Shown here: piece after piece, positions 1 to 64,000 of the stretch | Numbering within the stretch: position 1 is the first letter of the stretch | How the letters are laid out: each line of letters begins with the position of its first letter | NCBI GenBank assembly: GCA_903813345.2 | Contig: CAIIXF020000008.1 | Location: forward strand, 22,304,822-22,368,821 | Reading direction: 5' to 3' | Length of the DNA: 64,000 nucleotides | Source: Owenia fusiformis | Lineage: Eukaryota > Annelida > Polychaeta > Sabellida > Oweniidae | Translations under genes and position numbers: made by a program | The notes under the pieces: generated by a model | The model's database searches: none | Seen by the model: the letters and a program-made list of their open reading frames with translations, nothing else | Told to the model about the DNA's origin: nothing

Positions 1-2132
1 TCGACTCTTTAGATCTAATAACATGGTATGCATGTATTCGTATGTTCAACTATAAATCCATTTAAATGCATACACATGAAAGTTACTTCAACTACACTTC
101 GCTGGTAAATTTTGATCATTAAATTTATAATTCAACACGTCAGATTTATGATTTAAATCATAGCTTCTGCAAAATAGTACGTAACACATTGTTTAAGATT
201 CTTGAGACTTATCTGTCAATTGGGTATCGTTTTACCCATAAGCTATTTTTACTTGAATACAGATGTGTTATACGTTCTTTGGACGCCTTGACTTCTTCAC
301 TGTGGAAGTGTAAATAAAAAGTATATAATTTAGAAATAGGTTTATACACATATGGTTTATCGAGGTTTATTGAACTTTTCTAGTAGACAAATGAAACTCT
401 TTATTCACTGAGAACTGCATTTAATATTTTGTAACTAATCATTTGATCATATTGAAAGTGAGAGCTGTGTTAGGCTTTTGTGTTTGCCATTCAAATAGAG
501 GTTTAATAGTTTTTTTTGATAATCACTGTTTAGAATATAAATAGTTCTATAGTCAATTAATTTGTCATTGGATATATTTTTTCAATTTGTTTTCCTGGTA
601 TGCATTGCCCTTGTATTTTTCTCAATGGCATTTCCTGGTCAATTTCCCTAGTATTTTTCTTTTGTATTACTCTTGTATTTTCAGATACATGATGGTGCTT
701 TTCTCCCAAAATAGTAATTATTGTAAATCACGATTTCAGACGCGTGTACAATAATTTGTCATTTCATTTTTGATATTATTTACTATTCCACACTTTGTTT
801 TATAGTTTAGCTTGAACTGTTTGGAGAACAGTATCGCGCTACTTAAATGTTCGTTTAGACACAAATACTTACTTTACATGTATATATACACGAAATTAGT
901 TTCCTTTTAGCAAATTGATCTTGATTTGACATTGGATTTGAATCTCATAAAGTGTTCAATAATGTAGGCTAGTAAAACATCATAGGAAATAGTTTACACA
1001 CATCGAGCTAGTTCGCCCACTCTAGACCTATAAGCCCGTGTGGAGAATATCAAAAATCTAGTCGAAAACACTAAACATTTTATGTAATTTGATTTTATTT
1101 AAATAGCTAGACGACATCGTATATATTTTAAATGACTGGGATATAGGTCATATATAAATTACTGTTTAGGATTAGCATCAAATGAAAATGAGGTAAGTAA
1201 TCAAATTGCGAGTTAATATTCCGTCTAAAGATAGGATATGTTGTAATTTTTCCTTGATTTGTGTAACTTTGTCTTTAACATAAGGCATAAAGCTGAGCCA
1301 GGCAGCAAGGATAGAGGGTGTGAAATCTTGAAGGCAAACTTTTTAGAAAATTGACATTTCATGTGACATGTTGAGCAAAAAAATATTAATGTTTTTTAGA
1401 AACTCTCAGTTGTCTCTACTCTTCATGGCACCTTCCTCAAGACAGAATCAGAGGAGGGGTGGTTTTGGAGGGTGTACTGTTATAAAATCAATGTGTACAA
1501 TTGACCTACCGATGTATTCTTCATGATCCCAAAAATTACGTCTTCCAAAAAGACCTTTGATATTCTGTCAAATTGTGAATTTCTTTAAAATTCAAATGTA
1601 TAAATTCTCTCTTGAAAATAGATATGACAAATGACACGAACCCAAAATGTTTTTTGTGAAGGTTACTCGCTAGATCTGACTGTGCCTTTATACTTCTGAT
1701 TACCCGTTTTCAGTTCCTCTACACTAAAAGAACAACTTTTCATAAAAGAGAAGGAATCCGTCGATCATACCCAGGCCATACCCATAATGATACCTAGATA
1801 GTAACAGGCAACAGATATTGCTAACTATCACCTGCAGTCTTGCGTCACGACTTCTCGAAGCCCCTTCCCAACCGATGAACTGCCGTTGTTTCATTAAGCC
1901 ACTTATGGTATTGCTATTTTGAAAAAGCTAATTCAAGGAAGAACGAATACTTGCTTTTTATTATAGTTCTACAGTTAAAAAAGTCTGGAGTGAAGTCTGG
2001 GAGTGGATGCCGAATGATTTCGGCATAAATACCCGAACTTCCAAAATAGATGTCGCGTTTGTACACTGTGAAGGAATAGCTCTGAGTTTAAAATTGTACA
2101 CTGTGAAGGAATAGCTCTGAGTTAGTAGTACT
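1..2132. other. Non-coding AT-rich upstream region
   Basis: I see no convincing coding exon here. About 1290-1700 resembles 29876-30270: both have an 'agacagaatcag' start, a shared 'tgtacaatt.acct' stretch, and a 'gacaaatgaca' / 'gaaatgacatgag' stretch before a 'gatctgatt/gatctgact' end. This suggests a diverged dispersed repeat. Untranslated first exons of the bZIP gene downstream could lie here but cannot be recognised. Confidence 0.5.
2059..2123. repeat. Tandem direct repeat, 30 bp x 2
   Basis: Two identical 30-base copies, starting ttgtacactgtgaaggaata, lie at 2059-2088 and 2094-2123, separated by 5 bases. They sit directly left of a small TIR element. Confidence 0.85.
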
Positions 2133-2137
2133 AAGTC

Positions 2138-2449
2138 CAGGGTCGGATCTGAGAACCTACAAGGGGGGCCCAAATTTCAGGTCAGAGAAAAAACTTCAGC
2201 GCTTGCACAGAACATTTTTTGGGCCCCTCTAAAACCGAAAAGTGGGCCCAAATTTTGAAATTTTGAGGCCCATTTTCTTCAAAATTTGACCTGCAATTAA
2301 AAATAAGGCCTTGAAAGGGCCAGTAATGACCAAAAGACCCACTTTTTGGGGCCTTAAGGGCAAAATTTTCTGGGCCCAATTTTTTTTCTAGGCCCACCCA
2401 AGGGGGTCGGCGCCTCCCCCCCCCCCCCCCCCCCCTAGATCCGCCAGTG
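2138..2449. mobile_element. Short non-autonomous TIR element (candidate) with 20-C run
   Basis: The ~312-bp stretch is flanked by AAGTC at 2133-2137 and again at 2450-2454, which fits a 5-bp target-site duplication. Its ends are imperfect inverted repeats around GGATCT: cagggtcggatctgag on the left and, reverse-complemented, cactggcggatctagg on the right. The interior is rich in gggccc/aaattt and has a homopolymer of 20 C at 2416-2435. It has no coding capacity. The superfamily is not assigned. Confidence 0.55.
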
Positions 2450-3332
2450 AAGTCTATGGCCCGGCCTGTGACTGCGTGCTCATCCGCGAATCATGGATAT
2501 GCGGATTACGCTAGGTTGGAGACAGTTTTTACAAACGAGTTCCCAAATTCATCAGTTTTGATTTTAAAAATCTATTGCCGATTCACTACTTTATGACAAA
2601 AAAGGACCTCATTGAAATGGCTCAGCAATGACACTATTTGAAGAACTCTACCTCTGTATTATATTGTTCCCTATTGATTTTCTACATATTTAACATTTTT
2701 TATAGTTGAGTTATCGCTGCTTTCTGGCATTTGCTATTTTGTTTGTTTGAAGTATGGATTTTCTGAAAGGGACTTCCCCTAATTTTGCTCGCGCCTTGAA
2801 ACGGAATGGGGGAATCCCCTGTTTGAAAACGTAAATTCCAATTTTGATTTGGACGGATTCAATTGTTCAGCTTCAGTTACAAATTGCAGGATCACATCAT
2901 CTCATAGTCTTCATCTTATATAACATTGTGCATAACATGGAATATAGCTTAATTCAGTCGTGCAATAGCAAATAATAACACATACAGACTATACACGATT
3001 GGAAGCGTGACCTTTATCTTGGAGACAGTAAGTAGATCTAACTAGGACACGTATACAATACATATTCGATATTGTGAAACAAGGAAGCAAATATACTACA
3101 AAAACCCATGCATGGTAGAATTACATGATAAGATTTGAACTACACCCACATTTGAGATATTTTTGTCATTCTTCTCTTATCATTTTATCATTGTCAATTT
3201 TTTTAGGTAACGGCGCCCACGCACATCGATAACGAACCAAATCAGTGCGCTGACATTTTGTTGGCAATCTAGGCACAAGATGGTACTGTTCTGCAGTCTG
3301 AAATTAAAATTTCAAATTTGCTCTTATTTCAG

Positions 3333-5347
3333 TGCTTCCAACTGTGCTATCAACGTTTGATATAAATGCGGAGAGCTCCGACGATTCAGATAGTTCCGAT
3401 CGGGAATCGGTAGATGAAACCGACTCCACAGACATGTATAATACACCTCCCGCTCGTGATACATACGGGGCACAAATAGGACATTTCCAACAACATGGAC
3501 AAACTGGCTCATCTGGTGATATTCCGACTGGTTTTAACCAGGGATTGGAACCCCCTAACTATATACAGTCGCAATGTATGTACCCGAACAATAACACTAC
3601 TATGAATCCATTAGACATGGAAAACCAAATGATCCAACTTCAGAATATCTCTGATGGTGAACTAGAAGATTTGAACGCCCATCTGTCTGGGGCTAGTGGG
3701 ATGGGGATACCCATATACCCCACTGATGTTGAAAATGGAAATATACTTAATAATAATAACAATACACAGAACATGTTTCCGAGTATGGGACATCATACAA
3801 ATCTCCCGACCCAAGCTGCACAACTTGCAGTTGGTCGTGTTACTGCTGTTAAAAACGAACTTAGGCAAAAGGTTTCCCAGCGAAAACGCAAATCAGGTGA
3901 CGATAACTTCAACCCAATAATTGAGGTTAAGACGGAAAAAGATGCGGATGATCCATCCATCATAGAAGACAGGTTAAACACAGAAGAGCGTCTGCGTCCA
4001 AAGGTATATTTGATATTGTTTGAGAGAATTTGGCCCAAACACCCCATGTTAATTTTACTTTCGTTTTGAAATAAGATGTCGTAACGAGGACTTTCGACGT
4101 CCTTGAAATTTAAACTATGACTTCATACACTCAAAAAGAAAATAAAACCATATCGATCATATCGATCGTATCGATTTGTGATAAGAGCTCATACTTGAAC
4201 TTTATCGTTGTATACTCTGTGTTGTCTTCGACTAGTTATATTTTACATCAAGTCTTCCGAACCCCCTCCCATCAAGGGTGTCAAGGGCTGAAGAAAGAGG
4301 GGCAATATAATAACGAAAGGTTTTAAGATATTCAACACTAGCCTGATTGATCAATCAACATTCGGTTAATATTTGAATACCATTCATCCACTGTGAAGTA
4401 ACTCTTCAAAATGTTATGAAAATGTCACAGCAACGAAGGTGCAATTTTATCTTTTCTATGTTTTCTCGATATGTAGGCAGAATCTCCACGACCTTTTTAA
4501 CAAAAATGTTTGTCAGCATCATATGCTATAGAAAATCTAAACGTTTGCGACGTTAAAAACTGTTAAAATCTGCACATTCAACCGTTCCGTTTACGTAATA
4601 ATAGTGAGGAAATATTTTTATTATTCAGGCGCCTCGTACACTATTCCGAATTAATAGATTTTGATAAACATATTATATGTATATATGACACATTGTTGTA
4701 TAAAAAAGGTTGTGGAAATTTTGCCTTCAATTCGTGAAATCCTTGAAAAGAAAATCGTATCTTCGAGGGAGACATTTTGTAATAGAAAATAGATTCGTTT
4801 ACGTAACTCGTAACGTAGTTTGAAGAGTTGCATTTGTTAAATAACACTATGGAGTGTCTTCATTTGCAAAACATGTAAATATAGTATTGATCAATCATTT
4901 CGTCCTCTTAGTTTAAAGATCCCTCGAAGTTGAACCCTGACGACAGAGATCTCCTCCTTCATAGACGAGAGAGAAACAAGAAGGCTGCCTTGAAATGCAG
5001 GGAAAAGAAGAGGAAACAAGTAGATTATTTGCAAAAGGTACTATTTACAAAAGGTCCCTACTAATTAGATTTTTGATGTATCTGAGACTAACATAAATTT
5101 GATCCATTTTTGGATGCTTTCGGGGTTTTGGTCGTATTTTATTGATTTCGATTGTACAAAAGTGTTACTTGTATCTTTATTTGTATTATTTTAGGAACAA
5201 CAAAAGCTAGAATCCGAGAACACAACACTCCAATTCGAGATTAAGAATCAAAAGGTCGAGTTGGAGAGGCTAAAACAACAATGGGCAGAACATCAACTCA
5301 TCTGTCCACTCTTTCCAGAGATGAAGCAGAAGACACAGAAAATATAA
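3333..5347 (+). CDS. bZIP transcription factor, Fos/ATF3/JDP2-like
   Basis: Nuclear DNA-binding factor expected to dimerise through a leucine zipper. Three coding exons are visible: 3333-4003, 4912-5037 and 5195-5347 (stop TAA), all with GT-AG borders and a continuous frame. Exon 1 encodes an acidic, Ser/Asp-rich then Asn/Gln-rich activation-like region with an IEVKTEKD sumoylation-like motif. Exon 2 carries the basic region, with RRERNKKAALKCREKKRKQ matching the N-x2-AA-x-KCR signature of Fos/ATF3 proteins. Exon 3 completes the zipper and a short tail with HQLICP. Exon 1 begins at an acceptor (ttatttcag) and needs one base from an unseen upstream exon, so the start is unresolved; A would make an ATG, and the first in-frame internal ATG is at 3434. 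AATAAA lies at 5860-5865. The family level is solid. ATF3, JDP2 or Fos cannot be separated here, and the H..CP tail also recalls ATF2. Confidence 0.88.
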
Positions 5348-5859
5348 CATTTCTGGACGTCTCTTAGTAATGGGTCAAACCCTAAATCTGTATATATTTT
5401 ATATTATAAGTCAGTTACAGAATGTCAGAAAAAACACTAACCAGGTATTTTATATACTTCGCCATCAAAGATGGTTTTGCGTTGCCACGAAATGTACATA
5501 TACATTTAGATTCATTCATATTATAGACACATACTATATAGTATTTAATTTTGACTCTGCTCGCAACTGTTCATTTTTATTCATTAAGACATCATTATAT
5601 TAGTTTGTTAGCTGTGGCTAATGACGGTATTCCAGAGGACGCATTCATTACATTGCAGTTGGCAATTTTGAACTTTTATCTTGTGCCATCACCAATTTCG
5701 TTCTCCAATGTACAGCGTCTGAGCACTCTTCTTAAATGTTGACATCATTCATGGTCAATTGAAATTTAGGATTAACATGAGAACGATGTATCTCTGGGTG
5801 CTGGTCACCCTAACACCTCTGGCCCAGCCCAGAATTAAAACACTGTATATTAGATGTAA

Positions 5860-5865
5860 AATAAA
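5860..5865 (+). terminator. Poly(A) signal of the bZIP gene
   Basis: AATAAA lies about 510 bases after the bZIP stop codon in a plausible 3' UTR; it is the likely cleavage signal. Confidence 0.6.
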
Positions 5866-5869
5866 GAAA

Positions 5870-7240
5870 TTAAGTTGTACCTAAGTTTGTTGCTCCTCTA
5901 TTGTGTAAATAACATGGAAAATCACCTTTCTGTACACTTTTCTAATGGTTGTTATGTTAGTCGTAATTTCTGACATTTCCGTTTGTGTTTTCTATTTTTT
6001 TATTTAACAAACATGATCACTGCAGCGATTAGTAGCACTGTATATATTGTCTTACGGTGGCCTTTAACCTTGTTTATTTTTGCAATTAAATGACGATTTC
6101 ATTGTTTGATTTATAGCAAAAAGATTGACTTACATCTGTCATCGCTATAATCCATTTAAATCCCTTCTAGTTTCTTCAAGGTTTCAAATATAAGTCCAGG
6201 TCCCAACTCATCGCTATCTATCCCAGTCCCTTTAAGTCCATGTCTATGGAGAAAAGGACGGAGAAATTAATTCTACAAAAAGTTTCAACTTGTGTCATAA
6301 ACTTTACTAACAAGACTTCATTATTCCTCGACGTCAAATTACGTCAGTCTAGCTTGTAAGATGCTGAATCACAAATACCCTGCGTGCAGAGTCTAGTTAA
6401 ACTAAGACGAAGCTCTCTTTTAAGAAGTGAAGTCAAACGAATGCAAAGGGTAAATCACTAATAGTAGCACAGTTAAATCATCGAGGGTTTTCTGGAAGAC
6501 TGCAAAATCGGAGACAATTTTAGCTTCCTTTGCACATGCTTAGAGGTTAGTTGTGAACGAATAGATGAAATACTTCCTAACCTCCATGCAGAGATTTATA
6601 TCGCCATCATCCTTTTGTCCAACATTGTGTAGCAGAGTCATACCTTGGAGTTGTGAACAAACCGAATATTTGAACAACACAATCCATGATCCCATGAGAA
6701 TATTCTGAAAATAGAAGCATGTATGTGAGTAGGTACTATGATCTCATCGTATTTATTTTCTTTCTTGCAATGCAGATAGGTTGAATAAGAGGATCAATGG
6801 TATGACATCACGGTAGAGTTAAACTTTGTGTTTAATCTGAACGGTGCCCGTGTCAAGCTGCGCGCCTAAAAAGCGAAAGAAAATGCGAATCACTCGCGCA
6901 CACGTCATCCATGAAGTCACGTGACAGACTATACCCAGGGTGAGTTTGTTTCGATCACAAACTGCGTGCCTAACAACATTGCATCATTCAAGTTGGAGTC
7001 TGAATTTTAAAACGTAATTTTAAGACATTTATCCTGCATTGTTTTCTTTCTAGGAAAAACTCGTTTCATATTTAATTCCTTACGCATTTATCATGTTGAA
7101 TTCAAAATATTTCGAGATAAAACAAATAATCAGGAGATTAAAAGGAAATAAAGCACAAACTGCGCGCCTATTTTAGCCAGGAAATTACAAACTGCGCGCA
7201 TACACATATTATCATTGGAATTTCTACAGAGACAGGTGTG
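5870..7240. other. Intergenic, no gene seen
   Basis: No coding exon was recognised. A short motif close to caaactgcgcgcct recurs near 6850, 6960, 7155 and 7188, marking the edge of the repeat block that follows. Confidence 0.5.
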
Positions 7241-7245
7241 AAGGT

Positions 7246-7497
7246 GTTTTTCATATAGCTTTGGAAATTTTGCTATCGTCAGATTTTATGAGATTTTCAT
7301 ATTGAAAGTCAAGATGTATAATAGAAGTAACAATTAAGTTGGGAACGATTATTATTTCCAGATTCATCTTGATGGATGGACTCACATAGTATTTCAATTA
7401 CGGGGTTCTACTATTACAAGAGGCGATCCATATATTCTGATAAAAATGCTCTCATTTTGTGTTTTTCATATAGCTTTGGAAATTTTGCTATCGTCAG
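7246..7497. repeat. Direct repeat pair, 37 bp
   Basis: An identical 37-base stretch, starting gtttttcatatagctttgga, is present at 7246-7282 and 7461-7497. It suggests a local duplication inside a repeat cluster. Confidence 0.8.
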
Positions 7498-7504
7498 TCT
7501 GTTT

Positions 7505-7880
7505 ATTACGGAAAGCGAAAGGGGATATATACCGCAGAATTTAAAATTCAATGGAGTTATAACATGGGAGTGATATCACACACCGCGGCCCAGTCAGATA
7601 GATTTCTGCGCACTTTATTTATTTAATTCACTTTGCACAACGCGCCCCCTGTAATTCATTCAGTGCGCAATTAAAAATTGTTTATGAGTGATATCGCACA
7701 CCGCGGCCCAGTAAGATCGATTTCTGCGCACTTTATTTATTAACACACTCAAAATATCGCGCTGAAGCTTGTATATGCTGGCGCGATGTAAATATAGTTT
7801 TCTGTTAATAAATGCCCAACAAGAAAGGGTAGCACAACGAATTCAACTTTTTTCGAAAGACTGCAGACTTGACCTGCGAA
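7505..7880. repeat. MITE-like repeat cluster related to 13790-14064
   Basis: gagtgatatc(a/g)cacaccgcgg recurs at about 7569 and 7686, and again at 14031. The 41 bases at 7561-7601 are identical to 14024-14064. Another piece near 7841-7876 (ttttttcgaaagactgcag) matches about 13795-13840 in reverse orientation. Both direct and inverted similarity point to short foldback-type elements. They are non-coding. Confidence 0.6.
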
Positions 7881-8088
7881 ATTGTAATTTTGGGTCACAG
7901 TGATGCCTCTAGAGAGGATATCTATGAGAATTACAGATTATAGTGCGCAGAATTATAAAGTCAAACTGACCTCAAAATGGTAGTACACAGTGTACATTGT
8001 CATCTTTCAATAAAGTGTGCACTACAGACCTTCGTATACAAAATACCAGAATGATTGATGTAATACCTGTATACCATTTCTTCTGGGA

Positions 8089-8358
8089 GAAGGAAAGTTC
8101 CTATATGTATTCCATGGCCGTAGCCAGGGGGCCTCACCCCCCTCCCCCTTGCCAAATATTCGTTCAAAATCATGCAGTTTTTCACCATTCTTAGCACTTT
8201 TCGCATGATTTTTTTGCCATAACTGTCAAAAAGCCCCCCCCCCTCTTGGCAAAAGCTCCCCCTTGGTAAAACCACTCCCCCAGGTTAATCCAGGATACGG
8301 GTCTGTATTCTTAGACGAGATTGTTCAAGAACATAAGGTAGACATAAGTGCCACCTGT
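8089..8358. repeat. Dispersed repeat, left copy of an inverted pair
   Basis: About 270 bases are nearly identical, in reverse complement, to 16989-17252. The repeat contains C/G runs and ggcctcacccccctccccct. It is not coding; the small open frames across it are mirror images in the two copies. Confidence 0.85.
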
Positions 8359-8499
8359 TAAAAGCTAGGAGATCTTTTCTAAGTTATTAAGTCATCAATC
8401 AGCAGACTGGTAATTGTATCCCCCACCCACTTCAAACTCCATACACTAACATACTATTACAATTTTATCTGTGTTTATTTGACTGTAGAAGGTGTACAT

Positions 8500-9600
8500 T
8501 CATAGCATTGAATTGCATTTCATTGCATTGTATTGTATTGTATAGCACATCATTGTATTGTATTGTACTGCATTTTATTGTATTGCACTGCATTGTATTG
8601 TATTGCACTGCATTGTATTCTATTGCATTATATTGTACTGCATTGCACTGTATTATATTATATTGCACTGCATTGTACTTTATTGCACTGCATTGTATTG
8701 TACTGCAGTGTACTACATTGTATTGCGCTGCATTGTATTGTATTGCACTGCATTATAATGTATTGCACTGTACCACATTGTGTTGCACTGCATTGTATTA
8801 CACTGCATTGTTTTGAATTGCACTGCAATATATTGCACTGCACCATATTGTATTGCATTGCATTGCAGTGCACTGTATTGTATTATATTGCACTGTATTG
8901 TATTGCACAGTATTGTATTGCATTGTCTTGAATAACACTGCATTTTATTACACTGCATTGTATTTTATTGCACTGCATTGTATTGTACTGCAGTGTACTG
9001 TATTCTATTGCACAGCATTGTTTTGTATTGCACTGTATTGTATTGCATTGTATTGAATTGCACTGTATTGTATTTTATTGCACTGTATTGCACTACATTG
9101 TATTGCACTGTATTGAACTGCGATGTATTGTATTGCACTGTATTGTATTGCACTGCACTGAACTGCGATGTATTGTATTGCACTGTATTGTATTGCACTG
9201 CACTGTATTGAACTGCGATGTATTGTATTGCACTGTACCACATTGTATTGCACTGCATTGTATTGAAATGAACTACATTGTATTGCACTGCACGACATTG
9301 TTTTGCATTGTATTGCATTGCACTGCATTTTATTGTATTATATTGCACTACATTGTATTGTATCATATTGCACTGCATTTTTTGCATCATATTATACTGC
9401 TTTGTATTGCATCATATTACACTACATTGTATTGCATCATATTGCACTGCATTGTATTGCATCATATTGCTCTGCATTGTATTGCATCATATTCCACCGC
9501 ATTGTATTACATCATATTGCACTACATTGTATTACATCATATTGCACCACATTGTATTACATCATATTGCACTGCATTGTATTGCATCATATTCCGTATT
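8500..9600. repeat. Satellite array built on 5-bp words (ATTGT/ATTGC/ACTGC)
   Basis: About 1.1 kb consists of permutations of attgt, attgc, actgc and, towards the right end, atcat. Higher-order repeats of 15-25 bases are visible, such as the repeated aactgcgatgtattgtattg around 9117-9225. Because the period is a multiple of five with few stop words, long artefactual open frames run through all six frames with Tyr-Cys-Ile-Ala-Leu patterns; these are not genes. The right third (9375-9590) is a variant with attgcatcat words. Confidence 0.95.
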
Positions 9601-10436
9601 TACCATTTCAGTTACAGTTTTATTACATAAAATGTTATTTATAAGATTATAATTTTCAAACATTGAAAATGTTTTATACAGTATCACTTAAAATAGCCCA
9701 GTCAATAATGGCTCGATAGTTCGCGATCATATATATTCTTAGATTTTTGGCACATAGACTAATATGGACATTCTGAAAATTTTGATCCGCATTGCCAAGC
9801 GCGGATCGCACTCCTTCTTGGTGAAAATCCAAGATGGCCGCCAAAATTGCCGACAATTATATAATATTCATTTGATAATTTTTTTCATTCCTTTTTTCAA
9901 TAAAATGTGGTTAATTAGTATTTTTCAACATCAATTTATAATATTTCTACCCTGAAAAATATTTAAATTATCTAAAAAGAAGATTTTGGTTGTTCATTTC
10001 CCCCATTTTTAAGATTTCGTCCAAATTTTCGATAAATCATTAAAATATGTACATTTCATATATACTGTAGTACTGTACCTATCATATCTCTATCCTTTTT
10101 TCATCAGAATATATTAGGTTTGTATGTTTTAGTAGAAACTGATTCCTTTCCAAACAATATTTAAATAAACACATAATGAAGAATGTCTTCCATAGCGCCA
10201 CCTATTGGTGAAATTGTTCAAAATCAAAACTGTGTTTTATAATATATTGAACTGTTGAAGGAAGCGTGTAATAGTTTGGAGAGCCAAGATTTGATCTGTA
10301 TCATGTACCATGCATAATAAAAAACTATTCTATTTTATTATTTTACAGTAGAATGCCAACTCTAAGATGTCAACCATATAAATTTGGGGGGGGGGTAAAT
10401 AGGGGGTATCTTGCATCTTATATGGTATTATCATAT

Positions 10437-12128
10437 TTAAACCCTTACTTTAGTTATTCTAATGAGTACTCGATCTCCATTACAGGCACACAATGATGTG
10501 CATACTAGAGCAGCCTTCAAGCTGGGACATCTTGATGGGAAACACTGCTTCTGACAACCACACTTTACCAATGGTTGACTAGCATCAGCCATCTGCTTTA
10601 GGTAGTCCTGTGTGGCTTCTAAGTGTTGTTGTCTCTTGGCTCTGTTCTCCAGCCCCAGTTCTTTGGAGATGGAATGATACCCGGGGAATGATAGGACTTG
10701 GTTTGTTAAACTGACCCCAGATATGTACACCTTGGTACAATGCTCCCCTTGCAGTGTTGCATTAAGGTGTCAGCTGTTGGAGGAATGTGTTCAATAATGA
10801 AGTAGTCTTCTGTAAAAATGTATTCTTCCTTGCAGTGTTGATTGAGGTGTCATTGCTGAATTTATCATACAGCAACATAACATTAATAAAGGATCATCTA
10901 TTAGACTGAGGAGTGCATTCATCAGTTGTGAAAATGAGTTTCATCTGTCCCATGCTATAATTCTGCCCCTGCTTCCATGGAATCAAGGTTTAACTTGTCA
11001 ATGAGTGGAATAATGGCAGACATAGACTTTTTGAGGCCCAATGGAATTCGCCATATCATGTGCTGCCAAGTACCTGAACTGTCTCCCCTTGTCAAATCCA
11101 ACTCATATTTGTTCATTCAGAAAAAATGTGTTGATTGTGTGCAAGGTTATAATATTTGTCTTTGGTGGATTGTTTTTGTGGATTGACACATGACATCCTG
11201 ATCAAAGGTTGCGAGAAGTCTTTTTCGTTCATGAATAATTTATATTGCTCACATTTGCAGTAAGGATTTGAAACAGTTCTCTCTTGTTTTACTCCAAGCA
11301 CAAACAATCTTGCCAGTTTCTAGGTAGGGAATTTTCAGTATAAATATGCCTCCTTTTACTGTTTCCTCTTTAATTTCTTATACCAGACTCTAAACTGTTA
11401 CATGTAGTTTCATAACTGTCCAAAACAATATCTAGATGGTACGATTTCGTTCATGTCATATGCCTTGTTGTTTTAGTCAGTTTAGTTTCCCTTAATGAAT
11501 TCACCAAGCACTGATTGGTATGTTGCGTTAAATTGGTTCATGTCACAGATAAAACTGGTAGCTACCTTGACTAGTTTGTGTGATTGAGTATAAAAAGGCA
11601 TGGCAACAACTCAGAAAGGGTATCTTTGTATAGGCTGAAGTTGCCATCAAAAGTTAAGATCCGTTACCATCAACCAGAACTTAAATTGGGAAGAGCCATT
11701 CAGCTGGGACTGTTTTTTCACCCAGTCATCCAACTCAAACTGAGGTTATTCATCAATATCACAGCACAAAGAATGTGTCTCACAGGCTTTTTGTCAAGAA
11801 TATAAAGACAACAGGCAATAATATGATGTGCTCTGCAAGTTAGTGCGAGATGGTTAACTTTGATAAAGGAATCAGCTGTACCAGATGTGGCTATGCCAGC
11901 TTGAGAGAGTGAGATTATCCATCCAGGGTTCTCTCATAGATTGCCCAAGATGTGAAATGCTCTCATCTCTGTGTGTATTCCACCAAGTATCCTTATCAGC
12001 TTCGCTTTTTCTCCCATCTCCTCTTGCCATTGTCTACTATTACTGCTTGAACAGTGCAAAGACGGGGCTGTTCGGCAGCAAGTACAGGTGTTTGGTCTGG
12101 GTTGATATAATTTGTTGACTTTATACAC
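10437..12128 (-). pseudogene. Decayed transposon-borne protein with C-terminal Cys-rich (CXC-like) motif
   Basis: Read on the minus strand, separated blocks resemble one protein type that I recall as common in invertebrate mobile elements. In order they are: IRILGGIHTEMRAFHILGNL (near 12000), then an in-frame TGA; LALTCRAHHI (near 11840); FKFWLMVTDL (near 11680); ICDMNQF and LGEFIKGN (near 11550-11490, other frames); FDKGRQFRYLAAHDMANSIG (near 11060); and a tail with KCGCQKQCFPSRC...ALVCTSLCAC at 10437-10760. Stops and frame changes between blocks show it is dead. The tail resembles a CXC/tesmin-type cysteine motif. The name of the family and its biochemical role are uncertain; identification is from memory of motif order. 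Confidence 0.6.
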
Positions 12129-12367
12129 GTCAACATGAGAGACAATGAATATAAGACTTTAAACTGACTTCAATATAACTAAAATAGAGAAAATTGTAAT
12201 ACAGTTCTGTTATATTTCAGAGTGCAGAAACACTCAGAAAATCAAGATGGGTGACATGCCTCAATATATACCCACAAACCTTATCCCCACTTACATACCC
12301 CCTCTCCCTTCATATAACTCTCATTTCTACTTTCTACAACTTACATGTTGTTGAATCTAGAAACACT

Positions 12368-13483
12368 AACATTTTTATTCCAGATAACAGTTACTTAAGA
12401 ATAAGCAAATTGGGTCAGCATGAATAAAATAATAATAATTATTAATTTATGTTTCAGTTTAATGCATGTACCTATAGGTGGGGCTGCACAACACTCTTCT
12501 TTATTGGTTATAATGAAATATTTTGACAGATATATGTTGAATGTTATCACTAAGCATTGATAAAATATAAACTTGTCAAATTTTATTGAAAAGAAGAAGT
12601 GAATAAGGGAATTGTTTATTATTTTGACGTTAATTTTGGTATAATTTTATCAAAAGGTGGCGCTGTAAAAGCAATTTCTTATGTTTATGCTTTAAATAAA
12701 TAATAAAAACTGTTTGGTGGGAATATTATTAAATAATAACTGAAGACACTAATTTATCACATTTTATTGAAATAAAAGCAGAAAAAATTATCTAAAAAAA
12801 TATTCTTATTTGACGATTATTTTGATGGCCATCTTGAATCTTAACCTCGAAGGAGTGAGAATCGTGCTTGGCAATGCGGATCGAGATCTTTAAAATATCC
12901 ATATTAGTCTGTGTGCCGAAAATCTAACATTTTCATTACAGATAACAGTTATTTAAGAATAAGCAAATTGGGTCAGCATGAATAATATAATAATCATTAA
13001 TTTATGTTTCAGAGCAGTTCAATGCATATACTTATAGGTGGGGCTGCCCAACACTCTTCTTTATTGATTATAATGAAATATTTTGACGGATATATGTTGA
13101 ATATTATCAGTAAGCATTGATAAAATATAACCTTGTCAAATTTTATTGAAAAGAAGTAGTGAATAAGGGAAATGTTTGTTATTTTGACGTCAATTTTGGT
13201 ATAATTTTATCAAAAGATGGCGCTATTAAAGCAATTTCTTATGTTTATGCTTAATAAAAGATTCATTTGGTAGGAATATTATTAGGTAATACCTGAAGAC
13301 ACTAATTTATCACATTTTATTGAAATAAAGGCAGTAAAAAAAATTATCAAAAAAATATACATATTTGACGATAATTTTGGCGGCCATCTTGAATTTTCAC
13401 CATGAAGGAGTGCGATCCGCGCTTGGCAATGCGGATGAAAATTTTTAGAATGTCCATATTAGTCTGTGTGCCGAAAATCTAAG
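12368..13483. repeat. Tandem duplication, 558-bp period, within the right inverted repeat
   Basis: Copy A (12368-12925) and copy B (12926-13483) align along their whole length, for example cagataacagtta(c/t)ttaagaa at 12381 and 12939 and gtgtgccgaaaatctaa at the end of both. They differ by scattered substitutions and small indels, so the duplication is not recent. Confidence 0.85.
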
Positions 13484-14023
13484 AATATATATGATCGTGA
13501 ACTATCACCATGTTAGAAACCCATTAGTGATTTGACTAAAAGATATGAAATGGCCCAAAATAATATATTTTCAATGGAACCCTTTGCAAGGGTCACTTCA
13601 ACATAACGCCAAGTGTAATATGTATGCATACGCCCTCTTTTAATGAACATTATCTTTGAAACCATATTAGAATCGAATCTAATAAAAGTGCGCATCATGG
13701 TCCTGGATGTACTGCGCGCTAGAATCGGGAAATCTCAAAGTTCTCCTCGTTAGAGCCATCAAAATTATCCAAAATTGTCATTTCGCTGGTTCACTCCGCA
13801 GTCTTTCGAAAAAAATCAAATTCGTGGTGCCACGAATTTTTATTCGTTATTTATTCACAGATAATCATTTTTTCATCGCGCACTGAATGCCGGAATTTGT
13901 GCGCACTTTATTTTAATTAACTTTGCACAACGCGGCCCTTGTAATTCATTCAGTGCGCGATGAAATCTATCTTACGGAAAGCGATAGGGGACATGCGCAT
14001 AATTCAAAATCGAATGGAGTTTT

Positions 14024-14182
14024 AACATGGGAGTGATATCACACACCGCGGCCCAGTCAGATAGTCAGATTGAAATGAACTACATTGTATTGCACTGCAC
14101 GACATTGTTTTGCATTGTATTGCATTGCACTGCATTTTATTGTATTATATTGCACTACATTGTATTGTATCATATTGCACTG
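14024..14182. repeat. Patchwork of two duplicated fragments
   Basis: 14024-14064 is identical to 7561-7601 (41 bases), and 14069-14182 is identical to 9262-9375 inside the satellite (114 bases). Two fragments that lie 1.7 kb apart on the left are joined here by four bases, immediately upstream of the retroelement leader. Confidence 0.9.
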
Positions 14183-14299
14183 ATAAATTGCGGACAAATT
14201 GTCCTTTATTGTATTCTTAAAGATCAAACTGAGTACACTTTTTCACTGCGGGTAATATCCATACCTTACCTCATACCATAAGTTTTACACAAAAACAAA

Positions 14300-15886
14300 A
14301 TGGCAGACAAAGGATTTATTGCTCAAGATCGAGAATCTGCTGAAAGGTCTGACATGGAAAAATGTCTACAAATAGGAAAAGACCTAGGATATACCGAAGA
14401 AAAGCTAGAAAAATTTGTGTTTAAAGAATTAGAAAGACTCACCAAAGAACAAGACAGGAAAGAGAGAATAAGCGAAAGAGAACACATAAAGACCATAGAA
14501 ATAGGTGAACAAAGGCAAAGAGAATTGCAGTTACAGATTAATCTAGAACAGATAAAACATGACAATGCAGAAGAAGGCAGAACAGCTGAAAATACAGAAC
14601 CGCAGGAATCCTTCCAAGGTCATACACCTAAAATTCCTAAATTGCCTTTCTTTGATGAACAAACAGATAACATAGATTCATATCTACTACGATTTGAACG
14701 TTATGCCTCTACTCAAAGATGGAGACAAGAAAACTATGCAATGTACTTAAGCGCACTCCTAAAAGGTAAAGCCCTTGAAGTATACACTCGACTGCCTGAT
14801 ACAGAATGCAATTCATATGAAGCACTGAAGTTGGGACTCTTAAAAAAATACAAAATGACAGAATATGGCTACAAAAAGAAATTCTACTCATCAAGTCCTG
14901 AAGGTGGAGAAAGCCCTACTGAATACATGTCCAGAATTGAGAATTACTTCATGAGGTGGATAGAATTAGCTGAAGTAAATAAAGAATTTGATGATATTCT
15001 TGACTTAATAGTCAGAGAACAATTCTTAAATTCCTGTGGAAAAGCCACCGCCACATTCATACGAGAACACAAAATAAAATCAAGAAAAGATGTAATCGAA
15101 GAAGCAGATAGGTTTTGTAAAGCTCGTGGAATGAACACGTTGACAGAAGATAACAGTGAATACAAGAAAATATTTGACAAGTCCAAGACATATAAAAAAG
15201 ACCAACCAGAAGAAAATAAAGGCAACAACAACAATGAAAAAAGAGACGAAGGCACAAACAAAAGAACAGAAACCAACAGTAGAACCTGTTACCTATGTTT
15301 TAAAGAAGGTCATATCGCAAGAGATTGCCCTAAGTCTATAGCCAACAAAACAATAGCTAAGCTTGCAGCACTTCTAGTACAATCAGATACAGACAGCAAC
15401 GAAGACTTGGAAACAAATAGTGAAGATATATCGACAGCATCTTGTCAAATCCTTGATGAAAGTCACAAGTGCGATCTTCAGCCAGGAAGTACCCTTACAT
15501 TATCTTGTGGGTGCAACATTGAAGTTGCAGGATCTTTATGCAACTGTGATAACAATGCTGAAAACTTTTCAAATTTACCTGTTGAAATTGGATTCATAGG
15601 GAATAAAAGAGCCAAGGTGTTAAGAGACACTGGATGTAGTGGTGTGATTGTGAAATCAAGCTTTGTAACAAAAAAACAACTGACAGGAAAACAAAGGAAA
15701 TATATAATGATTGATCGTACAATAAAGACAGCTGAAATTGCAGAAATCTATATAGACACACCATTTTTTACGGGTCGCACAGAAGCAATCTGTATAGACA
15801 ATCCTATATGTGAACTGATCATTGGAGAAATACCAGGCGCGACGATGAGAAGCAACCTAAAATCAAACAATAAAGCACTTGAGTAG
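14300..15886 (+). CDS. gag-pr: Retrotransposon Gag with SCAN-like capsid, zinc knuckle and aspartic protease
   Basis: The 528-residue frame is intact. Residues ~1-90 are a charged, helical, coiled-coil-like region. A capsid of the SCAN/Gmr1-Gypsy type spans ~115-285; landmarks are LPFFDEQTDNIDSYLLRFER, LLKGKALEVYTRLPD and FIREHKIKSRKDVIEEADRF. A Lys/Glu/Asn linker is followed by a CCHC knuckle, CYLCFKEGHIARDC, from residue 330. A retropepsin-like domain has active-site DTGCSG from residue 443 and ends with ELIIGEIPGA. Autonomous relatives continue into pol; here the stop comes about 100 bases before the LTR. The ATG at 14300 follows a short leader. Codon use is A-rich, unlike the neighbouring host genes. 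Intactness suggests relative youth. Confidence 0.88.
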   Translation: MADKGFIAQDRESAERSDMEKCLQIGKDLGYTEEKLEKFVFKELERLTKEQDRKERISEREHIKTIEIGEQRQRELQLQINLEQIKHDNAEEGRTAENTEPQESFQGHTPKIPKLPFFDEQTDNIDSYLLRFERYASTQRWRQENYAMYLSALLKGKALEVYTRLPDTECNSYEALKLGLLKKYKMTEYGYKKKFYSSSPEGGESPTEYMSRIENYFMRWIELAEVNKEFDDILDLIVREQFLNSCGKATATFIREHKIKSRKDVIEEADRFCKARGMNTLTEDNSEYKKIFDKSKTYKKDQPEENKGNNNNEKRDEGTNKRTETNSRTCYLCFKEGHIARDCPKSIANKTIAKLAALLVQSDTDSNEDLETNSEDISTASCQILDESHKCDLQPGSTLTLSCGCNIEVAGSLCNCDNNAENFSNLPVEIGFIGNKRAKVLRDTGCSGVIVKSSFVTKKQLTGKQRKYIMIDRTIKTAEIAEIYIDTPFFTGRTEAICIDNPICELIIGEIPGATMRSNLKSNNKALE

Positions 15887-15985
15887 AAATGTGTGAATTT
15901 CTTAGCGTTTCTACCATTTAAAAGTATTGTATTTTTACACATTATTACCCTAAGAAATTAAAACATTTCTCAATTTGGGGGGTAA

Positions 15986-16988
15986 TGTCACAATATTACA
16001 CAAGTCCTTTAAGTCAATGTAATATAATGCACATATGTCCTTTAAATCTTTTTAATTGTTAGTTAATTGCTTGTGTACTCGGTATTGACCTTGGCCAATT
16101 ATAGGTCAGTTTATTTCCTCATGCACACTTAGTTATATTACAGACATGTGCTGGTGTAGATGTGGTTACAGGTGAATTTATGTCTAAGGTAAACATTCAT
16201 TTAGATTTTATAAATTCTCACCTTTTAACTTTTCATATTAATTAGTGTTTAGTTCACCTGGTTTATTATTATCAAATCTTCTAAACCTGTGTCTTAACTT
16301 TCTGGTCAGTTTTGTGATTTCTTTATTTCAATTGTTCTAAAGTTAGTTTTCTTTCAAATCCAGCGTTCTTGTGTAGTGATGATGTGAAGCTTTAAACATC
16401 GAGAAGTGAATTGACTGTGTTTGTGAAGTGTGACTTTGAGAAATTGATGAACATCTTTATGGTGCTAAGAACATTAATAGTAAGCTGCACAGCATTCGTG
16501 GTGCATGAAGCGATTGTAAATAGGAGACTTCAACTCGTGATACGTTCAATTATCATAATACCATTTTGAGAGACCTACGCATTATCGAAACGGATATCGT
16601 TAATTCTACATTCTACATACTGCAGAAGACTACACGATTTCTAGTGATCTATTACACATGCTGCGGGTGATCATTCCGTACAAATAAGACATACTGCTAT
16701 ACATACAATAGAGTAGTGTTAATAGAAGACAATCTATGGTCTCATGTATACATTGTAAAAATTGTATACATATATACTTTGTGAAGGTTGATTGTATCTA
16801 TTTTGAGTAAAACATTATATTGATATGTAAAGATAAAGGTATAATAGTTCAAAGGAACTTGGTTAGAAGCTAGCATTTATTTATAATTAATTAGTAAATT
16901 TCCTTTGTAAATATATTTCAGTGAAACTATATATATCAGTTTGTTGTGTGTGGTAAGGTTATAAAAATAAGAACCCGACCCTGTGACA
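15986..16988 (+). repeat. 3' LTR
   Basis: The repeat begins TGTCACAATATT right after a G6 tract (15977-15982) and ends CCTGTGACA, so the 7-base termini TGTCACA/TGTGACA form the expected TG...CA inverted ends. Its length is 1003 bases. The host repeat resumes at 16989 exactly where similarity to the 8089-8358 copy begins, which fixes the right boundary independently. Confidence 0.85.
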
Positions 16989-17252
16989 GGTGGCACTTAT
17001 GTCTACCTTATGTTCTTGAACAATCTCGTCAAAGAATACAGACCCGTATTCTGGATTAACCTGGGGGAGTGGTTTTACCAAGGGGGAGATTTTGCCAAGA
17101 GGGGGGAGCTTTTTGACAGTTATGGCAAAAAATCATGCGAAAAGTGCTAAGAATGGTGAAAAACTGCATGATATTGAACGAATATTTGGCAAGGGGGAGG
17201 GGGGTGAGGCCCCCTGGCTACGGCCATGGAATACATATAGGAACTTTCCTTC
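16989..17252. repeat. Dispersed repeat, right copy of the inverted pair, cut by the LTR
   Basis: Reverse-complement match to 8089-8358, differing mainly in G/C-run lengths. Its left edge coincides with the LTR end, so the retroelement inserted into this copy. Confidence 0.85.
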
Positions 17253-17570
17253 ATATCTCCCGTCATATCTCCCGCTTCGGTGCAGGCGTCCGTTACCCTT
17301 AGGGCCCGAGATTCCCGAAATATGTACACGCCACCACGCCGAGGGGGGAGGGGTGGGGTCCCCGTATGTGCCTCCCGAGCTCAGGGAGGCTCACAGATGT
17401 CCCTCCCCATTGGAGCCCATGTTAGGGAGGGTACTATGAAAAATCGTGTCCCTCCCCATAGGACTCAATGTTAAAGGTGCGTCAGAACTCTTGTTTCTAC
17501 AACTACTTTCAATACGTCCATCTCATTCGCAGTTCGTTCAGGTCGCACCACGTCGGTGTGCAACGTAGTA

Positions 17571-17700
17571 TAAACTAGGGATCCCACGATACATTTTGTT
17601 TCGATTCGATACGTATCTTGATATTATGAAAACGATTCGATACAAACGATTCGATACACATTCATGTAAATGTCTGTGTTTACATGTGGGGGGGGGTCGA
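17571..17700. repeat. CGATTCGATAC-rich repeat end (possible hAT-type MITE terminus)
   Basis: Recurrent cgattcgatac words follow actagggatcccacgatac. This resembles the ends of non-autonomous hAT elements known in many animals. The other terminus was not found, so the assignment is tentative. Confidence 0.35.
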
Positions 17701-17744
17701 GATTTACATTCTTTCATATGGCAGTGGAAAGACAAATTTTGATG

Positions 17745-18305
17745 AAAACCTGCAAACGAACAAACGAACGAGGAAAGAACGCACGGATGGACAGAAGAAC
17801 AGCCGAATAAACAATGAATGAACAAACGGACGGATAGGCGGCCAAAAGAACGCATGAAGGAAAGATAGAAGAAAACAATTTACAAAAGATCGAACCCACG
17901 CACGCAAGAACGTAGTTACAAACGAACGCACGAATGAACGCACGCACGAACGAACACACAAACGAACGCAAAAAGAACGAAAAGACGAACGCACGCACGG
18001 ACGAACGGACGGCTAGACGGAGGAACCCATGAACGAAAGGGCAGTCAGACGAAAGCAAGCACAAACGGACGGTCAGACGAACGCATGCGCACACAAACGG
18101 ACGGACAATCGCACGAACGGATGCACGCACGAACGAACGAATGGACGGTCGGACGGACGCTGCCACGAACGCATGATTGGGCGATGCACGCACGAACAAT
18201 CAATCGGTCGGATGAACGCACGCATGAACGAACGGACCGTCGGACGAACGCACCCACGAACGAACAGTCGGTCGAATGCACGCACGAATGGACAGTCGGA
18301 CAAAG
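17745..18305. repeat. Tetranucleotide array (CGAA/CGCA/CGGA words)
   Basis: About 560 bases of cgaa, cgca, cgga and ggac words carry long spurious open frames rich in Arg/Ser/Phe on one strand and Thr/Asn/Arg on the other. Array imperfection grows at both edges. Confidence 0.9.
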
Positions 18306-18309
18306 AAAC

Positions 18310-19358
18310 CAATGAAATATATGTGTCCTCAGAAGTATAATCCTTGGAATAGTTAATTATGTAGAATGTACATTTAACTCCGAAATGTACAAAGTCTGTT
18401 TACATATAAAAATTTGATCATGCCGCTGACAGATGAATTAGACTGCCTGAAGTTGAAGAAGAAATATTTGTGATGTTGCCATAGAATGATATGTTATGTG
18501 ATTGTCATTAATACGTTACTTGTAGATTCGTGTACGTTCATATAAGAAGAAGCTCACTATATTCATGGAATAATGATGAAGCTTTCCTCGTGATCGAAGC
18601 GGGTAGTCGTGAAATTTGCTCGTGTTTTCAGCGGGGTCTCCTCATGTTTTCAGCGGGGACTCCTCATTTTTTCAGCGGGGCCACTGGAACACCTTTAATA
18701 ATGTATTTCGACCCCCATGACAGGTGTCATTGTCCAGTAACTTACATATATATCAATACAGACCATCTTGATCCGATATTTGTTATGGAGTTTGTAAATC
18801 GTATTTATTGCCTTTATTTTAACGATAAAGGTAATATATGAGCAGTAAATTATGCAAACGTGCATGCTGACGCCCCTTTCCTTCATGCAAGTAAAAAATA
18901 ATCATTTTTCATGTCATTTTAATTTTTTGTCAAATATATCTGTTTTCAAAGTTTTGCTGGAGTAGTCAAAGAACGGTAATAAGTATTTACATCCTTTTGG
19001 TTCATTTTCCAAAGTGATACAAATAAACAGGACTATGCTCGCGATTTCAGCGGGAACTTGCTCGCGACTTTTCAATCATAGCGGGGCTTTAGATACTACC
19101 CGTGATCATTGATGATGTTTGACTTTTTACGTGCAATCACCGATAAAGTGATCGTTCGTAAATCTACTGAAGCAAAATCACAGTCCAAAGATATGATCAC
19201 AATATTTACACATATTCATGGTACTTTCATTGAAATTGAAGTGTTCTTATGAGGCTAAATGAGACCAGATAAATTTATTTATCAATGATGAAATATGTTT
19301 TGCTTCAATCATGATTAATAGTTTGTAAGTGAAAGTAACAAATAAGACTGTGTTCAAT
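18310..19358. other. Non-coding upstream region of RCE1
   Basis: No gene is seen. A ttttcagcgggg word is repeated three times at 18626-18680 and in degenerate form near 19040-19090. The RCE1 promoter presumably lies near 19.3 kb, but no defined core element can be named. Confidence 0.4.
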
Positions 19359-22300
19359 ATGGAGGACGTAAACTTTGAAATATCAAAATTTGCATCTATT
19401 TCTGGTTGTTTTGTCCTTGCAATAGCCTATGTGGGTAGTCTATACATATGGAAAGATACTCTAGGAAGGTAAGAACTTTTTTCTTTGAGATAGTGTCATG
19501 GAATTATGAAGAACGATTTAAAAAGCCTTTTACAGTTTTTTATTTGCAATGAAATTGTTATACAAAATGAAAACAAAAGTAATCTAGTCTTTCTCGGTCT
19601 TCTCTAGTCTTCTAGTCTACTATCTAGATCTACTTTGAAATGTCAAAATAAGGAAATGGTATGATGTTCACCATGTATTTACTTACCAGTATGTTCTTTG
19701 TCCTCCTGCGCCCTATGTTACATTGTGAAACTTAGCCAAACATGACAGTGAAGGTTATTGCAAGTTATCCCGTTCCAGGACTTATGGTCCTGTACTGAGC
19801 GCATACATTTGCCTGTACGATTACAACTTGGGAGAATTATCTACGCCCCTTCCACTTAAGAAACCTACCTCAATGCATTCTAGGACTCAAAATGTAACTT
19901 CTAATATATTGGAACCGCCGATTGTCTAGGTTAGTTGGCAGAACGAGGTCTTTTTGTTTCTTATGGCTCTTTTGGTCGAAGTTCGATTAAGATGGCGGTT
20001 ATAACGGAATTTCCCGAAGTTTTCCGTAATAGCACGGACTTGGTATTTCGTTACGTCACTTCCGTGTTTAAATGGATTTGTTTCCGGTAAGAAACATTGT
20101 TAACCATTCGGTATACAGTTAAGAGCATAGGATGTCGACATGGCAGTAAATATTTCCGAAATTTTCGAAATTCCCTCTTACCGGAAACAAATCCATTTTA
20201 CACGGGAGTGACGTAACGAAATACCAAGTTCGTGCTATTACGGAAAACTTCGGGAAATTCCGTTATAACCGCCATCTTAATCCAACTTCGACCAAAAGAG
20301 CCATAAGAAACAAAAAGACCTCGTTCTGCCAACTAACCCAGACAATCGGCGGTTCCAATATATTAGAAGTTACATTTTGAGTCTTAGAATGCATTGAGGT
20401 AGGTTTCTTAAGTGGAAGGGGCGTAGATAATTCTCCCAAGTTGTAATCGTACAGGCAAATGTATGTGCTCAGTACAGGACCATAAGTCTTGGAACGGGAT
20501 AAATTGCAAGGACTATTGTCCTGAGAATGTCTCAATCTCTTGCCTGTACAATTACAGCATGTGAGAATTTTCTACGCCTCTTACATTTAAGGCGAAGCTA
20601 AATTAAATCAAAAGTACAAAAAATGACTGCCATTTTTTTGATAAAGACACATGTTTTTAAAATCTGTTTACCTTGTATATGAATTGTATATATTGACTAA
20701 AGAAACATGTCAAAGTTAACATCACACATAAACGCATTTTTCATAACTATGTATTGGAAGTGCATAGATCCCCAAAGCTAGCATGAAGAGTGTGAAGTGA
20801 GGCTAATTTAATGAACGTTATAAGGAGTAGTCTTGCAACAGTCACACATTTGCAAGAATCCAAAATTCCACAAATCATCTTACCTTTCCCAGGAACAACA
20901 AAATTAGAAAGCATGAAATATCAGCATTTCCTGGAGTTACCATAATGAAGGCTAGGTGATTGCATTGACCTCTTACCTAAGACAATATAATGATGCTTTT
21001 CTGAAAAAGCAAGAAAATACACAAATGCCTTCATACTTAATTTTGCACCAGAAAATAACATGTGCAGGTATAGGAATTTTTTCAAAGATATTTCGTTCCA
21101 CCAGTTCCTTAACCTAATGCAACTTGTAGGGGTAAGCATGGAATCATTGATCTTGTATTTTTTCAGGGATCACTCAACTACAATCAAGCACAGATTCATC
21201 AGTGTTGGCATTGTATGCTCAATTGCTCCAATATTTCTGTGGTTGTGTTCTAGCCCTGCACACAGTGACACTGATAAGGTATAGTCACACTTTTGTATAA
21301 AACTAGCATTTACTACTCAGACTACTCAATTCCATCAACTTGAGGTAATATACTGCAAGTCAATATTTATCCCCACTCCCCAGCCAAATGTCCTCAAAAG
21401 ATCAAGGGACAGGCTTATTCCACCCTTGTCAGGCACTGCCTTCAGTTTGGGGCCCATATATGAACAAGTACATCACAAATAAAAGCTGGAAATAGTTTTG
21501 AGACAAAAGTAAGGTTTTTGTGTCATGACTACAGAATGGAGTCTGGTGTTTGAACTAACCAGTGTACCAGAAATGTACCAATGACAGTCACTTTACCACT
21601 GGAGAGAGGTACAGGGACTCATTACCATGTACAGGACCATAATCACCCAATAGCCAGCCCAATACCAAGCTAAATAGAAATAAATGTACTTGGAGAAACT
21701 TAACCTCCAATCTTAGTGTGATGTCCATGCAAGGAGGAGCTTACTAATGATCATGATAGATGTAGATGCATTATTGGAGGACTCTTGATTTGACACTCAA
21801 CCTTTTTGCTGATTTAGATGCCAGCAATCACCATCATTTCTTTTTATTTGAAGCCACAATCGCTTTCATAATTTTTGCAATAACTTAAAATGTGGTATCA
21901 TTTTGCCATATATCTAATGACTTGTTATAAGTCAAAACATTGTAAATGTAAAAACAAGTAGGTTACATTGTACGTTGAGAGAAATATTCTTAGCTTACTA
22001 ATTACTTAACTTAGTAATCTGGCACAGTGGAAAAAGTCACTTCCCCAAGATCTTTTTTATTTGTCATAATCATTCTTTCAGGGTACATCATTGCCACAAT
22101 GGTTAGGGTTAAAGATGGAAGGACTCATACCTGCAAGCATAATTCCTCTATTTTTGACAATAGTAAGTGACTGTTGTTTGTCAGTGTAGTTGTTTACAAA
22201 ATACTCTGAACTTCAACTTTTATTATAATCGTACATGAATTTTTACGAATGATTTATTATTAATTAATTATTCACATTTTTTTCAATAGCAGCAAACTAC

Positions 22301-25300
22301 ATTTATTTGCACAACTTTCCTTGTTCAAATAATAATTTTCAATAAATTCATCTATAGACACAATGCTTTCTTTTATTTTTAAAATTAGTTTTACTTGTTC
22401 ACTTCATATTAATAATATACATACAGTACATGTATTAATAGTATTTTAAAAGGCTTAAATTCACTGTTTTTTATCTCTTCAGATACTCTTTCTTGGACCA
22501 CTAGGCCTGCATTACATGGATGGAATGTTCCATGTTTATAAAGGTATCATTTAATAAGCATTTTAGCATACAATTAATGAGTATTCTTTTGAAAGTCCAT
22601 ATGAATCAGGCGAATTGAAAAATGAACAACGACCAACAAAAATGGCTATCACCTTTTCAATTTTGAACAAATTTTCCAGTTGCAACTTTTTGTGGCAACA
22701 TTTTGTAGTTCACTTTGGAAAAAATTAAGCTACAACTTATTATGCAACTTTTCACATTTTAGAATTTTGAAATGCTTAGTTTGAAAATTTTAAACTCTGA
22801 AATCGAAATCCCAGATTTGTAACTTTAACTTCTTTGAGAAATCTGAAATATCTTGAAACTTTATTTGTTGTACTTTTAGAATGCTAAATGTCAAGAGGAA
22901 AATGTCAATAATGAAAATAAATTTTGTAAGAATTCACAAAATGGTGTTCTATTCTAACTCACACTTAAGAAACATAACATTTACTAGCATGTGGCTCTGC
23001 GGCTGTGTACTGCAGAAAAACCGAGTGTATTATTTGTACAATAATGTTATCGTATGTACATGCTGGTTGCCAAAATGTGGCTCTGCGGCTGCGTCGCCGC
23101 TGGAAAATATACAAAAATGTTAATAATGGACAATTGATTAGCTTACTCGATAATGTAGTAATAACAAATCTCATTTTCAAAATTAAAAAATTTCCGACCA
23201 CCTGTAAAACCTTTTCTATCTTTAGCATCACACACTCATTAATGCCCATTATTATTCTGTTGAGAACATGATGCTAATAATCTTTGAAATCCTCAACAAT
23301 TGAGGTTATAAGGAAAAAGGTTTGTCCGAAAAATTTTCATTACATTTTAAAGACATTTACTTAGTTTATCTCGCCGCTTAGAGCCGAAGTGATCTTATTC
23401 ACGAATACATACACCGTTCACTCAGTAATACTGCATTCACAATTACCGTTCTATTTTCATAACGTTAAACAACCAAATAGAAATCATTTTCTTGCTAATT
23501 CGTACTACGTGACTCAAACGCAATAAAATACATTTCTATTGAACATTTCTTGAAAGGTCTCAATATGGCAACCTACACAAAATATTATGTATATAATATA
23601 TCATTTCTTAAATATCTTTCCAGATCTAGAATACTGGAAACACAACTGGACAAGTTTGATATGGTTGCGGAACCATGTCGTCGTAAGTATATTAGATATT
23701 AGTTGTCGTAAGTATACAAGATTAAACCTAATACTTACTCCTTATTATATAATACTAATAGCCTTAATTTTATGACTTAATTTAAGTTTAACGAGACATT
23801 AAAGTTCAAAGCAATCTTTCCTAGGCCCCAAAAACCTTAGTAAAAGGTCAGCTGTAAAATCAAAGGTTTGATATGATATCCTGGTAACTTGTCGATCATT
23901 TAAAAAAGGTTGACTCTGTTTAATGGAAGTTAAAATTTGGCTTGTTGAAATTTCTTTTTCAGTTTTTGAACTTTAATATCTGTAAATCAGTTCAAATATT
24001 TGATGATGAATGTTTTTCAGGATGAATTCAGGATTTTTCAGAATGAATTTCAGGCAAAACTATTTATTTGTAGTCTCCAAGTTTATGAAACTTTGATGAT
24101 TCTGACCTAGTTTGATGACCCTGACCTTTGACCTTCAAAATTAAAAGATTTCTGACCCTTTTCTCAAGAGCTTTGTGACCTGATTGACATTTAGAATAAA
24201 CTATTTTCTTAACAATTTAAAGCAATTTGAAAACTATGTGTTTATTTCATGTAAAATCATATTGAATGTGACATATTTCAGGCTCCTCTGAGCGAAGAAT
24301 TTATATTCAGAGGCTGTATGCTTCCATTGCTGGTTCCTCACCTAGGTACAGGAAAGGCAGTCTTTGTTACTCCTCTTTTCTTTGGAGTTGGTGAGCACAC
24401 TTTTGTCACAATAAAAAATCTCATCTCAGATGTGAATTGGTCAATAATTTTGAGTTAAACATGCATTTAAAGCCAATTATGATACAAGTATAATTTAAAA
24501 TAGAAACACTCTCATTCATGTCCCCTTAGGTTTTAGTTGATACTCTAATGAATATGAATGATCTGTATTCTTTAACATGTATTTGCTCATTAATTTGCAG
24601 CTCATTTCCATCACATGATGGGAAGTATACAAGCAGGGGAATCAGTCCAGAGAGCACTGCTCAAGTCAGGTGAACAATTCAACATAGATTAGAACAGTGT
24701 TCAGTATATTTATGTCAGAATGTGGAAAAAATAACTAAATATACATTATAAAATACATGTATATCACAACAGTGAATTTGTGTGAGAAGCAGAAAAACTG
24801 ACCACTTATGAGAAATACATACATACATACATACATATTTTTAAGATAAGGTAGTTTCTATAGTTGTCACTACTGGTATTATTTGTTTTGTTTGGGCCAG
24901 ACTCCCAATCACTTCGATGTTAAAAGCTTGCAATAGTCACTTAATTTCTTGATTTATTAAAAAGTGTTGATTTTAAATCTGTCTTAACCTCGACTGGCAT
25001 ACTACAGGATGACCATGTTAATGCACATATTGTGATGAACATTGTAGTTGTTAAGCAAATAAACCAAGGTTTTAAAAAATTTCAGCATTGCATCAATGGA
25101 GATTTGGCTCAAGCGCACTTTGGTGCAGGAGCATTCATTTGCTCTAATGGTGGGGATATCATTGGCACTGCAGTTTTTTACATGAGTACATATTATTTAT
25201 ATTTAATTTTATTCCAGCTTTCCAGTTCACCTATACAACAATATTTGGAGCATACTCCTGTTTTCTTTTCCTCAGGACAGGTATGTTATAGTTATGTACA

Positions 25301-26095
25301 TAGAGGTTATTTAATGGGAGGTCTTTGATACAGGGTATATCTGAGGAAATACAATATATCTACCTGAGGGACCGAGGGTTGATATATTGTATTTCCCTCA
25401 GATATACCCTTGTATAATGATAACTACAATCAAAACATGAATATCTTATCTAAATGTAAAGGTTTTAACATTTATTGTTTTTTAAAACTCCACAGCTTTT
25501 AACATAAAACGAAATTCCCAGGAATTGTTGAGCGGGTGATACATATATCTCCCGCTCACCTCAGCGAGAGATATATCACCCGCTCACCTAAGATATCAAT
25601 TATATTCCCGCATGTTATTTACCTATAACACTACTAAGTATGGAATAAACTGATATACATAGTTAAAGTTCATTTCAGAATATGACATATTGAAGAAGAC
25701 TTATGACAGATTGATAAAATGTTGCGCCAGTAAGGTTTTAAATGTGAAATTAATTAAGTTCAGAACTTCATTTGAAGTTATTCAGAACCAAAAGTGTATT
25801 TGCCTTTTGTAGATATCAATAGGTGGTTTGCTTCTCTCACATTTGCACATATATTAAACAGTGTTTAACTATGTTGTTTAATATTGTACTTGCAGGTCAT
25901 CTTGTAGCACCTACTATAGCCCACTCATTTTGTAACTACATGGGATTCCCTGCCTTTGATGAAGTATTACACAAAAGAAATCCTGCCAAGCTCATCCTTA
26001 TAGGACTTTTCATCCTTGGACTAGGATCATGGACTTATTGGTTATATCCTTTAACAGATCCAAATATTTATTCAAATAGTTTATATGACCTTTGA
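19359..26095 (+). CDS. RCE1: CAAX prenyl protease 2 (RCE1), nine exons, complete
   Basis: Multi-pass ER membrane endopeptidase that removes the -AAX tripeptide from prenylated CAAX proteins such as Ras. Exons: 19359-19468, 21167-21278, 22082-22162, 22483-22543, 23624-23682, 24282-24390, 24601-24669, 25218-25280 and 25896-26095. All have GT-AG borders and sum to 864 bases (287 residues; human RCE1 is 329). Diagnostic segments are [10 protein letters not shown] near the N terminus, [15 protein letters not shown] with the catalytic Glu pair at 146-147 and Arg151, FFGVAHFHH with His179, and [13 protein letters not shown] with His231 and Asn235. These are the CPBP/ABI metalloprotease-family residues, all conserved. 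The ATG opens a short extramembrane stretch before the first hydrophobic helix. Introns hold several palindromic repeats; exons look intact and functional. Confidence 0.95.
19758..20509. mobile_element. Large palindromic foldback element in RCE1 intron 1
   Basis: Arms of about 334 bases (19758-20091 and 20177-20509) are near-perfect inverted copies around an ~85-base loop. Landmark words mirrored in both arms are ttatcccgttcc, gttagttggcagaacgaggt and ggatttgtttccggtaag. No open frame is convincing. It could be a foldback transposon or MITE. A transcript would form a long hairpin. Confidence 0.9.
24816..24838. repeat. ACAT microsatellite
   Basis: A short (acat)n run in RCE1 intron 7. Confidence 0.7.
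25333..25411. repeat. Hairpin-forming MITE-like repeat, RCE1 intron 8
   Basis: gggtatatctgaggaaatac and its reverse complement gtatttccctcagatatacc flank a ~20-base loop, with arms of ~28 bases. A second palindrome, built from gagcgggtgata and tatcacccgctc, follows at about 25530-25590. Confidence 0.8.
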
Positions 26096-27330
26096 TGAAA
26101 AGGATATTTTAGACATGTTGATTGTATTGATTATTTAATACATGTGTGGCAAGGGCAAACAGTTGAACATCAACCAGTTTGGTAACATCTACCACTTTTG
26201 ATCATTTCTGGTCGGTATTTGATACACTCTCAGAGTCATCCATCAGATATTAATCACCGAAAGTGAAAGCCTGAAATAAACAAAGAAAACTGAAATAGAA
26301 AATTGAAGGTTGGTTGATATTCCACTGACTCTTGGGGCCTTTGTGGCAGTTTTAATTGTAATTGAATGGGGAATCTCAAATAGTCACTTGCCTTTAATAA
26401 TGATAACTCAGGTAAGGAATAGCATAAAAATGCTGATCTCCAAGTGCCTACCCTGAACCCCATCAGCTAGTCACATACCCTACTCTGATGATGATAAAAT
26501 ATTAATGATCTCAGATTTGGAATTTGATCGAGAAATAAATGTCAGGTACAGCTACTGAAAATGGAGCAATTTTCTGACTACATTGGAATACTTGGGTTGA
26601 ATACTTGTGTTGAAATTAAATAGTGAAGCCAAAGTCGAGGTCTTTTGAAGGGTAAGGACATGGGCTTTCAACAGAGCCCATGGGAAGGAGTACTAGGTAT
26701 AAATCCAGGGTACATAAATGTGTATTTTAGCTGGTTCAGATACAGTAATTTGAAAAGAAAACAATATTTTTAATGTATTTCTTGAGTTTGACTTTTCCAT
26801 GGGAAGTCATATCAGAATATAATTGACAATCCTGTGTCAGATATATTCCTGAATTGGATTCTGTATTGAATCCCAGCTATCAAATGCATGGGGACTATCC
26901 AGGCCCTGCTGACATTGCGAGCAATGAGCTCATGTTAGAAGCAAGGCCTAGAGAGAAATGGTAAAATTGAAATATAAAATTTTCTATATACCCATGGATA
27001 TTACTACCTAAGATAATATCAAATTAGCACCTCTGCCTTGCACCTTCCAACCCTTCATTTAGGTAAAGTTTATATTATATCGATTTCCTTGATCTCCTCA
27101 TACAAGCTTATAGCTAGGACATAACTGGATATCAGATTAATACAAACGTTTATATGTTATGATTAATAAGTGTGAGGTCAAGATTCAAATGTCTCAAATA
27201 CTAAATGCAGTCCCAATATTTCGGACTTGTCTAGTGTGATCTCATATTATCAGATTATAGAGATATTATACTCTGTATTTCGTATTGTTATTTTGTATAC
27301 AGTAAAAAGGCTAGGGTATGATAATTACTA
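26096..27330. other. RCE1 3' UTR and intergenic DNA
   Basis: No further coding exon was recognised. The beginning is the RCE1 3' UTR, whose end is not fixed. Confidence 0.4.
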
Positions 27331-27601
27331 TTATCCTACACTTAGTGTACTAAATGTATAATAACATTAAAAAATAAATTTGATATTTCTTGGCAAAATG
27401 AATATCCGGAGGATATCGTGATGATATACTCCGGGCGGAGGATATCGTGACGATATACTCCGGAAAACCCAATATGCGGAGGATATTGTGACGATATACT
27501 CCGCTTGTTGATTTCCCACCAAATTGACTCTATTTGGCATGAAATTCATTTTGCAATGATATTATACATTTAGTACACTCCTTGTAAGTGTAGGATAATA
27601 A
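27331..27601. mobile_element. MITE with ~33-bp TIRs and internal palindromes
   Basis: The ends are tattatcctacacttagtgt... and its inverted counterpart ...agtgtaggataata, with ctaaatgtataata / tattatacatttag as the inner part. Inside, three units of ggaggatat(c/t)gtgacgatatactcc, each itself palindromic, lie at 27410-27503. It is non-coding. Confidence 0.75.
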
Positions 27602-27624
27602 GAACATCCTATGATTTTTTTCAG

Positions 27625-27722
27625 AATATCATTTTAATCTACTCTGTGATATTGATATATGCACTCGTTTGCTTCGCTCTCTCGTGCAGATATCAATATC
27701 ACCTCGTAGATAAAAATGATAT
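27625..27722. repeat. Hairpin repeat directly after the MITE
   Basis: atatcattttaatctac on the left pairs with gtagataaaaatgatat on the right, and tgatattgatat with atatcaatatca; the loop includes cactcgtttgcttcgctctc. This is a typical foldback MITE shape. Confidence 0.75.
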
Positions 27723-28619
27723 GCCTCAAAATCATAGGATATCCTATAAGTATCTGATTCTATGTAATCATCCTCCATCCTTTCCCAAAAGACAACCCTG
27801 CATTGATAAAATATAAGTGAATTAAGAAACCCTAGCCTAAAACAAAAAGTAGAATATGTGCATGTGAAGTCCTGTCTGAAGTAAACACAGTGAATTAAAT
27901 GCATTTGTGGGAGGCTACAGGTACTTAGTACCTTTCTCCAGTTGTTTTTACCAAAATCCTCTGTTTTGAGAACTGTTTTCATTTTAAAATTTTGCTTTTG
28001 CCTGTTTTTTTCATACACTTTGCATGTCAGATATGAAATCTGATTTGTCCCATTGACTTCCATGGTATATTATTAGACTCTTATTCAATCCGTGGTGTCC
28101 ATTACAGCTAGCTTTGTAATTTAATGGCATTGTAATCAGATGATATTCTGTAATAAAAGAGGGTGTGAAATCTTTCATTTTGAACAATTTTAGCACTGTT
28201 TACTCTAGACAAGAGTCATACTAGTTGTTTTGGATTTGGGATTCTATAGATTATATATTCAAAATCTGTTATTGTTCATGTATTTTCTAACAAAGTTTAC
28301 TAATTTATTTACACAATAGAAAGTTTATGAAGAATGCAGATGTTTGTTTTGTTTGATTAATGGTACATTTAAAAGCTTTGGGTTGTATTTGACATGTGAC
28401 TTTGGCCACAGAAAAGAATGCATTTATATGACAGTATGTCATCACCTACAAATGTACACTTCGTACATATAATATATCAACAAAATCATTTTATTACTTT
28501 TAAGTTATAACAAAGAAATGTAAAATTAATCATATAAAATGGCTGACTTATTGAGCAAACTGAGACTATGTCTTGTGTTTCCAAATTCTTGCAAATAAAT
28601 ATCAACAAAGTCATTTATT

Positions 28620-29825
28620 ATCCCATCGAACGAAGTTCGGAGGGATATAGGGAATGCCTCCGTCCGTCCGTCCGTCCGTCCGTCCAGGCAATAACTCAAA
28701 TACCGTTGGCCCGATTTTATTCATATTTTGTACACATATACCCTATGGGGGTAGAAGTTCTGCTCGAAAGCCGATTTTTAAAATGGCCGCTCATTTAAAA
28801 ATGGCGGCCATTTTAGTGCCGATTTTACAGTAATTTAGGTGCAATATGTAAAACTGTAATAGCAATATGTTTTAAATGTAAAAAAAATTATATAGGACAT
28901 TAATAAAGCTAGAAATGTAGATATTAAAAAAGCACATGGCAGCCATCTTGAAAAATGGCGGCCTTTACTCGTTATTTTACGATTTTTGCTGTAACTCGAA
29001 AAGTAGTGGAGCATTTTGTTCATATTTGGTATGTGAATACTATAAGCATGGCACACTGTCTAATGAAACTTTTGGTAGAAGGCGGCCATTTTGAAAAATG
29101 GCGGACATTTTAAAAAATGGCCGTCATTTTAACTTATTTTACTAAAACTCGAAAAGTAGCGGAGCGATTTTGTTCATATTTGGTATGTGAATACGTATAA
29201 GCATGGACACTGTCTAATGACACTTTTGGTAGAGGGCTTTCATTTTTCAAAATGGCCGCCATTTTAACGTATTTTACTATAACTCAAAAAGTAGTGGAGC
29301 GATTTTGTTCATATTCGGTATGTGAATACTGTAAGCATTGCACACTGTCTAATGACACTTTTGGTAGAAGGCAGCCATTTTGAAAAATGGTGGACATTTT
29401 GAAAAATGGCTGCCATTTTAACTTATTTTACTATAACTCGAAAAGTAGTGGAGCAATTTTGTTCATATATGGTACGTGAATACGTATAAGCATGGCACAC
29501 TGTCTTTTGACACTTTTGGTAGAAGGCGGCCATTTTTCAAAATGTTCGCCATTTTAACGTATTTTACTATAACTCGAAAAGTAGTGGAGCGATTTTGTTC
29601 ATATTTGGTATATGAATACTATAAGCATGGCACACTGTCTAATGAGACTTTTGGTAGAAGCCGGCCATTTTTCAAAATGGCCACCATTTTAACGTATTTT
29701 ACTATAACTCGAAAAGTAGTAGAGCGATTTTGTTCATATTTGGTATGTGAATATTATAAGCATGGCAAACTGTCTAATGACACTTTTGGTAGAAGGTGCC
29801 CCTTTTGAAAAATGTTCGATGGGAT
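28620..29825. mobile_element. TIR-bounded element with internal 135-155-bp tandem repeats
   Basis: atcccatcgaac at 28620 and gttcgatgggat at 29814-29825 are perfect 12-base inverted ends. Behind the left end is a (tccg)n run. The interior has six copies of a unit with aactcgaaaagtag...tttggta...cttttggtagaagg, starting about 28993, 29147, 29282, 29435, 29573 and 29706, plus gccattttgaaaaatggc words. Open frames in it are artefacts of the repeat. Confidence 0.75.
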
Positions 29826-30866
29826 TCGCTACGCTTTGGCGTTGCCGTTGTTCTGGTTTACTTTGTCTATAGGATACTTCCCTCTTATACCCCATTTAAA
29901 GACAGAATCAGATCTATAGGGGGTGACAAAATTCCAACCAACATGTACAATTAACCTCTCAATATATTCCTTACAATCGCAAATACAATATCTCCCAAAA
30001 GATTATATATACCAGTATATAATGTAATAAATAGGTTATCAAGGATTCAAAGTACAAAAATGGGGAGAATATTAAAATTCTCTCGAATGGTAAAAATGGT
30101 AACATGATTATTGAATAAAAACAATACATTATTGTAACAATCTTAAGTTTTCCTGAAATAAAGTATGCACTTTGGGGAGATTTACAAAAAATACATGACA
30201 AGAAATGACATGAGCCAAAATATGCTAAAATAGAAACAATTTTTCAGCTTGCTCACTTGATCTGATTCTCCCTTTAACTAATATTTTGCAATGTTCTTGT
30301 CCATTTGAAACAAAACTACATGTATATTAATAATATAACTTTATTGATAAATCCATCATAACTTATGGCACATTCATAACAAAGTTGATTAAACATAAAG
30401 TATAAAAAATGATCAATTACACAATTAGATGGTAAGATAATATTCCATAACACAATGCTTCTTAAAATTAAAATAAATATCATGATCATGTTTTAAAAAG
30501 AAGTCTTTCATCCAATAAATAGTAAAACTGCTTTTCCACAAATGTTTAATAATTATGATATCACAGATTAATAAATAATTCAAAATTCAACAAAATTGAC
30601 TAACAAATTATCTAACAATGTATGGAATAATAATAAAATGATATAATTTCAACAATAAGTATTTGAGACTTAATTGTAAGCAATGTAACAATTTTGTATA
30701 CATGTAATACAGAAAGTATCATTTCAATGATGAAATATTACATGTAGCGCTAATGCTTACATAACAATTTCTTATACTACAAACAGCATTAACATTTTTG
30801 ATTTTAATGAAATTATGCTACATGAAAGTTTGATAATGTTTTGTTATTTAACATGTATGAAAATAT
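29826..30866. other. Intergenic / 3' flank of the minus-strand BTB gene
   Basis: 29876-30270 resembles about 1290-1700. Otherwise it is AT-rich and presumably includes the 3' UTR of the minus-strand zinc-finger tail. A candidate minus-strand AATAAA lies near 30342. Confidence 0.4.
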
Positions 30867-31885
30867 TCATATTTTCCATGGCACAACATTTGGGTCATAG
30901 CCAGGCAAACTATATGTTGATGTGATAAGATTAGGTAGTACACAAGGTTGAGTTGAACCAGAAAATATGGCTTCCTGTACCCCTAAAGTCCCTAAAGAAC
31001 TCTCTAGATTAGTTTGCTTCTCATTGGCATAGGTCTCCATGTTTGTGATGATGGTATCAGCAGCAGCTTGGGTTTCATTGGGGTGTATAACATCAGTCCC
31101 ATTTTGTACATGCATAAGTTTCAATGTTTTAGCTTCGTACAAACATTCTGGTTTTTTCTTTTTAACCAAAGGCATCGTGCGATGAATCTTGTACTTTGGC
31201 ATGCCTTCTTTGAGAGCTTTGTTGCAAGCTGGATGGCTCTTTCTGTGTGATTTTAACCCTGCACGTTGGGTAAAGCGGTCTCCACAACCGACACATTCAT
31301 ATGGTTTTTCACCAGTGTGAATCCTCATGTGCTGATCTAGATAAACTTTCCTACTGAAGTGATTGCCACATTCTGGGCACAGATGTACGCTGGTGTGGCT
31401 CTCTCTAAAGTGCCGCTTAAGCAGAAATTCAGTTTTAAATCTCCGGTGGCATTGTTCACATGGAATATTCAAGTCTTGGTCTACATGGAGGGCTTTACAA
31501 TGTCCAACTAGACCTTGCAAACTCCGAAATTTATGCCCGCACGTTTCACATATATGAACATTCGTTCCATGAACTTCCTTCTTATGAACTTTCACACCAT
31601 AATTCGACACGAATCTTTTATCACAAACATCACATGGCCACATTTTTGATTCTGTATGTGAAAAAACGTGGCACACATAGTCAGCCATTTGAGACCATCT
31701 TGAACCACAAGTTTTACAAATGATAGGTTTCTCACCATGATGAATCTTTAAATGTTTCACATAGGCATGGCTTGATATAGATGCTGCTGCCACATATGAT
31801 TTCTCAACAGGAATAAGGACATCACACGAATCACATTGAAAGACTAAGTCACCTTTTTTGTCCAAGATTATAATTGGCCGTTCCC
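30867..31885 (-). CDS. Minus-strand BTB gene: terminal C2H2 zinc-finger exon (seven fingers)
   Basis: Terminal exon with acceptor tttgcag and phase 1 (first codon G|GG), encoding GERPIIIL and then zinc fingers to a stop at 30867-30869. Finger heads in order: CDSC (atypical long spacing), CKTC, CDVC, CETC, CEQC, CPEC with a TGEKPY linker, and CVGC. A ~110-residue tail without fingers follows (KKKKPECLYEAKT, then an Ala/Thr-rich stretch). Joined to 32186-32338 and 32568-32654 it gives a ten-finger DNA-binding tail. Spliced to the BTB and linker exons the product is 729 residues. Whether the DUF3504 exons are also included in some mRNAs is unknown; the phase allows it (1054 residues). Confidence 0.88.
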
Positions 31886-32185
31886 CTGCAAAATTAAATA
31901 TAAGTACATGTATGGCACAAAACTACTTTTGATGTGTACAATTTTATCTAGAAGCAATTACATTATTGTTTGAACCTTGTGTAAAATTTCATATTTTAGT
32001 GTGCAAAGATGGAGGAAAAAGTAGTGAACCATTTGTAAAACTGTGATCAAAAATATTGCACGTAATACTTTAAATTACCATGGACATTGCATCTTTACTT
32101 TACATTACCATGGACATAGTCATTGCACCTATACTTAACATTACTTTGGACATTGCATCTATACTTTAAATTACCCTGGGGTTAC

Positions 32186-32338
32186 CTGTATGTAGGATTT
32201 GATGCCTAGCCAGGTAAGGTTCATTAGAAAAGCTTTTAGAGCAGATATCACATGTCAGAAGTCCATGGGCCAATCGCTTATGTTCAGCTACAAGCTTGTA
32301 GGTGTCAAATGTTTCACCACACTTGGTACACTGTTTAC
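32186..32338 (-). CDS. Minus-strand BTB gene: two-finger exon
   Basis: Phase 1 in and out. It encodes GKQCTKCGETF...H followed by CDICSKSFSNEPYLARHQILH and the linker TG. Acceptor atctccag, donor gtaacc. The 153 bases keep the frame between the neighbouring finger exons. Confidence 0.85.
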
Positions 32339-32567
32339 CTGGAGATAAAATACAAGTACAAGTCTTATAGTGCTGTAGTGTAAATAGTTCTACACAGTTT
32401 GCTTAAATGGACTTTTTATATTCATTCTATCAAGGGTTAGCATAATACCTCTTATTTATCTACCTTTGTGGCTAATTTTTCTTTCTAATTTCAAGGTTAC
32501 TTAATGATTTTGGTAACCATAGCAACAATGCAGAGTTTTTGTAGTTCACATTTTTAATCTTACAAAC

Positions 32568-32654
32568 CTGATGCATATGAATGGACCATCCTCTTGTGTT
32601 CATCAACCTTAGCATATGTGGGAAATCTTTTTGAACACTCTGTACATGGTCTGC
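32568..32654 (-). CDS. Minus-strand BTB gene: one-finger exon
   Basis: Phase 1 in and out, 87 bases. It encodes RPCTECSKRFPTYAKVDEHK and a final H, a single C2H2 finger. Acceptor atattgcag, donor gtttgtaag. It is the first exon of the zinc-finger branch and can receive the donor of the linker exon (42193) or of the recombinase-like exon (36967). Confidence 0.82.
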
Positions 32655-32769
32655 CTGCAATATAAATAATATTTCATTCTTTAAAGGGAGATATTCATTT
32701 AGATTTATAATTTAGATTCAGAACATGACTACATACTTCAAAAACATATCAATTTAGAGGAAAAAAATT

Positions 32770-34860
32770 AGTACCATGGGTACTGGGCTCACATGGTGAC
32801 AGAAAAAAACTGATATAATTTTTTGCTGATTTTTTGTTACAAAATTATCTCAAGCCATCTGTCTCTCAGTCAATTAAAATGGCTGAAAAAAATAATGGAT
32901 ATAATTTTTTGCCAATAATTTGTAACAAAATTACTTCATACAACTACTCTTTACAGTGACATGGCTTTTTGCAATGCAAGACACCTGAAATTATTTGTAA
33001 AGCTAGGAAATGGGCCAAAATTGAATTTCGCGAGACAAAAATGGCGAAAAATAACTTGAAACTGGAATCCTATCGACAGAGGTTTTGAGCAAATGGTCCA
33101 AAAGAGGATTTCGCGAGACAGATGGACAAATCAATGTTAACTAAAATGGCTGAAAATAAAAAAAACGGATATAATATTTTGCTGATTTTTTGTAACAAAA
33201 TTATTTCATACAACTACCTTTAACAGTGACATGGCTTTTTACAATGCAGGACAGCTGAAATTAAAGCTAAAATGTAAAGCTAGGAAATGGGCAAAAAGTG
33301 AATTTCGCGAAACAAGAATGGCAACCATTTTGAAAATAGGTGAACTTTTGAACCAAGAGTCATAGGAGAGTTTTTTGTATTGATGTTGAACAAAATTAAC
33401 TTAAAATGGGAATCCTATCGACAGAGGGTTTAAGGTAAATGGTCCAAAAGTGGATTTTGCGAGACAGATGGACAAATCAATGTTAACTAAAATAGCTGAA
33501 AATAAATAAATGGATATAAATTTTCGCTGATTTTTCATAACAAAATTATTTCATACATCTACTCTTTACATTGACATGGATTTTTACAATGTAGGACACT
33601 TGAAATTATTTGTAAAGCTAGGAAATGGGTCAAAAGTGAATTTCGCGAGACAAAAGTGACGGCCATTTTGAAAATAGGCGAGCTTTTGAACCAGGAGTCA
33701 TACGGAGGTTTTCTGTATTGATGTTGAACAGAAATAACTTAAAACAGGAATCCTATCGACAGAGGTTAGCTAGGAAATGGGCTAAAAGTGAATTTCGCAA
33801 GACAAAAGTGACGGCCATTTTGAAAATAGCCGAGCTTTTGAACCAAGAGTAATAGGAGAGTTTTTTGTATTGATGTTGAACAAAAATAACTTAAAATGGG
33901 AATCCTATCGACAGAGGGTTTAAGGTAAATGGTCCAAAAGTGAATTTTGCGAGACAGATGGACAAATCAATGTTAACTAAAATGGCTGAAAATAAATAAA
34001 TGGATATAATTTTTCGCTGATTTTTCGTAACAAAATTATTTCATACATCTACTCTTTACTTTGCAATGGATTTCTACAATGTAGGACACTTGAAATTATT
34101 TGTAAAGCTAGGAAATGGGTCAAAAGTGAATTTCGCGAGACAAAAATGGCGGCCATTTTGAAAATAGGCGAGCTTTTGAACCAGGAGTCATAGGGGAGTT
34201 TTCTGAATTCATGTTGAACAGAAACAACTTAAAACAGGAATCCTATCGACAGAGGTTTTAAAACGTGCCACTGTTATTGACAGAAAGTGGATCTCGCGAG
34301 TCAGAAAGACAAATCAATGTTAACTAAAATGGCTGAAAATAAAAAAATGGATACAATTTTTCGCTGATTTTTTGTAACAAAATTATTTCATATATCTAAT
34401 CTTTACATTGACATGGATTTTTACAATGTAGGACACCTGAAATTATTTGTAAAGCTAGGAAATGGGCCAAAAGTGAATTTCGCGAGACAAAAGTGACGGC
34501 CATTTTGAAAATAGGCGAGCTTTTGAACCAGGAGTCATACGGAGGTTTTCTGTATTGATGTTGAACAGAAATAACTTAAAACAGGAATCCTATCGACAGA
34601 GGTTAGCTAGGAAATGGGCTAAAAGTGAATTTCGCAAGACAAAAGTGACGGCCATTTTGAAAATAGGCAAGCTTTTGAACCAGGAGTCATCGGGCGGTTT
34701 TCTGTATTGATGTTGAACAGAAATAACTTAAAACAGGAATCCTATCGACAGAGGTTTTAAAACGTGCCACTATTGTTGACGGACAGACGGATGTACAGAC
34801 GGACGTACAGACGGACGGATGGACAGACAGACAAGTGAGTGATTGCAAAAGCTCACCATG
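32770..34860. repeat. Tandem higher-order repeat, ~340/150-bp spacing
   Basis: The anchor gaatcctatcgacagagg occurs about seven times (near 33065, 33411, 33748, 33900, 34237, 34584, 34737). Each is preceded by aatttcgcgagacaaaa, ggccattttgaaaatagg and cttttgaacca words. The array ends in a (gacggacagacg)n run and gctcaccatgtgagct. It lies in an intron of the minus-strand BTB gene and is non-coding. Confidence 0.85.
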
Positions 34861-35920
34861 TGAGCTAATAATAATAACAATACCCTTAACAATATTCCAA
34901 TTTGTAAAAGGTGCTTATGTATTTTCATGAAGGTGAAAGCCAATTTTCAAATTGTCAAGTGGCTACTTTTATGCTTTGGAGATCAGTGTTAAGCTATCTC
35001 AATTTTGGAATGGATAGATAAAATACTAGTATACATCATATTTCTGCTCAACAGTCTTTTTATTTAATACAAATATTGATGGACTTCTGGGTACAAGAGA
35101 AAGTTGTGTTATGACATTCATGATTATACCTGACAGTTTTACTGATGGCAGATTTTGGCAAGGAACAACAATACAAGGCATTAACATGGAAAATGTCACC
35201 ACCTGCCATTTGTTACAGGTGCCCCACTGGCAACCGCCACAAGGGAAACACTGTCCAACAAAAATTGGAGACTATAACAATAGGTCATCATTTGTGGAAG
35301 TGACATAAAATACTATTTTGTTTAGAGGGATTTGTGCAACTCAATGGCATTTTTGCTTTTCTTGTTGAAAATACTTTTCTTGTTGAAACTACAGTAGAGG
35401 CTATATTTAGTCAACAAGTATGACTAAATGTACCTCTCAAACATGTGGACCTTTTGCATTTAACTTATTTTGCTGTTCTATAATAACTTTTATCTTCAAC
35501 ATATTCGTGTAATGTTAATTTGATACCATAAGGCAAGCTTTCAATCAACAATGTTTGATTAAGCACCCAGTGGACCTTTTATTGAAAGAATTTCTTCGCT
35601 AAAGAATACAGGTTTCTTTATAAGGAGAAACATTAATGAACAGGGCCCCAGTTTCATTTATCAGCTCAAGGACTTTAAAATGAGAAGATCTGGTGTCTTA
35701 TATTCATAATACCACTGTGATATTTTACCAATTGAAATCTAAGGTAAAGGATAGTCCGATAGAAACATACAATAATACCTGTAAATATAAGACTGGGTCT
35801 AAGTTAAATGAATTCATATTGATTTCAAATTGTATTTTTATTCTATGATGGTTATAATCATTATATTCCAATAAAATGATATCCATGTTCACATATTTGC
35901 AAGACATCTACATTCACAGA

Positions 35921-36320
35921 TTTGCTTGACATCCATGTTCACATGTTTGTTGGACATCCATGTTCATTTATTTGCTTGACATCCATGTTCACATATTTGC
36001 AGTATATGATTGCATGTGTATTTGCTTGACATCCATGTTCATACATTTGCTGTTAATGATTGCACATGTGTTTGCTTGACATCCATGTTCACATATTTGT
36101 TGCATATGATTGCACATGCATTTGCTTGACATCCATGTTCATATATTTGCTGTATATGACTGCACATGAATTTGCTTGACATCCATGTTTACATATTTGC
36201 TGTATATGATTGCACATGAATTTGCTTGACATCCATGTTTACACATTTGCTGTATTTGATTGCACATGAATTTGCTTGACATCCATATTCAAATATCTGC
36301 ATGACATATCTGGTCACATA
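35921..36320. repeat. Minisatellite, exact 50-bp period, 8 copies
   Basis: tttgcttgacatccatgtt starts at 35921, 35971, 36021, 36071, 36121, 36171, 36221 and 36271. The last unit runs into the stop codon of the recombinase-like branch, so on the minus strand the array forms the 3' UTR just after that stop. A minus-strand AATAAA at 35842-35837 follows the array. Confidence 0.92.
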
Positions 36321-36414
36321 TCTGCTGGGCGTGGAAGAATATGTCTAAATTGATTCAGTTCAGGTTTTGCCCCTTGGTGCTGAGTATCTTTCACATCAGC
36401 TGTCATATTGAAAC
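36314..36414 (-). CDS. Minus-strand BTB gene: terminal exon of the recombinase-like branch
   Basis: Acceptor tactttcag, phase 1 (G|GT), then 32 residues (FNMTADVKDTQHQGAKPELN and onwards) and TGA at 36316-36314. It follows LIAQG, where Crypton recombinases have the final His and Tyr block. TQH...ELNQF can be laid over TGH...SL..Y, which would put Phe in place of the nucleophile; this alignment is tentative. If this exon is used, the protein ends here without zinc fingers (668 residues). Confidence 0.62.
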
Positions 36415-36966
36415 CTGAAAGTATGTACAAAGTTTTTTCTGTAACTTTCGTTTGTTAAATATACAGACCACATGACTGTTATTTTAGATGTTTGAACACA
36501 TATGATACTTCGATCGTTGTTATTTTAATGACTTTTATGACCAAACAGTTTAATGACATCATCGGGTCTTCCTAGATTTTACACCTGATAACATTTAATG
36601 GGAGGAGTGACTGTAATGCCATCTATGTTTTTAAATTCTAATCAATTTCTGTTGAATCATTGCCAGTTGAACAAAGTTTTTGAAAGGTGAACACATACAA
36701 GTGAATTGAGCTAAGAACTGATCAAGTATTTTAAAGATTTAGGACTAGAACATATTATATAGTTACAACCATAAACAATGAGTGATTCTGATGAACAATC
36801 TCAGGATGAAGGTGGTGTATCCAAAAAGGATGACGACAATTAATCAGAACATTCTAAAAATGATCTTTGAATAATGCTAGTTTTAAGTAATTCAAGTTCT
36901 AATTACTTTTTCATCAATATGTATCTAAATGGAAAGCCGCTTTCAGTTGAGGCATGTGCTTCTTAC

Positions 36967-37251
36967 CTTGTGCAATAAGTGTATGAAGTGTAGTAGAGCG
37001 CAGAGAATTATTCGTATAAGATTTTGAAAGTCGTGTATCCTCTGATATAATCTTCATCATATTTCCAAGAGTGTTGTGACCAATAGGTTTACCATTGTAC
37101 CAGACTGTGTCACCCATAGTTTGAAGATCAAGATCTCGCTGGAGCTGGTACTCTGAGGTCCTGAGTATTGGATACTGCCATAAGATGGTAGAGCTAGGGT
37201 TCAGTTTCTTGATGTAGTTCTCGTAAGAGGTTACTGGGCACAAAGGGTGAC
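36967..37251 (-). CDS. Minus-strand BTB gene: DUF3504 (Crypton-type recombinase-like) exon, C-terminal half
   Basis: Phase 1 in (acceptor cattcattgtag) and out (donor gtaagaag). It continues MYEIK into GHPLCPVTSYENYIKKLNP, the hallmark CPV-S-x-x-x-Y-x-x-KLNP block of DUF3504 proteins, and then WYNGKPIGHNTLGNMMKIIS and YTNNSLRSTT. The last aligns with the catalytic H-x-x-R box of tyrosine recombinases, with Asn replacing His and Arg kept. The first ~25 bases and the acceptor of this exon are the source or sister of the adjoining 49-bp minisatellite. Confidence 0.85.
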
Positions 37252-37387
37252 CTACAATGAATGTACACATCATAGGAGGTTACTGGTCACAAGGGGTCTA
37301 GTTGAATGTGCATATCAACGCATATTATAAGAGGTTGCTGGCTACAAGGGATGCTCTACAATGAATGTACAAGGTGACTGGAAAAAA

Positions 37388-38318
37388 GGAGACCACTGAC
37401 ATAGACAATATCTCCTAAACTAGACAAGTGACATCAATGAAATCTTGCACACTCCAGTACAGTTTTATGGAAATTTGTCCGTGAAACTTTCAATACAACC
37501 AGTCAACTTGATCAGGAGCTCTTATCATTTACATAACATGCTCCAATTTGCCACAATTGAGACCAAGGTAGAGCTGGATTCATATGGCAAAATACCCTTA
37601 CATGTTCCGTTCTTGTAATGACATTACATTTAGCAGTGATTGCCTTTTTTAAGTCAGCATTTGTCTGGGGATTGTTTTGGTACACATTTTCATTCAAATA
37701 GTCCCACAAAAACAAATCAAGTGGATTCAAGATTGGGGTGTATGGAGATGAAGGGTCATCTGACCTACGGCTTATGACTCAGTGGCACTACTCAGTTAAA
37801 GTATCATCCTAAGGAAGTTTTGGGCAGCCCTTGGTTGCCATATGGGATTTAATTGTCAAGATGGCACTAAGTACTCCCTTTACCTAAAATGGCTTACTAG
37901 ATTGGCTTAAAATCAACACTTTGGCAACAGCATCATAAACCATAGATCAGATGACCCTTCATCACCACTCAGCTTTTACTTGAATCCACCTGATTTCTTT
38001 TTGTGGGGCTTTTTGAAAGACAATGTATACCAAAACAATCCTCAGACAATTGCTGACCTAAAAAAGGCAATCACTGCTAAATGTAATGCCATTACAATGG
38101 TTAAATATGTAAGTTTATCTGCCATATGAATCCAGTTCTGCCTTGGTCTCAATTGCAGTAAATTGGAGCAATATAAATGATCACAGGTCCTTAAGCAGTT
38201 GACTGGTTGTATTGAAACTTCCAGGAACAAATATTTATAGAACTGATCTGGTGTGTGCAAAATTTCATCGATGTCACTTGTCTAGTTTAAGAGATATTGC
38301 CTACTTCAATGGTCTCCC
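37388..38318. mobile_element. Head-to-head pair of Tc1/mariner-like transposase remnants
   Basis: The left half, read on the minus strand, has NPLDLFLWDYLNENVYQNNP and ADLKKAITAKCN. The right half, read on the plus strand, has PPDFFLWGFLKDNVYQNNPQ and ADLKKAITAKCN. This is the C-terminal catalytic region (D-x-x-LWG-x-L motif) typical of mariner-like transposases. The outer ends are inverted copies: ggagacca...acaatatctcctaaactagac against gtctagtttaagagatattg...ggtctcc. Neither half is intact. The pair interrupts the 49-bp minisatellite. Confidence 0.78.
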
Positions 38319-38324
38319 TGTACA

Positions 38325-40385
38325 TGATACAGGAGGTTACTGGCCACGAGGGATGGTCTAAAATGAATCTGCATACAATATGAGGTTACTGTTAAAAAGG
38401 GTGCTCTACAATGAATCTGCATACAATAGGTTATTGGTCACAAGGGGTGCTATATAATGAATGTACATGGCATAGGAGGTTACTGGTAACAAGGGGTGCT
38501 CTACAATGAATGTACAGGGCATAGAAGGTTATTGGTCACAAGGGGTGCTCTACAATGAATCTGCATACCATAGGAGGTTATTGGTCACAAGGGGTGCTCT
38601 ATAATGAATGTACATGGCATAGAAGGTTATTGGTCACAAGGGGTGCTCTACAATGAATCTGCATACCATAGGAGGTTATTGGTCACAAGGGGTGCTATAT
38701 AATGAATGTACATGGCATAGGAGGTTACTGGTAACAAGGGGTGCTCTACAATGAATCTGCATACCATAGGAGGTTATTGGTCACAAGGGGTGATCTACAA
38801 TGAATGTACATGGCATAGGAGATTATTGGCCACAAGGGGTGCTCTACAATGAGTCTGCATACCATATTAGGTTATTGGTCACAAGGAGTGCTCTACAATG
38901 AATGTACATGGCATAGGATGTTATAGGTCACAAAGGGTGCTCTACAATGAATCTGCATACCATAGGAGGTTATTGGTCACAAGGGGTGCTCTATAATGAA
39001 TCTGCATACCATATTAGGTTACTGGTCACAAGGGGTGCTCTACAATGAATGTACATGGCATAGGAGGTTATTGGTCACAAGGGGTGCCCTATAATGAATG
39101 TACATGGCATAGGAGGTAACTGGTCACAAGGGGTGCCCTATAATGAATCTGCATACCATATTAGGTTATTGGTCACAAGGGGTGCTCTACAATGAATGTA
39201 CAGGGCATAGAAGGTTATTGGTCACAAGGGGTGCTCTACAATGAATCTGCATACCATATGAGGTTATTGGTCACAAGGGGTATTCTACAATGAAAGTACA
39301 GGGCATAGAAGGTTATTGGTCACAAGGGGTGCTCTCAGTGAATCTGCATACCATGTGAGGTTATTGGTCACAAGGGGTATTCTACAATGAATGTACATGG
39401 CGTAGGAGGTTAAAGGTCACAAGGGGTGCACTACAATGAATGTACGTGGCATAGGATGTTATAGGTCACAAGGGGTGCTCTACAATGAATCTGCATACCA
39501 TATTAGGTTATTGGTCACAAAGAGTGCTCTACAATGAATGTACATGGCATAGGATGTTATAGGTCACAAGGGGTGCTCTACAATGAATCTGCATACCAAA
39601 TGAGGTTATTGGTCATGAAGGGTGCTCTATAATGAATGTACATGGCATAGGAGGTTACTGGTCACAAAGGGTGCTCTACAATGAATCCGCATACCATATT
39701 AGGTTATTGGTCACAAGGGGTGCTCTACAATGAATGCACATGACATAGAAGGTTATTGGTCACAAGGGGTGCTCTACAATGAATGTACATGGCATAGGAG
39801 GTTATTGGTCAGAAGGGGTGCTCTACAATGAATGTACAGGGCATAGAAGGTTATTGGTCACAAGGGGTGCTCTACAATGAATGTACATGGCATAGGAGGT
39901 TATTGGTCACAAGGGGTGCTCTACAAAGAATGTACAGGGCATAGAAGGTTATTGGTCACAAGGGGCGCTCTACAATGAATGTACAAGGCATAGAAGGTTA
40001 TTGGTCACAAGGGGTGCTCTATAATGAATGTACAGGGCATAGAAGGTTATTGGTCACAAGGGGTGCTCTACAATGAATCTGCATACCATATTAGGTTATT
40101 GGTCACTAGGGGCGCTCTACAATGAATGTACAAGGCATAGAAGGTTATTGGTCACAAGGGGTGCTCTAAAATGAATGTACATGGCATAGAAGGTTATTGG
40201 TCACAAGGGGTGCTCTACAATGAATCTGCATACCATATTAGGTTATTGGTCACTAGGGGTGCTCTACAATGAATGTACAAGGCATAGAAGGTTATTGGTC
40301 ACAAGGGGTGCTCTAAAATGAATGTACATGGCATAGGAGGTTATTGGTCACAAGGGGTGCTCTACAATGAATGTACATATGGCAG
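38325..40385. repeat. 49-bp minisatellite, ~42 copies, derived from a splice-acceptor region
   Basis: Units such as ttggtcacaaggggtgctct + acaatgaatgtacatggcat + agaagg repeat at 49-base spacing (for example 38581, 38630, 38679). A variant unit has gaatctgcatacc. Units also occur at 37261-37380, on the other side of the mariner insertion. The unit matches the exon border at 37251, including the acceptor. Confidence 0.93.
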
Positions 40386-40604
40386 AAGGTAACTAGACAT
40401 AGGTGACTGACATACAGTAGATTTATGTGTACATTTCTTAATCAAGATAATCAGAATTATTATACACTGTACATGTATCTAAAAATACACTCGGTCAATA
40501 CACATATGCATTCATATGCATGATTGTTTGAATTATGGTTCTAGTTCAGAAATCAGCAATGTTGATTTCAAAAGGAAAATTATATAAAAATGAAAAACAT
40601 GTAC

Positions 40605-41294
40605 CTTTAATCTCATACATTCTGCATTCACTTTGGGTGGGTCTATTAACACCACTCTTCTGATTGTTGGAAAAAGAATAAATGCTATCTGATGATTGCT
40701 CCACAAAACGAATTCCTTCAGAGTTCACAGATGTAACAAACGTTTCTTTGGTCATTGCTCTCAAATTCTCCCTACTTTTATGACAAAGATAGACCATGAT
40801 GTCCACAAACACTTTATATTGCAATCCTTTTGGTGTTGTGAGATCAAGGTTTTTATAAAGCTTTTGTAAATCTTCATCTTCAATTACTGGAGTATGCTGT
40901 GTACCACCTTTGCCTAATTCAACAAGTTCATCTATCATATCTTTGAAAATTTTATTTGATGGTCTAAAAGCATCGCATGTGATCTCAATGTTCTTCTCTT
41001 CAAGTAAATATCTACCAATTCCCCATCTGAGCAGCTGGAAACTTTTCTTTTTGTATAAATCTCCATCTCTTTTACGCACCCTTACATAAAACTGTTGCAA
41101 AAATTCATCCATGTCCCTTGGGTCTGTTAGGTCACCTAAAGGTGTCACTCTGTGTTCTGTACAATATTCGGTCAATACACAGACTGTCTGTCTAATGTTC
41201 TTTTTTGTATTTGCACTCTTTTTATCCGCTGGTTCCTGTTTATAATCTCCATGGAGATTTGTTAACGTGGAGCTAGGCCCCATGTTAATATTGT
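40605..41294 (-). CDS. Minus-strand BTB gene: DUF3504 (Crypton-type recombinase-like) exon, N-terminal half
   Basis: Phase 1 in (acceptor cattttcag) and out (donor gtacat), 690 bases. After ~35 linker residues it encodes QFYVRVRKRDG, KSFQLLRWGIGRYL, GKGGTQHTP, MVYLCHKSRENLRAMTKETF and finally MYEIK. This order is that of DUF3504, the domain of ZMYM2/3/4, QRICH1 and KCTD1 that is thought to descend from Crypton tyrosine-recombinase transposons. The SREN Arg corresponds to the first catalytic Arg. Likely a nuclear protein-interaction or DNA-binding module rather than an active enzyme (inference). Confidence 0.88.
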
Positions 41295-42192
41295 CTGAAA
41301 ATGATAGAAGTGAATCGTGGATCACTTGGTATAGAGGTATCCAATCAAGTCGTACAAATCATCAAATCAAGCATGTGATTGATTATTTCACTCCAATCGA
41401 CAGAAAACACAAATCAACAATATATTTTATGGCAGCTTCCTCACATACATGTTCTCTTTTAATAATGTTAATCTGAACATGGACACAAACTTGTCAAAAG
41501 CATAAACGTTTTGAATGAAGATTTTGGACCAACCTGTAAATGCAATACAATATTGAGACCACATTACCCTGAAGAAAAGCTTTTCAAATGAATGATATAC
41601 TGTAGTTTAAATCCATTTTGTATTATGTATTAATAAGTGAATACAGTTCTCAGGGCAGAACAACAATCATGCAATGTCACTCAAAAGTCAAAACCATATA
41701 GTTGTATTTGTTTTTGAAACCACTTTGGTGAATTGAAAAATAATTTGCAAAATATAATCTTCATCAAATGTTCTGTAAATTGTACTAATAAAATAGGCAC
41801 CAATGTTGCAAAAGTGTCAAAAAACAACCCCAATTGATAACAAATACAGTGATATACATGCATTGCATTGTAGAAAATATTACAATGGTCATGCTCCAGT
41901 CTTATTTTCTGGAATGTCTTAATTATAAATAATGTTGATGATTTCCTGGTACATCCATGACTTAAAATTTTCTGGCATGTCTAGGATTTATTTTCTGCTG
42001 AAGTATACGTAAGAAATTTCCAGGCAAAGTATGATAGTTCTCTTACATGTTTCATAAGTAATTTCCTGACATGCATAAGTACCAATTTAACCTGACCATA
42101 ATTCCTTCCCTTCAAATTCCATATTTTTCCCCTATTTGGCATATTAACATGACCAATATGACACCTGTTCTTAAGTAGGTAGATAACATTAC

Positions 42193-42342
42193 CTGGAAGC
42201 CTTTTTTTCTTTGCATTCTTTGTTAGTTTTCTTTTCTTTGATCGTGTAGAGTAGGTGGAATCTGTATTTGCAGCCTCTTCTTCATATGCGTTATCACTAA
42301 TAGGGTAAGTCAGCCCATCATCAATGTAGGAGTCTTCATGCT
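42193..42342 (-). CDS. Minus-strand BTB gene: linker exon with NLS-like tract
   Basis: 150 bases, phase 1 in (acceptor aatttcag) and out (donor gtaatg). It encodes an acidic stretch (EHEDSYIDDGL) and then a basic tract (RSKKRKLTKNAKKKRLP) that looks like a nuclear localisation signal. Its donor is phase-compatible with both the DUF3504 exon (41294) and the finger exon (32654), making it the likely branch point. Confidence 0.82.
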
Positions 42343-42539
42343 CTGAAATTAGTTGTAACTAACTTATGCCATGATTTTTCAGAAATTGCCCTGAAATAAA
42401 TACTAAAATGATAGTTTATTTGGTGGTTATTTATAAGTTTGTCACACTCCATATATTAATAATATTCATAATATAAGTTAAACAAATTAACTCTTTAAGA
42501 TATCATATTATATACTTTAAACATTTCATTTTTTCTGTC

Positions 42540-42600
42540 AGATGGACAGACAGATGGACGGACGGATGGAGGAGTATATCCCTATAGAACGTTGTTCGTT
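42540..42600. repeat. GACGGACGG-type repeat end
   Basis: A gatggacagacagatggacg run is followed by ctatagaacgttgttcgttgggatt. It resembles the (tccg)n plus atcccatcgaac end of the 28620 element and may be a fragment of a related family. Confidence 0.45.
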
Positions 42601-43058
42601 GGGATTAAAAGCACAACTGCATATACATGTACAGGCAAACATTCTTTGTTCAGATTTATAAAAGATTCTGAGCTTACAGTGTGGCAAATAAAGCATTTCT
42701 GTAGCTGGACATTGTTTTAGTTGAGCATAGTTATTATTATATCTGTGGGCAGAGAAACACTCCAGGGAATTTTTTCAGACTCATCATTCACAGTGATCTC
42801 CCCAGGATTTTTTCTCAGGTGGGTGCAAAATTCTCATTTTCGAAATTCAGACCAAAATTGGTCAAAATATGCCAATTTTTAATGATTTTTCTCATTTTCA
42901 AGTGGGTGCAAATGGATTTTCAGGTGAGTGCAAGCCTATTTTCAAAATCTCAGGTGGGTGCTGCACCCACTTGCTTTAATGCTGGGGAGATCACTGATTC
43001 ATCCAGTATTGATGCCTTATTTTCCACAAAAATTTCAATGTAGAGTACTGTATTATAC

Positions 43059-43839
43059 CTTTCACAAGTTCCTGTTTAACATTAACCACACAGCCTGGTT
43101 CTCCTAAATCATCACCCTCCTGTATTCCAGTTTCAGAGGATGGAGGAGGGTAGTAACAATCCAGGGGCTCTGTGTTATCATCAGAGGGGTAAAACTGCTG
43201 AGAGTCAATTGTTTCATCATGTCCTACTTCTTGCTTAACATTAACATCACAACTTGATATATTCATAGTATCACCAAGTACCTCAGTAGCACTGTCATTG
43301 TTTAATTTTGGACTTCTTAATCGCTGTTTAAGTTTAGTCTGATCTGATGATTTGTTCTGAAAGAGACTTGAATCACAATCAAGTAGGAAATCATTCATGT
43401 CTAGTTTGATAGCCAGTCTCATTACTTGTTGTATATCGGCACTTGGAATGTTAACTGTCTGACCATACATATAATCCAGTATGTATCTGAGGATATGTGG
43501 AAGAATATCTTGCTCGGTGTCCAACTCTGCACAGTTCACCATCACCATGTGGTCTACTAGGTAAGTAACTTGGGCAGCCACAACAGGGCTGTACTGGCAC
43601 ACAATAGCCTTATGGCCTAACAACTCAGAGCCATCTTTTAAGAGAAAGCGAACATCAGCAAGTTTTGTGTCATTCCTCAGCTGACGGAGTTTTGTACAAA
43701 GATAAGAATTGTCTACAGTGTACATTGTTTTTCCTTGGTTTGTGGCTGCTTCTTGCTTTTGAAACAAACTAAGACTGTCCAGTTTATGTTCTGCATCAAT
43801 ATTCATTGTATTGTATGTTTTATCTGGGTTTGAACTCAT
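43059..43839 (-). CDS. Minus-strand BTB gene: first coding exon with BTB domain
   Basis: ATG at 43839-43837, donor gtataat after 781 bases (phase 1). BTB/POZ spans residues ~48-155: LRQLRNDTKLADVRFLLKDG, the A(V/L)CxYSPVV turn, LRYILDYMYGQTVNIP and a final helix to LLDCDSSL. BTB domains mediate dimerisation and co-repressor contact in transcription factors. A Ser/Asp/Glu-rich tail holds two INV/VNVKQE sumoylation-like motifs. A possible 5' UTR acceptor (ttccag) lies at 43902, so transcription starts further right. The gene runs divergently from the plus-strand BTB gene. Confidence 0.9.
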
Positions 43840-43901
43840 TGTGCAGATTGATTACTGGATCTGCATACTATTGGATGTTTGCTTTGGATCTAGTCTTTTA
43901 C

Positions 43902-46566
43902 CTGGAAAAATAGAAATAATTGAAAAATAGTGAATGTTTGGGGTAGATTCTGCCAAAAACTGTATTTAGACTAAAGCACACCCTATGCACTGTGCTATAT
44001 AAGAAAACTATCATTGCAGAAGTACTTAGGTGTACGCGGGTGCAGACTTGACGGTCCTTTTTGAATTTGGGATAGTTCATAAACTAAGGCATAATATGAA
44101 ATTGCCAAATGCGCAAATGTGTGACAAATATGCAAATTGCGGGACAGTTGGACGGCCTGGGTGCATTTTAAATTTTTATAATTCGACATAAACTGAGATT
44201 TAATAATCTTTAAAATTGAACCCTTCAAAGACTCCCGGGGGGTTCACTATATATAAACCTTGACGGCGATCCTCGGTGCATGTGGGGTACCTTTTTCAAC
44301 GTTTGGTATGGCAATGGACCCATATTTTAGGATTTGGTATGGGAATGCCCGGAAATTTCTGACTTCTCGGTCTGAGGTATGGCAATGGTCGGACTTTTGC
44401 TCTTCTGGTATGAGAATGGTCGTTGTAGATACGTTACCTAACATTCGTGGTATGGCATTGGTCCAGTAGTTGCAAATTTGAAGTTGTTTTGGATCGTTTC
44501 CCGAAGAATCTTCTTTTCCAGGGCCTTCTTCAACTTTTGAATTTTAGCCCTTTTCCCGGGAAATGAGGACCAATCATAGGCTTTGATGTAGTCTCGCGAG
44601 ATTTTTCGTGATTTCAATACAAAACTTGCCGCCAAGAAAAATGGACGCTCGATTCGAAAAGTGGTTGATTTCCAAATAGTAGCTAATATTTCAAAATTTG
44701 CCATATTTGCCAAATTAAAGCAGTACAGTAAGTCTAGTCAACTATCTAAGGTTAAATCTCATTTTTATTATCTAGTATCATGCATTCTTAGACTGATGTA
44801 GTGACTAGAAATTGGGCCAAAGATAAGAGTAAGATGTTAAAAATAAAATATATTTATATAACTGAATCCGAACATTTTATGTGATGTATCGCTATGAGTA
44901 AAAGTGTGTGTCGTGTTCAGTATGGCATTTGTCCTTGATTTGAGGTATGGCGATTGGTCCTGTATTTGCACATTTGTATGACATTGATCCTATATTTCAT
45001 TTACTTTGAATTAAGGTATGGCATTGGTCCCATATTTGGACATTTGGTATGGCATTGGTCTTACATTTTGACATTTGGTATGGCATTGGTCCCATAATTG
45101 GGCATTTGGTATGGCATTGGCCCGGGGGCATTGGTCCTATATTTGGACATTTGGTATGGCATTGGTCCTATATTTGGACATTTGGTATGGCCTTTGGGCG
45201 TTATTTTGGTTGGTATGGGAACATATTGAAATTTGACTGATTGGTATGGGAACATATTGATATTTGAGACTTCAGCCTAGGACCCCCGTCGAGTTTTAGA
45301 TACAGTGAACCCCCCGGGCAAAGACTGTATCATGTCCCACGTACGTGAGTAGATGGTATGAGGTAGGAGGTTTTTTACGGGCATAACTTGGCCTTTTTTA
45401 GGAAAAGTATCAAAAAGGGAATAAAATTTTGAAGTTGGGCCCAAATTTTGGTTTTAGTGGTCCAGAATTTTTTTGTGTAGAAGATTTTTTCCTGACTTTG
45501 ATACGCCAATACTGACAGAGTAACTTCGATTTTATTTTTCACAGTAGATCTCATACAGCTTGGATCTAGATCTAGTTTAAGTAATCTGAGCCATGATCAT
45601 TCAATCTACTGAACCGACTGTATAGGCTAACTATTTTTTAGATGTAGACCTTCTTAGATAGTGTTTCTGTAATTGTCTTTACTAAGATTAGTTTACTTGT
45701 TTTTCAAAAGATGGCAGACCAAAAACTCAAAATTTCCAGAATTTTCTTTTCTTAGATTATATTCAATCAGTTGATCATCATACATACCGTTGTTGCTACA
45801 TAATAAATCCTTATCACACTTGTTCTCGGAAAAAAGCACTGCTTATAATTTTGCATAGGCTACTCGAACGTCAATTTCTCTGAAAGTTTGAATTTACAAT
45901 CAACACTAATTATACGGAAAGAAAAACAATGACTACTCGTTAGAAGGTCAAACACTTGTTTCCTTAAATCTAGATTAGAACCTCGTTTTATCGATTCAAA
46001 ATTGAATCTGTTTGATAAAAGGTACTATTTTTCACGATTTTTCATAATAATATTTTCATTTTCTAACAATATCAGTTCAAACGAGCCCTTATAAAATTTA
46101 TGCTAATGAGATCAAAAAATTTCTAACGAGGCGCCATTGGTACCCGTTCTATGACCCTGGAAAGAGCCTTTGTTCTTGTTGCACAAAAAACATGAAATTA
46201 GACATATAAGGTCGATTTTAAAAATAAAAGGATATCGCCTAAATGTAGCTTAATATCAGGGGAACATATAGGACGATAAAGGTAAGATTATTTTTTCTTA
46301 TTTTTATGAATAATCCACGATTAAAATCAGGAATTTTCAGGCCCTGGATCTAAGGGCTGATCCGCCATTGTGACGACGCATGCTCTGCACGAAAAGACAT
46401 TTCCAAATAAATTAATTTATTATGGCATGTTTAGTAATCAATATTCCGTTTCATGTATTTCTTTTGATGTTTCATGTAGGCTAACTTAGCTACTCTGATG
46501 ATTATAGACTCATATTTGAAGTATTTTCTTTGTTCTCTGACCAGACATTGACTTTCTTTGTTTCAG
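43902..46566. other. Divergent intergenic or 5' UTR intron region between two BTB genes
   Basis: This head-to-head interval must contain the first exons and promoters of both genes, but none can be fixed by eye. It hosts a 1.1 kb TIR element (44234-45318). The remaining ~1.2 kb before 46567 is AT-rich, with possible 5' UTR sequence around 46.1-46.4 kb. Confidence 0.4.
44234..45318. mobile_element. Non-autonomous DNA transposon with intact 8-bp TSD
   Basis: CAAAGACT at 44226-44233 is repeated at 45319-45326. The termini are inverted: cccggggggttcactatata on the left, and cccggggggttcactgtatc when the right end is reverse-complemented. Imperfect similarity extends to about 48 bases. The interior contains a minisatellite of ggtatggcattggtccc units (44300-44460 and 44925-45255). 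No transposase is present. An 8-bp TSD fits hAT, P or related superfamilies. Confidence 0.88.
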
Positions 46567-46567
46567 A

Positions 46568-48257
46568 ATGGACACACCCACTCTTCCACCAGATGGGCAA
46601 CCTGGGGTATCTCCTGATGTCCCTCGTTCAACTGCAATACCAATATCACAACATATGCAACACGCTCAACCAGCTATAACAGGGCCACCTCTCCCACCAG
46701 TGTCACACTTTTCTGATCAGATCTCGCATGGTCGACATTACCAGCCAAGCTTGCCTCCCTCCACTTATAATAATAGTTCAGAACCAGTGGCTTATGCTCC
46801 TGGTACTGATTCAACCTCATATAGAAGCAGTGTCACCAGTGATTCTTACAGACCTAGTCCAGATCATGATTCTTATAGACCTAGTCCAGATGTGTCAACC
46901 TACAGGGGTCCACCCCCACCAGGACAATCTTACAGGCCCAGCCCTGACCCATACAGGCCTGGAGACCATCAGTCATACAGACCTCCTGGCACTGTAGATC
47001 CCAGTAATGATTATCGATCGAGGATTGAAGACCAGTATAGAACTGAAAATGATAGATTTAGACCAAGACCCGATGCAGAGCAATATAGACATGGTGCAGA
47101 TAATGAACAATTCAGAGCTAATGTTGAGCAATTCAGAGCAAGTACAGATGCTGTCATGTTTAGACCTCCTAATGGTGATGCTGGTAGCTATCGACCTGGT
47201 TCCGAGCCTACTTATTCAGCAACACCTGATCTGCAGAGCCAGACATTCAGGCCTGATGTGCAATCTCGACCAGCAGCCTCGGATAACAATGTCCCTCAAA
47301 ACATCCCTCAGACAGTTGGCTTTGATGATCCTCTTTACAGAGCAGGGAATAAACCAGCAGAAAGTACTACACCACCGCCCACACAACCTGAAGAGAATAC
47401 AGAATCTGAGCCAGCTCTGGTGAAATCACAACCTCCCTCACCAGTAAATGCAGACCTTGCTGATGTAATTAACAACACAATCGGGGAACCACTCACTGTG
47501 CGTAATCGTACAACAAAGTCTAAACTTCAAAACCTGCGTAAAAGTCAACTGTTTGCTGATGTTGTCTTTATGTTTCGTGGAGGAAAGGAAATCTGGGCTC
47601 ACAAGGCTTTAGTATGTGAATACAGCAGCTACGTGTTACAGCTTTGTAGCACAATGCGCACATTTGATGCCCAACAGACACAATCTTGTGTCATGGTAGA
47701 CATTGAGAAAATTGACTCAAGCATTGAAATCAAAGAGGACATCCTGAATATGGCTCTTGATTTCATATATGGCGAACCATTAAAAGTACTTCCCACAGAC
47801 ATGGATGACCTGGTGTGGCTCTCTCAGAAACTACACATGCCTGACCTCCATGCTGCCTTGCTAGACACTATTAAGGCAAATCCTGATTATAAAGATCCCA
47901 AACGAATACCAGTAAAAACAGAAATGATCAGTAATGATGATGACAGTGCAACAGACATTGATGAAGTATCACCGAAGAACTCATCATTGATTACATTTGG
48001 GACTCAGACAATTGAAACTGCGATCTTGGGAACAACAAAAGGGAGATCAAAACGCAAGAAAACAATACCAAAGAGACATGTGCCAGGGCCAGGTAGACCC
48101 AAGAGGAATGCTAAGTCAAAGTTTATACGCAAAGTCAAGCCACCACCAGTTCCTGTCAATGAAGAGGGTGTTCCAATAGATGAGGAGGGTAATGTTATAT
48201 TGGATGAGAATGGCCAACCTTTACCACCAATTCCTCCACAAGAAGAAAAACCAGAAG
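46568..48257 (+). CDS. Plus-strand BTB-ZnF locus: common exon 1 (YRP repeats, BTB, AT-hook-like)
   Basis: The ATG lies two bases after an acceptor (gtttcag, exon start 46567), so a 5' UTR exon exists upstream. Residues 1-300 are low-complexity, with many SYRPSP/FRP/YRP units rich in Pro, Ser and Tyr. The BTB domain spans ~317-437: LQNLRKSQLFADVVFMFRGG, HKALVCEYSSYV, LDFIYGEPLKVLP and KLHMPDLHAALLD. A basic segment with PGPGRPKRN, AT-hook-like, lies near residue 507, then a Pro/Glu-rich end. The donor gtaagt leaves phase 1. The BTB resembles the minus-strand neighbour's, suggesting an old inverted duplication. It is the shared amino end for all eight tails. An unusual feature is the long disordered region ahead of the BTB; insect lola has BTB at the extreme N terminus. 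Confidence 0.92.
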
Positions 48258-48448
48258 GTAAGTCATTATTTTTGACAATTTGAAGTAGAAGTCTGGTAAC
48301 AAGTTTTTGCTTTTGACTTTAGTGTATGATATGTTTTTCTACATGATATATTACTGTTCACTTCATCTTTTCCTTATATATATGCGATTTTATACTTAAT
48401 TCTCTGAATATTTGATGCTGTTTTTTATTCAATTATTTGGTCTTATAG

Positions 48449-48643
48449 AAGTAGAAGAAGAGGTGCCTACATTTGATGAAGAAATGGAAACTCTTGATGC
48501 TGAACTTGGAGTCCCTGCTACCCCAGAGCCAGACCCTGAAGATGATCCTGACTTTAGTGCAAGTGGCTATATTAGGAGATCAAAGAGAAAGACGAGGGCT
48601 CGTATCACTGGTTCTGGGGTCTTCTCAACCAGACGTAAATATA
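48449..48643 (+). CDS. Plus-strand BTB-ZnF locus: common exon 2 (acidic then basic)
   Basis: 195 bases, phase 1 in and out (acceptor tcttatag, donor gtgagt). An Asp/Glu-rich segment (TPEPDPEDDPDFSASG) is followed by RRSKRKTRARIT, which looks like a nuclear localisation signal. Confidence 0.85.
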
Positions 48644-48933
48644 GTGAGTATCCTTCTGTTATTATTGTTTGTCAGTAGTTAATTATTTTTCCTATGATTG
48701 AAGTTTGGTATAGTGAAACCCTTAGCTGTCTATCTGTCAGCTGGAGCATAAGTCAGATACTAGTTGACAGATTAAAGATTTTCTATTAAGTAAAAAAATC
48801 GAAATATTCCTACAAAATACTTTTTTGTCAAAATTGCTGTCACTTCAAAATTTGTGTGAAGTTTTTCATTTCAAGTTAAATTAATGAGTATTATTGCATG
48901 ATGTACAATATTTTTGTGATTCTTTTATTGCAG

Positions 48934-48981
48934 TTAAAAAAGATCCTAACAGACCAAAAGAGCCAAGGATTCGAAAACGAA
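48934..48981 (+). CDS. Plus-strand BTB-ZnF locus: common micro-exon 3
   Basis: 48 bases, phase 1 in and out (acceptor tattgcag, donor gtaagt), encoding IKKDPNRPKEPRIRKR, a basic linker. Skipping it would keep the frame, so it may be optional. Confidence 0.8.
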
Positions 48982-49199
48982 GTAAGTTTCACTGGTATTT
49001 GTTTTCACCATTCTTCATGTTTAAGAAATAATACAATTCGAAATGTTGATTCTAGAACTGCCAGAATGTCCTAGAAACAACAAGTAAAGAATCTTGGATT
49101 GCATCACTGATGGAAAATCCTTAAATAGAGCGAAGAAGCCTATCTTAACTCATACATACATACATATGTTTCCTTTAATATATCTGTGGTTGTTTTCAG

Positions 49200-49400
49200 A
49201 TCGTAAGCCAAAGGAGAAAAGGGAAGGGGAACCAAAGAGTCGCAGGAAGAACAAATGCAATAAGTGTATGTTACAACATGCTACGGTTGAAGATCTTTAC
49301 AATCATAAGATCCAGGTTCACCACCTGTTTGGATGCGAGCTCTGCAAGCGTTGCTTTGATGCAGAGGATATGCTGAAGATACATCAATTGACTCATTCAG
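49200..49400 (+). CDS. Plus-strand BTB-ZnF locus: common exon 4, two C2H2 fingers, branch donor
   Basis: 201 bases, phase 1 in (acceptor gttttcag) and out (donor gtgaga). It encodes a basic start and two fingers, CNKCMLQHATVEDLYNHKIQ.VH and CELCKRCFDAEDMLKIHQLTH, ending in the linker Ser-Gly. Its donor is the single point from which any of the eight tails downstream can be joined in frame. The next acceptor is 1.98 kb away; I see no other exon in that intron. Confidence 0.88.
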
Positions 49401-51375
49401 GTGAGAATCTTTTGCCTTATTTAGGATCTATATGCCAGCACCATTGTACCATCTTTTATGTCTTTCAATTAGTGTATCACTTTTTTAATGGCCGTTATGA
49501 TTCAGACTCATTTCTCCTTCAAGGATTCACATCACATATTGTCATTTTGAAATCTCAATATGTAATTCTTCTGTGAAACATGACTGTATTGGGACTTTAT
49601 TTCATTACTTCAGATTATGTGAGATTTGTTGAGTAGATGTAACATTCATTATTAGTCGAATTAGTGGTTGGAAATGTTTAATTTGAAAATCATTTTTAAA
49701 GATAGAATACACATCATGCCTAACCTGTGTTAGTCTACATTGGCTGATTTCTCTACCAGGTTTTGATATCTTTTTTGTTCTATTTTTGTTAGTCTTGATC
49801 ATGAATGTGACATTTTGCAGAATGTCTTTTCCTGTTGGTCTGATAAATTGGAGACTTTTGTCGATCATATTATCATATTTTCATCATGTTGTTTCTTCAT
49901 TATTGTTAGTTAAGTTAAAGTATCATCCACAATAGGAACTGGCAAATAGATCCACGAGAGTATGTGTCCATGTTAACCCCCGCATTTCACAGCACAGAAG
50001 CAAATTAGCATTTTATCAATGAAAATCAATATGAAATCACAAGTAGCAGCATTTGAAAAACAGAATATGCAAGTTCAGATATATGTTGTTACAATTAAAT
50101 TCCTTTGTAATTAACTAAGAACTTCACCTGTATTGTGAGTTCGTGGCATATCTTGCATCTTTTAGTTGAATATAAATTCTTATTGTTGAAAATTAATTAT
50201 GAAACAATTGATTACTAATTGTTCACTTAGCCTATTCTTTTACTGATGTTTTATTAAAGACTTTTTATCATGGACACATAGTCTTTTTAATCTATATAGT
50301 TTTAGTGTAAGGTGTTTGTGTCTGATTTTATAGCAATAGAAAGGTCTCCTGGACTTAGCTCATTGAAGCCAATGTTGTTCCGACTCATGCTTTAATACAT
50401 TACTGACCAATTAAATCGACCCAAAAATTACAACTTATTGTTTGCTCCATTTAAAGCATTTATTTCATAAGTTCTCAATTCACCCTCTCTTGCTATCACT
50501 ATTCCAGTGCAAAAAATGTCTTTTAGCATAAGTTGAACAACATTCTTCATCTTAAGAAAACTCAAATCTAACATGTTGAATTTGTTATAATCTATTCTGT
50601 GTAATGTGAGGTTGTCAACAAAGCTGTGTTGACTTAATTCACACAAAGATGTACATTAAGGATGAAAGCAAAAATAACCTTCAAATATGTTCATCTTTGG
50701 AATGATTTACATCAGCCCAATACTTTTTGGGGGTTGTATTTTGTTTATTGTGGCATTTAACAGTAGAAGAGATGAATAGATTTGGAAGGATATTTTCTTG
50801 AAACTGCACAATTCATCTAGAATGAATTTGTTCAATATTCTAAAAAAATTTGAGTGTTGTGCGTGGTGATTTTCAGGCCATTTTTAATTTTAGGTCATTC
50901 TTTTCAGGGTAGTAAACATATAGAAGTTAATTGCATTTTTAGAGTTAATAATAAGGCACAAATGATGCTTGTTGCATTAGCGAGGGTCCAGCTGGTCAAC
51001 AAAGGACGTGAACAATTTCCCTTTTCAGGTTGATGATTTTGCCTTTCAGCTATTTGACATGTTCAGTTTACCCATGCATTATAAACCCTGGTTTATTTGA
51101 AGAATAGCCTATTGTCGCTTGGTAATGCTTGTGTTCAAGGATGTTGAATGTAGTAAAGGTTTCACAGGGTCATGATAGTTTGAAGTTGCCAACATGTTTG
51201 TGTATACGTATTTGTATATAATGGGGTTTACTTGTCTATGTAGGATACACACATCTCCAAGATTATTTCAAGCTTGACTAATACAGTCTCATGATTGGGC
51301 TTCAAAATATTAAAACCCTTGGGGCCAATTTTGGAAAAGTTGAGCTTGAATAATCTGGAGTGTGTGTACTTGCAG
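49401..51375 (+). other. Intron between branch donor and first tail
   Basis: Nearly 2 kb without a recognisable exon or known repeat. If tail choice uses RNA pairing or regulatory elements near the donor, they should be sought here; none is evident by eye. Confidence 0.5.
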
Positions 51376-52532
51376 GGAAGAATCCATATATGAAAATTAC
51401 TGATGAGGGGGAAGTGTCTTACCATTGTGATGAGTGCAAGATGAGGACTCCTGATTTGTTACAATTGATGCGGCATCTACGTGTAATTCACCGTCGCGAT
51501 AAAGCCCGTCCTCTCAACTGTTCAGAGTGTGATTATAAACCTACTGGTATGTCGGAATATGGACGCCATATGTACTGTCATTTTGGTGAAAAACATAACA
51601 AGTGCCAAATTTGTAATGCATCGTTCAAAACACGCAATCAGCTAGCCAATCACTCTCTCACACATACAGACCAAAGGAATTATGTATGTTCAGTATGTGG
51701 GAAAGCATTCAGGAAGGGGGCTCATATGAGAAATCATGAATTAACTCATGTTACTGACAATGAGAAAACCTACAAATGTAATATATGCAGCAAGGCCTAT
51801 GCAAGCGAAGCTCATTTAACCCAGCATAAACGAGAACATAACCGTGCCTTCCATTGTGACATATGCGGGAAGAGATTTGGTAGATCTGAACACCTGAAGG
51901 GGCATTTATTGAGACATAGTGGTATTAAACCTTTCCATTGTGAATTCTGTGGAAAGGGATATGCTGATGTTCGAGATTACCGTCGTCATGTTCAGCTTAA
52001 CCATACATCTGGTTCTGACGATGCACAATCCTTACAAAGCAAAGTTAGAGGAGCTCATAGCTGCCCTGATTGTGGCAAACGATATGCTGATAAACGTACA
52101 ATGAAAAAACATATTAAGACAAGCCATAGTCAACCTGCCATGCCAGATATCAATTTGAAGGCAGAATCAGCTGCTTTAGAAAAAATCAATATGAAGGGTG
52201 AATCAGTAACTTTAGAGATGCAATCTGTTAATAGCAACAGCTACCCAACTCTTGTCAATGAACATATTGTGCCTATGACAGTGCCAGATCCCCGCCAAGG
52301 ATATTTCCATACTGTGCCAACAATACAAACCGTACCTCCAATGACTCTACCATTGACCCTGGCTGACCAGGGAATACAATATCAGTTTATAGACCCTACC
52401 TCATTAGGTATACAATGTCGATTCTGTGGGATAATGTTCACTAAAGAAGACGACTATCATACTCATTTACATCAGACACATTCATTTGCTCCTACTACTG
52501 TAGATAGAGTTATCAGCTCTTCAGGGTATTAA
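51376..52532 (+). CDS. Alternative terminal exon T1: nine C2H2 fingers
   Basis: Acceptor gtgtgtacttgcag, phase 1 (G|GG), opening KNPYMK. Eight consecutive fingers (heads CDEC, CSEC, CQIC, CSVC, CNIC, CDIC, CEFC, CPDC) are followed by a ~100-residue spacer rich in Pro/Thr/Val and a lone ninth finger, CRFC, near the C terminus. The stop is at 52530-52532, with AATAAA at 53212. Joined to the common exons it makes 1096 residues. It is most similar to T2 over fingers 2-7, with the same acceptor sequence, so the two are tandem duplicates. Confidence 0.9.
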
Positions 52533-53498
52533 TATCAACATAAACCCCTTTTTATTATTTAATTTTTACAAATTATCAGCATTATTATTTTTTTGCTTGT
52601 CATGGATCTAAGCTAAGTGTTGTACTGCTTGTCCTCATGAGCTCAGTTTATTATAAGTGTTCAACTACTTGCCATTTACTATTTAGATGTTTGAAGAATA
52701 AGTTATTGCCGAAGTTGTTCTGATTTTGTTGATGCTAATTTTTATAGTTATAAAGTACAGTAGTTAGTTTGTAAACAAGGAATAATATCACGGGGGTAAA
52801 GCAGACCCGATGATGCAATGAGCTTGCTCGGCGGATTGACTGTGTAACGGGTCTTAATGTATAAGTGTACTCAGCGTAAGGTTCAAACAACGCTGATCCT
52901 CAAAGCATCTGCTCATGGTATATTCGTGTTTTAACACCCGTGAATATGTACTTGTATATTAATCAAATGCAATATTTTAAACATTTAGCCATGTCAATTT
53001 GAGACAACAGTGCCAAGTAAATTATTGGTCAAGTTATGAAACGATAGTTCTAGTTCTGAATGATTAGCCAAAGATCATATATTCATTATATAGTTATGCT
53101 TCATTGGGACTCAACCATTTTGGTAATTGTTCCCTAAATGTTGGTGCTTTAATACAGTATTATTAGTTATACTTATATAAACATAGTATAAAAAGTATTT
53201 TAGAATAGATAAATAAAAACAATCAATTATCTTCAGTTAATTTCAGCTTGAAGCAAAAGATTCAAAATATTTGATTTTGCAAAATAGACATTAAACTACA
53301 TGCATACACTTCCTTAAGTTCTCCTTTTGTGATGTCATGGTTACCATGATTATAACACAGTGAGGAATTTCGTAACCACGAGCCTTCCCTTATCAGTTTT
53401 AACAGGAATTAGCTTAGTTTTTCTCAACTCAACATATATCTGTGCTACTATTTCTGCTGCTTCCACATAGTGTAATGGTGGCCTGTGTGTACTTGCAG

Positions 53499-54190
53499 GG
53501 CACAATCGCTATGTAACATACACCAGCACCAATGAACCAGTATATCATTGTGATCTCTGTGATAACACATACCTAAACAGCCACAAACTCATGCAACATT
53601 TAAGGCAGGAACATGGCAGAGATGATCTGCGCCCTCTGCAATGTGCTGAATGTGATTACTGCCCAAGGAGTATATATGAATACAACAAACATATGTGGTG
53701 CCACAAAGGAGAGAAAGATCATAGGTGTGCTACTTGTGGCTCAGAGTTCAAACTCCAGGAACAGTTAGACTCGCATATGTTGACTCATACTGATAAAAGA
53801 AAATATGTATGTGAAACTTGTGGGAAAGCATTTAGAAAATTATGCACATTACGTGATCATGTCACGACTCATGTTAAGGAAAGTGATAAGAAATTTAAAT
53901 GTAAAACCTGTGGAAAGGCTTATGGAAATGAAAACCTGTTATATATTCATGAAAAGGAACATAAACTTCTAAACCATTGTCATATTTGTGGTAAGAGATT
54001 TGGTCGTCTTACTCACCTTAAGGACCATCTAAAACGACATAGTGGTGTGAAACCATTTAAGTGTGAGATTTGCGCTAAATGTTACGCAGATGTAAGAGAT
54101 CTTCGTAAACACATTAAATCAGTTCATGCTCACAAACCAGATGACATTAACACTCAAATCTTAACATTTGGAAGTATGCTAAACATCTAA
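53499..54190 (+). CDS. Alternative terminal exon T2: seven C2H2 fingers
   Basis: Acceptor tgtgtacttgcag, phase 1 (G|GG), opening HNRYVTY. Finger heads: CDLC, CAEC, CATC, CETC, CKTC, CHIC, CEIC. It lacks the last two fingers and the spacer of its sister T1. The coding part starts well before the first ATG (53591), so it only makes sense as a spliced tail. AATAAA at 54347. The predicted isoform is 941 residues. Confidence 0.9.
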
Positions 54191-54620
54191 TAAACACTTT
54201 CTCACAAATCAAATCATCCTTCTTCAAAGGACTTATTGATGCTTAAAATACTATATACCCTTGCGGCAAGGGTGAAATCAAATTATTATTTAACTTTGTA
54301 ATTATATATTCAGCTTATTTGAAAATGATTTGAAGATATTGAAGTAAATAAAAATATAAAAATGACGTAGGTGCTTTAGTAATCAGTTTGCTCTTAGTAT
54401 GTAGGTAAGTCTCTTAATATGTAGGTAAATAGGGAAGGTGGATGCAAACCAGATATGGCCAATGGAAGTTATATTATAAAATGTTTTGCATTAGTTTAAA
54501 AATTATTACATTACCAGTGTTATAACAATAACAATCCCTTGCCTTTATAATAAATTGTATCAATGATGCAAAACACTTTTCAATTCCAATGGCCTAATCT
54601 GGGCTTGTTTATGTTTGCAG

Positions 54621-55891
54621 GCGTGCATCCTTACATTAAATACAATGAATCGGGAGACAGAATAATCGAATGCTGTGAGTGTGGCGAAACATTTGAGTTG
54701 ACTGCCCATCTTCTTAATCACCTCAGGGTGGACCATGATCGTGATGATGATAAAGCAGTACATTGCAAAGAAGATGGTTGTGATTATAAATGTGCAGGAT
54801 TCTATACATTTGGTTTCCACCTTGGGTCTCATTTCGAGCAGATATTTCGAGTAAACTGTCAAGAGTGTGGAGCTAGTATGAAAAGCACGCATAGCCTCAA
54901 GCTGCACATAAAGCATGTACATAGTGAAGTAAGGGATCACATGTGTACTGTATGTGGTAAAGCCTTCAAGAGAGGGAACCAACTAAAGGAGCACTTCCAG
55001 GTTCACATGGAAGACATAGAGAAGACCTTTAATTGTAGAACATGTGATAAGAAATATGGAAGTCGATATAAACTTCTCCGTCATGAAAGAACACATAACA
55101 AACCATATCATTGTGAGATATGTGGACAAAGTTTTGCACGTATGGAACATATGACCAATCACAAAGCCACTCACAATAAAGCATTTAAGTGTGAAAAATG
55201 TGACAAATTGTTTTCTCTCCCTGATCAGTTAAAGAAACATCTTGAGGCACATGAAAAATACTTCAAGTGTGAAAAATGTGGCCAAGAATTTAACACTGCA
55301 AGTAAATTTAGCAAACATTTATTGCTACATGAGAAACATCCTGATAAGGTAGATTCAGAAAAATATAAAAAATATGGATGTTCTAGGTGTGAAAAGAGAT
55401 TTGCAAGTAACAAATTATTAAGACGTCATATTGCAAGGCATAATGACGCCACTTATCACTGTGAAATATGTAAGAGAATGTTCACATGTATGGAGTATTT
55501 AAACCGACATAATAAGAGAACACACAATATAACCAAGCTACTACAATGTGAAATGTGTGATCTAACTTTCTCACAAGCCATTCGGTTAGCTCAACACATG
55601 AAAAAACAACATTCCCTTGAAAGTAATGAAATCGTGAAGGAGATAGAAGTATCAGATATGTTTACATGTTCAGTATGTAATGCAAAGTTTAGTTGTAGAA
55701 AAGACTTGCAAGAACATATAAGTGCTCATATTCCTGTTGATAACACTCCAATGATGGGTCACTATGGGTTCCCTCCAAGAGCCCATATGGGGCACATAGC
55801 TCAAGTTCACCCTAGTGGGACTGGGATATATACTCTACTGGTTGATTCAGGATCAACAACTACATCCAAAAACATAACACCACAATATTAA
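54621..55891 (+). CDS. Alternative terminal exon T3: twelve C2H2 fingers
   Basis: Acceptor tatgtttgcag, phase 1 (G|GC), opening VHPYIKY. It is the largest tail. Twelve fingers begin CCEC; the second has an extended C-x4-C head (CKEDGC); then CQEC, CTVC, CRTC, CEIC, CEKC, CEKC, CSRC, CEIC, CEMC and CSVC. A short Gly/Pro/Thr tail ends at 55891. AATAAA at 55964. The predicted isoform is 1134 residues. An open frame continues upstream of the acceptor by chance. Confidence 0.9.
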
Positions 55892-56536
55892 TCACAACTG
55901 ATCATGTTGAACACAATGGACATATTTTAGATTGTACAGTATTATATTTTTTAGTTTTGCACAAATAAAAATGCACATTTTCATATTATACAAACTCAAT
56001 TTCTTTGTTTACTTCTTAGATTATCGCAAACTTATCTTAAATTTGAGCTTTAAAATCAATTTTTGGCCTGAAAATATGAAAAAAGGAATCCATTGTTTGT
56101 TAAAGAAATGAAATTAAGAATCTAGTTGCCTGATATTCATTCTTCAGTTCCTAGCTAATTAACCAGAGTATTTATTCTACTGGCCCTACCTTAACTCAAG
56201 TTCTGAAACAATTATTATTATGTGGATCTCATATGATTGTTATTGATTAGATAAACAATATTTCTCTATATTGCTTCTGATAGGAGAAATATATTTTAAA
56301 AGCAAGTGCTGAGTCAAATAAGACTAATGCAACATACTGGTATACTGTAAAACCGCATTACATTGTATTATCAGTCATGTAGCCTACTAATGGTAGTTTT
56401 ATATATTAAACTCACAGATGTCATTTTGGCAATGTCATTATAAACAAAGTTGTCATCTAGGTATATATGCTGTGTTAGATGACTTAAGACATGAGTTTAT
56501 TTTCTGATATCTAACACAGTATATTTTCTTTTATAG

Positions 56537-57375
56537 GTATGGTGCCATTTGTGATCTATTCTGGTGATGGTACCGAAATGCAATACAAATGCGATATATG
56601 TCAGGAGACATTTAACAGCTCACCTAAACTATATGAACATCGTGAAAAAATACACAATATTAAGGATTTTAAGTGCCCTTATTGTGATCTAGATAAACCA
56701 AATCTACATGAATTTGTCAAGCATATCTATAAAAGTCATTTCCACCAAGGCGAAGGAATTCACAAGTGCCCTATATGTGGTAGAGGATTTAAATACAAGT
56801 CGGCAATACCTAACCATGTTTTAACACATACCAAAGAGAAACCACACATGTGTTCAACATGTGGCAAAAGTTTCACATTGCTCTCTACTTTGAAACACCA
56901 TGAGGAGGTTCATATGAGTGAGGGTGAGAAGGCCTATAGGTGTTCACAGTGCGGTAAATGTTATGGCTGTGAAAAGCGACTGAAAGAACATTCTAAAAGT
57001 CACTATAAACCTCACCAATGTTCACTTTGTGGTTTCCGATTCTCAAGACAACATCATTTAAACAGACACATGAAAACTCAGCATTCAGACCTGAAAAAAG
57101 AACTGAAGATCAAATCTGATAAACCAGATTCTAAAAATCATGACACACCATTTATTGAAAATAGTGGTGAAGAGCCACAAACAAGTTTAATGCAACCCAT
57201 TCCCCCTATGTTAAGCTTTAGGGGGGTCAGACAACCTGGAGAAATAGCCTGCTCTTCTTTGGGAAGAAACCCTGAGGGAGGGGAATATACAGAAACGGAA
57301 CAGCCAGTATTTCACTTCCAAAGTGACACTCAGTCTAATAGCAATATATCACGTCTTGGAAGTTTTTTATATTAA
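56537..57375 (+). CDS. Alternative terminal exon T4: six C2H2 fingers
   Basis: Acceptor cttttatag, phase 1 (G|GT), opening MVPFVIY. Finger heads: CDIC, CPYC, CPIC, CSTC, CSQC, CSLC. The order and the KEKPHMC linker place it with T5-T8 as one duplicated family. A Ser/Pro/Glu-rich tail of ~85 residues follows. AATAAA at 57655. The predicted isoform is 990 residues. Confidence 0.9.
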
Positions 57376-58069
57376 CTTGCCAAAATGTAATTGAGTGGCA
57401 AATTGAGAGACTGAATTGACATTCTGTTTTATTATGAATTTGCATGCAATATTATAGAATATGCTTCTATTTACTATTGTACTTATACCAATGCAAAAAT
57501 GAGAAACCTTCTATCAAGTATATTTTAAACAGAAAGATCTGAAGGTGGTCTATTATAAGATTTTATAAATTCAAAGTGCTCTCACATTTTAATTTTCAAA
57601 TGATTTGGTGCAAGTGTTAACTAATTAATGTGCAGTATTTCAGTTTTATAAAAAAATAAATCAACATTTAAATCAAAATGTTTACTTTGTTGTCTGATAA
57701 GAGTCTATTGACTCAATATATTTATAGCATGCGCGGGTATTTAGTATATTTCCTAATTATTGCAGTTCTTCACGAGTAATTTGCTTGTCTATAATATATA
57801 TTAACTGGTTACTAGGGAAATGAAGTTAGAATTTTGCTGAAGCAATCAAAATTGATGAAAATGTTAAGAGTTGAATTAATATTCAGTTGCTGCAGGGGAC
57901 ATTATATATTTTGCATGTAACCCTTACAATGTGCATGGATGCACTTTGACTTAAGTACAAGTATTAAGAATACTGAAAGAATATCATCAGAAAGAACTTT
58001 CCTCCTATATACAAGACTTGGAACCTTTTTGTGTGGGTGGTACTTAATTAAGTTCATTCTCTTTTCCAG

Positions 58070-59046
58070 GTTTGAATCCCTATATGAAGTATAGTAAAGA
58101 CACTGATAATGAGGATGGACTCACTTTCCATTGTGATAAATGTTCGAAAGTTTACCTCAAACCTAACCAATTAAGTAAACATCGTCTTGAGGAACATATG
58201 TTAAGGCGCCTTATCTGTTCTATATGTAAAGCTACATCTAAAAACCATTACTACTTTGGCCAGCATCTCTACTTTGTGCATTATTATGAAGGAAAGGGGT
58301 ACCATGGATGTAAGATATGTGGAACTCATTTAAGGCACAAGTCTGCTTTAGAAAAGCACATGTTGATCCATAAGCAAGAGAAACCACATATGTGTAGTAA
58401 ATGTGGTAGGAACTTCACATTAGCAGGGACTCTGAAGCAACACGAAGAGACACATATGACAGAGGCAGATAAAACTCTCACATGTCATATTTGTGGTAAA
58501 AAGTATGGACTTAAGAGAAGCTATCAGCTTCATGTGAGTAGTCATAAAAAGATTCACCAGTGCGCACATTGTGGCTTGAGGTTTGCACGTAGGGAGCATA
58601 TGAAGCGCCATATACAGACACAGCATTCAAGTGAAGAAATTGCAGCCATCGCTAGAGAAAAAGCAAGAATTCATTCTCGTAATCGTAAATCTAAAGATAA
58701 AAGTGTCTCTAAAATGGGAGAATCTAAATTATGTACCGGGCCTTCAAATGACAATCTCTCATTGTCCAGTAATGAATTAGTTCAAAGTAAATCCAGGCCT
58801 AATATAAGTGCTGTAAAGCCCGATTCAATTGCAATGAAGCCTGAATTGAGCATCATACCACCTGATTCAACTGTAACAAGTCTAGAATTCCATCATATCA
58901 GGCCACATCTGATTGAAGCGAAGCCTGGTGTAGATTTGGATGGTGCTAGAGGTCACAATCCTCAAGAATATGCAATTGAAACAATGAACTGGACCACCAC
59001 CTTTGCAGCAAATGACAATGGAAATCCCAGATATAGTAAACTCTAA
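58070..59046 (+). CDS. Alternative terminal exon T5: six C2H2 fingers
   Basis: Acceptor cttttccag, phase 1 (G|GT), opening LNPYMKY. Finger heads: CDKC, CSIC, CKIC, CSKC, CHIC, CAHC. Finger 2 has the unusual HYYFGQHLYFVH. After the last finger comes SSEEIAAIAREKARIHSRNR, shared with T8 almost letter for letter, so T5 and T8 are the closest pair. AATAAA at 59237. The predicted isoform is 1036 residues. Confidence 0.9.
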
Positions 59047-59592
59047 ATATCGGGACACTCAAAACAGTAATCTAAGTGTTTAGCCTTGCACATTCAAATG
59101 TTCAACTAGATTAAGGAAATGTATGTTCATTTGTTTTATAATATATTACAACACTGATTATATAAACACTTATGATATGTGCTTAATTGTTTGAGAGTTC
59201 TTGTGCTTTAGCAATACATTTCTATTCTGAGTGAGAAATAAATTAAGGAGAAAAACAATGTCTTCACTATTATTTGTTGAGCTTCTCTCACTTAATGAAA
59301 AACTATTTGTGGAAATTAAGTTCATAGATTTTACTTGTGAAACCCTTCGTAGCTGAGTGCAGGGAATTAATCTTTCAAGTAAAAACAATGCTATATTAAA
59401 ACTCAGTGATGTTTGTTCATTTCCATTAATCATTTAAATCGTTGCATTTGATTGAAAACTATATTTATTCTGGGGAGCTCTATCAGTACAAAACTGGTCT
59501 TCCTTAGAGGTATTGCATTTGTATTATCCATATTAGAAAGTATATATTCACAAGGGTAGCATGATTATTCATGTTAATCCTTTTATTTTCAG

Positions 59593-60293
59593 GTTTGAAT
59601 CGCTATGAAAGCACTGAGGGTGATAAAACTGTGTTTCACTGCGAAGCATGTCCTGAAACCTTCCAAAAGCTTCATGAGTTATATACTCACAGGACACAGG
59701 CTCATAATCTTATAAGATATAAATGTGAAGTTTGCAATAAGTCACTCCTGAGAAGTCATTGTCACTTCTCCTATCACCTCTACTACTCTCATTATTTTGC
59801 CACTGCAGGTGTTGATTGTGCGATATGTGGAGAACATGTACTTCACAAGCAGCGTCTTTCACACCATATGTTAGCTCATCATAATGAAGCTTATAAGAAT
59901 AGAGAAGTTGTTAAAAAGCCTAGGAGAAAATTCTTATGCACTAAATGTGGACACGCTTTAGGCTCTAGACATGACCTCCTGGTTCATAATAATAACGTCC
60001 ATACCAGTAGCTCAGATAAAACAATACCATGTCATGCTTGTGATAAGAAATTTGGGAATGAAGCAAGCTTAAAACAACACATGGTGCTTCATGAGCCAAA
60101 AAGATTTCAATGTGTCGATTGTGGGATGCTATTTGCCCGTTCATATCATTTAAAACGTCATAGAGACACCCAGCACTCTACCCCTGATATTGTTGAAAAG
60201 CAGCGCACAAAAGCACGCAAACATTGTCGCGATGATGCAGAAAGAAAACGACAAGCCAAACTAAAAAGAACAAATGATGCAGAAAGGAAATGA
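59593..60293 (+). CDS. Alternative terminal exon T6: six C2H2 fingers
   Basis: Acceptor attttcag, phase 1 (G|GT), opening LNRYEST. Finger heads: CEAC, CEVC (one extra residue before its His pair), CAIC, CTKC, CHAC, CVDC. It ends in a basic Arg/Lys-rich tail (RKHCRDDAERKRQAKLK). AATAAA at 60437 and 60696. The predicted isoform is 944 residues. Confidence 0.88.
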
Positions 60294-61239
60294 CAAGTCA
60301 AACTAATAAAAAGAACAAAGAACGGAGAGCTTGATGACTTGTACAATAAGTGGACTATGGACAAGTAACTAGGAACTAGAGCATCTCCTGAAATAGTATT
60401 GATTCATTTTTATCAGCTGATTTGAAAACAAACCGTAATAAAAGAATGTATACTATCATGTATATTATTATTACTTGTAGTAGACAAACTCAGAGAACAT
60501 TATTAGTGTTAACTGACTGATTCCAGACATTCTCATTGTCATTCTGTATATTTAGTGAGGTTAAAAACATTCTGCATGATAAGGAACAATTTCTTATAAA
60601 CTGTAGATATCAATTTGGTTCGACTTAACTGGATACCTTACTCCTCAAAGTTATTAATTTCAGAAGTACATTATATCGTATTGGTCTTAGTTGAAAATAA
60701 ATTGCCTTGATTGATCAGATTATGAAATAGCTTGTTCATTGAGATGGAGATTTGAAGTTTGACTGTTAACTGCCCTGGTTCATCTGGTTGCTCTACCCGA
60801 CTGATGTCTCCTGTCTGATTGATGGAACCAGGGTGCAGTTAGCAGGTTAGTTAGTAACGCAATAGTTTACTTAATTGCTTATCTTACATTAGAGGTTTGA
60901 TAATGTTCTCTCATTTGATAATTTATACAAATTCTTAAATGGTGGAATCTCAGTTCGCAGCTTATTATTGAACCTCCAGTGTATGGCATGCATGTAAATC
61001 AAAAATTATCAGATAAATTATATTTCAACTTTCAGTAGTTAAATTAACATCACACATCTACTTTACTGATTTCTCTAAAGGTTTCTCTGGAGTTGATACA
61101 TTTGATCATGTAAAGTCAAACAAATTGTGCAAAGTCAAAGTGCTGTTATGCTCAATTTTCCAACTTTTCATGATTTAAGCACACATATAAAGCATGTTTA
61201 TGAGACACTAGTATTTAATATTAAATTTTCTATTTTCAG

Positions 61240-62327
61240 GTTTGAATCCTTATGTAACAGATGATGGAGAAACAGTGATATACCACTGCGACAAATGTCC
61301 AGATACGTTCTATGACTGTAAAAAATTGACCAAACATAGGCGAGATGTTCATGGATTGGTCAAGTTGATCTGTAATATGTGTGACGCAGCTTTAATCAAC
61401 ATGCATTTTCATTATGCGAAACATCTGTATTACACACATTATTTTGACGGCAAGGGATATCATGAATGTCAAGTTTGTGGAAAGTTCTTGAGCTGTGAAG
61501 AAGCTTTGCAGAAACATTTAAAGATTCACGACACCCGTGAACGTCACATGTGTGCCACTTGTGGTCAGAGGTTTACACTTGCCTCTAATCTAAAAACTCA
61601 TGAAATTTCACATATGAACACTCCCCATATTGCAAGAAATCATATGGATGAATCAAAGAAGACACATCAATGTGTCCATTGTGGTTTAAAATTCTCCCGT
61701 GATGCACATGTGAAACGCCACATCCTAACACAGCATTCCAGTGCAGCAGTAGTGGAAGCAGCAAGGGAAGTTGCTCGTAAACATTTCCGCGATCATCGAA
61801 GTAGGAAAAGAAGTCCAAAAAGTGAATCAGATATTGGTGCTATTGAAGGAGAGACCCCCCAGCAGGCCAAAGCCAGAAGGAAGGCTGCTAAGAAGGCTGC
61901 TTCTGCAGAAGCTGCAGCAATGCAAGATCAATCTCAGTCAGTCCCAATGGATCAGGTCCAGGCTTCAACACATGCTCCTCATTTACTCTCCCAAGGCCCT
62001 CCTTTGCCACCTCTACCAACCCAAGTACCCCTACAAAGGCCAGTACCACCACCCATGCATTCAGTTCCTCAGATGCCTCCAACATCAATGCATCATGTGC
62101 AGAGAAATGGGCCACCCATACCAATGTCTATGTCTCAGATGCCTGTACCCACACATTCTCATTCACAACTAGGTGCTCCCCATAATTTATCACAGATCTC
62201 TGTACCTATGCACACTCAGAGACCTGGACCAGCACACGCTCATAGTTCTGCAGTGCATGTAAATATGGAACAGTACTATGGAACACCTTCTGCACCCAGG
62301 GATATATTCAACTACTTTAAGTTATGA
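61240..62327 (+). CDS. Alternative terminal exon T7: five C2H2 fingers, long Pro/His/Gln tail
   Basis: Acceptor tattttcag, phase 1 (G|GT), opening LNPYVTD. Finger heads: CDKC, CNMC, CQVC, CATC, CVHC. The finger that sits fifth in T5 and T8 is missing; HMNTPHIARNHMDESKKTHQ bridges the gap, an in-frame loss. A ~150-residue low-complexity tail of Pro, Gln, His, Ser and Met follows, unlike its sisters. Overlapping AATAAA at 62721 and 62725. The predicted isoform is 1073 residues. Confidence 0.9.
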
Positions 62328-62752
62328 TCATAAGAGGTGATAACCAAATTCAATTTTTCTAAAACTGGGCCAATCAAACCAGCATAGATTCTTCACTCAG
62401 TCCATATGTTTGGATGGTTCAAGATAAATCAAAACAACACTACCAAACATAAAAGAATGAGTTACTGTTATGCAAATGATTGCCCCAAAACTGTTATTAG
62501 GTGACATTAAAATTAATCAAAGAAACTAGAAATATCAAAATTGATGGGAAAACTCTCCAGATAGTCTCCAAACCTTTTGTAAAGTGCATATGCAAGCTAT
62601 TGAAATTGTGCTTATCAGAAAATGCTGCTTGCCATAAACTGCATTTGAAACTGACAAAAGTAAAATGCATTCTTAAAGCTGTAGTATGAAAAACACCAAA
62701 TGGTACATCTAACACATTTTAATAAATAAAATAGTGTTCTTTTTATTTGCAG

Positions 62753-63738
62753 GATTGAACCGATACATAACAAGCAAGGATGGTATTACAATGACCTATC
62801 ACTGTGATAAATGTAGTGAGGTTTTCGACCAAGCTAAAGGCTTGTCCACTCATAGGAAGAAAATGCATGGGCTTGTTGACTTTATCTGTAATATATGTGA
62901 GGCAACATCTAAAACACATCACTATTTTGCGGAACATATGTATTTTGTGCATTACTATGATGGCAAAGGGTATCATAAATGTGATGTGTGTGGAACATCA
63001 TTGCGTCATAAGTCAGCATTAGCAAAGCATATGTTGATACATAAGCAAGAGAAACCTCATATGTGTTCTACATGTGGCAGGGCTTTTACACAGTCCAGTA
63101 CACTGAAGACACATGAAGAGATTCATATGACTGATGCAGAAAAAACACTTGTATGTGCAATATGTAATAAAAAATTTGGACGTCGGACTACTTTTAAATT
63201 ACATGTTAAAGGACATAGTAAATCTCATCAGTGTGCTTATTGTGGCCTAAGATTCTCACGTCAAGGACACATGAAGCGTCATATTCAGACACAGCATTCT
63301 AGCGAGGAAATTGCAGCTGCCGCCAGAGAAAAGGCGAGAATACACTCACAAAATCGTAAAACAAAGCGCCATAAAAAGACAGCAATTTGTGAATCACAAG
63401 CCTCAAATATCTTAAAGGATGTGAAACATTTAGAGTCTCAAGAGCAAAGCTATGTTAGTAATGAACAAGTGCAACAGCATTTTATGCCAGGAGTAAAACC
63501 AAATGAATCAGCACAACAAACTTGTGTACCTGAACCAGATGAACAATCCAGACAAGATGTCTATGTATCCAATACACCACATTTGGATAGTTTAACCCCA
63601 GTGTACCATAATAATGCTCTTCCACAGGGGTTAGACCTTAGTGTTACTAGGGAACAATATGTTCAAGGGCAACTCCGACCTTTAGCTTACACCAACATGG
63701 AGCAAATCAGCTGGCCTGTGTTCCCCCAAAATGATTGA
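62753..63738 (+). CDS. Alternative terminal exon T8: six C2H2 fingers
   Basis: Acceptor ttatttgcag, phase 1 (G|GA), opening LNRYITS. Finger heads: CDKC, CNIC, CDVC, CSTC, CAIC, CAYC, then SSEEIAAAAREKARIHSQNR as in T5. A polar Gln/Pro/Ser tail ends at 63738. No AATAAA is visible in the remaining 260 bases, and more tails could lie beyond the window. The predicted isoform is 1039 residues. Confidence 0.9.
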
Positions 63739-64000
63739 AAAGAGGAGATTGTTGTATTTTTTTTTATTTGTAACATTTTGGTTTTTAGAATGATTGAAAC
63801 TGTACATAATGTAGAGATATTTACGATTTAGATCTACATTCAGTACATACTTTATTCTATAACTTAACTAGTTTGATTTGAGGGTTAGAACATTTTACCA
63901 TGTTAAGAATATTTTAAATAGTTATTTATACACATTCATACTTGTTCAATGCCATACCAGTTTGTTTACCTTCTATTGAATTTAATCTTATTGACATTTT

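Follow-up and report, generated by a model that had tools for sequence, protein, structure and literature searches.

Can a single BTB-encoding head serve many zinc-finger ends in an animal outside the insects? The question is raised by a stretch of 64,000 nucleotides from the annelid Owenia fusiformis (here called the window, whose first letter is position 1), in which an earlier note recognised a lola-like locus with four common exons and eight alternative terminal exons. The following sections describe the locus, its relatives on the same chromosome, the ways in which head and tails could be joined, and the origin of the layout.

The common head and its terminal exons

The head is composed of four exons on the plus strand. 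The first, E1 (46568..48257), is an open reading frame ending in a phase-1 donor and contains, in order, an ATG, a Ser/Tyr/Pro-rich stretch, a BTB domain (residues 320-435; Pfam BTB, 43.5 bits, above the gathering cut-off of 20.5) and a basic linker. It is followed by E2 (48449..48643), 195 nt that encode an acidic/basic linker and are defined by splice signals, frame and a positive coding score; by E3 (48934..48981), of 48 nt, defined by splice signals and frame; and by E4 (49200..49400), whose two finger-like units have counterparts in similar two-finger exons of paralogous loci, and which ends in ..THS/G before a phase-1 donor (gtgaga) at 49400. The four exons total 2134 nt (phase 1), and all their internal junctions are in phase 1. 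An acceptor-like AG abuts the ATG at 46568, so a non-coding 5' exon is likely to exist upstream. A bacterial-type promoter scan of 43800-46600 was uninformative for an animal, a single-sequence structure prediction of the BTB head was discarded (mean pLDDT 39.4), and NCBIfam gave zero matches for the four proteins searched.

Eight terminal exons follow in the window on the same strand, each running through C2H2 motifs to a stop: T1 (51376..52532, 9 motifs), T2 (53499..54190, 7), T3 (54621..55891, 12), T4 (56537..57375, 6), T5 (58070..59046, 6), T6 (59593..60293, 5), T7 (61240..62327, 4) and T8 (62753..63738, 6), which are tails A1 to A8 of the full array. The common exons joined to each of them form a single open frame with one terminal stop, and the predicted isoforms have 1096, 941, 1134, 990, 1036, 944, 1073 and 1039 residues, respectively. 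The four common exons, the phase-1 junctions, the in-frame joins and these lengths reproduce the earlier note exactly. Its array of eight is correct for the window, but the array continues beyond 63738 with seven more plus-strand tails, A9-A15 (65960-67125, 69663-70564, 71419-72548, 76711-77843, 79362-80542, 88295-89457 and 93001-94160, window numbering continued), which gives this locus, locus A, a total of 15 tails, 8 inside the window and 7 beyond, extending to 94160. All 15 lie 3' of the head and on its strand, are in frame with it, and have an acceptor and one terminal stop each. Additional tails were absent from the last 19.5 kb read, and the minus strand between 49401 and 113678 holds only two motif-bearing ORFs (52 and 61 aa), neither of which has more than one motif.

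Pfam assigned three of the eight window tails, and the tail of the paralogous locus F, to C2H2 families and not to FLYWCH, the remaining tails being classed by the C2H2 motif only. T7, with a zf-C2H2 score of 24.0 bits, falls under the cut-off of 25.2; in this tail and the distal ones the fingers are few or degenerate. T7 and the distal tails A9 and A11-A15 are of one type.

Paralogous loci and the features of the tails

The same order of elements recurs at five paralogous loci of this chromosome: a BTB head, a two-finger exon with a phase-1 donor, and zinc-finger terminal exons. Tails number 15 in A, 24 intact ones in B-, 6 in B+, 4 in C, at least 5 in D and 1 in F, B- and B+ being arranged head to head; at the five other loci, too, every counted tail lies 3' of its own head and on the strand of that head. 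A two-finger-like exon ending in a phase-1 donor is found in six of six loci (in C the donor was seen directly and its frame derived by hand), and the five other heads score 26.6 to 48.8 bits for Pfam BTB (cut-off 20.5). The highest of these scores belongs to the head ORF of locus F (42991..43851, minus strand), which neighbours that of locus A in divergent orientation and has a BTB segment 35% identical to it. The two-finger exon of F (32186..32338, minus strand; acceptor placed by eye) ends in ..LHTG and a phase-1 donor, and its terminal exon (30867..31885, minus strand) has a phase-1 acceptor and 6 C2H2 motifs.

When acceptors were scored blind to phase, phase 1 was chosen in 53 of 56 tail ORFs of the six loci, a count of homologous and so not independent exons. 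The first residues of the tails are conserved (n = 55), with G at position 1 in 47, P at position 4 in 38 and Y or F at position 5 in 51, and coding sequence thus reaches the acceptor. The claim that no tail has a plausible start codon was too strong, given that T1, T4, T5 and T8 (4 of 8) have an in-frame ATG after the acceptor and ahead of the first motif-defined finger. Such ATGs occur in 6 of 15 tails over the full A array and in 27 of 55 over the six loci, some of them within degenerate fingers. The AATAAA signals noted after T1-T7 are indeed present (for T1 only at +680) but carry no weight as evidence: across the six loci, AATAAA follows 33 of 55 tails, at no more than 500 nt or ahead of the next tail, against a frequency of 0.51 in random 500-nt gap stretches (P = 0.12), and it occurs on the antisense strand in 26 of the same 55 stretches. 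Polyadenylation signals were accordingly rejected as support for the tails, their frequency not being above chance.

One transcription unit or several

The reading that we prefer, and regard as quite probable, is that of one pre-mRNA whose head is spliced to a single last exon chosen among 15 alternatives. Transcription would begin upstream of 46568; E1-E4 would be constitutive and would contribute the BTB dimerisation domain, the charged linker and the two finger-like units; and the lone phase-1 donor at 49400 would be spliced to one of the 15 terminal exons, which all bring an acceptor, a C2H2 array and a stop of their own. A single transcription unit would in this way produce a family of BTB-zinc-finger transcription factors, one dimerising head being paired with 15 DNA-binding ends, and the proteins may be expected to act as isoform-specific DNA-binding factors.

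The joining could also take place in trans. In fly mod(mdg4), alternative 3' exons are reported to be transcribed from independent promoters and trans-spliced (PMC12692577), and a mechanism of this type, in which each tail would have a promoter of its own and be attached to the head transcript through its acceptor, would have that precedent and would account for tails as far as 44 kb from the donor. It is nevertheless unlikely, as all 15 tails of A, like those counted at the other five loci, lie downstream on the strand of the head, whereas some mod(mdg4) tails are described on the opposite strand (PMC4667647), and as the last common introns of A, B-, B+, D and F share no word of more than 11 nt in their first 800 nt, a comparison of low power. 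Within the single-unit reading we infer that head and tail are joined by cis-splicing with last-exon choice, in preference to trans-splicing.

Clustered vertebrate ZNF genes have their own promoter and a short first exon each. The array could consist of one BTB-ZF gene with independent zinc-finger genes of this kind clustered in tandem behind it; tandem ZNF clusters are described as common in mammals (PMC2443715). The ATGs ahead of the first finger in about half of the tails would agree with this arrangement. Private first exons were sought in 15 stretches, the intron before A1 and the 14 inter-tail gaps, the shortest of which are 425 and 430 nt, using a codon model for which the heads of loci B-D and parts of their tails served as training set, because an earlier hexamer model trained on finger exons had scored E1 negative. 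No coding stretch scoring like E2 or E4 was found in the 15 stretches (best 4.1-12.0 against 24.6 and 28.5; 48-nt exons would escape). Only 4 of 200 shuffles reached the score of the gap before A15, and the hexamer scan had given, before the same tail, a 22-codon ATG-to-phase-1-donor candidate (90123-90189; 1 of 100 shuffles) and, before A12, an open stretch with a repeat-like translation (73684-73857; 2 of 100 shuffles). Apart from these two weak candidates the gaps appear to have no clear coding first exon; exons as small as E3 escape the scan, so short private ones may still be present. Against separate genes stand this result, the narrowness of some gaps, the conserved peptide directly 3' of the phase-1 acceptor, the absence of a BTB match within the array among the 146 matches listed (150 of 196 candidates scored), and the recurrence of the head-then-tails layout in five paralogous loci; we consider the arrangement quite unlikely.

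Use restricted to the first tail or the first few, with the others as decaying duplicates, is very unlikely: a broken tail-like piece without a phase-1 acceptor in locus B- (12098440-12098847) and the fewer motif-defined fingers of the distal A tails would agree with it, but the 15 A and all 24 intact B- tails have an acceptor and are open to the terminal stop, dN/dS is 0.11 for A14/A15 and 0.14 for A13/A15, and a C-terminal peptide ending NYFKL is retained in A7, A9 and A11-A14.

The third A pair listed gave a dN/dS of 0.26, and the ratio was at most 0.81 among 45 listed of the 72 pairs with pS < 0.6. On the preferred reading, terminal exons would have been duplicated in tandem one after another as the array grew, the youngest tails being 3', and the head-plus-tails layout would have been duplicated elsewhere on the chromosome too; in the tree, A7, A9, A11, A12, A13 and A14/A15 are nested in positional order. 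At the finger positions that we take to be DNA-contact residues, A11-A15 are almost unchanged, so not all tails diversify specificity. In locus B these residues change faster (114/263 vs 251/856, Fisher P = 2e-5, 11 pairs, the residues not being independent); the excess was not significant in A (36/96 vs 96/323, P = 0.095, 5 pairs), and neither C (1 pair) nor D (2 pairs) showed it. Unchanged zinc-ligand residues were dropped as evidence, the comparison being limited to positions that fit the motif in both rows, which builds in a zero.

Origin of the layout and comparison with known systems

According to one study (PMC11426971), TTK-type BTB domains are defined by an N-terminal FxLRWN motif and are reported in arthropods only, searches of Annelida and Mollusca being negative; multi-isoform fly BTB factors are treated there as TTK-type, and a single isoform is given for every fly BTB-C2H2 protein outside that type. 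In the BTB-bearing exon of each of the six heads, FxLRWN was absent, relaxed pattern included. A phmmer search of PDB with the BTB segment of locus A alone gave 0 hits, for which reason a six-head profile was needed; the best matches of this profile (best 60 of 85) are vertebrate ZBTB17/BCL6, headed by a ZBTB17-BCL6 fusion (1.8e-13), and CP190, a non-TTK protein (PMC11426971), is the only fly BTB among these 60. The missing motif, the PDB matches and the arthropod-only distribution favour an independent origin of the layout as the better reading and disfavour conservation from an early bilaterian, the two origins between which the earlier note had left the choice. Its lola-like locus outside insects holds as an architecture of one head and many tails, strongly supported by the sequence and by five paralogous loci, but the TTK motif is absent. 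It is probable that a lola-type design arose separately outside the arthropods, in an annelid, from a BTB of non-TTK, ZBTB-like kind, and that it expanded on one chromosome to at least 6 loci, two of them head to head with 24 and 6 tails, and to no fewer than 55 terminal exons in all.

Extensive sets of isoforms among BTB transcription factors have been described as an arthropod, TTK-type trait. A lophotrochozoan counterpart did not appear among the literature matches listed, a coverage that leaves out most subscription papers; the available text of a study of oyster transcription factors describes BTB gene clusters and alternative terminators in two transcription-factor genes and mentions no such BTB array (PMC12111275). 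If the proposal is true, a second, unrelated origin would show that regulatory diversity can be reached repeatedly by combining one dimerising head with DNA-binding ends arrayed in tandem, and the loci would offer a natural system for comparing the control of last-exon choice among 15-24 competing acceptors. The claim is testable soon, given that life-cycle transcriptomes of Owenia fusiformis exist (PMC9977687; a term search of its available text returned no mention of BTB or lola).

Among known systems, vertebrate ZBTB proteins (ZBTB17/Miz-1, BCL6) share with locus A the combination of BTB and C2H2 and are the best PDB matches of the head profile. We know of no comparable arrays of alternative zinc-finger last exons in them. 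Chelicerate Dscam, with its tandem 5' cassettes (PMC4835542), and the clustered protocadherins likewise obtain isoform diversity from tandemly duplicated exons of one locus, but in these adhesion molecules the variable part is 5', whereas locus A would vary its 3' ends and its products are predicted to bind DNA. Drosophila mod(mdg4) also joins one BTB head to many alternative 3' ends, at least 30 (PMC11426971). Most of these ends carry FLYWCH, and some lie on the opposite strand (PMC11426971, PMC4667647), while the tails here are C2H2 and all on the strand of the head. Drosophila lola likewise has a single BTB amino end and a large choice of C2H2 3' ends (zinc fingers in 17 of its 20 isoforms; PMC11426971). 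In locus A the BTB head precedes 15 C2H2 terminal exons that lie on its strand, have a compatible phase and are in frame. It differs from lola and the TTK group in that its head and those of its five relatives lack FxLRWN, and from lola in that the common part already has two finger-like units and the layout is repeated across six paralogous loci.

Common exons and tails of locus A

The positions proposed earlier for the four common and eight terminal exons of the lola-like locus A are borne out. The common exons (E1 46568-48257, E2 48449-48643, E3 48934-48981 and E4 49200-49400, plus strand) measure 1690, 195, 48 and 201 nt, a sum of 2134 nt that makes the donor at 49400 phase 1, and E1 carries the BTB domain (Pfam, 43.5 bits against a cut-off of 20.5 bits). 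Pfam was applied to three of the eight zinc-finger terminal exons, or tails, in the window, with good C2H2 scores for T1 and T8 and one slightly under the cut-off for T7 (24.0 against 25.2); the remaining tails were assigned by C2H2 motif. The lengths given for the eight isoforms are reproduced exactly, each joined frame being open to a single terminal stop. The array is longer than the earlier note had it, since the eight tails of the window (A1-A8) stand and seven more (A9-A15) lie beyond it, to 94160 in continued window numbering; no further tail appears in the last 19.5 kb of the sequence inspected up to C8:22418499. All 15 tails are in frame with the head and give products of 941 to 1134 residues; the divergent A10 has Glu, not Gly, as its first spliced codon. 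The best explanation of this arrangement, and a likely one, is that a single head would be joined by alternative splicing to one of 15 terminal exons.

Other open frames were noted nearby. A 340-aa minus-strand ORF without a Pfam match lies between A13 and A14 (L003:881-1903). Within the window, a 534-aa ORF at 14282-15886 (+) with a CCHC-like knuckle (CYLCFKEGHIARDCP) resembles by eye a retroelement gag-like protein, and the long low-complexity stretch at 8391-9652, with several frames open on both strands, looks like a simple-sequence repeat tract.

Candidate private first exons and acceptor phase

E1 (150.4), E2 (24.6) and E4 (28.5) are recovered by a codon model whose training set was the heads and parts of the tails from loci B-D, but an exon such as E3 (7.7) would be missed. 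Across the intron that precedes A1 and the 14 inter-tail gaps of locus A (the shortest of 425 and 430 nt), the best open stretch reaches only 4.1-12.0 and is always under the top shuffle, the gap before A15 coming closest to an exception (reached by 4 of 200 shuffles). A hexamer scan picked out an open, repeat-like stretch before A12 (2/100 shuffles) and a 22-codon ATG-to-phase-1-donor stretch before A15 (1/100), and these two gaps are the likeliest places for any private start. The 22-codon stretch speaks for the tails being separate zinc-finger genes, each with its own start, but none of the 15 stretches scores like E2 or E4 in the codon model, and such an arrangement is very improbable. Among the 146 BTB matches listed for the genome (150 of 196 candidates scored), none falls inside the A array and the next one past it is at 22639540.

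When acceptors were ranked on their pyrimidine tract and the context of the AG, ignoring phase, phase 1 was chosen in 53 of 56 tail ORFs from six loci, a result for which the binomial figure overstates the evidence because the tails are homologous, and replication over six loci is the stronger argument. Three ORFs depart from this: A2 and C1, in each of which an AG of another phase further upstream scores equally, and a fragment in locus B-. Over the first 60 nt that follow the acceptor, B- tails have an ungapped nucleotide identity of 0.56-0.66, compared with 0.32-0.35 in the region 21-40 nt upstream of it; among A tails the upstream value is 0.25-0.36, and the downstream identity drops from 0.66 to 0.37-0.40, so that conservation in A is limited to the first 20-30 exonic bases.

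Paralogous loci on chromosome C8 and history of the tails

The window occupies C8:22304822-22368821 of a 498.26 Mb assembly (525 contigs), in which the BTB segment of head A has 21 matches, 13 of them on C8. E4 has 18 at E <= 0.01; these take in exons of loci A, C, D and F, as well as a match at 33573643 that adjoins another BTB head. The E4 counterparts of locus B, exons with two finger-like units, are absent from these matches and were identified by inspecting the sequence of the locus. The two-finger exon ends in H-x-G and a phase-1 donor in all six loci, the units of locus C being judged by eye and its donor frame derived by hand. To be counted as a tail, an ORF had to reach 110 aa and contain three or more C2H2 motifs; shorter ORFs were left uncounted. 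Locus B (12048500-12178499) holds two divergently oriented BTB heads about 7 kb apart, and this head-to-head pair (C8:12060774-12168726) comprises 24 intact tails on the minus strand (B-), with one fragment lacking a phase-1 acceptor, and six on the plus strand (B+). Locus C has four tails, locus F (window minus strand) one, and locus D at least five, a lower bound given that further two-finger exons are uncounted and 3.8 kb was inspected past the last tail. The listed BTB matches fall on contigs C1-C12, and C8 holds 26 of the 146, a sign that BTB genes may have expanded locally on this chromosome. Three partial matches to the erythrocruorin linker family score over the cut-off, one of them interrupted by a stop, in keeping with an annelid genome.

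Locus F (30867-43851, minus) consists, in order, of a BTB head, DUF3504-like ORFs, a two-finger exon and a zinc-finger terminal exon; the ORFs lie at 40546-41358 (minus; by eye only, with no Pfam match) and 36914-37279 (minus; 21.5 bits, under the cut-off). About 2.7 kb separates its head from that of A, the two lying head to head in an arrangement comparable to B-/B+. The DUF3504-like ORF of locus D (C8:35885554-35886423; 28.6 bits, slightly under the cut-off of 29.7) sits between BTB head and two-finger exons, as in F, and could represent an additional module, either common or alternative. At C8:35893589-35906651, short two-finger exons of D alternate with zinc-finger terminal exons and may form paired cassettes rather than single last exons.

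Within loci, 72 of 412 tail pairs have pS < 0.6, and dN/dS ranges from 0.11 to 0.81 in the 45 of these with the lowest dS, pairs that share tails and hence are not independent. In a tree built from the 55 tails, those of one locus tend to group together, with 6 changes of locus label where shuffled labels give 26.2, though no multi-tail locus forms a single clade; the placement of the long branches C4, F1, A6, C3 and A3 is unsure. A1-A3 and A10 separate from A4-A9 and A11-A15, and A7, A9, A11, A12, A13 and A14/A15 nest by array position, which points to growth of the A array by serial duplication in the 3' direction. Bm23, the third tail from the end of B-, is placed with full support as the sister of the last B+ tail (Bp6), in a clade that also includes Bm24 and Bm25; the locus probably carried more than one tail when the head-to-head pair arose. 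B-type tails are locus-specific: at a threshold of E <= 1e-15, a genome search in which 150 of 1648 candidates were scored gave 39 matches, of which 27 belong to locus B, 5 to A, D or F, and 7 to other places.

Proposed function of the tails and comparison with lola and mod(mdg4)

By family knowledge, the mode of action would most likely be that of other BTB-ZF factors, in which the BTB dimerises and the selected tail picks the DNA. At the finger positions that we take to contact DNA, change is faster in B (114/263 against 251/856 at other finger positions), the difference is not clear in A (36/96 against 96/323), and faster change is not seen in C or D. In A11-A15 the contact residues are almost identical and other parts variable, so these recent tails may differ more in dose or partner than in DNA target.

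Of the features typical of mod(mdg4), neither FLYWCH tails (in the four tails tested) nor tails on the opposite strand were found here. The likeness to lola holds for the layout and the predicted working, but not for the FxLRWN motif of the lola family, which is in none of the six heads; one published account reports TTK-type BTBs as not found in annelids or molluscs (PMC11426971), and the locus would thus be lola-like in its working with a family-defining feature missing. Between the two origins that the earlier note had left side by side, an exon layout of deep common descent whose head changed later is conceivable, but an independent origin of the lola-like layout is favoured.
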